Origin: Apoderus coryli
Taxonomy: Eukaryota > Arthropoda > Insecta > Coleoptera > Attelabidae
DNA: 64,000 nucleotides
Assembly: GCA_911728435.2 (NCBI GenBank)
Contig: OU452213.1
Span: 10,907,834-10,971,833 of the forward strand
Direction: 5' to 3'
This document shows, piece after piece, positions 1-64,000 of the stretch. How positions within the stretch are numbered: position 1 is the first letter of the stretch; every line of letters starts with the position of its first letter. Position numbers and translations under genes: made by a program. The notes below the pieces were generated by a model. That model saw only the letters and a list, made by a program, of their open reading frames with translations, ran no database searches and was not told where the DNA came from.

Positions 1-38
1 AATGAACATAATTACAACAATAAATAAACTAATTAACA
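1..38 (+). repeat. 3' end of the left LTR
   Basis: These 38 bases are identical to positions 4277-4314, the end of the right LTR, and both end in CA. The rest of the left LTR is outside the window. Confidence 0.85.
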
Positions 39-50
39 TGGCGCAGTCAG
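39..50 (+). promoter_or_regulatory. Primer binding site, probably tRNA-Ser
   Basis: TGGCGCAGTCAG follows the CA end of the LTR directly. Its first ten bases complement the 3' end of animal tRNA-Ser (acceptor GACTGC, discriminator G, CCA). This is where minus-strand cDNA synthesis would be primed. The tRNA assignment rests on remembered acceptor-stem sequence. Confidence 0.65.
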
Positions 51-116
51 TATAAGCTCATAGTAATAACTAAATGAATAATTATAAATAAGATTTTCAC
101 CATTTATAAATACACA

Positions 117-3100
117 ATGGGTGATAATCGCGGTATTGTTCCGTTGTCGTTTAAGGGCAATGTGCCTGAAAACTGGAAACTATGGAGGGCCAGATTTGAA
201 AATTATTTAATTGCATCCGAAGTAAATAAAAAAGATGAGAAAACGCAGTGTGCACAGATGTTACATTACATAGGTGATGATGGTTTCAAAGTGTATACTA
301 CATTCAAATTTGAACCAAATGAAACGGATAAATTAGAACCGTTAATGAAGAAATTTCAAGACCATTTTATAGGTAAGGAAAATGTAGCCTTCGCGAGGTA
401 CCAGTTCTTTACATATATACAAGAAGAAGGTCAAAGCACGGAAGATTTCATAGTTGAACTCAAAAAGAAAGCTAGTAAATGCAAGCTCGCAAATCTACAA
501 GATGACCTAATTAAAACAATGATAACGTGTGGAGTGCGAAATCCAGTTGTACGGGAGAGGTTACTAGAAAACGACTCACTCACATTGGACAACGCAATTG
601 AACTATGTCATGTCATCGAGTCTTCAAAAGTTCGCAGTCAACTCATGGACCAGTCATCGAAAATAAAAACGGAAATTGATGCAGTTTTTACAAGAGGACA
701 TGGTAAACAACAAGTTGTAAAAGACTGTAAAAAATGTGGTAAGAAAGAACATTTAATTAATAAATGCCCTGCTTTTAATAAAATATGTAACTTTTGTAAA
801 ATTTCAAATCATTTTGAAGCTGTATGTTTCAAAAAGAAAAAGTCTAATCTAAAATGTAAGAAAAATAACCAAATACGCGAAGTTACAGAAACAATTGATT
901 CAATTTCAAATGATGTTAGAGAATCTGAGGACAATAATTTTGTCTATGTGGGAAGTGTAAATAAAAATGTCTTAGCTATAAATGAACAAAATAATCGACA
1001 GTGGCGTGCTGATATTCAAATTAATAATAAAGAGATTAGCTTTAAAATAGATACAGGCGCCATGGCGAATATTTTGCCTTTCAAAATATTTAGGTCTTTG
1101 GGTTTTTCGTATCATGAGTTAGAAAAGACTAATGTTACCTTAAATTCATATACAGGGGACACATTAAAAGTAATTGGTACTTGTGTAATTTCATGTAAGA
1201 GAAATACTAATAGTCACGACCTAAATTTCTACGTTGTTAACTCTAATACAGAAGCCATTTTAGGTCTGGAATCGAGTATTAAGTTAAATCTAATCATGAA
1301 AATAGATAATATTAATTCAAATGCTAAGGAATACTCTGAAATAATTAGAAATTACAAAGATTTATTTACGGGTATAGGTTGTATTGGAGATCCATTTCAT
1401 ATAAATATTAAGGAAGGGGCAAAACCTGTGGTTCACCCCACACGAAGGGTGGCGTTGCCTTTGTTAGAAACACTTAAAGAAAGTTTGGATGAACTCGAAA
1501 AACAAAAAATCATTCAAAAAGTAAATGGAGCTTCAGACTGGGTAAATGCACTTGTTCTTGTGAGGAAACCAAATAATAAATTACGCATTTGTTTGGACCC
1601 ACGTGATTTAAATGGAGCAATCAAGCGTGAGTATTGTAAAATTCCTACACTTGATCAAATTACAAGTAAATTAAGTAATGCAAAGTATTTTAGCACTTTA
1701 GATGCGACTCAAGGATTTTATCAAATCCCTCTGGACGAAGCAAGTTCTAATTTATGCACTTTTAGTACACCACATGGTAGATATAAATTCCTAAGACTTC
1801 CATATGGTATAAAGTGTGCACCCGAGGTTTTTCAAACCAAGTTTAAGAATATTTTCGACATTGATGGTGTTGACATCTATATAGATGATATTTTTATTTG
1901 GGGATCTACTAAAAGAGAACATGACGAACGTCTTAGAAAAGTTCTGAGTTTAGCTAGAACTCATAATGTTAAATTCAATTTAGAAAAATGCAAGTTTGGT
2001 CATACTGAGGTCAAATATTTAGGTCATATAATTTCGGACAAAGGAGTAAGTCCAGACGACTCTAAAATAAATGCAATTAAGAACATGCCTCGTCCAGAAT
2101 GCAAACAAGATGTACAACGCTTACTTGGTATGCTTACATATATCAGTAAATTTATAAATAATTTCTCAAATAAAACGCTAATCTTGCGCAGTCTACTTAA
2201 AAATGAAACTAGTTTTGAGTGGCAGCCGGAACACCAGTCAGCATTTGAAGATATTAAGAAGATATTAACAAAAACACCTGTATTACAGTTTTATGATGTA
2301 AGTAAAGAAACGGTGGTGTCAGTAGATGCTTCAAAGGCTGGTTGCGGTGCGGTGCTACTACAGAATAACTTACCGTGCGCATACGCGTCGATGGCTTTTA
2401 CAGAAACTCAATGTAGATATGCACAAATCGAAAAGGAATTATTGGCAATAGTGGTAGGGTTAGAGAAATTTCATCAATTCGTGTTTGGAAAAAAAGTTAT
2501 GGTCGAGACAGATCACTTACCTTTAATTAACATATTTAAAAAACCGCTCAATAAATGTCCAGCTCGATTACAAAGAATGCTTCTACAAGTTCAAAAATAC
2601 GATTTCGATATAAAGTACAAACGCGGGAAAGATCTAATTATTGCAGATGCTCTTTCGCGTGCTTTCCTAAATGAAAATCAAAAACTGGATATGGATACTC
2701 AAATTTCAGATCATGTTTGTTTAATAGTGTCAGAAATAAATATTACTAAAGAAAAATGGAATGAATTTCAACGAGTCTCAAACAGTGATCAGGAAATACA
2801 AATGCTTAAAACAGTCATATTAAATGGTTGGCCTAATAATAATAAAAACTTGCCTATATGTGTTAGGAAATATGCTCAATATAAAAGTGATTTAACCGTG
2901 GTTGACGACATAATTTTTAAAGATAAAGCAATTGTAATACCTAAAGATTTACGTAATGAAATGCTGCAAAGAATTCATTATAACCATATGGGTGTAAATA
3001 AATGTCTTTCACTAGCCAAAGAAACTCTTTTTTGGGTTGGAATGACGAACGATATTAAACAAGTAATTGCTAATTGCGAGATTTGTTCAAAATTTTTTAA

Positions 3101-4181
3101 AAGTCAACAACATGAACCGTTAATGAATCATTCGATTCCACACCTACCTTGGAACAAATTAGGATGTGATCTATTTGAATTTAAAAAGGACAAATATTTA
3201 ATTGTAATAGACTATTATTCTAAATACATTGAATTAGAAAATCTTGAAGCTGATACGACAAGTCATAATATTATAATTAAGTTGAAAAGTATTTTTGCTA
3301 GGCACGGCATACCATTGACTTTGGTATCAGATGGGGGACCTCAATTTACTTCAAAAGAATTTATACAGTTTTCGAAAAAGTGGGAATTTGATCATATAGT
3401 TACTTCACCTACTAATGCTAGAAGTAATGGTATGGCTGAAAGAAACGTGCAAATTGCTAAAAATTTATTTAAAAAGACTTTAGAAGATAATAAAGATATT
3501 TATATGTCACTTTTACTATATAGAAATATGAAAGTTGATTTAAATTATAGTCCTGCCGAAATTTTAATGTCAAGAAAACTAAGAACAATATTACCTATAA
3601 AAACTTCTGAATTAAAACCTTATAAAATTAAAATAAGTAAATTTAATAAATGTTTAGGAAATAAAGCTGAAAAGTCCAAAGCCTATCATGATAAACATGT
3701 TAAAGCTCTCAAACCTCTAAATGAAAATGATAAAGTATTTGTTCAACTTCAACCTAAGGGTCTTTGGACACCAGGTATTATTGTAAGAAAAGTTAGAGAT
3801 AGAACATATGTAATAAAAATGAATAACGGCAAGAAGTATTTTAGAAATAGAAGATTTATAAGATTAAGCAGCCAGAGACAGGAAGAAAACCGTTCTTCAT
3901 TTTTATTTCCTAAATTTGTAAAGGAAGAGAAAGAGGAAAAGAAATGTTATTTAGAATTAGAGAACAGTGACAGTGTGAATAGTGATAGTGAAAATAATAT
4001 CGAAAGTGATAATGATACTGAAAGTGTTTCAATGGAATCCACTCAAAGTGTAGATGTAAACAATGAAAATTTGTTAAATGTTAATATTAGTAATGAGTCA
4101 GATTCTGAGGCTGCTTATATTCCTGTTATACAGACTTCCTCAGGTAGAATAGTTAAACCGCCTCAGAAACTGAGCCTTTAA
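117..4181 (+). CDS. Gag-Pol polyprotein of Ty3/gypsy retrotransposon
   Basis: A 1354-residue uninterrupted frame. In order it shows: a gag-like region; two CCHC zinc knuckles (CX2CX4HX4C) starting near residues 204 and 224; an aspartic protease active site DTGA at 312-315; a reverse transcriptase with LDPRDLNG near 493 and the catalytic YIDDI at 588-592; an RNase H with its first Asp near 737 (VSVDASK); and an integrase with an HHCC zinc module starting near 954 and catalytic D1018, D1072 and E1108, the last two separated by exactly 35 residues as in retroviral-type integrases. The C-terminal ~70 residues are rich in Ser, Asp, Glu and Asn, and no chromodomain is apparent. Gag and Pol share one frame with no frameshift or stop between them. 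The start at 117 is the first ATG after the primer site. All catalytic residues are present, so activity is possible. Confidence 0.93.
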   Translation: MGDNRGIVPLSFKGNVPENWKLWRARFENYLIASEVNKKDEKTQCAQMLHYIGDDGFKVYTTFKFEPNETDKLEPLMKKFQDHFIGKENVAFARYQFFTYIQEEGQSTEDFIVELKKKASKCKLANLQDDLIKTMITCGVRNPVVRERLLENDSLTLDNAIELCHVIESSKVRSQLMDQSSKIKTEIDAVFTRGHGKQQVVKDCKKCGKKEHLINKCPAFNKICNFCKISNHFEAVCFKKKKSNLKCKKNNQIREVTETIDSISNDVRESEDNNFVYVGSVNKNVLAINEQNNRQWRADIQINNKEISFKIDTGAMANILPFKIFRSLGFSYHELEKTNVTLNSYTGDTLKVIGTCVISCKRNTNSHDLNFYVVNSNTEAILGLESSIKLNLIMKIDNINSNAKEYSEIIRNYKDLFTGIGCIGDPFHINIKEGAKPVVHPTRRVALPLLETLKESLDELEKQKIIQKVNGASDWVNALVLVRKPNNKLRICLDPRDLNGAIKREYCKIPTLDQITSKLSNAKYFSTLDATQGFYQIPLDEASSNLCTFSTPHGRYKFLRLPYGIKCAPEVFQTKFKNIFDIDGVDIYIDDIFIWGSTKREHDERLRKVLSLARTHNVKFNLEKCKFGHTEVKYLGHIISDKGVSPDDSKINAIKNMPRPECKQDVQRLLGMLTYISKFINNFSNKTLILRSLLKNETSFEWQPEHQSAFEDIKKILTKTPVLQFYDVSKETVVSVDASKAGCGAVLLQNNLPCAYASMAFTETQCRYAQIEKELLAIVVGLEKFHQFVFGKKVMVETDHLPLINIFKKPLNKCPARLQRMLLQVQKYDFDIKYKRGKDLIIADALSRAFLNENQKLDMDTQISDHVCLIVSEINITKEKWNEFQRVSNSDQEIQMLKTVILNGWPNNNKNLPICVRKYAQYKSDLTVVDDIIFKDKAIVIPKDLRNEMLQRIHYNHMGVNKCLSLAKETLFWVGMTNDIKQVIANCEICSKFFKSQQHEPLMNHSIPHLPWNKLGCDLFEFKKDKYLIVIDYYSKYIELENLEADTTSHNIIIKLKSIFARHGIPLTLVSDGGPQFTSKEFIQFSKKWEFDHIVTSPTNARSNGMAERNVQIAKNLFKKTLEDNKDIYMSLLLYRNMKVDLNYSPAEILMSRKLRTILPIKTSELKPYKIKISKFNKCLGNKAEKSKAYHDKHVKALKPLNENDKVFVQLQPKGLWTPGIIVRKVRDRTYVIKMNNGKKYFRNRRFIRLSSQRQEENRSSFLFPKFVKEEKEEKKCYLELENSDSVNSDSENNIESDNDTESVSMESTQSVDVNNENLLNVNISNESDSEAAYIPVIQTSSGRIVKPPQKLSL

Positions 4182-4192
4182 AGAAAGGGGGA
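4181..4192 (+). other. Polypurine tract
   Basis: AAGAAAGGGGGA overlaps the gag-pol stop codon and directly precedes the TG that opens the right LTR. This is the expected primer for plus-strand synthesis. Confidence 0.8.
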
Positions 4193-4314
4193 TGTGAGGG
4201 TATAGACCTAATAGGATATACCAAAAAAGAAAAAGTAAGGTTATAATATGAAACATCGTGTTTTATTATAAGAGTTAATGAACATAATTACAACAATAAA
4301 TAAACTAATTAACA
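4193..4314 (+). repeat. Right LTR, 122 bp
   Basis: Begins with TG just after the polypurine tract and ends in CA. Its last 38 bases match window positions 1-38 exactly. It is unusually short for a Ty3/gypsy LTR, as is known for Mag-type elements. Confidence 0.82.
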
Positions 4315-4324
4315 TTACCCAAGA

Positions 4325-5630
4325 CGATGCACCGAGTGTCCGTTAGTGGGATCACCTTCAGATTTAAAAGATAATACTCTTCCTACCCAAGAAGATTTGT
4401 TAAAGTGCTTTTTATGGATAAGGCTTAGTCTATAACCACCGCACTGTGGAAAAGAGGCAATAGGTTCCCAAATTTCTAATATACTAGCTGACAAGGTTCT
4501 AAGTTTGTGGGAGAAAGCGGCAAATCCTACAGTAATCCGTGAACGTGTTTTGCAAGTGATCAAAACACAACACGATAGATATTTAAAGCTTTTGTAACGA
4601 CGTACGATTTTTGTTATTTTACTTTAAAATGTTATTTGTCCAACGTACGGTTGTTCTGACAGCTACCGTTAAAAGAACGTTACTTTCTCCAAGAGCAGAG
4701 GAGTTCAAGAAACATATTTATAGGGGGTATTGATCCAAAAAAGCAAGCCAAAAAATTAACAAACAACGCTAGAAGATTTGAAAAAATGCAAGGGAGGAAA
4801 GAATTGTTTACGAGTTTATAGTCACGCAAAACGACAAAATATTTATTCGAAGACGAACACTATCAACAGTAAAACGTTAGCTTCTAATTTGTTTAACTTG
4901 AATGCAGCTTGGGAAATATCTTTTACAAACTTTAGAGCAATTCTAAAAGTAGAACTAAACTAGCTACTCCCGCTTAAATGTTTGACAGATATGGTTTGTC
5001 AGACAGATCTGGTGTAGCAGTTGCATCGCCTATTTTACAAGATGTTGCCTTTGTAATAAAAAAAATGATCAGAACAAGTAATATATACAAATAAATGATA
5101 AAGAGCTAGAGAGAGTTTAAGAAATGAAATTTTGCATACAGTTTTCAAAATCCGGGCAAGCAATAAATTCCATTTACCTTGACGGGTGAAAAGATGAAAC
5201 ATTGTCTTTTGAAAAAATAGATGGTAGGCTTCACAGAAGAACGTTAGTGGAAGAACATGCTTCTTTGGTGCAAGAGCCAGGTTCTGTGTTTCTGGGTCAC
5301 ACAATGCCTTCTTCTGGATCAGCAAAAGATATCTGTCGACGTATAGTTGAATTCGTACAGGTCAACACCGAATCAAAAAATGGAGTCATAGCTCAACTTG
5401 AATCAAAGTTAGGACATCCTTTCAAACGAGTCGTCTGTCAGCTTCATGGCAATGAGCTACCCTTAAAAAAGACATATTTTTCACCATAATGATGGACAAA
5501 CAACGGGTCCTAAGGCGATTTCAGTGCGACTGGGAAAGCTTACAGCCCACTGTGAAAATTTACCAGTTATAAAATATGAAATTATGGACTGCAAATTACC
5601 AGAAGTAAAATTTTGTGACATATGTATGTA
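4325..5630 (+). pseudogene. Decayed TE-associated gene of unknown function
   Basis: Plus-strand coding traces run in order through several frames with stops. They include DKVLSLWEKAANPTV near 4490-4540, GLSDRSGVAVASPILQDV near 4995-5045, an open stretch at 5202-5489 containing KIDGRLHRRTLVEEHASL and KRVVCQLHGNELPLK, and after a frameshift near 5480 DGQTTGPKAISVRLGKL, ending at about 5630. I recognise these blocks as a multi-copy uncharacterised gene family found in invertebrate genomes and apparently spread with mobile elements. Its biochemical role is unknown to me. At least three frame changes make this copy non-functional. It begins within about 10 bases of the LTR element's end, so the LTR element probably inserted beside or into it. 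Confidence 0.6.
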
Positions 5631-5640
5631 AAATGACAGA

Positions 5641-6250
5641 CTTTTGGTTTTTTACTAGCAAAAAACTTAGCAAGATACCCTACAATACATTTTTCGTTCG
5701 GCATTCTATCTTTGAAAATAAAAAAAATTCATCAAATAATCAAAATGATATCAAGATAAATTGACCACACTGTACATTTGCAAATTTAATGCTTAATTTT
5801 TAAAGATATACTTAATCATTTTTACCAATAAATACAAATATACAGTAAATAGAGTTAAAATAGTATCATGTATGAATATTTAATCTTAACAGAAATAAGT
5901 ATCACTTGGCAACAACGCCAGATACAAAATAGTCTGTAAAATGAAAAATATATTGAAAATTGGACACAAAATTGTGCGGATTATGAAAGGAAATATACAG
6001 CCTGGAATCAAGAAAACCTTATTTTGTAAAGATACAAAAAGATGCTATATGTGAAAAAATGTATATTTCAATTTTTACAATTTAGACATCAAAAGTAGTC
6101 AGTTGCGCCACATATCGGCGGGTTATCCAATATACGCGGATAGTTTTCTTCTAAACCCACTCCTTCTAGGGGATGTAGAAAGGTTCCAATGTGAAAGGAA
6201 TCAAAATAGATATGCGGATTTATTTATATATATATATACATCTTGAGACT
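5641..6250. other. No recognisable feature
   Basis: AT-rich sequence with no open frame or repeat structure that I can support. A few GCGTCC words appear from about 6290 onward and foreshadow the array that follows. Confidence 0.5.
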
Positions 6251-6569
6251 TTACTGCGTCTTTACATATTCCAACCTTATGGCGTCCCCTGGAAGGGCTA
6301 TAGTTAGAGCAAATCTGATTCAAGTATATTAATCAGCGAATTTTTTTATCGGGGGAAACGGATTTTCGTATTGATTGGAGCAACTTTTAATATACAAATT
6401 TTTAGGTCGTGCTATCATTACTAGCTCCTTTCATCTTGCTATCATTATCAACTCCAAAATATATTTTTTCCTCGTTTTTACGGATATTGCCGCGTCCCAC
6501 AGTGCTGCCGCATCGTTATTTTCTCTCTTTTTCGAGGGATTTTAAATTAGTAGACCTATAAATTAACAC

Positions 6570-8625
6570 GATTGTATATAATACTGCGTCCCTCAAGAAA
6601 ATATATTATATATAAGGAAAACCTACATAACATGCATACAATATTGCATCCGTTCATGTTTCGACATGTCAATGAACAACGTTTTTTTTAAGTTATTTTT
6701 TGCTGATATGTTACGGCACCCTAAAAATATATATTTAAATTGAGGATATGTTTAGTCTAGGTTAGCCTTATTCAATTATTTACTTACATACTTTGCTGCA
6801 TCAATTTGTTAAATATATTATATATTATAACCAACATAACATATTCTACATATAATACTACATCCGTTCTAAAAATAGAATAGTTTTTATAAGGGTTTTT
6901 TTTTATTAAACTGCAACAATCCCTACTATACTTTTAAATTTGAAATGAGTTGTATTTAGCATGCTCCAGCTACATACACTCTTGCGTCCAAATAAAAATT
7001 GATAGATTAGGTTTAGCATGGGTTAAAGTTATTTAATTATGGGCATACTTTGCTGCGTTTTTTCGTTAGACATATAGTATACTATAACCAAAATATCATA
7101 TTCTACATATAATACTGCATCCGTTCTAAAAATAGAATAGTTTTTATATCATTTTTTTTTGTTACTAAACTGCAGCAATTAAAAATTCTTAGGTTATGTT
7201 TAGCTTTGGTTAGAGTTATTTAATTATTTGCATACTTTGCTGCATCCATTTGTTATATATACTGTATACTATAACCAACATAACATATTCTACATATAAT
7301 ATTGCATCCGTTCTAAAAATGGAATAGTTTTTTCAACAAGTTTTTTCTTATTAAACTGCAACAATCCCTACCATACTTTTAAATTTGCGATTACTCTGCA
7401 TTTAACATGCTCTGATTGCATACACTCTTGCGTCCGATTAAAAATTCTTACGTTGGGTTTACTTTGGTTAGAGTTATTAAATTATTTGCACACTTTGTTG
7501 CATCCATTTGTTATATATAGTGTATACTATAACCAACATAACATATTCTACATATAATACTGCATCCGTTCTAAAAATAGATTAGTTTTTTATCAAGTTT
7601 TTTTTTATTAAACTGCAACAATCCCTACTATACTTTTAAATTTGAGTTTAGTGTGCATTTAGCATGTTCCACCTTCATACACTCTACATATAATACTGCA
7701 TCCGTTCAAAAATAGAATATTTTTTTCAACAAGTTTTGTCTGATTAAACTGCAACAATACCTACCATACTTTTAAATTTGCGATTACTCTGCATTTAACA
7801 TGTTCCGACTGCATACACTCTTGCGTCCGATTAAAAATTCTTAGGTTGGGTTTAGTTGGGTTAGAGTTATTTAATTATTTGCATACTTTGTTGCATCCAT
7901 TTGTTAGATATATTGTATACTATAACGAACATAAAATCTTCTACATATGATACTGCATCCGTTCTAATTGAATAGTTTTTTTATCAAGTTTTTTCTTATT
8001 AAACTGCAACAATCCCTACTATACATTTAAATTTGAGTGTGGTGTCAATTTAACATGTGCCACCTCCATACACTCTTGCGTCCAATTAAAAATTCTTAGG
8101 TTAGGTTTAGCTTGGGTTAGACTTATTAAATTATTTGCATACTTTGCTGCATCTATTTGTTATATAATATAGTGTATACTATAACCAACATAACATATTC
8201 TACATATAATACTGCATCCGTTCTAAAAATAGAATAGTTTTTTATCAATTTTTTCTAACTAAACTACAACAATCCCTACCATACTTTGAAATTTGCGATT
8301 AGTCTGCCTTTAACATGTTCCACCTGCATACACTCTTGCGTCCAAATAAAAATTCTTAGGTTGGGTTTAGCTTGGGTTAGAGTTATTTAATTATTTGCAT
8401 ACTTTGTTGCATCCATTTGTTAGATATATTGTATACTATAACCAACATAAAATATTCTACATATGATACTGCATCCGTTCTAATAGAATAGTTTTTTTAT
8501 CAAGTTTTTTCTTTATTAAACTGCAACTATCCCTACTATACATTTAAATTTGAGTTTGGTGTGCATTTAGCAGGTTCCACCTCCATACAGTCTTGCATCC
8601 AATTAAAAATTTTTAGGTTAGGTTT
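6570..8625 (+). repeat. Degenerate ~255-bp tandem repeat array (TGCATCC-rich)
   Basis: The landmark ATACTGCATCCG recurs near 6857, 7107, 7297, 7554, 7694, 7949, 8209 and 8467. Most intervals are 250-260 bp; the two short intervals (190 and 140) look like internal deletions. Each unit carries the same order of blocks: CATCCGTTCTAAAAATAG, a T-run, AAACTGCAACAATCCCTAC, ACACTCTTGCGTCC, TTCTTAGGTTAGGTTTAG, TTATTTGCATACTTTG and AACCAACATAACATATTC. The array stops abruptly at 8625, where LINE-derived coding sequence begins. Confidence 0.85.
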
Positions 8626-8816
8626 AGCTAACCACGTTCTTGAGTGGAGAGTAAACCAAGTCAGTGAAGCAATAATGGAAGCTTTTTACTCCAATTGCCC
8701 ACTCACACTGCAAGCTGTTAAAGCAAGTAAGGACGCTCCTTTGTGGAATGACAAACTGTCAAAACTCAGGCTTGAGGTCCGTTGGCTTTTTAATAAAGCC
8801 AAACGTGACGGAAATT
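8626..8816 (+). pseudogene. LINE fragment: endonuclease-RT linker
   Basis: Translates to EWRVNQVSEAIMEAFYSNCP followed by APLWNDKLSKLR and NKAKRDGN, the typical linker between endonuclease and RT (a 'P-W-W-N' block and then a basic helix). The open frame that contains it starts at 8561 inside the tandem array, so its first ~22 residues are repeat sequence and not element protein. Confidence 0.65.
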
Positions 8817-9097
8817 GACAGGGTACACTAACCGGTTAACTTTGAATAATAAAAAAAAATCAGGAAGGTCAAAAGACCTTTTTTGGAAATATCGCTTCCA
8901 GTTCTACAGGGGCGAAGAAACCCAACGGTGGTACTTAAGAGACGAGATGGGATGAATACGGAAGGGGGAGAGGAGCGAGCCATCCTACTCCTTGAGACTC
9001 GGGTAGTAGATCAAACCCCTCAAATGAATTAGAAGCGGAATCCACCAGAAATCCTCACAAGGAAGATAGAAATTGCTAAGAATATCTTTACGAACAT

Positions 9098-9125
9098 ATG
9101 ACTAAATGTCTATACATTCAGTCAT
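9098..9125. repeat. Imperfect hairpin, copy 1 (ATGACTRAATG stem)
   Basis: ATGACTAAATG, then TCTATA, then CATTCAGTCAT. Ten of 11 stem positions pair. It lies in a larger unit beginning GCTAAGAA...CTTTACGAACA that recurs, without the right hairpin arm, from about 9126 to 9167, and completely at 9737-9788. Confidence 0.8.
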
Positions 9126-9179
9126 TGCTAAGAAAATCTTTACGAACACATGACTGAATGTCTATACAAGAAAAAAAGT

Positions 9180-9712
9180 GTGAAATTCGTAATAATAGTC
9201 TCCAGTGCTCTAGTTGGACACGTTTATCATAGCCCCACTAATGCATATGCCTCCTAGTCTTTGTACCCTATCAAGTTTTCTCCTTGTTGTACTTTGTTCT
9301 GCCTTAGAACCCAGACTATTGCCGCATATGTTATGATAGGTATCACAATCACGATGTACCTACATCCACCGCAGTATTTTGGGGTAACAACCCCAAGTCT
9401 CCCAGATTTCTGAACACCATCAGAGCTTTTGTTGCTTTATACTAACCGTTATTTCAACATGCTTATTACAAAGAAGTTTAATATCAAGGGTGATTCCTAG
9501 ATATTTTACTTCCAAATTCTGTTCAATGACCTCACAATTCAGGCTAATTCGTCTGATATTTAGAGTTCTAGTGAATGTTATAATTGCGGTTTTTGCTGAA
9601 TTTATGCTCAGCCCCACAGTTGTACACCGTTACTCAGTTATCCGGAGACACTTTTGTATTATGTTACCCAAAGTGCCTTCAAATTGCCCCTGGCTACTAT
9701 GACAATATCACA
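9180..9712 (-). pseudogene. Inverted RT thumb segment of the LINE
   Basis: Minus-strand reading gives DIVIVARGNLKALW (just after the catalytic motif), then GLSINSAKTAIITFTR and LEVKYLGITLDIKL (open frame 9420-9617), and finally ITYAAIVW-like and ICISGAM-like blocks toward 9180. This is the usual order of RT residues after YADD, but reversed relative to the flanking parts of the same element. It is bounded by the GCTAAGAA.../hairpin repeats at about 9126-9167 and 9737-9788. Confidence 0.65.
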
Positions 9713-9760
9713 TATCATAGGATATGCTGACGATATTGCTAAGAAAATCTTTACGAACAC

Positions 9761-9788
9761 ATGACTGAATGTCTATACATTCAGTCAT
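9761..9788. repeat. Perfect hairpin, copy 3 (11-bp stem, 6-base loop)
   Basis: ATGACTGAATG TCTATA CATTCAGTCAT is a perfect inverted repeat. It sits between the plus-strand GYADDI motif and the start of the RNase H segment, at the right end of the inverted block. Confidence 0.85.
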
Positions 9789-10075
9789 GTTTTCCAAGCG
9801 GAAATTCACGCAATCGGTAGATGCGTACAAATTAACCTTTACGGTGCGACATTGTGATCCACACAACCGACAACATTATCGCTGAGTTCATATGTTATTA
9901 GCTCAAAAATGGGAATGCTTAGCAGGTCTTCTAACTTAGCAAGAATAACAGAGTTTCCCTTGTTTGGATACCCGGACATTCTGGTATCAGGGGAAACGAT
10001 GCAGCCAATAAGTTAGCAAAACAGGGTGTGTCAATCTCTTTTGTAAGGCCTGAACCTTTCTGCGACATATGGTAA
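9789..10075 (+). pseudogene. LINE fragment: RNase H domain
   Basis: Begins with FQAEIHAIGRCVQINL, like the second conserved block of element-encoded RNase H (F-x-A-E). It continues to WIPGHSGIRGNDAANKLAKQ at about 9965-10022, the conserved G-H-S-G-x-x-G-N/E-x-x-A-D/N block, then RPEPFCDI. The first catalytic Asp region and several reading frames are lost. Confidence 0.72.
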
Positions 10076-10147
10076 CACACCTTCAAAGAGAAGTTCAGAA
10101 TTAAGAAGAAAACAGACAGAGCAATACTCAGGCAAAATCTACCTGGA

Positions 10148-10489
10148 TTGATACACTCCAAGAAATTCCTTGGAAACTTCAACCAAGAAAGATCGAAGAT
10201 CTGTTTGGATCTCGGGCTACGTATTCTTACAGGACATTGTCGCCTTGGGAAACATATGGCAAAATTACGCCTAGAAGAGATCGATGACTACAGATTCTGT
10301 AGGGAGGCTAAAGAAACTCTTGATCACCTAGTACCAGAATGCACCGCTATCAGAAGCCAACACAAGAAATACTTGGGGCATGAAATCGTGCAAGATGGAG
10401 ACGTGTTGTCCCTAATAACAGCCAACGTACTTGAGTTCAAAATAATTCACAAGAAGTACAAAATCAACATTCAAATTAATTACGCATAA
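10148..10489 (+). pseudogene. LINE fragment: C-terminal Cys/His segment
   Basis: A 113-residue open stretch with LTGHCRLGKHMAKL, then YRFCREAKETLDHLVPEC, the C-x2-C-like/H/C block that closes ORF2 of RNase H-bearing LINEs. The first Cys of the knuckle appears to be missing, leaving FCRE...DHLVPEC. A stop at 10487-10489 is probably the original ORF end. Confidence 0.65.
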
Positions 10490-10589
10490 ATTGGATAACA
10501 ATATCATAACATTCTACACTATTACAAAGCAATATAAGACAATACATCAATTAGGTATCAAATAAGTGCCTTACTGAGCCCAAAAAGGT

Positions 10590-11080
10590 TCTTCTCGGGA
10601 CAAAAAATTAAAAAAAGCGTCACCTCACTGTCATTGGCAAGACGAACCGAGCGCGCCAAGAACGAATTGCAACAATAATTTTTTCTGGAATGTGTTTGAT
10701 GACACCACGGCTCGCAAGCGTTGAACGATATGAAACACGAATTTCAATTTTGCTTAAAAGATCAGGACAAGTCAACCTTCCATTGATAAGATAGAATTAA
10801 ATCAAATATTGGCGTTGACCACACAGCGTGTCAATGCCAAGATAGGACTCTAAGTCAGCATATAATTCAAAACGATCATCAAATACCAAGTCAATATGCA
10901 GTTTGTAGGCAAGGTATCTGAGAAATTTGTGCTGAACAAGCACAATTTTCACTAGTTATACAGCATAATGTGGAGACCAAACGCTGAGGCATACTCAAGG
11001 CATGGTCTGACCAAACTTGTGTAAAGAAGCTTCAGAGAATTAACATGCGTAAACCCCCGTGACCAGCATTTAATTCAATT
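10590..11080 (-). pseudogene. LINE fragment: RT C-terminal end, minus strand
   Basis: Minus-strand reading from about 11070 gives LLYTSLVRPCLEYASAFGLH, resembling the 'LY.SLVR..LEY.S.VW.P' block of Jockey/CR1-like RTs. It then continues through decayed sequence to an RxxxH...F-like end near 10620. Frames are broken. Confidence 0.5.
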
Positions 11081-11224
11081 ATGTTATATGTGGAATACAA
11101 AAATCCAACCATTATCAAGCAACTCCCATATCTAGTTTAGTTATTTAAGGGTTGTTTGGTTCAGTGAGTAATCGAAAATACTAGCCTGTCTTCATCTCAA
11201 AAAGGACACGAAAGAACATTTATC

Positions 11225-11450
11225 ACCGCTTTCCTATTAATTCAATAATTTCAGATGTAATCCAAGGTTTTAGTTTTATTTTAATTTCTGGAGTAGCTCG
11301 GTTTATGTTGTCATTTTTGGTTTGTATAAACATTTCAGTTTTGGTGTTAATATTGTTATGTGAAAGAATGTCGTGCCAGTTTATGTTTTTTATATTTGAA
11401 CAGAAATCTTGATTGGGATTTATATTTTGTAAAACACTTATATTTAATTA
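11225..11450 (-). pseudogene. LINE fragment: endonuclease-RT linker, minus strand
   Basis: Minus-strand reading gives NIKNINWHDILSHNNINT, then LKPWITSEIIELI. This is the linker block that ends in K-P-W-I-T and precedes the RT. It lies upstream, in minus sense, of the C-terminal fragment at 10590-11080, so the two are probably one copy that lost most of its RT (only ~145 bp separates them). Confidence 0.5.
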
Positions 11451-11589
11451 ATCCTTCCTAATCAATATCAAAATAATTTTTTTTTGTCTGTCTAACACGA
11501 TTCCCCTAAAAAATACTAGTAAATAATGTAAATATCATATCAAACTTGTTCGAATGAAATAAATGTTAAAATGCAAAAGGGTCAAAAGA

Positions 11590-11960
11590 AAATAAGCAAA
11601 CAATGTTGCCACATCAGGGACGCACTAATGTATACTTTCCCATATATAATTCTTTAAATGTATATAACATCAGAGCCCTCTACGGCAACACGCTGAACCT
11701 TCATAGGAATTTTTGTATGATGCTGCGTCCCTTTTTGTTCCAATTTTACAGTCTTCTGCAGATCTACCGGAAAATGTAATATCAAATATATTCAAGCTGA
11801 GTAGCAATCCGACGAGTCCATCTAAAAATCATAGTCGTATCTGCTCACAGAGCGAAGATATAAGGCCGTGACTTTAGTGCGTCCTATATACGGACGCAGC
11901 AATTCTTTGGACGCAATATTAACCGTAAAAGGGCGTAATACGGACGTAGCATTGATAGCA
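11590..11960. repeat. GGACGC/TGCGTCC-rich segment resembling the 6-8.6 kb array
   Basis: GCGTCC or its complement occurs at least six times (near 11619, 11726, 11878, 11893, 11911, 11927), echoing the array that stops at 8625. It may be the far side of the same region, split by the LINE relics at 8.6-11.5 kb. Confidence 0.4.
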
Positions 11961-11963
11961 GGA

Positions 11964-12016
11964 TATATATATATATATATATATATTTTAAATATATATA
12001 TTATATAGGGTGTTTT

Positions 12017-12052
<36 letters not shown>
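11964..12052. repeat. (TA)n microsatellite, interrupted
   Basis: Two runs of TA dinucleotides flank a short spacer containing AGGGTGTTTTA. It separates the TGCGTCC segment from the GGAGGC segment. Confidence 0.9.
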
Positions 12053-12053
<1 letters not shown>

Positions 12054-12059
12054 GCATAG

Positions 12060-12445
12060 TGTCAAATTGGCCTCTGTATCAGTACATTCGCTGAACGAAC
12101 TTGCCTCCAAAGCGGAGGCAACTGCGAAATTTCGGAGGCAACTCAGTACCCCCCGTGTATAAGTAGTTTAAATGATTAGAATAGACCCCAGGAGGCCACT
12201 GCCGAAAATTGTGCTGGAGGCCAGTTCGCCACTTACACATATACAGTTATACAGTTTAGTTCGAGAAAAAAAGTTCAGGTGGCGCCTTGGACATATACAC
12301 ATATACAAATTATATGTGAGCTGAACGAAGTTGCCTCCATACATCTAATGGACCTACTGGCCTCTGAGATTTGGCAATCACGCATTTGAAACAATAGTGG
12401 TATTAATATACTTGCATTACAAGTGTAAGATAGGTGGTGGAGGCA
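12060..12445. repeat. GGAGGC-rich dispersed element, copy 1
   Basis: The words GGAGGCAACT, GGAGGCCACTG, GGAGGCCAGTTCGCC and their complement GCCTCC recur about ten times in under 400 bp, on both strands, next to a TA microsatellite. The same words occur at 48450-48740. No open frame explains them. Confidence 0.55.
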
Positions 12446-12739
12446 GTTACGATATTTGAACAGTCTGATAATTTAATAACACCGTTGGTGATTCGGAAAA
12501 ATAGGATAAGGGTTGGAAATTCAGGTTTTGTACGTAAAATGAAACAACTTGAAACATTAAGAAGCTGTAGTATATGTTTTCTCTTTGAACTAAAAATTAG
12601 AAAGTTTTTTAAAAAAGCTAATTAACATAAAAACAAATATCGTCAAATTCAAATAAATTCTAGCAATCAAATGGTAATATTTTGGTTACTATTATTTAGG
12701 CTAAACATAATAAACTGTTACATTATGTAAGGTAAGTAT

Positions 12740-12905
12740 CATATCATATATCATATAGTATGTCTTCATTCTAACCCAGCCCTTATTGCTCAATAAATTA
12801 GGATGTTTCCTAATCAATTCTTCATTTTTCTTTTGAATATGGCCATTAAAGTATCGTTTTACTAATTTAGATTGCTCTGCCGACAATAGAATTTTGTGTG
12901 TTAGT
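12740..12905 (-). pseudogene. Fragment of a multi-copy DNA-binding-like gene
   Basis: Minus-strand ILLSAEQSKLVKRYFNGHIQ, then EELIRKHPNLLSNKGWVRMK. The pattern (W/A-x3-L-V-x-x-Y-F-x-x-H-I, then 'E-x2-L-x-x-H-P-x-L-x4-G-W-V-x-I/M-K') resembles a Myb/SANT-like C-terminal module that I have seen in many uncharacterised hemipteran proteins with upstream zinc fingers. The middle seems shortened and the frame is lost after MIYDM. The family recognition is tentative. Confidence 0.4.
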
Positions 12906-12985
12906 GTTTGTTTTGATGCTAAAATAAAAGAGACTCATGATACAAAAAGTTTAAAATTAACCAAAACATGTAATCTTTACTCAAA

Positions 12986-13140
12986 GTGGAATCAATAAAT
13001 CGGAAATGGAACTCAAAATCCAAATCACTATTTTAATTATTGAAAACACCCTATCCAACAAACCGACGGACAAAAGTACATGTTTCGAGAACAGTGGTTC
13101 TCATCATCAGCTTTAAACGGTCCAAAGCGATAAAATTAAT
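12986..13140 (-). repeat. Left copy of a ~145-bp inverted repeat with hammerhead-like core
   Basis: Read on the minus strand, this segment matches 14577-14722 on the plus strand at most positions (GATGATGAGAACCA, TGTACTTTTG, TTTGAGTT). On the minus strand at 13110-13069 it holds CTGATGA, a perfect 6-bp stem (GAGAAC/GTTCTC, loop CACT), GAAAC, a possible ACA/TGT short stem and a GTC triplet. That is the box order of a hammerhead ribozyme with a minimal stem III. Confidence 0.7.
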
Positions 13141-13209
13141 AAAAGTAAAATAAAAATGTTTGAAAACCTCTCGAAACGCTCACAAGTAATTAATGGCACT
13201 GCTAGTTTT

Positions 13210-14440
13210 TTTTCGTTTATTACAAAGTTTGCAGCAGCAGTTCTAATCAGCAACGGACCGGGAGAGCCCTTTCCCATAACACTGGCGTAAAACAGGGTTG
13301 TGTCATTGCATCGATTTTGTTTTCGATGTTTATGGAAACGGTCACTCAACTTGTTAAGGATGAACTACCGGAGGGAATAGAGATCGTCTACAGATTTGAT
13401 CGCGGCGGACTCTTCAAGCTTCCTAGACTGCAAGCTGAGACAAAGATCGTATCCACATCATTGAGCTTCAATGCGAGGATGACAACGGTGTACTAGCTGA
13501 TACAGAAGGGGATCTTCAATATATACTAAATGCATTTAACAGCGCATACAGGAGATCGCGCATGAACTAAATATAAAGAAAACACAGATTCTCTGCCAGC
13601 CTGCACCAAACAAGAGGGCTGTCCCACCACATATTCGAGTTAACGGAGACAGACTTCAGAACATCGAGAGTGTCTCTTACCTCGGCAGTATTCTCGCGGC
13701 GTACGCAAATATCGATGATGAAATTCAACATCGCAGAAGATGGGCAAGCGCATCTTTTGGCCGACTGAGGCCGAGAGGCTTCCATAATCATAACATCGAC
13801 GTTCGAAATAAATTGCGAGTGTATAATGCTATTGTAGTTCCTACCCTTACGTACAGCTATGAGTCTTGGACCACTTATCGGAGGCATTTAAAACCCTTAG
13901 AGAAGTACCATTAACGATGTCTTAGAAGAGTTCTTGGAATCAAATGGCAGGACCGACGAACAGACATCAGCGTTCTAGAGGAAGACAAAACAACTGGCAT
14001 TGAGGCGATGATTGTGAGCCACCAGCTGCTACGTAATCTGCATGCCAACGGAACGCCTTTCACAGAGAATCCTTTGTTCACAACTTAAGGTCGGCTCACG
14101 AAACCAAAGAGGGCAACAAAAGAGGTACAAGGATGTTCCTAAGACCAACATAAAGAAGTATGGCTTAGATGTAAAGAGCAACTGGGAGCAGATCGGGAAC
14201 GACCGACCGAGATGGAGGCGTACCATTTACTAGGGTCATCAAGTTTTTGAAGAGCAGCGTCGGCGACATGAGGGTGCAAAGAAACAGCATCGAAAAGAGA
14301 GTGAACGCATCGATGGTGCAGCACACCTACAACAGCCGGTAAATGTTGGTGATTGGGTGTGTCAATTTTGTCATAAGGTTTGTGGCTCGAGGATCGGTCT
14401 GTTTAGCCATCTTAGAGTTCACAACAGAAATCCCTGAGAT
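13210..14440 (+). pseudogene. Non-LTR retrotransposon relic, RT C-terminal half to terminal zinc finger
   Basis: Across three frames with a few stops it reads: a GVKQGC-like RT block with SLFMETVTQLVKDEL-like continuation (about 13280-13360), LNIKKTQILCQPAPN (13570-13610), IESVSYLGSILAA (13660-13700), KLRVYNAIVVPTLTYSYESW (13810-13870), DISVLEEDKTTGIEAM (13965-14010), RYKDVPKTNIKKYGLD (14124-14172), and a closing zinc finger, CQFCHKVCGSRIGLFSHLRVH, in two halves (CQFCHKVCGSRIG; LFSHLRVH) near 14360-14430. This is the tail of a widespread non-LTR family in invertebrates. The YADD region is disrupted. It is about 1.2 kb of an element that is normally several kb long. Confidence 0.75.
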
Positions 14441-14576
14441 GGAATAATGCATACTCATTAGCGAGTGAATGCCGATTTTGCGAGTGAGTGCCGGTTTTGC
14501 AATCCACAGTTGTGAGCGTTCCACCAGCCAATGGAGGCTTTTCAAACCATTTTCAATATTGACTTTGTATATTGAT

Positions 14577-14722
14577 TTTATTGCTTTGTATCGTTAAAAG
14601 TTGATGATGAGAACCAGTGTTCTGGAAATGTACTTTTGCCCATTGATGTGTTTGATAGAAAGTTTTGAATTAAAATAGTAGATTGGACTTTGAGTTTCAA
14701 TTTCGAGTTAATATTACCGGTT
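14577..14722 (+). repeat. Right copy of the ~145-bp inverted repeat
   Basis: Inverted counterpart of 12986-13140. The ribozyme-like core is more degraded here (TTGATGA instead of CTGATGA, GAAAT instead of GAAAC), though the GAGAAC/GTTCT stem survives. It lies just after the 3' end of the LINE relic. Confidence 0.7.
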
Positions 14723-16200
14723 ATAAGTGCGAAATTATGAAGTATCTATATGTTTAGGTTAAAAGGTATTTAAACATTTTCCGTAACTATTGGCCAATAA
14801 GCTGAAACAGGTTTTTCCTTTTCTCCATAAAAAGTCTATTATAGTCCGTATAAAAGGTGATTATGATGCAATATTTTAACGATGAATTTACAGCATTTTA
14901 GCGACGAATTTACAGCACTACTGTAAAAATAATCCGAATTTAGACAAATTTAATGTTCAGTATTGAAAAATAAAAGTCCAATCTCAACGAAATTATTTTT
15001 AATTTATTTTTCATTACTGAAATTATAACTCCACTTAAGAATGAACTACTTTTTCAAGAAATTTATTTATATTTAACCAAAAATCAACATTTAATAAATA
15101 ATTATCTAACAGATCATTGTTATTATTTTATAATTTTAATTAGGCTAACATTTTTTTTTTCATTTCAGTGTTTATAAAAAAATAATCAAATTTTAACGGA
15201 AATCTCGGATCTTTAAGTTCGAGAAAAAATCAGTAGTTTTGTTTACAGCCTGTAAATTTCAGTATCGATTAAATTTAAAAAATCTACAGTCATGGCTCTA
15301 GTCACATAATGGTTTGTCTTTAATCTCCTGAAAATCACATGTCCGTATCTCTTCTGGTTATTAAAATATTTGACTTGTCAAGTCTAAACCAATGAAATTG
15401 TGGAATAACAAATAGGGCTTTCCATTTAAAAAAACGTAAGTTTGGTTCATCCTGATGAGATGAGCCACCCTGTACAAATATCAATAATTTTAAAATACGT
15501 ACTTTATGACTGCCTAAACACTGGCTGCTTAGTTATGCGTGAAATTTTTGGTCTTTGAGGTTCAACGCACTAATAACTCACCGTGTATATAGTTTTAGTT
15601 AAAATCATTTTTACTTTCCATATTATACCTTTTTAATGGATTTCTACCCGTTATGTTAACATCCAAGTAACATTTAGGCTCCGGAAATATTTAAAAGATT
15701 TTCACACACTGACATTTGAAATTGAATAATAGACAATTGAAGTGGGTAAAAAATCACAAAGTTTCACTCCTACACATGCGATTCTTTTTTTGTTGTGCAG
15801 GTTTCGTCACGCAACAGTCGAGGTCAAACATCAGAACTTGTACAAACTGTTGTTTATCTCAGACTAATATGTTTCTTTCTTATGAAAGTTGAAGATTAGC
15901 TGCGCTATAACCAACCCTTGAGTAGCCTAATTCATCACCTCTTTCAACTCCCTTATTTATCCGTGTAATTTTTTTTTTATTGAATGCTTGCAATATTGAT
16001 GTTAACTGTCCGTCCGTACGATATGTGCATATTGTTTATGTAGTTTTTTATGATCCCTTTCCTTGTTAACTTCGATTACTGTTTAGCTGCCACGACTAAT
16101 TCATTAAGTTTGTACAAATGACTCACGCTGTTTGCGTCAACGAACAAAAATTTTAAAAAATATTTCTTAAACCGATAAATGAAAAATTTAAAAAAACTTC
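14723..16200. other. No recognisable feature
   Basis: AT-rich sequence without supported genes. There is a short direct repeat (ACGATGAATTTACAGCA / GCGACGAATTTACAGCA) near 14880-14920. GCCACCCTGTAC near 15465 resembles a mariner-type terminus, but no partner was found. Confidence 0.5.
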
Positions 16201-17615
16201 AAAAATATGTTGAACTAGGATACGCAATCTTTTTATCATTTGAAATAGCTCGTTTGGTTGTTTCTTAAGATAATTCGCTAAATTTTTTGCATAGGTACCC
16301 TGTTGAAAATGCCAGATAGAACCATATAAAAAACTAGTTGTTGCCCTCGAGGCACGAATAGCTCTCCATATTGAAGTATAAAAGTAATAATTTTATGACC
16401 TTTTCTCTATTTATTTATTTAATTTATAAATATTTTTTTATTTCAGACATCAGCTATTTTTTTTAAGTATCGGGTTTTGTTCCTTTTTCTTCTCTTTGGA
16501 TATACGTACATATTTTATATTTCAGATCTTTTTAGCCAAATTCTTGTATGCAAAATAGTTGTTTTTTTTTTTTAGTTTTATTATTTTATTTTATCTATCA
16601 AGCTTTTCACGACTGTATGTGTGACCAGTAAAAAGAAATTATTTTTTACTACACCCTTAAATGGATGCCTATGTGTGAAAATCATTAACAGCACATACAA
16701 ATTTTCTGTAGTATATTTGTGTTAAATTTTGCTAAAAATTTTATTTAATATTATTGGATCGTGATTACATATCTCAGCTATTTTTTATACTTTTGAAAGA
16801 CGTCTATGGTACATTAACTTTTTGTCGTGTATTTTTAACCAATTCAACTACTTAAAATGCTAAATATCATTTTTACAGTCCAAATATTTTTTTTATTTTG
16901 ACTTGATTCTACTATTTACGAACGCATATATGTAAACAAGTTTAGTTTTTTTATTCTGCATTTTCATTTTTCATATATCAGAGATATGTAGCCATTTTCT
17001 CTAGTATGTTCGGGAGAGGTATTTTTTTCGTTTATGACCCTTTTTTGTGAACGTCTGTGAACCAATTTTTCTATGTTATTTTTAAGTTATATTCTATTAC
17101 AGCTATGAAAAATCATTCCATATTTCGAATAACTTTAGGAAATATAAGTATATTATAGATATTTATTTATTTTGCTTTTTTTCCAGTACCTATTTTCGAA
17201 CGCAAGTTTTTTTCATAGGTTATATTCTACTCGTATCAACTTTTTTTTTTTCGCTTTTGACGCCTTTTTACACTCTTTTCGAACGCCAATGTGATTAAAT
17301 CTATGAAAAATTATTCAGTATTTCAGATAAGGTTAAGAACTATGAATTTTTTAATTTTTGAACTCTTTTTTGTCCCCTTCGCTACGCTCAATGTTTCCCA
17401 ATCAGCACCTAGAGGTATCCTGTATTGTTTTTGTACCAAATTTGGTTAAAATATGTTAAGTTGTTTTTGAGTTATAGTTGATAGAGATAGACATTTTTTA
17501 AAACTACTTATTTACCTATAAAATGATCAAACATGTATTTCCGGTGAAATTATTAATTTTTTTCATGAAACTAATAGCCGCCATATACATATAATATGAT
17601 ATGGAGAGCTAAAAA
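16200..17615 (+). repeat. GAACGCC-rich repeat with subterminal hairpin, copy 1
   Basis: Shares ordered blocks with 31200-35065: ACCAATTCAACTACTTAAAA, TTTACGAACGC, TTTTCGAACGC, the LINE/Helitron-tail-like ACCAAATTTGGTTAAAAT, then AAAACTACTTATTTA, TATTTCCGGTGAAATT, CATGAAACTAATAG and a closing hairpin CCATATAC...ATATGG followed by AGAGCTAAAA. The end at about 17612 is shared exactly with the second copy at about 35060, which marks a true element terminus. Confidence 0.65.
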
Positions 17616-17774
17616 GATGTACTTTGAAGGGCTTTTGGTTAAAAGAGGGTGCCAGACGTCAACTGAGCCCTTCTTCGCACCCCATTCGATTTTATTATGT
17701 GGAAAAACGAAATTTCAAAGCAAAAACCAAAAGAAAATTGTAGCAATTGTACATATAAAATATGGGTAGAGCCT

Positions 17775-18062
17775 ATCCATATTTTCTTTAGTACTAGTTT
17801 TCTAGCGTATTTTATTAGGGTTGTTAATTTACGACTTTTAATCTAAGAAATATTAAACTTACCGTTATTATGGTTTTGCCGATTTTCGAATGCGTAGCTG
17901 TATAAAAATTTATTACTATCCATATGTTCTTTAGAACTTATTTTCTAGCGTATTTTGTTAGGGTTGTTAATTTACCACTTTTAATCTAGGAAATATTAAA
18001 CTTACCGTTATTATGGTTTCGCCGATTTTCGAATGCGTAGCTGTATAAAAATTTATTACATA
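17775..18062 (+). repeat. Tandem duplication, 143-bp unit
   Basis: TCTAGCGTATTTT begins at 17801 and again at 17944. The two units also share TTAGGGTTGTTAATTTA, AATATTAAACTTACCG and GAATGCGTAGCTG with few differences. Its function is unknown. Confidence 0.9.
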
Positions 18063-18446
18063 TTCTTTGGAAAAATCTAACTCACACACCATGCTGGACT
18101 TGGTTTGGGGTTAGAATTTTACATGTGAATTGCTCTTATACCTATTCTATTGGACATCACAGGATCCGTTTTTGTATTCAGTTTTATGTCATTATTGTAA
18201 TATACCATTTTTTGTTCCTTGAAAAACTTTTCAATTCAAAATATACAAGGCGTGTAAAAAGAAGCTTTTGTTTTAACATTTGAAATAATGCACGCTTAAT
18301 TTGATACATTTTATATTTTACCAAAATTCAACTATATACTAATTTTGAACAAACCTTACACATATTATTGGGAATTGGTTATCTTTAAGAACCCTACAAT
18401 CATAGTTTGATACTGATTATAATACATGTGATAGAGCCCTGCTAAT
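18063..18446. other. Probable 3' flank of the Helentron
   Basis: Lies downstream (minus sense) of the last Helentron stop codon. The element's 3' terminus is expected here or slightly below, but I could not identify a diagnostic end. A T-rich run directly follows the stop codon. Confidence 0.3.
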
Positions 18447-19550
18447 TTATTTTTTTTTTAATAATAGTAAAACTGCGTTATTAAGATTGTTGTTAAAATT
18501 TGTTACATATTCTAAATTATTATCGTTACATATTATCCATCGATTAGTATCTAATCTTAAAGCTGAATAGTAATGGCCGCGCAGAATTGTGCCATCAAAA
18601 CTTTGATGATACACGACAGCACTTAATTCATAATGAAGATTATTTAATATAATATAATCAGGATTAAAATTAGAGAATGTTGTATTAAAAACTTGTAATG
18701 TGTTGTAGTCATATTTTTGTAGAGCCAAAATCACATATTTGTTCGTAGTAACAAAATTCATTCTTGATTGCATGTTATGTAAACACAATTGGCATGTTGC
18801 CTCAGAATTTAAAAAATCGAACATACTGTAGAAATCTAGGTTTTCGGTGTTAGGACAAGCCAAAATTGGAGAATATGATTCTTCAACATTAGAAGTCACC
18901 TCAGTTTCACAAATTTCACATTTTTGAACCATGTTGTATGTACATTTTAGTAAGCTTAAAAATGCTTGGTCTGATTTATTCAAAATTTCTAATAGAAATT
19001 CATGACAGTCTTGTTGCATGTTCTGAACAAAGACTCCTCCTATCAGATTTCTTAATTCCATGCAAGATTTATCTACCCCTGTTAAAATGGTATAGAATAT
19101 TCTATGAAATTCGTTATATTGGTTTCTTATAGAATATCTAAATTCTGGCAAATTTAATAGACATTGCACTATACTGTTTGCATAACATGAAACGCCATCA
19201 CGATTAAATAAACCTTGAGGAGTATGATGATTTAATTCTGTTCCTAGAGTTTTCTTCACACTTTTTTCTTGTGTTTGTATATGAACATCGCATTGTCTAT
19301 CAATACTTTCTTTACTAGTTAAAATGTTCGAATATTTGGTGGAAGTCGTATGTGGCTCTTTTGGATTGACAAGAATATTACTATGGATGATAATTTTATT
19401 TGAAGGTTCAGCAATACCTTTAGATATTTTTGACATATACATGGTGTTATAATTCTTTTTTTGATTTAATATGGATACATATACGGGTTTATGATAACTA
19501 AAATATGATTCATATACTCCACTTGTAAAGTCGTTTGTAGTGTTAGCCAA
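18447..19550 (-). CDS. Helentron C-terminal part: endonuclease end plus ubiquitin-specific protease (C19)
   Basis: A 367-residue frame. Residues 1 to ~28 (SGVYESYFSYHKPVYVSI) are the end of the endonuclease domain (S-x-H-x-P block) begun in the upstream frame, and its ATG is internal, so it is probably not an independent start. Residues ~115-366 form a peptidase C19 domain: Cys box GLFNRDGVSCYANS with catalytic Cys122; QQDCHEFL (QDxxEFL box); two Cys pairs CEIC and CQLC, as in the zinc ribbon of USP fingers; His box GHYYSAL with His326; and CNDNNLEYV with Asn342/Asp343 as third-residue candidates. Such enzymes remove ubiquitin from proteins. At ~250 residues it is a compact USP. All catalytic boxes are present, suggesting selection. 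A role in protecting the transposase from degradation is only a guess. Confidence 0.8.
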   Translation of the reverse strand: MANTTNDFTSGVYESYFSYHKPVYVSILNQKKNYNTMYMSKISKGIAEPSNKIIIHSNILVNPKEPHTTSTKYSNILTSKESIDRQCDVHIQTQEKSVKKTLGTELNHHTPQGLFNRDGVSCYANSIVQCLLNLPEFRYSIRNQYNEFHRIFYTILTGVDKSCMELRNLIGGVFVQNMQQDCHEFLLEILNKSDQAFLSLLKCTYNMVQKCEICETEVTSNVEESYSPILACPNTENLDFYSMFDFLNSEATCQLCLHNMQSRMNFVTTNKYVILALQKYDYNTLQVFNTTFSNFNPDYIILNNLHYELSAVVYHQSFDGTILRGHYYSALRLDTNRWIICNDNNLEYVTNFNNNLNNAVLLLLKKK

Positions 19551-19708
19551 TATTATATCAATTTGTGTATTTGAATCGGTGGTAACAATATTGGGCTTTA
19601 ATAATGAAATAAGCTTATATTTCTTTAAATCCTCACATAACGTATTTTTAGATTCTTGTAAATTAATATTAAAATCTCCGATTACAACAAGTTTTCCATT
19701 AATATCTT

Positions 19709-22700
19709 TTAATATATTATGTAAAAGCTGATGAAAATAGATTGTGGTGTTTTTGGTGTTTTATAACCCGTAACAATGTAATATTCATCACATAGTCGCA
19801 TAACTATAAGTTCAATGCTATAATTAAGACCAAACTCAACATTTCGAGAAATCAATTTAATATCCGATTTGAAATTTGATTTCCTGTAAATACACATTCC
19901 GCGAGTATTATTTGCTGGATTAGTTTTAATCAATATATCGAAATTTGGAATATCTACCTGTTCTTCAGATTTAGTTAGTGTTTCAGAAAAAATTAATATG
20001 TCGCTATCTGTGTACCAAGTATCACTCAAAATATATTTTAATTTAGTTTTTAAAGAATTCAAATTGTGATACACTAAAGTTACTCTTGAGTTGGAATAAT
20101 CAGGTATGTTGTAACAAAACTGTATTACACGATTTTCTTTTAAATAATTCATTTCATTGACTGCATAATTTTGCGTTTTAGAATTCCTAACATTGGAAAA
20201 ACTACCTAAAATATATAAACCAGATAAGTTAGTTACCCTACTTAGCGCAACATACAATAAAGAACGAGTAAATCTTTTGCATTTTCGAAAGTCTATGCAT
20301 ATTTCTGTGTAAGTTTGACCTTGACTTTTGTGTATTGTTAAAGCTTCAGCTGGTGTTAATGGAAATTGCTCTCTCCGTGTCTCACATTGCAATTTCCTTG
20401 TTATATTTAATGTGACTGTTAATTTTGAAATAGGTGTTAATTCTGAATCAACAGCATTAGCTCGAGCTGTCGCAGCACAATCTAGTCTTGATCTATTTCC
20501 AATGTTTTTGTTCCCAAAATCTAACCATAAACGTTTTATGTCTGATTTATTTGACTTAAATTCAATGAATTTTAAAGTCCCAACTGCACCATTTACAAGC
20601 CCATCTCCGACATCGATATTGCTCGTGATCATGTATTTGATTCCTATTTTGACTGTTAGTAAGTATGGTAGACCATTGGTATCAGATTTCTTTTTATATT
20701 TCAATGAATTTATTACAGATTCACGCGTCTCATTTGAAACTTTACCAAGAATGTAATCATTGGCTATAGATTCGTACAAAGTACCCGGGTATTCTGTGAT
20801 TTTATAATTATTATACGAATCTACATTAAGATTATCCGTAAACAAACGTATAGCCCTATCAGGTACATCATTTTCACTCACTTGTCTTTGCTGAAACAAT
20901 TTAATATCTTGATCTGTTAATTTGTTTATTGCTAAATTATTTAAAGCCATTGCGAATTGTAAGTCCCCTTGCTGTCTCATGATTTGCTTTAATTCGTATA
21001 CCGAAAATAACTCCCATAAAGGATTACGATCAATAATGTCTATTAGTTGGTGTTTTTTTGGAACCTTGTAAACTGGTGTATCTAAGACAGGTGGTAACTG
21101 GTTAAAGTCTCCAACAACTAGAACTGATATTCCTCCAAAAGCGGTATTTACGCCGAAAATTTGTCTAAGACGACAATCTACACGATGCATCAATGTAGAG
21201 CCTACCATAGATATCTCATCAATTATTAAGAGTCTAATATCAAAAAGCTTTTGCCGAATAGTATTAGCTATATCTGAACTTAATTCAGGCATATCTCCAC
21301 CAAATTCTGTAACGGGTAACGAGAATGCAGTATGTAAAGTCATCCCACTTACATTGAACGCTGCTTTACCTGAAGGCGCACAAATTAAAACAAACATTTT
21401 GTCATCATTGCCTCCAGGCACATTTGATAAATATTTTGTCACTAACTGAAAAACTGCACCAATAACTTTACTTTTTCCCACCCCAGCAGATCCACTTAAA
21501 AAAATATGAAATGGACTCTTGTTAGTTTTAAACCAGTGCAAAATGTGCATAACAATTTGTTTTTGTTCAGTATTGAGTAACTGCATTAGAATACCAATTT
21601 CTTCTTCTGATATCCTTTGAGGAGTTGTATAAGAAATATGTTTTGTGTTTTCGGTCTTCTTATTGGGCATGGTAGTTGCAATATCGACTTGCATGCCAGA
21701 TAAAACGGGAGAAATATCACGGATTTGTTGAGTCATATCCTGTTCAGATTCGACATCACAAAGAACCTGTTCAAAAATGTCGTCTTCGATGACACAGTAT
21801 TTTTTTCGGTTGTTCTCTATAATTTCCTTATTTCTTACATATTGTGCCAATTTGTTAATATTTTCGAGTTCTGCGAATTCATTTCGCCAAGGTAAAAATA
21901 ACATTAATTGTTCCCGAAAATAATTTTCCTGATCGTCATCTAATTTATACCTCACATATCTGATGATAGCAGTCTTCTTTCGCACATTTAAAGTGTCCGG
22001 ATCTAAATCTAAATTTTCTGTATTGGATGGACCTCTTTGTCTTGTATGGTTTGCAATAAAATCAGCTAAACACATATTTTCTAAGCTTAAAGATCGTTTC
22101 ATATATTTATTTATATCATTTTCTAAAAAAATACTCGTTGAATTTGTATCCAATTTATTAAGTTCGTTTCTTGATTTCATTATTTTTATACGAGTTTCTG
22201 TTGGAGATGTGTTTATAAAAATGACTTTTCGACTACTGCATGATAAAGGTAGTGACAGTACATGATATGCAGCTTCCTGTGCTGACATTAAGTTGCTGTT
22301 TAAAAAAGTATTAGTAACATTTTTTAGTTGTTCCTTTAATGTTGTGTTTCCGTTTTTAGAATCTTTTACGGCATCTCGCAGAAGCTTAGATAATCCACTG
22401 TCTACTTTACTGATGTAATTAATTATATAATTTGCTAAACCATATTCTTCTAAAATATATTGAAAATCAATATTAGATTCAAATAGATTCAAAATAATTT
22501 TGTTGTAGCTGTTTATAGAGACTTCTTTGCTACTTCTTTTTAAAAATACTTGCGGTCTTTTTAAACTACTTCTCAGAGCCAAGATATAATCATTCTCGTT
22601 CATATTAAGTTTTTGTAAGACATTATTGAATGAAATCTCCTCAGAAGTTTTGATAAATTTAGTCATTAATTCTTTAATTTTTTGAAAGTTCGAATCGTGC

Positions 22701-25678
22701 TGTTTTATGTCACTAGTGTCTGTTGAAAATGGCGCTAAAATCATTGTACGTGGCATCATGGGCAAAGGAAAATTAAACCTGCAATGTCTTTTACCTTTCT
22801 TTTTGTAGCATGTGTGACTATGTCTATGAGTCATATATGGCATATACGGATTGTTTGAATCATATTCACAAGTTATAAATTCGTCAATTAAAGAAATACA
22901 TTCCTTATTGCTATCAATACTATGGCTATGAAATAAAGGAGCACCTGACACCCAGAGAAATATATGAGCATGTGGAGAACCTCTTAGTTGAAACTCAACC
23001 CTTATATAATAATCATCTAAGGTACGTGACCTAAAAATACCGTTAGGTTTCCTTAAAAATTTTATTAAATTTTGCATTTTCCGATCAAAATAGCGTGCAC
23101 AAGTTATGGGGTCATTCTTGATTAATTCAGTTTTAATATCATAACTCAACTCATATGCAGCTTTAATTGATATTATTTTATTATATTTGAGTTTATATAA
23201 AAATTTTATTAATTCAGGCCATTGCAATTCTGCAGCTGACAGTGTTAAAAAAAATGTTGGTTTGCCCAATTGTCTAATCATAGCCATTAAGTCCTTTTTC
23301 TTTTTCTCCCAATAAGATGGAGAAGATCTTATTTGCCCTAACATTTTAAAAGCATTATCACTTTTAATAAGATTGTCTAAAAAGTCCTTTTTTAATACTT
23401 GATAAGCAGTCAGATTACTTTGTTTTTGTTTTCTTAAACACACGTTTATATTAGAAAAACAACTTAATTCCAATTTACGTTTTGCCATATATAACACACG
23501 GTTGGGAACGCAGGCTCTACGATCCCATCGACGAGCTTGAGAAAGGAATTTCTGGTGAATACTTAGTTTTGGTGTTGTGTCATTGAACTTGTGGCCCGCA
23601 TAAATTTTAGGGAAAGAAAGTTCATCAAGATCCTCAATCTCGGTGTAATTCATAGGTTTTTTATATTGACCTGGAGCCAGAATTTGAATTTGATCCCGCA
23701 CTAATTCGGAATTTCTGTCTATTACCATTACTTCTTCATCAACTTCTTCCTCATGTACATCTGCCTGATCAAGCACTAAATCAGGTTCTTTACTAAAATC
23801 TTGGTCTAAACACATATTGCCGTCAACGATGAAATCAATTTCATACGCTACATCTAGTCCATCGTAACGATCAAAAAAGTTTTTGTCAATTTCAATTTTA
23901 TATTGTTTATATAAAGGTGTCGTTAATAAATATTTAAGAGCTTTACATATTAAGACAGGTCGTATTGTTTCAAACATATAAAAAGATTTATGGGTTATAT
24001 GTCTTTTAAGCATTAACTGTATAGTACTCATATCATTGAAATTCCTTGGTAATACTTGAAGAAACTCATTGGTTTCAACAGGAATATTAATAATACTTCC
24101 TTTCATGCCAAGTTGTGGATTTATTGCGTATGATTTTAGAGGTCTTATTTGCATGAAAGGTATGTATGGCGAAACGACGCGTTCCTCTAATGGAGAAAGA
24201 TTGTTTAAACAGTCAGGAATATGAACAAATTTTAAATTATTACTTGTCGCCAAAATCGGTACCTTTCGCTTTAAAGCATATGTTTTGCACGTCTTACAAA
24301 TATAAGTCGTGGATTCGTAGTTATTAATTTTTAAATATAAATTTAAACTAATATTTTCAAGCAAACCGACATTGGATACTACCGAATGTTCGAAAAATAT
24401 ACCTTCACAACAACAACAAATTTTATCACATAAATCATTACGTGAATTTATAAATTCACGTTGGTATATTGAAAAATTTGTAGTTAAAACCTGTAACTCT
24501 GTTAAATAATTTTCCCTATATTTAAAAAAATCAATATTCCTTTTATCAGTTTTAGCTTGTAAATCGCTTTTTTGTTCTTTTAGTTTATATTCTTGGGTAG
24601 ACCTTTTGTCTCTTTTAGTACCCTTGTCCTTTTGTCTCTCTATTTCTCTGAATTTTTCATCCAGTCTTTTATCTCGTTTGGTTTCCTTATCTTTTTGCCT
24701 TTCTATTTCTTTAAATTCCTTATCTATTCTTTTATCTCGTTTTGCATCTTTATTTTTTTGCTTTTCTATTTCTCTAAATTCAATATCTACCCTTTTAACT
24801 TGTTTCAATTCTTTATCCTTTTGCCTCTCTATTTCTCTAAATTCAGCCTCTCCTCTTTTATCTTGTTTTGTTTTCTTGTCCTTTCCTCTTTCTATTTCTC
24901 TAAATTGTTCATCAATTCTTTTATCTCGTTTTGCATCTTTATTTTTTTGCTTTTCTATTTCTCTAAATTCAATATCTACCCTTTTAACTTGTTTCAATTC
25001 TTTATCTTTTTGCCTCTCTATTTCTCTAAATTCAGCCTCTCCTCTTTTATCTTGTTTTGTTTTCTTGTCCTTTCCTCTTTCTAGTTCTCTAAATTGTTCA
25101 TCAATTCTTTTATCTCGTATTGCATCTTTATTTTTTTGCTTTTCTATTTCTCTAAATTCAATATCTACCCTTTTAACTTGTTTCAATTCTTTATCCTTTT
25201 GCCTCTCTATTTCTCTAAATTCAGCCTCTCCTCTTTTATCTTGTTTTGTTTTCTTGTCCTTTCCTCTTTCTATTTCTCTAAATTGTTCATCAATTCTTTT
25301 ATCTCGTTTTGCATCTTTATTTTTTTGCTTTTCTATTTCTCTAAATTCAATATCTACCCTTTTAACTTGTTTCAATTCTTTATCTTTTTGCCTTTCTATT
25401 TCTCTAAATTTTTCATCAATTCTTTTATCTCGTTTTATTTCTTTATCTTTTTGTTTCTCTATTTCCCTAAATTCCTCATTGAACCTTTTCAGTCTTTTCG
25501 TTTCTACATCCTGTTGTTTTTCCAAGTTACGGTATTCCTCTTCATGTCTTTTTTTCTTTTTTGATTCAACATCTTTTATTTTTTCGATTTCTCTAAACTC
25601 ATTATTTTGCCTTTTTGTTTCAATATAGTTTTTCTTTCGCTGATTTTCGAGCTTTTTTGATTTTCGTTTCACTCGCAT
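19709..25678 (-). CDS. Helentron Rep/helicase protein with N-terminal coiled-coil repeats
   Basis: 1989 residues. Residues ~1-375 are K/E/R/D-rich 21-residue repeats. Residues ~410-640 hold Cys pairs (ICCCC; CKTC) and a DUF6570-like region (VPILATSNNLKF). Residues ~700-960 are Helitron-like N and Rep: the HUH motif is RGSPHAHIFLW, with His903 and His905. The two-tyrosine motif ANYIINYISK has Tyr1084 and Tyr1088, the residues that cut and join DNA in rolling-circle transposition. The helicase has Walker A GSAGVGKS at 1396-1403, Walker B LLIIDEIS with Asp1487/Glu1488, VVGDFNQLPPV near 1525, HKSQGQT near 1783 and ALSRVTNLSGLYILG near 1817, typical of Pif1. From ~1862 an AP-type endonuclease starts (YHNLNSLKTKL, DILIFSETLT) but is cut off by a frameshift at the end. 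Its continuation, with KLVVIGDFNINL, lies in the next frame at about 19710-19560. The start is the first ATG of the frame. Confidence 0.9.
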   Translation of the reverse strand: MRVKRKSKKLENQRKKNYIETKRQNNEFREIEKIKDVESKKKKRHEEEYRNLEKQQDVETKRLKRFNEEFREIEKQKDKEIKRDKRIDEKFREIERQKDKELKQVKRVDIEFREIEKQKNKDAKRDKRIDEQFREIERGKDKKTKQDKRGEAEFREIERQKDKELKQVKRVDIEFREIEKQKNKDAIRDKRIDEQFRELERGKDKKTKQDKRGEAEFREIERQKDKELKQVKRVDIEFREIEKQKNKDAKRDKRIDEQFREIERGKDKKTKQDKRGEAEFREIERQKDKELKQVKRVDIEFREIEKQKNKDAKRDKRIDKEFKEIERQKDKETKRDKRLDEKFREIERQKDKGTKRDKRSTQEYKLKEQKSDLQAKTDKRNIDFFKYRENYLTELQVLTTNFSIYQREFINSRNDLCDKICCCCEGIFFEHSVVSNVGLLENISLNLYLKINNYESTTYICKTCKTYALKRKVPILATSNNLKFVHIPDCLNNLSPLEERVVSPYIPFMQIRPLKSYAINPQLGMKGSIINIPVETNEFLQVLPRNFNDMSTIQLMLKRHITHKSFYMFETIRPVLICKALKYLLTTPLYKQYKIEIDKNFFDRYDGLDVAYEIDFIVDGNMCLDQDFSKEPDLVLDQADVHEEEVDEEVMVIDRNSELVRDQIQILAPGQYKKPMNYTEIEDLDELSFPKIYAGHKFNDTTPKLSIHQKFLSQARRWDRRACVPNRVLYMAKRKLELSCFSNINVCLRKQKQSNLTAYQVLKKDFLDNLIKSDNAFKMLGQIRSSPSYWEKKKKDLMAMIRQLGKPTFFLTLSAAELQWPELIKFLYKLKYNKIISIKAAYELSYDIKTELIKNDPITCARYFDRKMQNLIKFLRKPNGIFRSRTLDDYYIRVEFQLRGSPHAHIFLWVSGAPLFHSHSIDSNKECISLIDEFITCEYDSNNPYMPYMTHRHSHTCYKKKGKRHCRFNFPLPMMPRTMILAPFSTDTSDIKQHDSNFQKIKELMTKFIKTSEEISFNNVLQKLNMNENDYILALRSSLKRPQVFLKRSSKEVSINSYNKIILNLFESNIDFQYILEEYGLANYIINYISKVDSGLSKLLRDAVKDSKNGNTTLKEQLKNVTNTFLNSNLMSAQEAAYHVLSLPLSCSSRKVIFINTSPTETRIKIMKSRNELNKLDTNSTSIFLENDINKYMKRSLSLENMCLADFIANHTRQRGPSNTENLDLDPDTLNVRKKTAIIRYVRYKLDDDQENYFREQLMLFLPWRNEFAELENINKLAQYVRNKEIIENNRKKYCVIEDDIFEQVLCDVESEQDMTQQIRDISPVLSGMQVDIATTMPNKKTENTKHISYTTPQRISEEEIGILMQLLNTEQKQIVMHILHWFKTNKSPFHIFLSGSAGVGKSKVIGAVFQLVTKYLSNVPGGNDDKMFVLICAPSGKAAFNVSGMTLHTAFSLPVTEFGGDMPELSSDIANTIRQKLFDIRLLIIDEISMVGSTLMHRVDCRLRQIFGVNTAFGGISVLVVGDFNQLPPVLDTPVYKVPKKHQLIDIIDRNPLWELFSVYELKQIMRQQGDLQFAMALNNLAINKLTDQDIKLFQQRQVSENDVPDRAIRLFTDNLNVDSYNNYKITEYPGTLYESIANDYILGKVSNETRESVINSLKYKKKSDTNGLPYLLTVKIGIKYMITSNIDVGDGLVNGAVGTLKFIEFKSNKSDIKRLWLDFGNKNIGNRSRLDCAATARANAVDSELTPISKLTVTLNITRKLQCETRREQFPLTPAEALTIHKSQGQTYTEICIDFRKCKRFTRSLLYVALSRVTNLSGLYILGSFSNVRNSKTQNYAVNEMNYLKENRVIQFCYNIPDYSNSRVTLVYHNLNSLKTKLKYILSDTWYTDSDILIFSETLTKSEEQVDIPNFDILIKTNPANNTRGMCIYRKSNFKSDIKLISRNVEFGLNYSIELIVMRLCDEYYIVTGYKTPKTPQSIFISFYIIY
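24560..25600 (-). repeat. In-frame 63-bp repeats (189-bp higher order) in the Helentron coiled coil
   Basis: The protein repeats a 21-residue unit beginning REIE(R/K)(Q/G)K(D/N)K about 15 times. In the middle, three unit types alternate (ending RIDEQF, RGEAEF, RVDIEF) to give a 63-residue, 189-bp period; for example, TAAATTGTTCATCAATTC recurs at about 24901, 25090 and 25279. Units of three heptads suggest a long charged helix or coiled coil. Near-identical DNA copies imply recent expansion. Confidence 0.88.
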
Positions 25679-26575
25679 AGTAGAATATAAAATTTAAACA
25701 AAAAATATGCACCCTTTTTCCTTAATTATAGGAATGAATTATATTAAATTTTGATGTGTATGCTCGTGGTTCAGTATATGCTCGTGGTTCAAAGTTTACA
25801 AAAAAAAAATATATATATATTTCATCAATTCTATTCTAATAAACGAAGCACGAAAATCCGAATGTCAAATTTGACCAATGCGAATGCACTAATAAAAGCT
25901 AATGGAAGTATACGATTGTATATCGAATGAAGTGAATTGAAGACAACAAAAACCTTCAGGTTATACAGTGTTCATTTAACACTTTAACAATATCGTCTTC
26001 TTTAAAAGGTACAGTATGGTATGTAGGTAAAGTTAAAGTATTGTCTTTATAAAGACAATGGTTTAATTATACATGCGACATAAAATGACACGTACCTGTT
26101 AAAGCATGGATTTAATTGCAGTGAAGAAACTGGATGGATGTTCTCATGCAATAGGTAGGTACTAGATGCACAAAAATTTTGCCAGGATAAGTATAATCTA
26201 CAATTCTAGAATAGAAATTCGTATTATAGCCATAATATTATTAACTATTATTATTAATCATATATGAACTTACACAAAAAATAGATATTATTAGACAAAA
26301 TCTCAATATTATATTATTTTAAATTTTTTGTAATCTAAGTTTTAAATTTTGAATGTTTCACATATAATATTCTACAAAACCGCCAAACCTATTGACAATT
26401 TATTTAATGTCAATGGGCGCCTTGAAAACATTAACATATTAATATAATGGACCAAGTAAAAAGTACATGAATTGATTCACGAGTGAGATAGCACAAAATA
26501 GGATATTTTGTATATGATAGAAGAGGACAGAGATAATGTGGGCAAAAAAGCGCGTTTTAGGTTTCGACAACCAAA
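25679..26575. other. Helentron 5' flank; no gene seen
   Basis: AT-rich. It contains a 20-bp perfect palindrome at 26040-26059 and otherwise nothing I can support. The 5' terminus of the Helentron should lie in this interval. Confidence 0.4.
26040..26059. repeat. Perfect 20-bp palindrome ATTGTCTTTATAAAGACAAT
   Basis: Self-complementary over all 20 bases. Its half TTATAAAGACAATG recurs near 42580 and 44250, so it may be the centre or end of a dispersed repeat. No TSD or longer arms are visible. Confidence 0.85.
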
Positions 26576-26582
26576 TAATCAG

Positions 26583-26640
26583 CTCAGTGGTAAGAACACG
26601 CGCTTACGCTTTGCATGCCGAAAATCTTGCTCTTCTAAAT
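26583..26640 (+). tRNA. tRNA-Ala-like relic (SINE or pseudogene)
   Basis: Contains an A-box-like AGCTCAGTGGTAAGAACA and GCTTTGCATGCCG, similar to the D arm and anticodon arm of tRNA-Ala, but no believable T arm or acceptor stem. A T-run follows. It is not a functional tRNA gene. Confidence 0.35.
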
Positions 26641-27347
26641 TTTTTAATTCTAATTAATAAAATATTAAGTTGATTTATTTTTGACGAAAACACGCGAAGC
26701 CTCGAATTTCTGCTCTGGCTAAACGCTTGTTACGCGTTCAGACGGTCAATTCTTGATAACCGGGAGTAGAATGATCCAGCTAAGCTAGGCACAGCCTACT
26801 AAATTAGCACAGCATTACCGCCATTTTCTCGGTTGATCGACACAACAATTTTCAAGAATAGACCTCCTGGACAATGATGTAGCCGCTTTTCTGCTCATTT
26901 TGAGTATTGTTTTTTTTTTATATAAAAAAATAAAAGTGAGGTGAATTTTAGGTGATCCTGTCATATCAGTCCATCTGATATGAGTTTGTAGAAGGATAAC
27001 GTCTAATATCAGAAAATATTTTGAGAATAATAGGGAGGTTTTGAAATTCTTAATTATTTTCACGTAATTAGCGTGCACGTTAATACTAAGTATGCGCACA
27101 ATGATACACGTGAATGACGCAATAACGTCAAAAAAGCGAATTTTGAGTATCGTTGCATACTTTGACTAGTTCCTATTAAAAGGTTTTATAAGTTACCATT
27201 AGAATTTGCTGTTTAACATTTCTGCATGGGGAGAGCAAATTTGTGAGCTTCGGACATGGGCTTAAGGCTATGCATACTACGTCAGTAAGGGAGTTCATAA
27301 TATATTATGAGGTATGAGATATGATTAATTCGCATAATGCGTTTGAT

Positions 27348-27415
27348 ACGGCTGTAGCTTAGTGGTAGAGTGTCTGCTTTGCGTGCGGAAGGTCCTGAAT
27401 CCGTTCACCATCTTG
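27348..27415 (+). tRNA. tRNA-Ala(TGC)-like relic (SINE head or pseudogene)
   Basis: TAGCTTAGTGGTAGAGTG gives a good D arm/A box. TCTGC-TTTGCGT-GCGGA gives a 5-bp anticodon stem (one G-T pair) and a 7-base loop reading TGC. A degraded B-box (GAATCCGTTCACC) follows at the right place, then a T-run like a pol III terminator. The acceptor ends do not pair, so it is a pseudogene or a tRNA-derived SINE head. Confidence 0.5.
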
Positions 27416-27419
27416 CAAT

Positions 27420-28470
27420 TTTTTACTTTTTTCTATTTTTGAGTAAAGTAGTTACGTAGTTGGTTAGTTTAGGAAGTTATTATTACTATTATTTTCAAAG
27501 ATGTAATTATTATATATTTGATATTATTTTATTTCTCTTTCTATTGTGCACAATAATGCGCATGTCTGAAGCTCGTTAATTTGGTCTCACCCAAGGTGCA
27601 TTAACTATATAGGTTACTGCATTGAGCTGTTTTCGGGTGAGGGGTTCGCGTGGGTGTCGTGACGTCAGCGGCGACCGGAGTTCTGTCGTTTATTGTTTTT
27701 GAGGTGGGCGTTTTCGTTGCGATAATGTTGTGAGCTGTTACTCAAAGAATTTTATACTTCCTCGAATAAGAGTTTAGATATTTTGGTGTTTTTGTGAATA
27801 TTATTATTATATTATGATTTGTTTAAAGTTGTGTGAGCATTTTTTTAACAAACTCGTTTTGACCTTATTACCTATATTATGTATCATCTTTTTATAAAGT
27901 CCAATATCATACTACTTAGTACAAACTACTACGTTTTTTTACAAAGGACAATGCATAATACTAGGTACAAAAATGCTACAGGACATATTTTTACGGAGAT
28001 ATAAAACGAAAACACCCTTGTGACACTAGGATATGTAATGCAAAATTTTAATAAAATATCTAACTATTTTTAATATAATAACTTTTTACAATATTATTTT
28101 TTAAGGCATCAAAAATACAATATATTTTTTCGATGAGAACGTTTGGAAATGTATTCAGCAAAACAAAAAATTGACAAAGTTTGTAACTTCCTAAACATAA
28201 ATTTAAAATTATGGTAATAACTTAGAACTTGAATATATTGCATTTTTATAACACTAATGTTTTAACTTTGGAAATAGAAATTGTTAATTTACAATATTTA
28301 ACTAAAAGCACACAGAAAAGAGATCCATAAGGCCCATAGATAAATGTTTATAACTGTAAATAATGCCGTTATAAAGCAAGCGGGTCGCCGATGACGTAGA
28401 TTGCTTGTGGTAGGTCAAGATCAATCAACTTATTTAGTTAATGCGCCTTGGGTCTCACCTACAAGTCTGT
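27420..28470. other. No recognisable feature
   Basis: AT-rich sequence without open frames. A short GC-richer patch (about 27630-27700, with GTGACGTCAGCGG) stands out but has no assignable role. Confidence 0.4.
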
Positions 28471-28476
28471 TTCATT

Positions 28477-31034
28477 GACGTTATAATACTAACGTATGGA
28501 CGGAGCATATTGTATACAGTATCGCAAAGCCAGACGGTGAAAAATGGTAACTAAGATACTGCTATTTAATTTCGTTGTGTTAGACAAGGAGAGATAGATT
28601 ATGGCCAAAATCATGTGATCAAAACATTTTTTCATCCTTTGAAATAACACACCTAATCAGCTGATTAAGAGAGCGACTATCTCTCTTGCGTCACCGCTAT
28701 ACCTCTCTCGACACTATCCATTCGTTAGTATTATTAGATCTCTGGTCTGTTTAACAACATAACCTTACTTTTCCGTTGTTTATTTTCTAGTTTCAAGATA
28801 GAATAAATAATAATAATAAATAAATTAAATAATGCAAAACCAGAGACCGTCTCTAGGAAAACCAATAAACAACACTATCAAACAAATCCCGCGCAAAAAT
28901 AAAACTGAGTAGGTATTATCTATGCATCGATGTATGTATGTCAGTAGTTTAAATTTTCTCGCAATGACAATATTTCCGATATGCTGGTACACATTTGTTA
29001 CGCGAATAACAGAGATCTTATGCTTATATTATTTTATTTATCTGTATTAATAGTTTTTGTACATAAAATTTGTAGATAAATAAAACTGTATAGTTTTGGG
29101 GTAAAAGATATTCATTGTTGAGTTATATTTAAGACATGTAGGTCTGCAGAATAGAATAATTAAATTGGTTAATTGGTGTTTTCATTTATTATCTTTGCGT
29201 AAAGATATTACACTACTGACACAAGTAAAGACGATTTACATTACAGATCCTAGGAGAGCATAGACATAATTCAAATAATTAAGTGGTTTATTGAAAATTT
29301 AGTATAGGGTACGTTATTACATATTTAATGTTTTTATTTGGATATTGAAAAATATAATCATGATACGAGTTTATACCGTACCGAAGTGGTATAAATGGTG
29401 ATCATAGTACAATAACAACCTATATAGGTATTCAGGAAGCTTAAAATTAATTGTAATTTCGACACTTAGGTACCTATTTAAAAATAAATCAGCCTTTTTC
29501 TGTTCCAACCACCTATCATTTCTGTACCGAAATAAAACCGTGCCAGATCAACGCATGCGCCTGCAATCGATCCTAACAGTTTCACGACGATACGAAAACC
29601 GGGGGATGGAACGAACCTACTAACGAATGGATAAAGTGTCGTGAGAGATATAGGAGTGACGCAAGAGAGATAGTCGCTCCCTGAATCAGCTGATTAATTA
29701 ATAATATTATAATAATAAATAATAATTAATTCGTTAGTATTATTAAATCAATCATTGGGGGCGAGACGAATGACTAGTATCTACAGGCGTACACGATGTT
29801 TTTCGATGTATCGAATATTTATATCGATATTTTAAACTAGTGTTTTACATCGATTATTTGCAACCTGATGTTTCGTTACACTGGGAAAAAAGTTGAAGTC
29901 AGTTTAATATCTGATACACGTGAAATTTTTTATAAATTGGTACATTTCTCGCAGTTATTGTGTATCTCAAGGACCTTTTTTTAAGATATTTTCACATAGC
30001 GAAAAGCGATAGTGTCAGGGGTCCTGTGTGGGAACAAACCTTTTTAACATGGTGTTGACAGGAATCTACACTATGTCGCGGATGCGTAATGAAATCGGTT
30101 CCAGCTTTGTCGCTTCTTTGTGGTGTTTCTTCTCGCTTCTCGGGTCGAGAGAGATATAACGGGGACGCAAGAGAGATAGTCCTTCTCTTAATCAGCAGAT
30201 ATGTGTATGTTATTTCAAAAGATGAAAGAATATTTTGATCACATGATTTTGACCAAAATCTCTCTCTCTCACCCTGTCTAACACAACGAAATTAAATAGC
30301 GGTATCATCGAATATTAGGGAGTTAAGGCAAAGCCAGTGGCGTATACGTAAACGTATCTTTTGACATCTACGCATGCGCTCTTTAAATTTATGATACGTT
30401 TAACGATACGAAGGCCGTAAACATATGTACCTCTACGCGTATCGTATACTTAAACGTATTGAACCGATTGTTGTCGGAATTACATGAACTTGTACGAATA
30501 TCTAGAATAGAACATTAAAAACTCAATCTAAATTGAAAATTAAGCTAAACTATTTTGCAATAAATACTTTATTATTATTATTAGTAATAGTAGTTTATTT
30601 TGTAACAATTATAAACATTTTTCTGTTATTCTTCATAGGTATACATAATAAAATATATAGGTATTTGGTTAATAATTAAAAAAACAATAATATTAACAAC
30701 ATAGTAAATGGAAGTAGAAAAATCTAAAATAGTCTTTTTCTAGTAGTAGTAGTTTATATAGTAAAGTGTTATCTCTACCTTCCGCATATACGATACGTAT
30801 TGGATGGCACCTTAACTCTATTTTGAATGACTGCTTATCTAGTGTAAACATAACCAAAATCTCACGTTTACGTATGGAGATACGTATACGTCCTTGGTTT
30901 TGCCTTAACTCCCTATTAACTATAGACTATTATTTTAACTGTGGCGGTATCTTACCACGTACCATTTTTCACCATCTGGCTTTGCGATACTGTATACAAT
31001 AACCTCCGTGCATACGTTAGTATTATAAGGGCAA
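28477..31034. mobile_element. Non-autonomous element with long terminal inverted repeats, internally disrupted
   Basis: The left end (GTTATAATACTAACGTATG, then GTATACAGTATCGCAAAGCC and GGTGAAAAATGG) is matched in inverse at the right end (CATACGTTAGTATTATAA preceded by CAGTATCGCAAAGCCAGA in complement). Matching continues through TTTAATTTCGTTGTGTTAGA and TGATCAAAA...CATC, giving arms of about 290 bp. The right arm is interrupted by a second element (30315-30920). A block around CGACTATCTCTCTTGCGTCA occurs three times: left arm about 28665-28745, inverted at about 29612-29695, and inverted at about 30140-30200. No transposase is encoded. Confidence 0.7.
30311..30920. mobile_element. Nested non-autonomous element with TIR GGGAGTTAAGGCAAA
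   Basis: The left end GGGAGTTAAGGCAAAGCCA and the right end GGTTTTGCCTTAACTCCC are inverted copies, followed internally by CGTATACG-rich arms on both sides. TATTA flanks both ends and is a candidate target duplication (TA or TATTA). It lies within the right arm of the larger element, so it inserted later. No coding capacity was seen. Confidence 0.7.
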
Positions 31035-31199
31035 CGATTATATAGCTGATAAGAAAAGGGTTATTGTCAGAAGCGGATAGGGTCCGCTGGTCTAGAATTA
31101 TTCCCGACGGCGAAAGATTGCAAACGAAGCCTGATCAACACAAACGGTCAAACAAATATGCAGAAAAATCAAAGGCCGACTATTTTCAAGCTAGCAACT

Positions 31200-34100
31200 T
31201 GTACGATTAACACCAATTCAACTACTTAAAATGCTAAATATATTATTTTTACAGTCCAAATAATTTTTTATTTTGACCCTTTTTTCTACTATTTACGAAC
31301 GCTCATGTAAACAAGTTTTTTCCTGCATTCTGTTGAATATATCAGAGATATATATAATGAGGAAATTTTTTGTTACGTTTGAGGAATATTTTTGCCTCGT
31401 TTTGACCCCATTTTATTTTCTGCGAACGCCGGTGTGAACTGATTTTGGTACTTTTTTAGGTAATACTGTATCTCAGCTATGAAAAATTATTCCTGATTTC
31501 GAATAAGTTTAGGAATTATCTTTTTTTGTTTCATTTTTAACTTCGTTTTTAAATCTCTTGTCTACGTTCAATGTTTTTCCAGAGTTAATCAGCACCTAGA
31601 AATATCATGTACCTAGTACTTTTATATCAAATTTGGTTAAAATCAGTTTCACTTATCGTGGATACAGATTTTCAGACCCTTTTTTAGACTTTTCACGCAC
31701 GCCTATGATTCATTCATTTTTTCGTGTATTTTTAACACTAATTCAACAACATAAAATGCTAAATATATTATTTTATATGGCCCTTTTTTGGACTTTTCAC
31801 GGACATCTATGATACTACAATGTTTGTCGTGTATTATTTTTAACACCAATTCACTTAAAAAGCTAATTAAATATATCATTTTTAGAGTATACCTACATAG
31901 TTTTTTATTTTAACCCCTTTTCTACTATTTATGAACGCCTATGTAAACAATCAAAGCAATATATAATTAGCCAATTTTTCTGATACCTATATCTGGGAAA
32001 CATTTTTTATTTTCGTTTTTGACCCTTTTTACACTATTTTCGAACGCCTGTCTGAACCTATTCATTTATGTAACATTTGTTAGGTTATATTATATCACAC
32101 TTATAAAAAATTATTCCGTATTTCGAATAAGTTTAGGAAGTATATATTTTTTATTTTGACCCCTTTTACACTATTTACGAACGCCTATGAAAACAAGTTA
32201 TTTATATCACATTTTATAGGTTATATTATATCAAAGCTCTAAATAACTAGTCAATATTTCTGCTATGTTTAAGAAATACATTTTTTCTAACCTTTTTACC
32301 CCATTTTACACTTTTTTCGAATGTCAATGTGGTCTATTTTTTATGTTAAATAATTTAGATTATATTTAATTAAACGCACAAAAAATTATTCAATATTTCG
32401 GAGAAGTTTAAGAACTATGATTTTTTTAATTTTTGAACCCTCTTTTAAACTCCTTGCTTACCCTCAATGCTAATCACCACCTATAAATATCCTGTAGTAT
32501 TTCCGTACCAAATGTGGTTAAAATCCGTTAGGGGGTTTTTGAGTTATCACGGATACAAATTTTTTCTGACCCTTTCATAGAATTTTCACGGACGCCTATG
32601 GTACATTAATTTTTGTCGTGTGTTTTTAACACCAATTCAACTAGTTAAATATACATTACATTTTAAATATTTTTTTTATTTTACCCCCTTTTCTACGATT
32701 TGCGAACGCCTATGTAAATGCAAATTTTATGCTGCATTTCGTAGGTTATCTTATATCAAAGCTATATATAATTAGCCAATTTTTCTGGTATATTTGGGAA
32801 ACATTTTTTTTCGTTTTTTGCCCTTTTTTGAGACTATTTTCGAACGCCTGTGTGTACCAATTCTTTTATGGAATATTGTTAAGCTTATATTGTATCACAA
32901 CTATGAAAAATTATGCCATATTTCTAATAAGTTTAAAAAGTATATATTTTTGTTTTTTTTTGACCCCTTTTACACTATTTACGAACGCCTATGAAAGTAA
33001 GTTTTTTATGACACATTTTATAGGTTAGATTCTATCAAAGCTATAAATAACTAGTCAATATTTCTGATATGTTTAAGAAATATGATTTTTTTAATTTTTG
33101 GACCCTCTTTAAAACCCCTCCTTACGTTCAAGGTTAACCACCACCTATAAATAACCTGTAGTATTTCCGTACCAAATGTGGTTAAAATCCGTTAAGTGGT
33201 TTTTGAGTTATCACGGATACAATTTTTTTCTGACCCTTTTATAGAATTTTCACGGACGCCTATGGTACATTAATTTTTGTCGTGTATTTTTAACACCAAT
33301 TCAACTAGTTAAATATACATTACATTTAGAATTTGTTTTTTATTTTACCCCCTTTTCTACTATTTGCGAACGCCTATGTAAATATAGATTTTATGCTGCA
33401 TTTTGTAGGTTATCTTATATCAAAGCTATATATAATTAGCCAATTTTTCTGGTATATTTGGGAAAACATTTTTTTTCGTTTTTGGCCCTTTTTTTAAACT
33501 ATTTTCGAACGCCTGTGTGTACCAATTCTTTTATGGAATATTTTTTAGCTTATATTGTATCACAATTATGAAAAATTATGCCAGATTTCGAATAAGTTTA
33601 AGAAATATATATTTTTTATGTTTTGACCCTTTTTCCACTATTTACGAACGCCTGTGAAAGTTATCTATGACACATTTTATAGGTTATATTCTATCAAAGT
33701 TATAAATAACTAGTTAATATTTTTGCTATGTTTAAGAAATACGTTTTTTTTAAATATTTTTTACCCCATTTTACACTATTTTCGAACGCCAATGTGCTCT
33801 AATATTTTATGTTCAATATTTTAGGTTATATTCAATTAAATGTGTAAAAAATTATGCAGTATTTCGGATAAGTTTAAGAACTATGAATTTTTTTAATTTT
33901 TTGAACCTTCTTTTATTCCCCTTGCCTACGCTCAATGTTAATCACCACCTATAAATATCCTGTAGTATTTTCGTACCAAATATAATTAAAATCCGTTAAG
34001 TGGCTTTTGAGTTATCACGGATACAAGTTTTTTCTGGCCCTTCTATAGAATTTTGACGGACGCCTATGGTACATTAATTTTTGTGGTGTATTTTTAACAC

Positions 34101-34851
34101 CAATTCAACTAGTTAATTAAATATAAAAAAATTTACATTTTAATTATTTTTTTTATTTTACCCTATTTTCTACTATTTACGAACGCCTATGTAAATAAAA
34201 ATTTTATGTTGCATTTTGTAGGTTATCTTATATTAAAGCTATATATAATTAGCCAATTTTTCTGGTATATTTGGGAAACGTTTTTTTTTTCTCGTTTTTG
34301 ACCCTTTTTTTAAACTATTTTCGAACGCCTGTGTGAACCAATTCTTTTATCGAATATTTTTTAGCTTATATTGTATCACAACTATGAAAAATTATTCCAT
34401 ATTTCGAATAAGTTTAGGAAATATATATTTTTTATGTTTTGACCCCTTTTCCACTATTTACGAACGCCTATGAAAGTAAGTTATTCATGACACATTTTAT
34501 AGGTTATATTCTATCAAAACTATAAATAACTAGTTAATATTTTTGCTATGTTTAAGAAATACATTTTTTTTAATCTTTTTTACCCCATTTTACACTATTT
34601 TCGAACGCCAATGTGCTCTAATATTTTATGTTCAATATTTTAGGTTATATTCAATTAAATGCGTAACAAATTATGCAGTATTTTGGATAAGTTTAAGAAC
34701 TATGAATTTTTTTAATTTTTAAACCCTCTTTTAAACCCTTTGCCTACGCTCAATGTTTCCCAAAATCTAATCAGCTCCTTGCCATGTCCAATAGTATTTT
34801 TGTACCAAATTTGGTTAAAATCTGTTAAGCGGTTTTTGCGTTTTCGTGGAT

Positions 34852-34886
<35 letters not shown>

Positions 34887-34887
34887 T

Positions 34888-34926
<39 letters not shown>

Positions 34927-35065
34927 TTTTTTTAAAACTACTTATTTATGTATAAAATGACCAAAAACAAGTATTTCCGGTGAAATTAAAAAAATTTTTT
35001 TTTTCATGAAACTAATAGTCTCCATATATACATATATTACATATATGATATGGAGAGCTAAAAAT
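31200..35065 (+). repeat. GAACGCC-rich repeat with higher-order tandem structure, copy 2
   Basis: Around 17 GAACGCC-type motifs are spaced about 140 bp apart in groups (e.g. 32703, 32842, 32982; 33367, 33507, 33648, 33786; 34181, 34325, 34464, 34601). Groups of up to four subrepeats alternate between ATTTACGAACGCCTATG and ATTTTCGAACGCCTGTG forms. They are separated by a ~250-bp segment with TACCAAATGTGGTTAAAAT and GTGTATTTTTAACACCAATT, giving a unit of about 770-815 bp. One group lacks its fourth subrepeat (interval 664). The 3' end carries a CAGA microsatellite, TATTTCCGGTGAAATT and a hairpin TCTCCATAT...ATATGGAGA, then GCTAAAA, as in the copy at 16.2-17.6 kb. Confidence 0.8.
34851..34926 (+). 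repeat. (CAGA)n microsatellite
   Basis: About 19 CAGA units with one CATA variant, located between the TTGGTTAAAATCTGTTAAGC block and the conserved 3' terminal block of the element. Confidence 0.95.
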
Positions 35066-35079
35066 TTAATATGGATTAA

Positions 35080-38000
35080 TACGGTTCATAGTGTGTATTT
35101 GAAACAGCAATTCCAAATTAAAAACATATTTGAAATAATTAGTATGAATCAGGATTGCGCACTAGAACCTGTTTACATCTAGAACGGATTTAATATGGTT
35201 TTATAAGCAAATCCAAATGCAAAAGCTATTGGGATTAATTTGTAGTTATCAGTTTCTATCAGGATTGCCCAATAGAACCTGTTTACATTTAGAACGGATT
35301 TAATATGGTTTTATAAGCAAATCCAAATGCAAAAGCTATTGGGATTAATTTGTAGTTATCAGTTTCTATCAGGATTGCCCAATAGAACCTGTTTACATTT
35401 AGAACGGATTTAATATGGTTTTATAAGCAAATCCAAATGCAAAAGCTATTGGGATTAATTTGTAGTTATCAGTTTCTATCAGGATTGCCCAATAGAACCT
35501 ATTTACATTTAGAACGGATTTAATATGGTTTTATAAGCAAATCCAAATGCAAAAGCTATTGGGATTAATTTGTAGTTATCAGTTTCTATCAGGATTGCCC
35601 AATAGAACCTGTTTACATTTAGAACGGATTTAATATGGTTTTATAAGCAAATCCAAATGCAAAAGCTATTGGGATTAATTTGTAGTTATCAGTTTCTATC
35701 AGGATTGCCCAATAGAACCTATTTACATTTAGAACGGATTTAATATGGTTTTATAAGCAAATCCAAATGCAAAAGCTATTGGGATTAATTTGTAGTTATC
35801 AGTTTCTATCAGGATTGCCCAATAGAACCTGTTTACATTTAGAACGGATTTAATATGGTTTTATAAGCAAATCCAAATGCAAAAGCTATTGGGATTAATT
35901 TGTAGTTATCAGTTTCTATCAGGATTGCCCAATAGAACCTGTTTACATTTAGAACGGATTTAATATGGTTTTATAAGCAAATCCAAATGCAAAAGCTATT
36001 GGGATTAATTTGTAGTTATCAGTTTCTATCAGGATTGCCCAATAGAACCTGTTTACATTTAGAACGGATTTAATATGGTTTTATAAGCAAATCCAAATGC
36101 AAAAGCTATGGGGATTAATTTGTAGTTATCAGTTTCTATCAGGATTGCCCAATAGAACCTATTTACATTTAGAACGGATTTAATATGGTTTTATAAGCAA
36201 ATCCAAATGCAAAAGCTATTGGGATTAATTTGTAGTTATCAGTTTCTATCAGGATTGCCCAATAGAACCTATTTACATTTAGAACGGATTTAATATGGTT
36301 TTATAAGCAAATCCAAATGCAAAAGCTATTGGGATTAATTTGTAGTTATCAGTTTCTATCAGGATTGCCCAATAGAACCTGTTTACATTTAGAACGGATT
36401 TAATATGGTTTTATAAGCAAATCCAAATGCAAAAGCTATGGGGATTAATTTGTAGTTATCAGTTTCTATCAGGATTGCCCAATAGAACCTATTTACATTT
36501 AGAACGGATTTAATATGGTTTTATAAGCAAATCCAAATGCAAAAGCTATTGGGATTAATTTGTAGTTATCAGTTTCTATCAGGATTGCCCAATAGAACCT
36601 ATTTACATTTAGAACGGATTTAATATGGTTTTATAAGCAAATCCAAATGCAAAAGCTATTGGGATTAATTTGTAGTTATCAGTTTCTATCAGGATTGCCC
36701 AATAGAACCTGTTTATATTTAGAACGGATTTAATATGGTTTTATAAGCAAATCCAAATACAAAAGCCATTGGGATTAATTTGTAGTTATCAGTTTCTATC
36801 AGGATTGCCCAATAGAACCTGTTTACATTTAGAACGTTTTAATATGGTTTTATAAGCAAATCCAAATGCAAAAGCTATAGGGATTAATTTGTATTTATCA
36901 GATTCTATCAGGATTGCCCAATAGAACCTGTTTACATTTAGAACGGATTTAATATGGTTTTATAAGCAAATCCAAATGCAAAAGCTATTGGGATTAATTT
37001 GTAGTTATCAGTTTCTATAAGGATTGCCCAATAGAACCTGTTTACATTTAGAACGGATTTAATATGGTTTTATAAGCAAATCCAAATGCAAAAGCTATTG
37101 GGATTCATTTGTATTTATCAGATTCTATCAGGATTGCCCAATAGAACCTGTTTACATTTAGAACGGATTTAATATGGTTTTATAAGCAAATCCAAATGCA
37201 AAAGCTATTGGGATTAATTTGTAGTTATCAGTTTCTATCAGGATTGCCCAATAGAACGGATTTAATATGGTTTTATAAGCAAATCCAAATGCAAAAGCTA
37301 TTGGGATAAATTTGTAGTTATCAGATTCAATCAGGATTGCCCACTAGAACGGATTTAATATGGTTTTATAAGCAAATCCAAATGCAAAAGCTATTGGGAT
37401 TAATTTGTAGTTATCAGTTTCTATCAGGATTGCCCAATAGAACCTGTTTACATTTAGAACGGATTTAATATGGTTTTATAAGCAAATCCAAATGCAAAAG
37501 CTATTGGGATTAATTTGTAGTTATCAGATTCAATCAGGATTGCCCACTAGAACGGATTTAATATGGTTTTATAAGCAAATCCAAATGCAAAAGCTATTGG
37601 GATTCATTTGTATTTATCAGATTCTATCAGGATTGCCCAATAGAACCTGTTTACATTTAGAACGGATTTAATATGGTTTTATAAGCAAATCCAAATGCAA
37701 AAGCTATTGGGATTAATTTGTAGTTATCAGTTTCTATCAGGATTGCCCAATAGAACCTGTTTACATTTAGAACGGATTTAATATGGTTTTATAAGCAAAT
37801 CCAAATGCAAAAGCTATTGGGATAAATTTGTAGTTATCAGATTCAATCAGGATTGCCCACTAGAACGGATTTAATATGGTTTTATAAGCAAATCCAAATG
37901 CAAAAGCTATTGGGATTAATTTGTAGTTATCAGTTTCTATCAGGATTGCCCAATAGAACCTGTTTACATTTAGAACGGATTTAATATGGTTTTATAAGCA

Positions 38001-39148
38001 AATCCAAATGCAAAAGCTATTGGGATTCATTTGTATTTATCAGATTCTATCAGGATTGCCCAATAGAACCTGTTTACATTTAGAACGGATTTAATATGGT
38101 TTTATAAGCAAATCCAAATGCAAAAGCTATTGGGATTAATTTGTAGTTATCAGTTTCTATCAGGATTGCCCAATAGAACCTGTTTACATTTAGAACGGAT
38201 TTAATATGGTTTTATAAGCAAATCCAAATGCAAAAGCTATTGGGATAAATTTGTAGTTATCAGATTCAATCAGGATTGCCCACTAGAACGGATTTAATAT
38301 GGTTTTATAAGCAAATCCAAATGCAAAAGCTATTGGGATTAATTTGTAGTTATCAGTTTCTATCAGGATTGCCCAATAGAACCTGTTTACATTTAGAACG
38401 GATTTAATATGGTTTTATAAGCAAATCCAAATGCAAAAGCTATTGGGATAAATTTGTAGTTATCAGATTCAATCAGGATTGCCCACTAGAACGGATTTAA
38501 TATGGTTTTATAAGCAAATCCAAATGCAAAAGCTATTGGGATTAATTTGTAGTTATCAGTTTCTATCAGGATTGCCCAATAGAACCTGTTTACATTTAGA
38601 ACGGATTTAATATGGTTTTATAAGCAAATCCAAATGCAAAAGCTATTGGGATTCATTTGTATTTATCAGATTCTATCAGGATTGCCCAATAGAACCTGTT
38701 TACATTTAGAACGGATTTAATATGGTTTTATAAGCAAATCCAAATGCAAAAGCTATTGGGATTAATTTGTAGTTATCAGTTTCTATCAGGATTGCCCAAT
38801 AGAACCTGTTTACATTTAGAACGGATTTAATATGGTTTTATAAGCAAATCCAAATGCAAAAGCTATTGGGATAAATTTGTAGTTATCAGATTCAATCAGG
38901 ATTGCCCACTAGAACGGATTTAATATGGTTTTATAAGCAAATCCAAATGCAAAAGCTATTGGGATTAATTTGTAGTTATCAGTTTCTATCAGGATTGCCC
39001 AATAGAACCTGTTTACATTTAGAACGGATTTAATATGGTTTTATAAGCAAATCCAAATGCAAAAGCTATTGGGATTAATTTGTAGTTATCAGATTCAATC
39101 AGGATTGCCCACTAGAACCTGTTTAAATCTAGAACGGATTTAAATGTA
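35080..39148 (+). repeat. Satellite array, 110-bp unit, about 37 copies
   Basis: AGAACGGATT recurs at 35291, 35401, 35511 and so on, every 110 bp. Each unit contains TTAATATGGTTTTATAAGC, AAATCCAAATGCAAAAGC and AGGATTGCCCAATAGAACC. The first ~15 units are almost identical. From about 37200 three unit types alternate, including an 88-bp type lacking the CCTGTTTACATTTAGAACGG part and a type reading GGGATTCATTTGTATTTATC. Half-degenerate units mark both edges. The array starts within ~20 bp of the end of the preceding repeat element. Confidence 0.97.
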
Positions 39149-39149
39149 A

Positions 39150-40050
39150 ATCCCTGTATATTATTATAAATAAATTATAACTCTTCAATTTTGTTGAAAA
39201 ACGTTAAGGTCTATAGTATTATAGAATTACTTACCTCTTCGTCGAATTAATTTTCATTTATTATTATTATTTTTTATATATGTCTAGAATTATTGTTTTA
39301 AAAAACCATAACTTTGGGATTTGTGGAAGCAAAAAACAGTCTGCACTCGGTTACATGTACTTTTTTTCTATTTTAAAATTACATGTCAATATTTATCTCA
39401 ATGTTCACCTAAAACAAAATATAAAATATTAATAATACTTAATCGATGAGTAGAAACAAGTACGTTTTATCACTTCACCAAACAATTTTTTTAATGTATA
39501 GGCGCGTTTTGTTAACAATGTTAGCATCTTCAAAAAACGGTAGCAAAACATGTTTCGTAAGTAGAAACTGTAATCATTAACATTAGGTACATACAAAAAC
39601 AAAGATATCAAAATCATAATTCAATTATGTTTTATTTAGAACATATTAATAGTTCTTTGAGCTAACATATATTTTTTGTCATACATATATTATGTAAAAT
39701 GATGAATACTAAATTTTTACGCGAAATTAATAATCATAATATACCTAATTATTTAATTTATATCAGGCAAGTGTCTAGTCTTTTAAAATCACCACACTGG
39801 CGTAGGCGTAAAGAAGTTTAAAGACGTCTTGTCTTGGGTTTCAATAATAATCTGATTATGGAAATGTTTTAGAAGATATATATTGTGAACTAAATAAGTA
39901 GCTATTAAAGTTTTAGGGCTCCATAATATATTGCGCGGCTAAGTTTAATGAAAATTATTTTTGGAATGTTTTCATAAATAAGTGTTTTAGGTCATTTTAT
40001 ACGTAAAAAAGTACTTGTTGAACCAAATTTGGTAAACCATACTACTGAAC
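39150..40050. other. No recognisable feature
   Basis: AT-rich sequence between the satellite and a possible exon region. Nothing supported on either strand. Confidence 0.45.
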
Positions 40051-40567
40051 ATTTCTAAGTTCTGAACTTTTGGCAAAATAAAAAAAAAACATAACTACCT
40101 AAAAATCTTACTGGGATTGCCTGAAGACAGCAGATACACCACATAGCCACATAGTAAACTTGGTCTACATACGCGATATAAAATGAGTGCCTTAGAGAAT
40201 CCCGTGAAAAGTGTATAAAACGGATAAAAAGTAAACCCAATATTTTTGTCGACTATAAAATACTAATAAAAAAAAAGATGTTAGGACTTTTTTTATAGAA
40301 AAAATTATAACATAAAATTGTTATTGAATAATACTAACTTTCCGTTCCTCATGTCTTATTGTCTAAAATATCTTCACTCTCTACGTTTATTTCTTCAGAG
40401 GTTTCCGTATTCTCTTTGAATTATTTTTCATCCCATCTAAAAAAATTTCAAGTCCATGACTAACTTTTTGTGGAAAAGTTAGACATTGGAATATTAAAAT
40501 ATCAGTTATGAAAATACTGTTAAGCAGTTCATTACATAAACAATCCTTTTATTTAATTGGTACTTAC

Positions 40568-40696
40568 CACAGCTCTGCCGGGGCGCCCTATTAATATCGG
40601 ATACCTTTATCCCAATCCAGGTATTTACTTTTGATAACTGGGTACGCATGGCGAATTCATCAGTCCCTTTTTTAATTAAATAAAATGTTGTAATAT
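40568..40696 (-). CDS. Candidate internal exon of an unidentified gene
   Basis: On the minus strand a 129-nt open segment is bounded by a strong acceptor (TTTGCATTTTCAG before 40696) and a consensus donor (GTAAGTA from 40567). It encodes 42 residues including KKGTDEFAMRTQL and VNTWIGIKVSDINRAPRQSC. Codon use is less AT-biased than the surroundings. I do not recognise the protein. A second minus-strand segment near 40120-40190, ending in a GTAAGA donor and coding for a hydrophobic stretch, could be the next exon, but the phases do not join cleanly. Confidence 0.35.
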
Positions 40697-41479
40697 CTGA
40701 AAATGCAAAACGAATCAGTTCCATGTATTGGCTTCAGATATGCCATCTAAATATGCCCAAACAGAAATAAAATTTGAATAAATAGGCCATTCTTACAGCG
40801 AGCGGTGTACAATTTTAATAGCAAAGTAAAAAACAAATGTCACCACAAATATGTTTTATATTAACGCCTTTATAGAGACACGCTTCGAGAGTATAATACA
40901 CTCATCATTGGCCTGCAGCAACCTAATGCTGGAAAACCTAACAATTAAACATTCACATTTCAATGCAGAACCTGGACTGGGGAGCATTTCAGAGTTTAAA
41001 TGGTAAAACGTAAGTATTTACAATACAAACATTGTAATGTCCTCGGACAGGGTTCTTGTTAATTTTCCAGACTGAATAAAAGATATTATAAGTAGGTGGA
41101 TGAGACAGAAATGTACTTGAAGATTAATATTGAAATATAGAAACAACAACAAATAAGTCCACAAACAAAACCTTAAATTGCAAACGTATAAGAATCATAG
41201 AACAACGGCAGACTTCTTATCGCACTGAATACAAAATTTGTTTAAAAACATTGCAAATAATAATAAATTAAATTATTGGTGTGGAAATAAAATAAACTTC
41301 CTGAATTGGTTTTTTTAACTTTGTGTCATAAGAAAAATCTGCCTCATGATCATAATGAAACCTATAAAACGGTAGCAAGTGAGAACCAAAAGTTCTATTT
41401 TAGTCATGATATCAATGATACTTGAACGTTCAAAATTATACGGTTTTCAAAATACCAAGGCTACCTTCTAAGGAGAAAC

Positions 41480-41957
41480 TGTGTTCTTGGTAAGTACTAG
41501 ATGGATAAAGCTAAATAATATGATTTCACTCTTACTTAGTTTTGAAACAACGTCGAAGACATTTTTTGCAACCATTGAACATTTAATAACTCATTTGTTG
41601 CTTTCAGTTGTTCCCTCAAATTATTTAGTCTCATTGGCTTTCGTGAATTTTCTTTCAGAATTTCCTCTGGGTTTAACATTTTAATTCGCTTTTCCCTTAT
41701 CTGCGTTTTTTTCGCTTATCTGCGTTTTCAGAGCATCAATATCGTCTAAAACAACATGATTTATTTAGATTTACAGACGAATATAAATTTAAAAAGTAAT
41801 CAATAATAAAACTAGCAAAAATACCTTCAATATATAAAATACAAAGGTTTGTAAGTTTTTTATATCTTCGGTGATCCAATCCAATCCAATCTCCTGTACT
41901 ATATCATCATCAAGGAATCTGAGATAAGCATACCCCATACTAAAAAGAGTAAAAAGT
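41480..41957 (-). pseudogene. Possible two-exon gene fragment (SAM-like and coiled-coil pieces)
   Basis: Minus strand 41956 to about 41828, after a TTTTTAG acceptor, reads MGYAYLRFLDDDIVQEIG, then LDWITEDIKNLQTFVFYILK, and ends at AAG|GTATTT. The pattern resembles a short SAM-like helix bundle. About 75 nt further a TTGTTTTAG acceptor opens DDIDALKTQI. A near-duplicate of ACGCAGATAAG 20 bp later shifts the frame into KRIKMLNPEEILKEN, LREQLKATNELLNV and a stop. Exon phases do not match and the frame is broken, so this is a decayed gene or chance. No product assigned. Confidence 0.25.
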
Positions 41958-41959
41958 TC

Positions 41960-43758
41960 TTAAATATTGTCATTAATTCTCAATTCTTAATATAATAATA
42001 AATTATCATTAATTCTTTAGATCTCCTTTCATCTCCCAAAAGTCTTAAATGTGTGTATAAATTGAAGAAAATTTAATAAAATAAAAATTGTTAAAATAAC
42101 TACGAATAATGTTCCATATTTCACCGTTTTGGAAAATTTAACACATTTGTTTTATTAATTGATTGTGGTGAAATATCTATTATTACAGTACCTATATGTA
42201 CAGGGTGTATTCTGGTTGATGGTATACACTTTGTTTTGTTGTTTTGGGAAAAGTAACTAAGTACGAATATTTTGAAAATGTAAGTAATTACTTAAGTTGG
42301 ATTTTTTCGATATAGTTAATTAGGTAGACAACTATTAAAACGTTTTTTTCTTTATTAACGTTGATAAAGTTCACAAGAATAAATGTATTCTACCACTTCA
42401 CCCAAATTACATATTATAGTGACAATATTATTGTATGCTGATAGATTAGGTATTAGTACAGCTAATACACACAATTAGCTGTCGTATTAGGTTGATCTGA
42501 ATAATCACTTGCGTGCGTACTAATGATAATGATTACTATAATATTATATTAGCAGAGCATAGGCTATGTTTTTTATTCCTTATAAAGACAATGATATACC
42601 TTGGTAAAAAGAATAATTTATTTGCTTACCTGCTTCTTATAATAATAATCACAACACACAACACAAAGTTATTAAGTTATTTTATGCTGTTAGATAGTCA
42701 TAGATGAAAGATATTATAATATATATTTAGGTTAGCATTTACACTTATTTTATTACACAATTGAGATAGAGTAATTAACATATTATTGATAATGAAAAAC
42801 AAAACATAAACCGACGCCATAACAAAACACGATGCTAGAATGGAATTTGGGCTAGGTTAGACTAAGAAAAAAATTGTACCGCAGCAGTGTTGTCATAGGG
42901 AATTATCAAATTGTAACATATTTTATTCGACAATTCCAAAATCAAGATTATTACAGACTTTGTTGTCTGATTATTATGCATGAGTTTATTCAGTTGACGA
43001 TAGTTTTTTATTGTTTTCTGGAATATATAACGACGACATAGAGATTGCAACAGATGTTTTAATTACATTTAGATATATTGACTTTTTATAAATATAAAGA
43101 CAATAACAAAATATGCGCCATAGCAATTAATATAATAATAGATAATAGGTATATAAATATACGCTATTATTGTTATAGATAGAGAATAGTAGGTATTAAA
43201 TAAGCTACCAAAATTGAGTTATGACGACATACATGTTGTATTCACACACACTTCTGGATGTGATTGTATTAATATTCATGTCTTCACCCATTCTATAGTA
43301 ATTTTGAAATATATTATGATATAATTCTATACCGTGTCAGAAGTCAGCTGCAATCGGCAACACTGAACTCTGAACTACTCCCAAGCGTCAAGCATAAACT
43401 ACTATACCTACTTACTAGTTGCCAGATTTAGTTCAAATCCGCAGTTTTGTCGCGATTTTCTTCAAAAAATATTCATATATATTTGAGTTTTTTTCTTATT
43501 AGTTATTTTTTTATTTATTTAGTTATCATGTTATCGGCAAAACCAGGAGCAAATGTATGTTCATGCCACCGCAATTGTGACTCTTTTGATATACTTTGCT
43601 AACTTTTCGTATGGAAAAAATGTAATTAAATTTTGAATACCTATCTGTGCGTTAGTAAAAGTTACTAGGTATATAATTATGTATATAGGTAGGTAATATC
43701 AAAGATTAATGTACATTAATCTTTGGTAATAGTGATGGCTATACCTCGGCAACACTGA
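41960..43758. other. No supported gene
   Basis: AT-rich intergenic or intronic DNA. CGGCAACACTGA words recur near 43355 and 43748, and related words near 43960 and 44178. ACAGGGTGTATTC near 42200 looks like a transposon terminus, but no partner was found. Confidence 0.4.
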
Positions 43759-43765
43759 GTATTAG

Positions 43766-43943
43766 CATTGTGTTTATTATAATATAGTGTGTCAGCGCTT
43801 GGTTAGTACCATCATCTAACAACAGACGGCGTTATCAACTTCAGTCGTTCATTAATAAATTTCTGGTATATGATGACGCCATCTGTTGTTAGTTGACAGG
43901 TACTATCCAAGCGCTGACACACTATATTATAATAAACACAATG
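43766..43943. mobile_element. MITE, 178 bp, with 7-bp target-site duplication
   Basis: The left end CATTGTGTTTATTATAATAT and the right end ATATTATAATAAACACAATG are perfect inverted copies. Pairing continues through AGTGTGTCAGCGCTTGG and further, with small differences, into ACAACAGACGGCGT. GTATTAG occurs directly outside both ends (43759-43765 and 43944-43950). No coding capacity. Confidence 0.9.
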
Positions 43944-44399
43944 GTATTAGTAAATGGTCAGCGTTGCCGGTTGTAACATAATAATTATTATTATGATTTT
44001 GCACTTAACTAAATCTGGTACTAAATTTGTACTGTAAGATGAATCTAATGAATCTGTACTAGGATTTTTTATATACTAAATTGGCCAACAATTGACCTGT
44101 TTTCTTGGTGACGTAACATAATATGTTCTAAAATCTGTGCAGCTATAATAACATTATATTATTATGTTTAAGCATGTTATCGGCAACAGTGGATATGGTA
44201 AGAAAATCATAACTATTTTGGCAACACACAAAAAACAAAGTAGTAGTTTTCTTTATAAAGACAATGACCTCACCTATCTATATAATTACTGTTTAGGTAT
44301 ATAATTTATTTTAATAACTTAAAACGCCGTGTTGTTTTATGCAATAATTTCTTAAAATAAAGAGCTCAAGAAATCTGCATTATTTAGGATAACGGAAAT

Positions 44400-47295
44400 G
44401 AATGAAATTTTTTATTGAATCCGTATTGAAACCAATCGTATCGTGGAAATTCTTATTTAGCAATTCTATATTAAACGCAATTGAAATAAGCAGTAAACTA
44501 ATTCAAACTGATAAAACCAAATTAATTATTTGATTTAGAATGCCTTATTGAAACCAATAATACTTCCATATTAAACGCAATTGAAATAAGCAGTTTTATA
44601 CCGCATAAAAACTAATTCAAACTGATAAAACCAAATTAAACCTTTCATTTGGAATGCCTTATTGAAACCAATAAATTCCAAATAAGGAATTTCTTATTAA
44701 TCCATATTGAAACCAATTCGTTTTATGGCAATTTTTATTCAGTAATTCCATATTAAACGCAATTGAAATAAGCAGTTTTATACCGCATAAAAACTAATTC
44801 AAACTGATAAAACCAAATTAAACCTTTCATTTGGAATGCCTTATTGAAACCAATAAATTCCAAATAAGGAATTTCTTATTAATCCATATTGAAACCAATT
44901 CGTTTCATGGTAATTTTTATTCAGTACTTCCATATTAAACGCAATTGAAATAAGCAGTTTTATGCCGCATAAAAACTAATTCAAACTGATAAAACCAAAT
45001 TAAACATTTGATTTGGAATGCCTTATTGAAACCAACAATTCCCAAATAAAGAATTTCTTATTAATCCATATTGAAACCAATTCGTTTTATGGCAATTTTT
45101 ATTCAGTAATTCCATATTAAACGCAATTGAAATAAGCAGTTTTATACCGCATAAAAACTAATTCAAACTGATAAAACCAAATTAAACCTTTCATTTGGAA
45201 TGCCTTATTGAAACCAATAAATTCCAAATAAAGAATTTCTTATTAATCCATATTGAAACCAATTCGTTTCATGGTAATTTTTATTCAGTACTTCCATATT
45301 AAACGCAATTGAAATAAGCAGTTTTATGCCACATAAAAACTAATTCAAACTGATAAAACCAAATTAAACCTTTCATTTGGAATGCCTTATTGAAACCAAT
45401 AAATTCCAAATAAGGAATTTCTTATTAATCCATATTGAAACCAATTCGTTTCATGGTAATTTTTATTCAGTACTTCCATATTAAACGCAATTGAAATAAG
45501 CAGTTTTATGCCGCATAAAAACTAATTCAAACTGATAAAACCAAATTAAACATTTGATTTGGAATACCTTATTGAAACCAATAAATTCCAAATAAAGAAT
45601 TTCTTATTAATCCATATTGAAACCAATTCGTTTCATGGTAATTTTTATTCAGTACTTCCATATTAAACGCAATTGAAATAAGCAGTTTTATGCCACATAA
45701 AAACTAATTCAAACTGATAAAACCAAATTAAACATTTGATTTGGAATACCTTATTGAAACCATTAAATTCCAAATAAAGAATTTCTTATTAATCCATATT
45801 GAAACCAATTCGTTTTATGGCAATTTTTATTCAGTAATTCCATATTAAACGCAATTGAAATACGCAGTTTTATACCGCATAAAAACTAATTCAAACTGAT
45901 AAAACCAAATTAAACATTTGATTTGGAATGCCTTATTGAAACCAACAATTCCCAAATAAAGAATTTCTTATTAATCCATATTGAAACCAATTCGTTTTAT
46001 GGCAATTTTTATTCAGTAATTCCATATTAAACGCAATTGAAATAAGCAGTTTTATACCGCATAAAAACTAATTCAAACTGATAAAACCAAATTAAACATT
46101 TGATTTGGAATACCTTATTGAAACCATTAAATTCCAAATAAAGCATTTCTTATTAATCCATATTGAAACCAATTCGTTCCATGGTAATTTTTATTCAGTA
46201 CTTCCATATTAAACGCAATTGAAATAAGCAGTTTTATGCCGCATAAAAACTAATTCAAACTGATAAAACCAAATTAAACATTTGATTTGGAATGCCTTAT
46301 TGAAACCAACAATTCCCAAATAAAGAATTTCTTATTAATCCATATTGAAACCAATTCGTTTTATAGCAATTTTTATTCAGTAATTCCATATTAAACGCAA
46401 TTGAAATACGCAGTTTTATACCGCATAAAAACTAATTCAAACTGATAAAACCAAATTAAACATTTGATTTGGAATACCTTATTGAAACCAATAAATTCCA
46501 AATAAAGAATTTCTTATTAATCCATATTGAAACCAATTCGTTTCATGGTAATTTTTATTCAGTACTTCCATATTAAACGCAATTGAAATAAGCAGTTTTA
46601 TGCCACATAAAAACTAATTCAAACTGATAAAACCAAATTAAACCTTTCATTTGGAATGCCTTACTGAAACCAATAAATTCCAAATAAGGAATTTCTTATT
46701 AATCCATATTAAAACCAATTCGTTTCATGGTAATTTTTATTCAGTACTTCCATATTAAACGCAATTGAAATAAGCAGTTTTATGCCGCATAAAAACTAAT
46801 TCAAACTGATAAAACCAAATTAAACATTTGATTTGGAATGCCTTATTGAAACCAACAATTCCCAAATAAAGAATTTCTTATTAATCCATATTGAAACCAA
46901 TTCGTTTTATGGCAATTTTTATTCAGTAATTCCATATTAAACGCAATTGAAATAAGCAGTTTTATACCGCATAAAAACTAATTCAAACTGATAAAACCAA
47001 ATTAAACATTTGATTTGGAATACCTTATTGAAACCATTAAATTCCAAATAAAGAATTTCTTATTAATCCATATTGAAACCAATTCGTTCCATGGTAATTT
47101 TTATTCAGTACTTCCATATTAAACGCAATTGAAATAAGCAGTTTTATGCCGCATAAAAACTAATTCAAACTGATAAAACCAAATTAAACATTTGATTTGG
47201 AATGCCTTATTGAAACCAACAATTCCCAAATAAAGAATTTCTTATTAATCCATATTGAAACCAATTCGTTTTATGGCAATTTTTATTCAGTAATA
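44400..47295 (+). repeat. Satellite array, ~182-bp unit, about 16 copies
   Basis: CGCAATTGAAATAAGCAG recurs near 44476, 44574, 44757, 44939, 45123, 45304, 45486, 45668 and on to 47121, mostly every 181-182 bp; the first unit is shortened. Two unit variants are mixed without a strict order: one with CAGTAATTCC and TTATGGCAATT, the other with CAGTACTTCC and TTCATGGTAATT. The array ends in degenerate sequence at about 47295. Confidence 0.97.
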
Positions 47296-48020
47296 TTAAA
47301 CATATTAAACACTATTCATTTTAACCTATTAAATCCGTATAAAACCCACTTTGTTTTGAATCTGTAATGGCATATTAGATCTAATCATATTTAAAACTTA
47401 TAGAGACCAATACAATTCCATTGATGTGTTTTATATGTATATCCAAATAAACCCAAACCATATTGAATCATATAAGATTACTATTAAAATAACATAGAGC
47501 TTGTCAAAGCCAGATTAAAACCTACATTCACTTATAGATACTTATAGATCCAGATCAAGTTTTAATATGATTCTATACGGTATTTTCAACAGGGTACAAA
47601 TCTATAAGTATAATCATAATTTGACTATAATCCATAAATCAATCTATTTAAATGCAATAAAATATTAATATTATGTAAAGGAATCGCAGCAATTTGCTTT
47701 ACTAATAAGATATCGAAGCAATTTGAATTTTGTCATATACGAGGCCTACTTAATCTTGAAAAAAAGAGGAAAAAGCCATCTTTTCATTTAAGTTCCTGTA
47801 AAACTTTCTTTTGGTTTAGATTTTGGAGAAAGTGAAATTTCAGTTACATATTTGGTTATTCAAAGCATAACTATTAGTTCCTGTCAATCTTAGATCAATT
47901 AAAAAAAATCTACGCTACCTCAGCTAAGGTCCTTGTATATATTTTTAAGTTTTGTTATTTAATTTTCATTTACCTTTTTCGGCCTTGTTTGTTGCCATTG
48001 CGACCAATCTTTTGCTTCGG
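47296..48020. other. Degenerate satellite edge and unassigned sequence
   Basis: The first ~250 bp contain diverged pieces reminiscent of both satellites (TTAAATCCGTATAAAACC, ACCATATTGAATCATATAAG). Beyond that nothing is recognisable. Confidence 0.35.
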
Positions 48021-48024
48021 CCAG

Positions 48025-48270
48025 TTATGATTCTAAAAATTCAATTACTTTCGTACCACAAATTCTTACAGGATATCTGCTCGAAAAATATCCATATTTA
48101 CCTGCTATAGCGATCGCCGAAACCGAAAGTCTTTTGACTAAATCTGCAGTTAGTTCTTCAGACAAGCCAATATTTACAAGAATTGGTACACGTTTAAAAA
48201 AGTTACAATGCAAGTACAAAATATTATTATTATATTTTTTTTGGATCACCCTTAATGAAGTTAATAACAT
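48025..48270 (-). CDS. Unidentified 81-residue open frame
   Basis: Contains PILVNIGLSEELTADLVKR, then SVSAIAIAGKYGYFSSRYPV and GTKVIEFLES. The composition looks more protein-like than chance, and coding character seems to continue past the stop (PKQKIGRNGNK-like in another frame). I recognise no domain. It could be a pseudogene remnant. Confidence 0.25.
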   Translation of the reverse strand: MLLTSLRVIQKKYNNNILYLHCNFFKRVPILVNIGLSEELTADLVKRLSVSAIAIAGKYGYFSSRYPVRICGTKVIEFLES

Positions 48271-48449
48271 AATTAAAACTCGAGATAATTCTGTATCTTT
48301 CGCACCAATACCACGTAATCGTATCTATATACTAGGTATTATAGTATAGTATTAAGTAAGGTATTAAACACTTTTTTATTCATCGTCACATACATAAGCT
48401 CAAATATTTCACTGAACTATTTCGGCGACGTAAAAACAATCAAATAAAT

Positions 48450-48760
48450 AAGAGGGGAAAGCGTGCAACGGCGCTGGAGGCCACTGCGTCGCATCCGTGT
48501 TGTTTTATATACACACTGGAGGCCAATTTGTCGCTACATGTATGGAGGCCATTTGCTATCTTGTGTTTCATTTTTATTTGTATAAGTTTTATTTTGTATT
48601 TCCTTACCCCTCTCACCGTGCCCTTAATAAGATGGCAAATGCGAATCGTCTGGTATATAATATACAGCTGTAGCATTAGCGGAAAGGGTGGAGGCATGTG
48701 CGTCTGTTATATGTGTGGAGGCAAGTAAGATAGGTAGGCCAATATATATATATATATAAC
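48450..48760. repeat. GGAGGC-rich dispersed element, copy 2
   Basis: GGAGGCCACTGCGTC, GGAGGCCAATTTGTCGC, GGAGGCCATTTGC, GGAGGCATGTGCGTC and GGAGGCAAGTAAGATAGG occur within 300 bp and end in a TA microsatellite (48742-48759). Copy 1 at 12060-12445 has the same word family, AAGATAGGTGG, and an adjoining TA run. Confidence 0.55.
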
Positions 48761-50188
48761 TGATGTAAAATTTTTGGGATGTATGGCCAGGTGGGTAATG
48801 TAGTATAAAAACTCTTTATTACTCTGCCAAGCTTTCGAATCTTATTTAATTCTTCCTCAGGGCTACAATACAAAGACACAGAAAATCACCATATAAAAGT
48901 TATTACACTTAATGTTTGTACATATTGTTGTTTTTTTTTCTCCTTACCTAGGTGGTAATTAAGTTTAACATTCTAAAATATTTCTTAGCATCTCTAGAAG
49001 CAAGAATACGTTGCTACCAGTGAAAGAAATTAATTAATAGCAAGACATTTGTTTTTTGTTTTAATTTGGATATGGTTTATTTACATTAAAAGTTAGGTTA
49101 ACGCAGTTGCAAGTCTTCGTTTATTTTATTTATATTATTAGTAAATATTGTTAATTTAAATCCTACACAAGGAAAAAAATACTAAAAAACGCTTATTCTT
49201 GGAAATGATTGAGACCAATCAAGGGAGCAAGGTATTAAACAAGAGAAGAGATGTGGACGAAGCCAGTATATTTTATTCGTATCTACTTACGATAAACAGC
49301 AGGACTGAGGCCTTGACGTTTGACAGATCGGGATCATCTCTGGATGACTAACAGCCAGGGATATTTAGGTCGAGCTGGCGGTGGAGCTCTTCTGCATCTG
49401 GGCTCTCTGGCAGTTGGTGACAGCAACTGCTATTAAATAAGAACGTTGCGGGGTATTAGTGGCAAATGCCGCGAGACTGTTTTGTGGAAGACTTCATCGT
49501 TGCTTGTCCTTTTGGGTGGTTGATCTTGAGGCTGATTAGTGACAGTTTTTAGCTTCTTTCATCGCTCCCTAATAATATATCCCTTCAACAATTTTTTGTT
49601 TATATTTGTTTGATATTGGTGGCAAGTATCAGACAATACAATTGATCCTTTGTCATGTCGATGTTTTTCCTCTGAGGAATTAGACAATTGTAACAGGGTT
49701 GTCTGGTTCCTGGGGTTTTTGTTTTGAGCGAAAGTATCCGCATCCATAGACAACAATTTCATCTGCGTTCGCTGGTTATAGAGATAGCTATAAAATTAAC
49801 AATATTTACTAATAATATAAATAAAATAAACGAAGACTTGCAACTGCGTTAACCTAACTTTTAATGTAAATAAACCATATCCAAATTAAAACAAAAAACA
49901 AATGTCTTGCTATTAATTAATTTCTTTCACTGGTAGCAACGTATTCTTGCTTCTAGAGATGCTAAGAAATATTTTAGAATGTTAAACTTAATTACCACCT
50001 AGGTAAGGGAAAAAAAAAACAACAATATGTACAAACATTAAGTGTAATAACTTTTATATGGTGATTTTCTGTGTCTTTGTATTGTAGCCCTGAGGAAGAA
50101 TTAAATAAGATTCGAAAGCTTGGCAGAGTAATAAAGAGTTTTTATATACATTACCCACCTGGCCATACATCCCAAAAATTTTACATCA
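48759..50188. mobile_element. ~1.43-kb element with ~390-bp terminal inverted repeats
   Basis: The left arm, from AACTGATGTAAAATTTTTGG (48759) to about 49152, is repeated almost perfectly in inverse from about 49797 to CCAAAAATTTTACATCAGTT (50188). The ~640-bp interior is less AT-rich. On the minus strand it contains a 67-residue open frame (49559-49762, with LSMDADTFAQNKNPRNQTTL) of unknown identity. In the right arm, CCTGAGGAAGAATTAAATAA followed by GATTCGAAAGC resembles the CTGANGA...GAAA boxes found in Penelope-like element terminal repeats, but too weakly for a firm call. The near-identity of the arms argues for a recent origin. Confidence 0.8.
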
Positions 50189-50972
50189 GTTGTATTTTCA
50201 ACAAGTTGGCCAAGAGAAACAAACATTGTTATATATATATATGTAAAACACCCATTGTTTTCTAAACATTTTCACGACGTTCTTACGCGCCTTATAAACA
50301 CGAAAAAGGCGCAGATTTATAAAACAAATCGACTCGTTAACGGTTCTATAAATGTTGCTTGTTGCTATTATACAATAGTTTTTAGAACGTTTATAAATAT
50401 CTAATAAAGATCAAATAAAACTGTTATAAAACAGTTTTATTATAGCTCTGTTACTAGAACAAAACGACATATTCTACTATAAAACTGTTATAAACATATT
50501 TTATAAGAGCCTCAATTGCAACATTTTTGCTATCAACGGTAACAGTTAAATGATATAAACGTTTTTTTAAAATACCTTTTTACACAAAATTATTTTATAA
50601 TTATTATGCATTGTTGTTGGTACACATTAATAAAATCTGAACAATCATGGAGGTAAAAATAATATAAAACGCTATAATACCAATAATGAATGATAAAATA
50701 AGTCAGATAAAATTCACCCATGAGCAGATTTGGCTGCGAAACAAAATTTACTGTTAAATATATTGTATATTATTACTAAAATTTTAATGCGCCTTGCGAA
50801 TTATGTAAATTAATGAATTTAGATTTTATAAATTATATAAAATATTTTTTTTATTGCCACTTATTGTTGAAAATAATCTTTTGGGATATCCTTCATTATG
50901 TAATGACTGATTCTGTATACCTTATTAGCTAAGATAATTTTACAAATTATAAAAAATATTAATTTTAAAAGT

Positions 50973-51155
50973 TTGGTCAACATGGCTAACAACTTAAAGA
51001 AACCAAAAATGGCTTCTTCCTTATACGATGCTTATAAAACAAAATTATCTCAACCCAGACGAGTATGCTCTTTAGATAGCTATTACAAAATAACTGCAGC
51101 ATTGTTTTATACAGGGGTGTATTCGTTAAAAAACATAAATCTCATAATATTTTAA
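50973..51155 (+). CDS. Unidentified 60-residue open frame
   Basis: Reads NLKKPKMASSLYDAYKTK, then LSQPRRVCSLDSYYKITAAL. Composition is protein-like (Lys/Ser/Tyr-rich start, then a hydrophobic end) and distinct from the AT-rich surroundings. There is no recognised domain, and it lies inside the TTATAAAAC-rich region. It could be a small element-borne or host exon. Confidence 0.25.
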   Translation: MVNMANNLKKPKMASSLYDAYKTKLSQPRRVCSLDSYYKITAALFYTGVYSLKNINLIIF

Positions 51156-51268
51156 GTGCAAATAAAATGTAATATAAAATTAATATTACCTGAAACCCCT
51201 TTGATAGCATAAGAATGATATGATTATTTTATATCTATCATATGGATACTAGTCAAAATATAAGTTGG

Positions 51269-51353
51269 TATAGTACGACACAGTTAAGAATGATACACTT
51301 TTATATGGATAGCCAATTTAAAAGCGTATACGTATTAACTGTGTCGTACTATA
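51269..51353. repeat. 85-bp hairpin with perfect 19-bp terminal inverted repeats
   Basis: TATAGTACGACACAGTTAA at 51269-51287 and TTAACTGTGTCGTACTATA at 51335-51353 are exact inverse copies. Inner parts pair partly (ACACTTTTA with TAAAAGCGT). It may be a very short MITE or a precursor-like RNA hairpin. Confidence 0.85.
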
Positions 51354-52892
51354 GGTACCTATGTTTTATGTAAACGTGAAGAATTTTTTATGAACCAGTT
51401 ATGGTGTAAAAAAAATATATTTCCCTAAGCTTGATAATGAATAATGAAGCTAATTACAAGTATTTTTCTTGAAGTTTTATGTATTTAGTAATCGTTTGCC
51501 ATTATTTAAAATAAATTAATAGTAAAACAAACTAAAACAAGCTTGTATATAAATGCTCTAAAAAATCAAAATTTAATTAAAAGGTGCTGCAAAAAATATA
51601 TAAGATAAAATGTATAGAAATTAATCAAGTCTAGTCCGTCTACTTGAAGTATTCGTGCTTGATACTTTGATGCTTGTGTGAGTCGCCGCCGTGTGTCGCA
51701 TCGTCTCAATATTGGAATAATAACAAAATAGTAAACAGAGTTTTACAAAACAAACTTTAACATATGTTTTATAAAAGCTTTTAATGTGTTCTTATAAAAC
51801 AAAATGCTTTTATAGCTACTCTCTTATTAGCTTTTACGGGAGTAATTTAAACATAACCTAAATTGAGCCCTTTGTTTATGTTATGTATGTTATAACTGCC
51901 GTTATTAAAACGGTTTGTTGAGTGTCTTTAAGAGAGTTCGAGGATCTTGAGGTAGAAAATTTGACATGTGTTTATTGAGTATAGCAAAAAGCTTCTTTTG
52001 GGAAAAATGCGGAACATTATTTGGTACTGCCCATGTTCGCATGTTTTCTCTTAGTTTTGCATTTTTTTCTAGCTCACTTGTGCTTGAAGCATGATATTGA
52101 TCAGCAGTTCTCTATTTCGGCTACCCGCTCACCATCTAGTAATAATTCCTCCTGGGAAATTATCAGTCTCCAAAATATTTGGTGTCTTATAAATTGTCAT
52201 TAATTTGGTTAGATTCCATTACAGTTTGCTACTCTTTATTATAGTCACTAATGTTTTCCCTTTGATAATTTATAATAATTTAATTAATTTTCTATTAAAT
52301 GCACAACTGCGTTTGGTTTGGACAACATTTCAAACCTGTGTATGATATAACAATAAATATCAGTTGAAAATAAATATGACTATGTTATATATTAGTTCTA
52401 GGTAATGTTTATGACAGCATTTTAATTTTATAAAATATGTATTGGCAACATATTTATTTTTTTATTGTTTTTAATAAAATAACTAAAAAACAATTTTGTA
52501 ATTATTAATTTGCGCACAAATTTGCTGCAGAAAACAAATCGCTCTTAATAACGGCAATAAAGAAACTATTTTATTATTACGAAATGTACTTTAACAGAAT
52601 AATTTTATAATTGTTTTTAAAGGAACAAGTTAATCCAGACTAGTACTTTTACAAAATGCTTTTAAAACCAATTATCATTCGGAACAAATTCGTCCTACAA
52701 AAAGTATTTTATAAACGTTTATAAAATTGTTACAATATCATATTTTATAACTATTTTATTATTTTGCTGTAAAAACGTCCTTAAAATAATTTTTCTCACT
52801 GAAAAGTTTGACACAGCAGTTTAATCACGAAACGCAACTTTAAAGAACAAAAAAGTTTTAACTAAGCGGCAATAAAATAATTATAAAATATA

Positions 52893-53860
52893 TTAGTTCT
52901 TTAAGAATGTCGAATTGCTAGTGGTGTGCATACATCTTTCAACTAATGAATTTGTAGCTCTAATAAGGATACTATGATTGTTTCTTATTTTCCTAGCAGC
53001 TTCATGAACTATCTCCAGTAGTTGGTTTTCATTTATAATTAGTACACTGTAAACCAATTGTTTCATGTACCCCCATAAAAAGAAGTCGAGCGGATTCAGA
53101 TCCGGTGATCTTGAAGGCCACTCAATGGAATCTCCCAAACCAATCAAATTGTTTCCAAATAGTTGATATAAAACTTTAGTTACTTGTCTACCACGGTGCA
53201 CAGGGGCTCCGTCATGTTGATACTACATGTTTTGAACAATATTCAGAGTTACATCCTCAATAAATTTGGGCAGGCGGTTGTGTAGGAAAAGACTGTATTG
53301 ATTTGAGTTTAAATGCCCATTAATTACGAACAACGGCAATAATTTATTGTTAAACCACCCCAAACATTGATACTAAAACGTTGTTGAAAATTTCGCGGCC
53401 TAATAGCACGAGGGTTGTTTAAAGACTATACATGTTCATTATGGTTTGTATTTATGCTATCTCTAGTAAAAGTTACTTCATCTGACCAGAGCACTTTCTC
53501 TAAAAATCTTTCATCTTTTTGATGCTTACCAAGAACCTAATTACAAAATAGTAGGCGCCTTTCACGGTCTCCAGGATGCAGGGCCTGGACATCTTGATGA
53601 TGATAGAGATAGAGCATTTCTTGATTTAATAGTCTCCAAACAATTGTTCGAGGTAATGCCAATTGAGTTGGTATTCTTTCGAGTGCTTATTTTCGGATCG
53701 TCTAAAACTAAATCCACTATGTTTTCTTCATTTTGAATATTTAGACGATGCGGTCGTTTGTTAACTCTAAGCAAGATGCACCCTATCGTTCTAAGCCTGC
53801 ATTTGCATTACACAAACATATTCTTCAATTGAAAAACTCATTTTAATTTAGAAAAAAACA
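52893..53860 (-). pseudogene. Tc1/mariner-like (DDE) transposase pseudogene
   Basis: The minus strand reads, in order but across frames: an HTH-like region with RPHRLNIQNEENIVDLVLDD (about 53770-53710) and LNQEMLYLYHHQDVQALHPG (about 53640-53575); VLWSDEVTFTRDSINT with the first catalytic Asp (about 53500-53450); FSINVWGG; QHDGAPVHRGRQVTKVLYQL with the second Asp (about 53222-53160); and IEWPSRSPDLNPLDFFLWGY with the third acidic position (Asp). The final frame 53201-52893 is open, but a TAG at about 53225 replaces a residue just before QHDGAP, and frameshifts separate the other blocks. A GAATCACCCTGTA terminus-like sequence at about 54484 may be its 5'-side end. Confidence 0.82.
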
Positions 53861-54539
53861 TTCGCAATATTATAAACAACTACGAAATAATAAAACAATT
53901 TTAACTAATTTAAATTTGTTGCTGTCAAAGTATTTTTTTTATTGTTGCGGCATTCGTTTTCCATGGCAACTTTGATTTTTCATTTGGTTTTCTGGTAAAC
54001 GGTATTTTCATTTAAATCTACCATTAACTTGCAATTTATCGGTTTCCATAAAAATGGTAGAAATCACAACATCGACGTAATTAACTTTTTTGTAGCTTAT
54101 AAGTTGCTCTTTTAAAAAAAAAAAATAATAATTTAAAATAATGAAGCTTGTCAAAGCTGTCTTTAATTAATTTAAGTGTAAAATTTGCCCAAATGCCTCC
54201 TATATCTACGCCAATGAACAGTTAATGAAAGTCAAAATCATTCAGAATAATATAATATAATAATGCAGATTATTTTAGGTTATCGGTCCCCAAATGCATG
54301 TAAAATTTTGTCGAAATCGGTTAGCTAGTTTTTGGGAAATAAACAAGAAAGTTAATTTGACTACTAAATTTGGACACTCTGTATCTCGATAACGAAGCAT
54401 TTGCGGACATGGGTTCAATGGCAAAAAATGCTTAAATCACTTTCAGCAATCTCCAGTTTTCGTTTGTTGCAACCATAATGAATCACCCTGTATATTTGCA
54501 ATAGCATTTCTTTCATTGTATCGGGCAGGTTATACAATA

Positions 54540-55076
54540 TTGAATATTGTCGCCAGGAGCGGAATCATTTTGTTTCAAAAGTGAGTGGAACCTGTCAACT
54601 TCAAAGTTATTCAAAATAAAAAAATCAGTGAATCCATGGACTCAAATCCCAAATAATCGTAAAGAACAAGTAATAGTGACACGTCTAAGAATAGGACACA
54701 CAAATTTAACGCACCAACATCTCCTAAACAAATCTCCACAACCTACGTGCAATACATGTAATATAGGTATGTCCGTAAAGCATTTCCTAGTGGAATGTCC
54801 ACAGTTTTCTGATTTGCGTATAAAATACGATATACCTTTAGAGTTAGAAAAAACACTTAATGATGAACCTACAACTATACATAAATTAATTAAGTTCCTT
54901 ACAGAAACCGACCTGATTCAGAAAATTTAAGTAGATAATACATCTGACAATTTCATTGTAATGTTACTATATGTTATGTAAATTAAATAATTGTTATAGA
55001 AATCCGTAATGTATATAGAAATGCCGCTAATAACCAAAATGGTTGATGCGGTTAATGAAATAAAAAAAAAAAAAAA
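54540..55076 (+). pseudogene. 5'-truncated LINE 3' end with poly(A) tail
   Basis: The open frame 54547-54930 holds KIKKSVNPWTQIPNNRKEQ, VTRLRIGHTNLTHQHLL and a CCHC block CNTCNIGMSVKHFLVEC, typical of the C-terminus of I/LOA-type LINEs with RNase H. The stop at 54928 is followed by ~130 bp of 3' UTR (with GGTTGATGCGGTTAATG) and an A-run at 55060-55075. The lack of upstream RT indicates 5' truncation on insertion. Confidence 0.75.
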
Positions 55077-55161
55077 TTTTGTTTCAATGATCATATCAAA
55101 TAGATTTTGTTAAAAAATGATTATCATTCCTACTGCAAGCAGGAGGGTGACAATATCTGAC

Positions 55162-55965
55162 CTAAGGCGGAAAATTATCGATCCATCTGTCATCCATCGA
55201 TATTGTAGAACTGTTTTCCTTTTTGCGATTTTTGTAGCTGTTAACTTTTTTCCACACTTTTGAAATTGGTGTATTTTGATTTAGGGAAAGGCAATAGGTT
55301 TTCCAATTTTCTTTTTTAACTAGTTTAATTGTCCTTTTTGCTAAAGCATCTGACTTTTTATAATTTATTAAATTATTTAAATTTGGATTACTTTTATAAA
55401 TTTTTAAACATTTCCTACGTTCACATATAACATTATCGCATTTTTCATTCCACCAAGGTTTACCCCTCGCTTTTTGACCTTGTTTAGGGTTCGAGTTTGG
55501 GATAGTTGTCTCTAATATATTATTAAGTTCTCTCAAAAATTGGTCGTAGTTTAAATCTACAGCTGTAGGAAACTTTTCCAAAACTTCCATACCAAAGTTA
55601 TTCCAATTAGCTTTTTTAGTATTCCATTTTTTGAAATTTTGCTGAGGAGTAGTCCTTGGTGATATACAAGTTGAAACAATGCTAGGTAGATGGTCTGAAC
55701 TAAATGAATCTTCCAAAACGCACCAGTCCACCTCGTCCTGTATATCAGGTGTTGTGAGAGTTAAGTCAACTGCTGAATTATTATCCCCAGAAGGGTGAAT
55801 TCTAGTAAAGCTACCATTGTTGAGGAAAACAACTTCAGATTGATCAATTGCCTCTAGTAGAGAATTACCTGCACTGTTAGTGTCACAACAACCCCAGGCA
55901 GAGTGGTGTGCATTGAAATCACCGCCAATTAAAAATGGCTTTTTAAACAACTTAACAAATCTATT
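55162..55965 (-). pseudogene. LINE endonuclease C-terminal half and RT linker, minus strand
   Basis: A 262-residue open frame (and a few residues before it) reads FLIGGDFNAHHSAWG (catalytic GDFN), DLTLTTPDI and SFSSDHLPSIVS (S-D-H block) of the apurinic-type endonuclease. The linker follows, with KPWWNEKCDNVICERRKCLK and WKTYCLSLNQNTPISKVWKK, then the frame ends at 55162 before the RT. The endonuclease type matches I/LOA-like elements. Only this ~800-bp piece is left. Confidence 0.8.
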
Positions 55966-55984
55966 CCACTCATTTGTCGCAATT

Positions 55985-56156
55985 CTGTTGCTGAATAGTA
56001 AACGACATGATCTTCTATTGTTATTCGACCTGATCCCGGCCAGCGCATTTCACTAATTCCCAGTAATGAGATTTTAAGCCTTCTCATTTCCTGGATGGTA
56101 TTATGGATTTTATCACTTTCGTACATACTCTGCACGTTCCAGGTACCGATTTTCAT
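55985..56156 (-). pseudogene. RTE-like endonuclease N-terminal fragment, minus strand
   Basis: Begins MKIGTWNVQSMYESDKIHN (the T-W-N-V start of EEP endonucleases), then LKISLLGISEMRWPGSG (catalytic E of the S-E-x-R-W block). It runs directly into the different endonuclease fragment at 55965 in another frame. The style (WNVRS..., EMRWPGSG) is that of RTE-like LINEs, unlike the I/LOA-type downstream piece. Confidence 0.7.
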
Positions 56157-56950
56157 GGAATTTTTTTTTTCCGATCTTAAGGTCGTTGCTGAGTTTTTTT
56201 CACAGCTTTTTTTACTTATCTATCGCACTTGATAAATTAATAGACCACAGATAGTAAAAAGATATCGACCTTTCTCTATGAGAGCCAGAACAAAACTGCT
56301 GAGCTACAAGAAGCTAAATGGACTTTAGCAGGTTGTTGAAAACAAAGAAATAAAACAAATACGGGCCTTAAAGGCTTACCTTAATTGCCGCACCGATCTT
56401 CTTGGTTGACCAACCTGTTCCGTATCCTCTGTTTCAGTAGATTACACACATAACACACAGATAACAATGTTCAAGTAAAAATAAACTAGAAATGTTCAAA
56501 ATTAAGAAATTGCAGGGATCGATAATTTGTAATAAATCACAATGAATGCCGAAAAGCGAATGTATATTGTATAAAAATGGTATGTGCAGGTAGGAAATAG
56601 TTGAGAATAGTTTTTTTTTTGTTTTATATGCTTAAAGATAAGCAACGGTTAAGGCCAAATCACACTATTAAATATATTAATGACGCGACGCATTGATATT
56701 GCGATATGAATAAATTAATAATTATAAACTAATAATTATACATTATATACAGTGTGGACGCGACAGAGATACACCAAACAAACATCAAATTAAGTAGGTC
56801 TTTTCCATTATACAAAAAAAAAACAGGGATCTTTTCCACTTTTTCTTTTTTCTCATACTTAGATTTCGTTAGAAAATTACAATTTTACTTAAACGTTATT
56901 GCTTTGTTTACGTTAATTACGAATTAGCTTCTCATGATTGTTTTTGTATG
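56157..56950. other. Probable LINE 5' UTR and unassigned sequence
   Basis: The first ~260 bp lie upstream (minus sense) of the endonuclease start and are less AT-rich, so they may be element 5' UTR. The rest shows nothing recognisable. Confidence 0.35.
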
Positions 56951-56952
56951 TT

Positions 56953-56987
56953 ACTGATGATGGGATGTGCATGCCGAAACATGTTTA
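56953..56987 (+). ncRNA. Hammerhead-like CTGATGA...GAAAC remnant
   Basis: CTGATGA, then TGGGATGTGCATGCC (a stem with one mismatch), then GAAAC. No clear stem III or NUH cleavage triplet follows at the right place. It probably belongs to a decayed element terminus. Confidence 0.25.
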
Positions 56988-57129
56988 ACTGATAACTGAC
57001 TGAATAAATTAGATCATTGATTTTGTGGAGACTCTGGTTTTTTATTGTCCAAAATAAATTACACTCCCCTCCGGAATGGACTATGTATTCAAAAAAAATA
57101 TATACAGGGTTATTCACGTCATACGACAC

Positions 57130-57450
57130 GTTGACATTCATAAATAATATTATTCGTAATTGTGGCCATTAATGTTAAGGTTATTATCAGAACGATTATT
57201 TGCTATATGACCATCAAGATTTCGTTTGCATGTAAATCCTTACTACACATTGTCCAAACATCGTTTATTATTGCTATGAGTTATTAAATATTTAATCCAA
57301 CTCCCTTTAGTGTAAGTACAATATGCACAATATTCACAATAAAGTTTTTCAAACTCCTTTTAGTGTAAGTAAAATATGCACAATGTGCACAATATAGTTT
57401 TTCCAAATATTTTGATATTTCTTTATGTTTTAAATAAATAAAAAATAAAT
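57130..57450 (-). pseudogene. Decayed C2H2 zinc-finger repeat fragment
   Basis: Minus-strand KHKEISKYLEKLYCAHC, then degenerate finger pieces with WTMCSKDLHANEI-like sequence and TLMATITN. The same 282-bp-type unit is better preserved at 61610-62312. Several stops are present. Confidence 0.55.
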
Positions 57451-57902
57451 AAATGATTTACTATGCAAAAAAAAAATGAAATGAAACCATACAATGCAAA
57501 TTACAATCAATATTAATCAAACTTAATAATTAGTACAGAAAGCAACAGAAGAATAATTTTTTTTCTTGCATAAAAGGTGAGAGTTTGGCTAAATGCCATT
57601 CTACCACTCTACCCGTAAATAAATGATTTAATTATTTATGCGCATAAAAGAGAAAGAAAGAAAGAGGAGAAAAAAAATTAAATTAAAAAGTTAAAAATGA
57701 AATGTAAACCAAACAAATGTGACATCACATATCACGCCATCAATAATCACAGCACTCCACCCTATCATTTAAATAGTAATATACAAAAAAGAAGAAATTA
57801 AATATAAATATAAACTATTCAAATGTGACAGGTCATATCGCGCCACAGAATGTAATAACAACATATACAAGAAAAAAAATATATAAAAAATAAGATTATA
57901 TA

Positions 57903-58605
57903 CAGACTGATCCACTAAGCGTGGCCAGCGGCTGTATCTCGGAAACTATTGGTCGTAGAACCTTGGGGAAAATTTTTTTTCAATTAAAGCGGACATGGGA
58001 AAATTCTAGAAATTATTTTCAAGTTCCGCGTTTCGCCACAAGGGGGCGTTATTTCATTTAAAAATTTAAAATGCTTAATTTCTGCAACAATTCTCAAATG
58101 TAGTCAACCATTTGGTAACATCATGAGAAAGCCTAGATAATTTTACACCACTTTTGTCTGAGGCTTATTGATGTATGATCCTTAATAAGAGTGGGTGAAA
58201 CCATTCAAAGTATAATTATTTAAATTGCTGTAACTTCTAAACCACTTATTCGATTTTGACAGACTTCAGATTGATTGGAAGAGAAAACCAAGCATTTTTA
58301 ATTGTAGTATCCGCTAATACACAATAGTTCCTAAGAAACTTGCCAGAGGGCGTAATTTGTAATCATTAGAGATTTATTGATATTTTTCTCCAAAAACTTA
58401 AATGGCACGGTATAACTACAATCCCATAATCGCAAACTAGATTATCTTTGCAAGAAAAATGTGAAAACCGCAGTTCGATATCTTTGTTCGTTTCAAAGTT
58501 ATCGCCAAAACAATAATCTGGGCCTTATAAAAAATAAATCAAGATACCTAGGCGTCAAACAAATTTGGCAGGTTTCCATGGAGATAAATTTGATTATTTA
58601 TCAGA
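57903..58605 (+). repeat. Left terminal inverted repeat
   Basis: Pairs with 59860-60592 on the opposite strand, with scattered mismatches and indels. It contains GTGGCCAGCGGCTGTATCTC and the CGCCACAAGGGGGCG block. Confidence 0.85.
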
Positions 58606-58732
58606 CAATACTACTGACATTTCTATGTAAAATTGTATGAGATATTTTCTAAACGTGTTTTAACAATTACTCAAATAGTGTTAAATAATTAATATTTAAT
58701 TTGAGGCAATAGCTAATATTTGTAAAGTTAGA

Positions 58733-59626
58733 ATGCCGTTTACAAATGAAGAAGCATACGAGATGTTAGCTATTTATTTTCAATCATTTGAAAATGCAGT
58801 GGTGGCTTCAAGAGAATACGCTTTGCGTTATCCTCATAGAGTTCACCATTCACGGAGAGTTTTTCAACGTTTAGCTCGCTGTTTGAGACAATATGGTTGT
58901 GTTCGGCCTGTACCCTCCATAAGAAGACGCCGTCCTGCAAGGACAAAGGACGCAGTTATTAATGTACTGGCATATGTTAACGCAGAACCCCATAGTAGTA
59001 TAAGAGCAACGGCTAGAGATTTGGACCTTAGTTACGGCACAATTCAAAGAATCCTTGTGGAAAAAAAATCATCCTTACCATGTAGTGTTATGTCAAGCCC
59101 TAAGAGATTCTGATTTTAATATGAGATTAAACTATTGTTATTTGGTAAAAAACATGATAAGAGATAATCCACAATTTTTGTCTCAAATATTATGGACAGA
59201 TGAGGCATCATTTACCAATACTGCACAACTTGAATTTTTGGTCAGAAAACAACCCACACTGGATGCGTGAAGTTGATAATCAACATCAATGGACCTGTAA
59301 TGTTTGGTGTGGCACAGTTAACGGCATGCCTATTGGTCCGCATATTTTCTGAATGAACATTTTCCAGACCGGTGGATTGGAAGGGGAAGTAACTTTCCTT
59401 GGCCGGCCAGGTTTCCTGACTTAACATGTTTGGATTTTTATTCATGGGGTAGAGTTAAAGACATTGTCTACAAAGTGCAACCGACAAGCAGAGAAGATAT
59501 GATTATTAGAATTAGAAATGCAATCGGTAGTCTACCTTGCGCTTAAATACAAGCAGCCGTGAATTCTACAAGAAATCGGTTAAATCTTTGGATTTCAAAT
59601 GATGGAAAACAATTTGAACACATGTG
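58733..59626 (+). pseudogene. DUF4817/DDE transposase, frameshifted and internally deleted
   Basis: The start MPFTNEEAYEMLAIYFQSF is the DUF4817-type N-terminal region (Y-R-x-F..., RVFQRLARCLRQYG). HTH-like segments with SIRATARDLDLSYGTIQRIL follow. A frameshift in the A-run near 59061 leads to ILWTDEASFTNT (first catalytic Asp codon at 59199). Another near 59225 leads to FWSENNPHWMREV and CNVWCGTVNGMPIGP. The region with the second catalytic Asp (expected as QDGAP/A-H) is absent: after PHIF and a stop near 59350 the sequence resumes at DRWIGR and PARFPDLTCLDFYSWGRVKD. It therefore cannot encode active transposase. The ATG at 58733 follows the left TIR by about 125 bp. Confidence 0.85.
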
Positions 59627-59859
59627 ATTTTTTTTATAAATGTTTACTTATTATTCGCACTGTTTAGATTTTCATTTAACTATTTCTACTTTTGTTCTGT
59701 TCTATTATTTGTGCATTTGGAATAAAAAACTTATTTTACCTCTCACATAATTTGGACCATGCCTAAAATCTTAATTAGGTCGGAAGAAGGGCATGGATTT
59801 ACAAATGAAAATTACTTATTTCACGATTTTTATAACGTCAAAAGACTTATCCCTTATAA

Positions 59860-60592
59860 ATAAGGTGACTAATAATTAATATTATTTGTCTCCATAGAAA
59901 CCTACCGAACTTGTTATTAAACAAGATAGTTATTAAGCTATCTTGATTTATTTTTTTGAAGGCCGAATTAGATATGCCCAGATTATTGTTTTGGTAATAA
60001 CTTTGAAACAAACAAAGATATCGAACTGCGGTTTTCATACTTTCCTTCTAAATGTAATCTAGTTTGCGATTATGTGATTTTAGTTATACCGTGCGATTTA
60101 AGTTTTTGGAGAAAAACCGAAAAAGCTCTAATGATTTCAAATTGCGCCCTCTTGCAAGTTTATTAGACACTATTGTGCATCAGCGAATGCGACAGGTAAA
60201 AGTGCTTGGTTTTCTCTTCTAAACACTCTTAAGTTTGTCAAAATCGATTAAGGCGTTTAGGAGTTACAGTTATTTAAAGAATTACACATTGAATGGCTTC
60301 CCCACTCTTATTAAGGATCGTACATCAACAAGCCTCAGACAAAAGTGGTGTAGAATTGTCTAGGCTTTTTCATGATGTTACCACATTTTTATCTATATTT
60401 GGAAATTTTCGGAGAAATTAGGCATTTTAAATTTTTAAGTGAAATAACGCCCCCTTGTGGCGAAATGCGGAACTTGAAAATAATTTCCAGGATTTTTTCA
60501 TGACCACTTTAATTGAAAAAAAAATTCCCCAAGGTTCTACGACCAATACTTTCCGAGATACAGCCGATGGCCACGCTTAGTGGATCAGCCTG
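59860..60592 (-). repeat. Right terminal inverted repeat
   Basis: Inverse counterpart of 57903-58605. Ends CGCTTAGTGGATCAGCCTG, followed by TATA. Confidence 0.85.
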
Positions 60593-60608
60593 TATATAAT
60601 AATACGAA

Positions 60609-60634
60609 ACATATATATATATATATATATATAT
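60609..60634. repeat. (TA)n microsatellite
   Basis: Thirteen or so TA repeats directly after the right end of the DNA transposon. Confidence 0.9.
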
Positions 60635-60829
60635 GCAAAAAAACAACAAATAAGTACAATCTACAGTTGTGACAGCACGTATCGCGCCACAAAATGAATT
60701 TATACCACTCAACCCGCAAATGTAGCATTTAAACATATACCCAAGAAAAGGTATAATAAAAGTATGTATATAAAAATACGAAACACAATTTTATAATTGA
60801 AAACATTAAAATTAGCCAAATTCAGAGAA

Positions 60830-61610
60830 ACAGCAAGAATCAATACAATCTATCCCTCAAACTCCGTTTAAAAGCATCCAACGAACAGTCAAGTAAATCA
60901 TTGCAGTCATTTAGCAAATATGCAGCCATATAAGCAAAGCATCCTTCATATTTAGATGTTGAATGCCTGGGAATTGTAAAAGAATCAGCTCGTAAATTCA
61001 CCCTATGTACAGCAGACCGTCTGTCAAACAACTCGAAACAGATATCCTGGAGTTTGATATTTGTATACTTTGTAAAGTAACACCGAATACAAATACTGCA
61101 GTCTACAAGCGATCTTAGGTTCTCCAAGCATTCTTAAGTAAGGTGTAATATGTGCGCGATGAGGCACCTGAGACACAAAGCGAATACAAGCATTCTGTAC
61201 TCTCTGCAACTTGTTCTTGTTGTAACCAGGTAGGAAGTTATAGTAAACTGCCGAACAGTACTCGATGTGGGGATGGATAAGTGACTTTACCAATTTTAAC
61301 TTAGTTGACTCATCCAAAAGGTTTTTTAGATAGTATATAGAACTTAGACTAAAGAAGCAGCTCCTATATACGTGTTGGCAGTGTTCATTAAAATTTAACT
61401 TGTTGTCCATCAACACTCCAAGATTTCTAGCTTTGTTAACCCAGTCGATAGTTACACCGTCAAGAAAAATGTTATACCCATCTGTTAGATCTTGCCTGGT
61501 GCCACTCACACACATTGCGACCGACTTCCTGGGATTAATTTTTAAACCATTAGAAGTACACCAGTTTGAGAAACAACCCAAATCCCTATTTATGGCTGCA
61601 ACAGCATAAT
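60830..61610 (-). pseudogene. 5'-truncated LINE, RT thumb to C-terminus, minus strand
   Basis: Two overlapping frames (61581-61024, then 61127-60840). The first holds CFSNWCTSNGLKINPRKS, ARNLGVLMDNKLNFNEHCQH, LVKSLIHPHIEYCSAVYY, NKLQRVQNACIRFVSQVPHR and HITPYLRMLGEPKIACRLQ. The second holds ELFDRRSAVHRVNLRADSFT and DLLDCSLDAFKRSLRDRLY. Blocks are those of CR1/Daphne-like RTs after the catalytic motif. A frame change lies near 61030-61100. The 5' end abuts the zinc-finger fragment at about 61610. Confidence 0.8.
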
Positions 61611-62312
61611 CGGAGTTTTAACATATGAATTTTCAAATTTGTTCTGCATGAAACTTTATACGAATAACGTTGACATTCGTAAAGATTATGCGTAATTGTG
61701 GCCATTAAGGTCTTTTTATCCGAATGATTATTTGCTATATGACGATCCAGATACCCTTTCCATGTAAATCCTTTACTACACATTGTACAAACATATGGTT
61801 TATTATTGCTATGAGTTAATAAATGTTTTTCCATACTCCCTTTAGTGTAAGGAGAATATGTACAATGTTGACAATAAAGTTTCTCAAAATCTTTTGATAT
61901 TTCTTTATGTTTTAACATATTTATGAGTTTTAAAAGATGTACTGGATGGAGCCTTATAAAAACAACGTTGACATTCATAAATAGTATATGTAATTGTGGC
62001 CATTAAGGTCTTTTTATCCGAATGATTATTTGCTATATGACGATCAAGATTCCGTTTGCCTGTAAATCCTTTACTACACATTGTACAAACATATCGTTTA
62101 TTATTGCTATGAGTTAATAAATGTTTTTTGAAACTCCCTTTAGTGAAAGTACAATGTTCACAGTAAAGTTTCTCAAAATTGTTTGGTATTTCTTTATGTT
62201 TTAACGTAGGAAATTTAAAAGTTGTACTGGATGGAGCTTTATACGAACAACGTGACATTCATAAAGATTATGCGTAATTGAGGTCATTAAGGTTTTTTTA
62301 TCAGAATGATAA
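61610..62312 (-). pseudogene. C2H2 zinc-finger repeat fragment
   Basis: Minus-strand units of about 280 bp repeat the order: a KHKEI(S/P) leader, a finger starting LYC(Q/E)HCT and ending KHLLTH, a finger YVCTMCSKGF...LDRHIANNH, then SDKKTLMATIT and a third finger beginning YECQR. Two units plus parts are visible (open frames 62258-61905 and 61978-61586). Some Cys and His positions are lost (e.g. YECQRYSYK lacks the second Cys), and frames change between units. Intact genes of this type would be DNA-binding. This fragment has no start and is truncated at both ends by LINE sequence. Confidence 0.7.
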
Positions 62313-63832
62313 TTGGCAGAATTACTAAATATCGGTAAAAATCTTAAAAATAAATTTAGTAGTGGTAATGATGAGGTTCCTGCAAGTATCGTTAAGCTCT
62401 GCGTACCAGTGTTGACGGACATTTTGTGTTATGTTATGAATAATTCTCTAAAGTTTGGAATACTTCCTGAACAATTAAAACTAGCTCTTGTGACTTCTCT
62501 TTTTAAGAAGGGAGACGTGAATGACATGAATAACTACAGACCCATTCGTCTTTTAAATACGTTTTCAAAAATATTTGAGTCAGCTGTAGCGTCTCGTTTA
62601 TTGGAGTTTGTGAGCGTGTGCGGATTGTTCTCTGAAATCCAACACTGTTATATAAAGGGAAGATCAACCACCACAGCCCTTTTTAATTTTATTAAGATAA
62701 TTTTGGAACACCTTGAAAATAAAGATTTAGCTCTAGGACTCTTTTTTGATTTGTCAAAAGCCTATGACTGTTTGGATCATAACATATTATTTCAGAAGCT
62801 AAATAAATACGGCATTAGGGGCAATGCACTTAAATGGTTTATGTCCTATCTGTCGAATAGACGACAGATAGTCCAAATTAAACGAGATAACCGAAATTAC
62901 AAATCTAATATTGCAAATTTATTCGATGTGGGCGTTCCACAGGGTAGTATTTTGGGACCGCTTTTATTTATAGTATACATCAACGATATTGCTACTATCC
63001 AGGACCATTTTACGTTAGTAAATTATGCCGATGATACTAATGTTCTTGTTGGTGGAAGAGACCTTACTCAAATATTAGCTAACACCAACAAAACTTATAA
63101 TAGTGTATGCAGTTGGTTCACGAGCAACAGATTAATAGTTAACAATACGAAAACAAGTGCCACTTTATTCAGAACAAGACAAACGAAAGTAAAAACACCT
63201 GTCGAATTGAAAATCGGAGATATTGAGTTACAGTTTAGCAGCGTTACTAAAATACTTTGTATTTATATTGCTGAATATTTGGATTGGGACCGTCATGTTA
63301 CGCAGATGTGTTCCAAACTAAGTGGCATTTGCTATGGGATAAGAACAGTAGCTAAATATATGAATATTGAAACTTTAAAGATTTTATATCATGCTAATTT
63401 TGAGTCTGTTGCCAGATATGGAATAATCTTGTGGGGTGGCGCATCGCATATTCAGAGAGTATTTCTTATTCATAAACGGGTAGTCGTGCGATAAAACAGA
63501 TGAGATTTGACGATACTTGTCGAGGAACTTTAAAATCATTAAAAGTTATGACCGTGTATGGAGTATATATATACGACTGTATACTGTTTATTTTTAAGAA
63601 TAGAAATCTTTTTCATATCGAATTTGAACATGAGTACAACACGAGAAGATGCTAAAACTCCAACACACAGGTTGACTTTAACTGAAAAGAGTCCTCATTA
63701 TATGTGCATAAAGCTATATTACCACGAAATGTAAAATCACTTGACAGCATAAAAAATGTTAAAAAATAGTTAAGAACTTACTACTGGAAATGGAGCCATA
63801 CAGTGTAAATGAATATTTAAATCAAAGCTTTT
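62313..63832 (+). pseudogene. 5'-truncated LINE reverse transcriptase, plus strand
   Basis: The open frame 62313-63494 (393 residues) begins within the RT fingers: FSSGNDEVPASIVKLC, ALVTSLFKKGDVNDMNNYRP, FFDLSKAYDCLDHNIL, GVPQGSILGPLLF, and the catalytic YADD at residues 238-241 (VNYADDTNVLV), then WFTSNRLIVNNTKT. Continuation after a stop near 63492 can be followed in other frames to about 63830 (EYNTRR, then a K-S-P-x-Y-M-C-I-K-like end). The RT core is intact. The missing endonuclease and the late frameshift make it a dead 5'-truncated copy. The ATG at 62313 is not a natural start. It is CR1/Daphne-like in general style. Confidence 0.82.
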
Positions 63833-64000
63833 GAGTTGTAAAATAATATGTATATATTGTAATTCTAGTGCCAAATTAATTGATGTGTGATATGTCGAGT
63901 CTTTGACTATTTTCTACTTTTCAATTACAATTTCTAACGCAAATGGCAGGTGCACACAGTAGGACTAATCTCCAACAACTGATTCGCAAAAGTCCGAATC
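63833..64000. other. LINE 3' UTR or flank
   Basis: AT-rich sequence after the decayed LINE C-terminus. No poly(A) tail is visible before the window ends. Confidence 0.4.

Follow-up and report, generated by a model that had tools for sequence, protein, structure and literature searches.

A 64,000-nucleotide stretch of the Apoderus coryli genome, here called the window, raises the question whether a rolling-circle transposon of the Helentron type can carry a ubiquitin-specific protease (USP, peptidase family C19) as part of its transposition protein, and if so, how that domain was acquired and what it would do there. A sequence-only reading had placed such an element at 18447..25678. We found that a Helentron with a C-terminal C19/USP domain fused behind its endonuclease is real.

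Domain architecture of the Helentron protein

The HUH, two-Tyr, Pif1 and endonuclease boxes lie where the sequence-only reading had put them, and the residues that it named are exact. In the 1989-aa ORF (Table 1), the Rep domain has its HUH histidines at His903 and His905 and its two tyrosines at positions 1084 and 1088, and the Pif1 Walker A lysine was also found. In an alignment with 11 further Helentron proteins, these HUH, two-Tyr and helicase boxes line up, the exception being a gap at the two-Tyr box of P0073. The element therefore has the Rep domain (HUH and two Tyr) joined to an SF1/Pif1 helicase that is expected of a Helentron. The AP-type endonuclease expected behind the helicase is present as well, and its SETLT, GDFN, TQID and SYHKP boxes match up with Helentron relatives in the alignment. 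The endonuclease assignment rests on this alignment, since no Pfam endonuclease model matched P0121, the protein of this element, at E ≤ 0.01. The SDH motif of AP-type endonucleases has an Asp at its middle position; a Tyr replaces it in the window endonuclease and in several relatives. Among the relatives, the boxes are lost in P0062 and the final box is altered in P0012.

Table 1. Features of the Helentron, in window coordinates.
Feature	Position	Strand	Remarks
Whole Helentron, ~18.7 kb	16328..35064	-	Ends of between-copy similarity
5' subterminal inverted repeat AGCTCTCCATAT	35048..35059	-	~5 bp from 5' end, within strong hairpin
5' part of element, common to copies	25694..35000	.	Without convincing protein domain in tested frames
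1989-aa ORF	19709..25678 (written 25678-19709)	-	Charged N-terminal repeats, DUF6570, Helitron_like_N, PIF1 helicase, initial piece of AP-type endonuclease
In-frame tandem repeat, 189 bp (3 x 63)	24627..25473	-	Encodes charged repeats
Helitron_like_N match (Rep domain)	22958..23557	-	Profile search of genome
Endonuclease tail, second frame	19482..19760	-	Past frameshift in window copy; GDFN (Asp 19674-19676, Asn 19668-19670), SYHKP (His 19491-19493)
C19/USP domain	18450..19226	-	Pfam, active-site boxes, predicted fold; catalytic Cys 19185-19187, Gln 19011-19013, His 18573-18575, Asn/Asp 18522-18527; gatekeeper aromatic Tyr adjoining catalytic His 18570-18572; zinc Cys pairs 18909-18920 and 18783-18794
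Two 143-bp tandem units	17773..18059	.	3' of coding region
3' subterminal inverted repeat AGCTCTCCATAT	16360..16371	+	~32 bp from 3' terminus
Short 3' palindrome TGCC...GGCA	16342..16354	-	Weak: z -0.50; 58/200 shuffles fold equally well

A frameshift within the endonuclease parts the Rep-helicase of the window copy from the endonuclease tail and the USP, so that this copy is not one ORF; SETLT lies within the 1989-aa ORF, and GDFN, TQID and SYHKP lie in the second frame. That the C19 signature shares its frame with the endonuclease tail, as had been claimed, was confirmed. The shared frame has 437 open codons (19760-18450), and the longest open run among 2000 base shuffles of that same stretch was 149 codons. 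The Pfam UCH model matched at 56.1 bits (E 5.6e-15; cut-off 23.9 bits), and the Cys, His and Asn/Asp boxes together with the predicted USP fold point to membership of C19. Neither the VTD profile Herpes_teg_N (PF04843) nor the OTU profile (PF02338) matched the window proteins or P0121 at E ≤ 0.01, which ruled out a VTD or OTU identity of the C-terminal peptidase.

Genomic copies and element boundaries

A search of the host genome (428 Mb, 129 contigs) returned two further near-full copies, A (C21, ~1.94 Mb) and B (C25), and two older fragmented copies on C1, C near 20.09 Mb and E near 26.81 Mb. In the shown blocks of at least 100 bp, identity between the window and copies C and E is 92-98%, apart from one C block at 89%. 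Copy A encodes a single uninterrupted 2473-aa ORF that extends from the Met through the end of the USP, with the domain order DUF6570, Helitron_like_N, PIF1 and UCH, and it is the only one of the five copies in which the whole ORF is kept. Copy B has 474 bp absent mid-element, and its long frame is split in two. The endonuclease-USP fusion that the sequence-only reading expected in sister copies was present in the five copies examined, each time inside the shared element, and no near-full copy without the USP was found; an artefact of one copy was thereby ruled out. With A as the reference, E has lost its catalytic His, and the other four copies keep all catalytic residues and zinc cysteines. 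The 189-bp coding repeat has one extra unit in A and B compared with the window copy, a difference that makes the charged N-terminal region longer or shorter and keeps the frame.

The motifs lie inside the interval first proposed, but the element itself proved much longer. The window copy, A and B are near-identical within the limits given in Table 1 and have unlike flanks; the bounds are uncertain by a few bases inside flanking T runs (A runs on the + strand). The presence of near-identical copies at three different places indicates recent spread. The features that define Helentrons include inverted repeats, 11 bp or longer, in subterminal position, a palindrome close to the 3' end, and insertion into T-rich DNA that leaves no target duplication (Thomas et al., 2014; PMC4067079, cited throughout from its accessible part). 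The window element has a 12-bp repeat at both ends and a 3' palindrome, the latter weak. When up to one mismatch was allowed, the 12-bp sequence AGCTCTCCATAT had three matches in the window, all exact (shuffle mean 0.16), the third being internal at 17599-17610. The 5' hairpin was folded over 34990-35066 and gave a z of -4.19, with 0/200 shuffles folding equally well. T runs of variable length were seen at the 3' end of five copies and at the 5' end of four.

Four of the 30 open frames of the ~9-kb 5' part (at least 55 aa, 25681-35149) were scanned and gave no convincing domain (best E 0.018, under the cut-off), and none was found in one open frame scanned downstream of the USP. Copies E, A and B contain the segment 17175-17616, which ends in the extra exact subterminal repeat, and old copy C lacks it; either a deletion in C or the insertion of a small non-autonomous element might account for this. 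Satellite-like arrays with units of ~110 bp and 182 bp occupy 35148-39143 and 44561-47292, and the first starts 84 bp past the 5' end of the element.

Constraint on the USP

The sequence-only reading had also held that the USP is kept under selection. Copies A, B and the window are identical across the compared codons of the USP and the Rep-helicase core, which marks them as recent, and dN/dS values come from comparisons with the older copies. For the USP, dN/dS was 0.18 between A and C (4 synonymous, 3 non-synonymous changes), 0.24 between A and E (6 and 6) and 0.21 between C and E (8 and 7); these counts are small, two of the compared copies are broken, indels were set aside and stop codons dropped, of which the USP had none. 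The half-sums were 9 synonymous and 8 non-synonymous changes (one-sided Fisher p 0.0019). The Rep-helicase gave 0.29-0.45 against the older copies, and the endonuclease with the linker gave 0.99, 0.90 and 0.73 (p 0.49; copy C covers 158/279 codons). Copies C and E have spent part of their time dead, which should raise dN/dS rather than lower it. These values and the preservation of the active-site and zinc residues in every copy but E support the claim, and the USP is apparently under sequence constraint.

USP-like C-termini in other Helentrons

Residues 430-1989 of the Rep-helicase ORF were used as a query and returned 800 proteins, of which the 120 listed ones were examined. Pfam recognised OTU in 27, Herpes_teg_N (VTD) in 15, Ulp1 in 5 and UCH in 3. 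Cacopsylla melanoneura A0A8D9E244 (P0009) and the Folsomia candida PIF1-like proteins P0073 and P0076 resemble the window element in having DUF6570, Helitron_like_N, PIF1 and a C-terminal UCH; identity with the Rep-helicase of the window is 44% for P0009 and 33-35% for the Folsomia proteins, whose matches cover 53-61% of the query. A USP profile built from P0121, P0009, P0073 and P0076 added three relatives, from Planococcus citri, Parthenolecanium corni and Brassicogethes aeneus. The scores of these proteins from outside the profile were 38.5 (P0067), 38.3 (P0049) and 32.0 bits (P0062). The next, P0035 at 9.7 bits, was not accepted; the best of 121 reversed proteins reached 10.7 bits (E 0.002), so profile scores of that size are meaningless, and the best of 605 shuffled proteins reached 5.2. 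In leave-one-out profiles, the seven USPs scored between 27.9 and 115.7 bits. With the window USP as sole query, P0073 scored 17.0 and P0076 9.5 bits (reversed up to 6.3, shuffled 6.2).

A USP-like C-terminus was thus found in 6 of the 120 listed relatives in addition to that of the window: two from F. candida and one each from C. melanoneura, P. citri, P. corni and B. aeneus. Of the six, P0009, P0073 and P0067 have complete Cys and His boxes. No His box was present in the last 300 residues of the P0076, P0049 and P0062 models, which are therefore either incomplete models or decayed domains, and the match in P0062 spans 61 residues only. Pfam UCH was not reported at E ≤ 1 in the three profile-found relatives. 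The USPs of the window, the beetle and the scale insect have a common active-site stretch, DGVSCYAN or KGVSCYAN. Two protein-database searches with the USP region as query, which needed shared exact 5-mers, returned no match, known relatives included, and neither did one scan of viral contigs.

Other peptidases at the C-terminal position

Domain positions were determined in four relatives. An OTU (P0035) and an Ulp1 (P0006) lie behind the endonuclease, P0033 has a C-terminal Ulp1 with no recognised endonuclease before it, and the VTD of P0003 is N-terminal (residues 31-182; 22.3 bits, slightly under the Pfam cut-off). Of 15 tails, ten without a C-terminal Pfam peptidase were scanned; three had an OTU match (P0025 above the cut-off), five an Ulp1 match (all below) and two none. 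The P0001 tail had no Pfam match at E ≤ 1. Ulp1/C48-type C-termini were thus seen above the Pfam cut-off in P0006 and P0033 and below it in P0003, P0017, P0022, P0026 and P0027, and P0003 combines its sub-threshold C-terminal Ulp1 with the N-terminal VTD. No report of an Ulp1 in a Helentron was found among the listed titles and abstract openings.

Judged from these domain matches, the C-terminal position is exchangeable, being taken by an OTU or Ulp1-type peptidase in other Helentrons. A wider proposal, to which we give somewhat less than even chances, treats the C-terminus as a swap slot for peptidases directed at ubiquitin or its relatives. Three or more unrelated classes (OTU, Ulp1/C48 and USP/C19) would have come to lie behind the endonuclease, and cellular genes would have supplied USPs on two or more occasions. 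The reason would be that ubiquitin-based host restriction limits rolling-circle transposition in animals and that each of these enzymes defeats it.

The same genome holds a second Helentron family (L039:4068-9743; C10, ~2.45 Mb) with a 1891-aa ORF in which Rep, helicase and endonuclease were recognised by eye; the ORF stops soon after the endonuclease and contains no peptidase domain. Nine more Helitron_like_N rows match this family in score or come close to it, a comparison of scores only. A large Helitron family of another type, with an 885-aa ORF (L041:1039-3696), accounts for many of the 133 Helitron_like_N rows of the genome, and many rows have near-equal scores, again a comparison of scores only.

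Origin of the USP

The proposal that the element gained its protease from a host USP gene was not supported as far as recent capture is concerned. The host genome has 58 UCH matches, many of them USP exons and four of them from element copies. Among the best candidates (96 of 109 scored), no host USP gene matched the USP query at E ≤ 0.001; the matches obtained were the element's own copies and one 35% match at C1:29863421, which covers query residues 16-98 in the endonuclease part. Recent capture from this host lacks support among the candidates scored, a result short of proof of absence, and the donor gene was not found. The nearest sequences found were the USPs of other Helentrons. The window USP scored 48.2 bits with the psyllid, 39.4 with the scale insect, 36.6 with the pollen beetle and 27.6 with the mealybug domain; the best solved USP, USP47, scored 29.1, about level with the mealybug.

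These scores, together with the shared DGVSCYAN/KGVSCYAN stretch, would suit a single ancient capture from which all Helentron USPs derive, followed by transfer through recombination or by many losses. The psyllid USP likewise has the window USP as its nearest (45.9 bits, against 33.9 for the best solved USP, USP15). The springtail USP, in contrast, is nearer to USP12 (39.8 bits; nearest USP12/46) than to the closest Helentron USP from another species (28.5). The USP carriers fall in five places in a FastTree tree of 121 proteins (read by eye) and in an IQ-TREE tree of 40 (5 changes), in which the P0001 tail was labelled OTU by eye and P0003 was labelled ULP. A single clade of all USP carriers was rejected (p-AU 3.7e-59; 24 rows, LG+G4), and a clade of window and psyllid was not (p-AU 0.098; 24 rows), in a test that used a simpler model and was set up after the initial tree had been seen. 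The rejection counts against plain descent and not against exchange, and we consider a single capture rather unlikely. With sequences so divergent, we tentatively read the data as two or more USP captures, possibly with exchange between elements. For this family, we infer that the USP was acquired before its spread in the genome; across Helentrons, it would have been acquired more than once or passed between them.

Proposed role of the USP

We consider it highly probable that the element is a Helentron with a single large Rep(HUH, two Tyr)-Pif1-AP endonuclease-USP protein whose predicted USP removes ubiquitin from the transposition protein or from host proteins. Rolling-circle transfer by the Rep-helicase would copy the element and insert it. 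The USP, as part of the same polypeptide, would strip ubiquitin either off the transposition protein or off host proteins where the element inserts. Ubiquitin removal could then allow the complex to escape proteasomal turnover, or host repair and silencing. Its fusion to the Rep-helicase would place the enzyme's activity in cis or at the DNA. The substrate may be ubiquitin or another modifier; some USP-fold proteins (USP39, USPL1, USP18) are not known to act on ubiquitin.

A weaker rival to deubiquitination is self-processing, in which the USP would be no deubiquitinase and would cut a polyprotein into Rep-helicase, endonuclease and protease. The great length of the copy A polypeptide and the fast evolution of the endonuclease and linker are compatible with such a role, which is also among those proposed for Helentron OTUs (PMC4067079), but the predicted USP fold with its His-aromatic pair is typical of Gly-Gly-directed peptidases, and we regard processing as improbable. 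Less probable still is a passenger role, with the USP as a functionless piece of host sequence that the element once captured. Gene capture by Helitrons is known (PMC5148889, from its accessible part), and the His box is absent from the models of three of the six relatives and from old copy E; the low dN/dS, the intact active site in most copies, the in-frame fusion and the recurrence of a USP-like C-terminus in Helentrons from other hexapods, with complete boxes in three of them, argue against it. A separate host gene lying beside the element by chance, as the different frames of USP and Rep-helicase in the window might suggest and as the sequence-only reading had allowed for, is refuted by the single ORF of copy A and by the position of the USP within the shared element in all five copies.

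Deubiquitination is our preferred reading. An additional, unrelated peptidase class in Helentrons, apparently constrained and fused to the transposition protein, suggests that these transposons repeatedly need to remove ubiquitin. The USP is a compact, well-understood fold for which probes and inhibitors exist, and the genome keeps a copy with an intact ORF, which makes this idea testable.

Comparison with known systems

A Helentron with a C-terminal USP-class domain is apparently unreported as far as searched: no report of a USP in a Helitron or Helentron was found among the listed titles and abstract openings, a search that left subscription journals mostly outside its reach. The accessible part of PMC9741609 (Erven et al., 2022) names VTD and OTU in Helitrons and not USP. 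OTU and VTD have thus already been described in Helentrons, and the USP would be a further, unrelated class of deubiquitinase in the same kind of element.

OTU, RPA and SET have been reported in Helentrons (PMC4067079). As described there, the OTU-bearing elements are like the window element in having Rep, helicase and endonuclease, subterminal inverted repeats, a ubiquitin-related cysteine protease and, probably, insertion into T-rich sequence, and the OTU of P0035 is placed behind the endonuclease, as is the window USP; they differ in that the protease is an OTU there and a C19/USP here. The VTD-bearing Helentrons of zebrafish, for which deubiquitinase activity was shown (PMC9741609), likewise carry a deubiquitinase, that of the window being a predicted one. 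In the same accessible text, it is suggested that a Helentron deubiquitinase may keep proteins required for transposition from degradation. The class of enzyme differs from that of the window element, and so does its position, with the VTD N-terminal in P0003 and the USP C-terminal. Compared with cellular USPs (USP14, USP12/46, USP2, USP21), the window USP has a like predicted fold, the Cys-His-Asn/Asp residues and the zinc Cys pairs, but it is ~260 aa long, is 16-24% identical to them in the comparisons listed, and is fused to a transposase.
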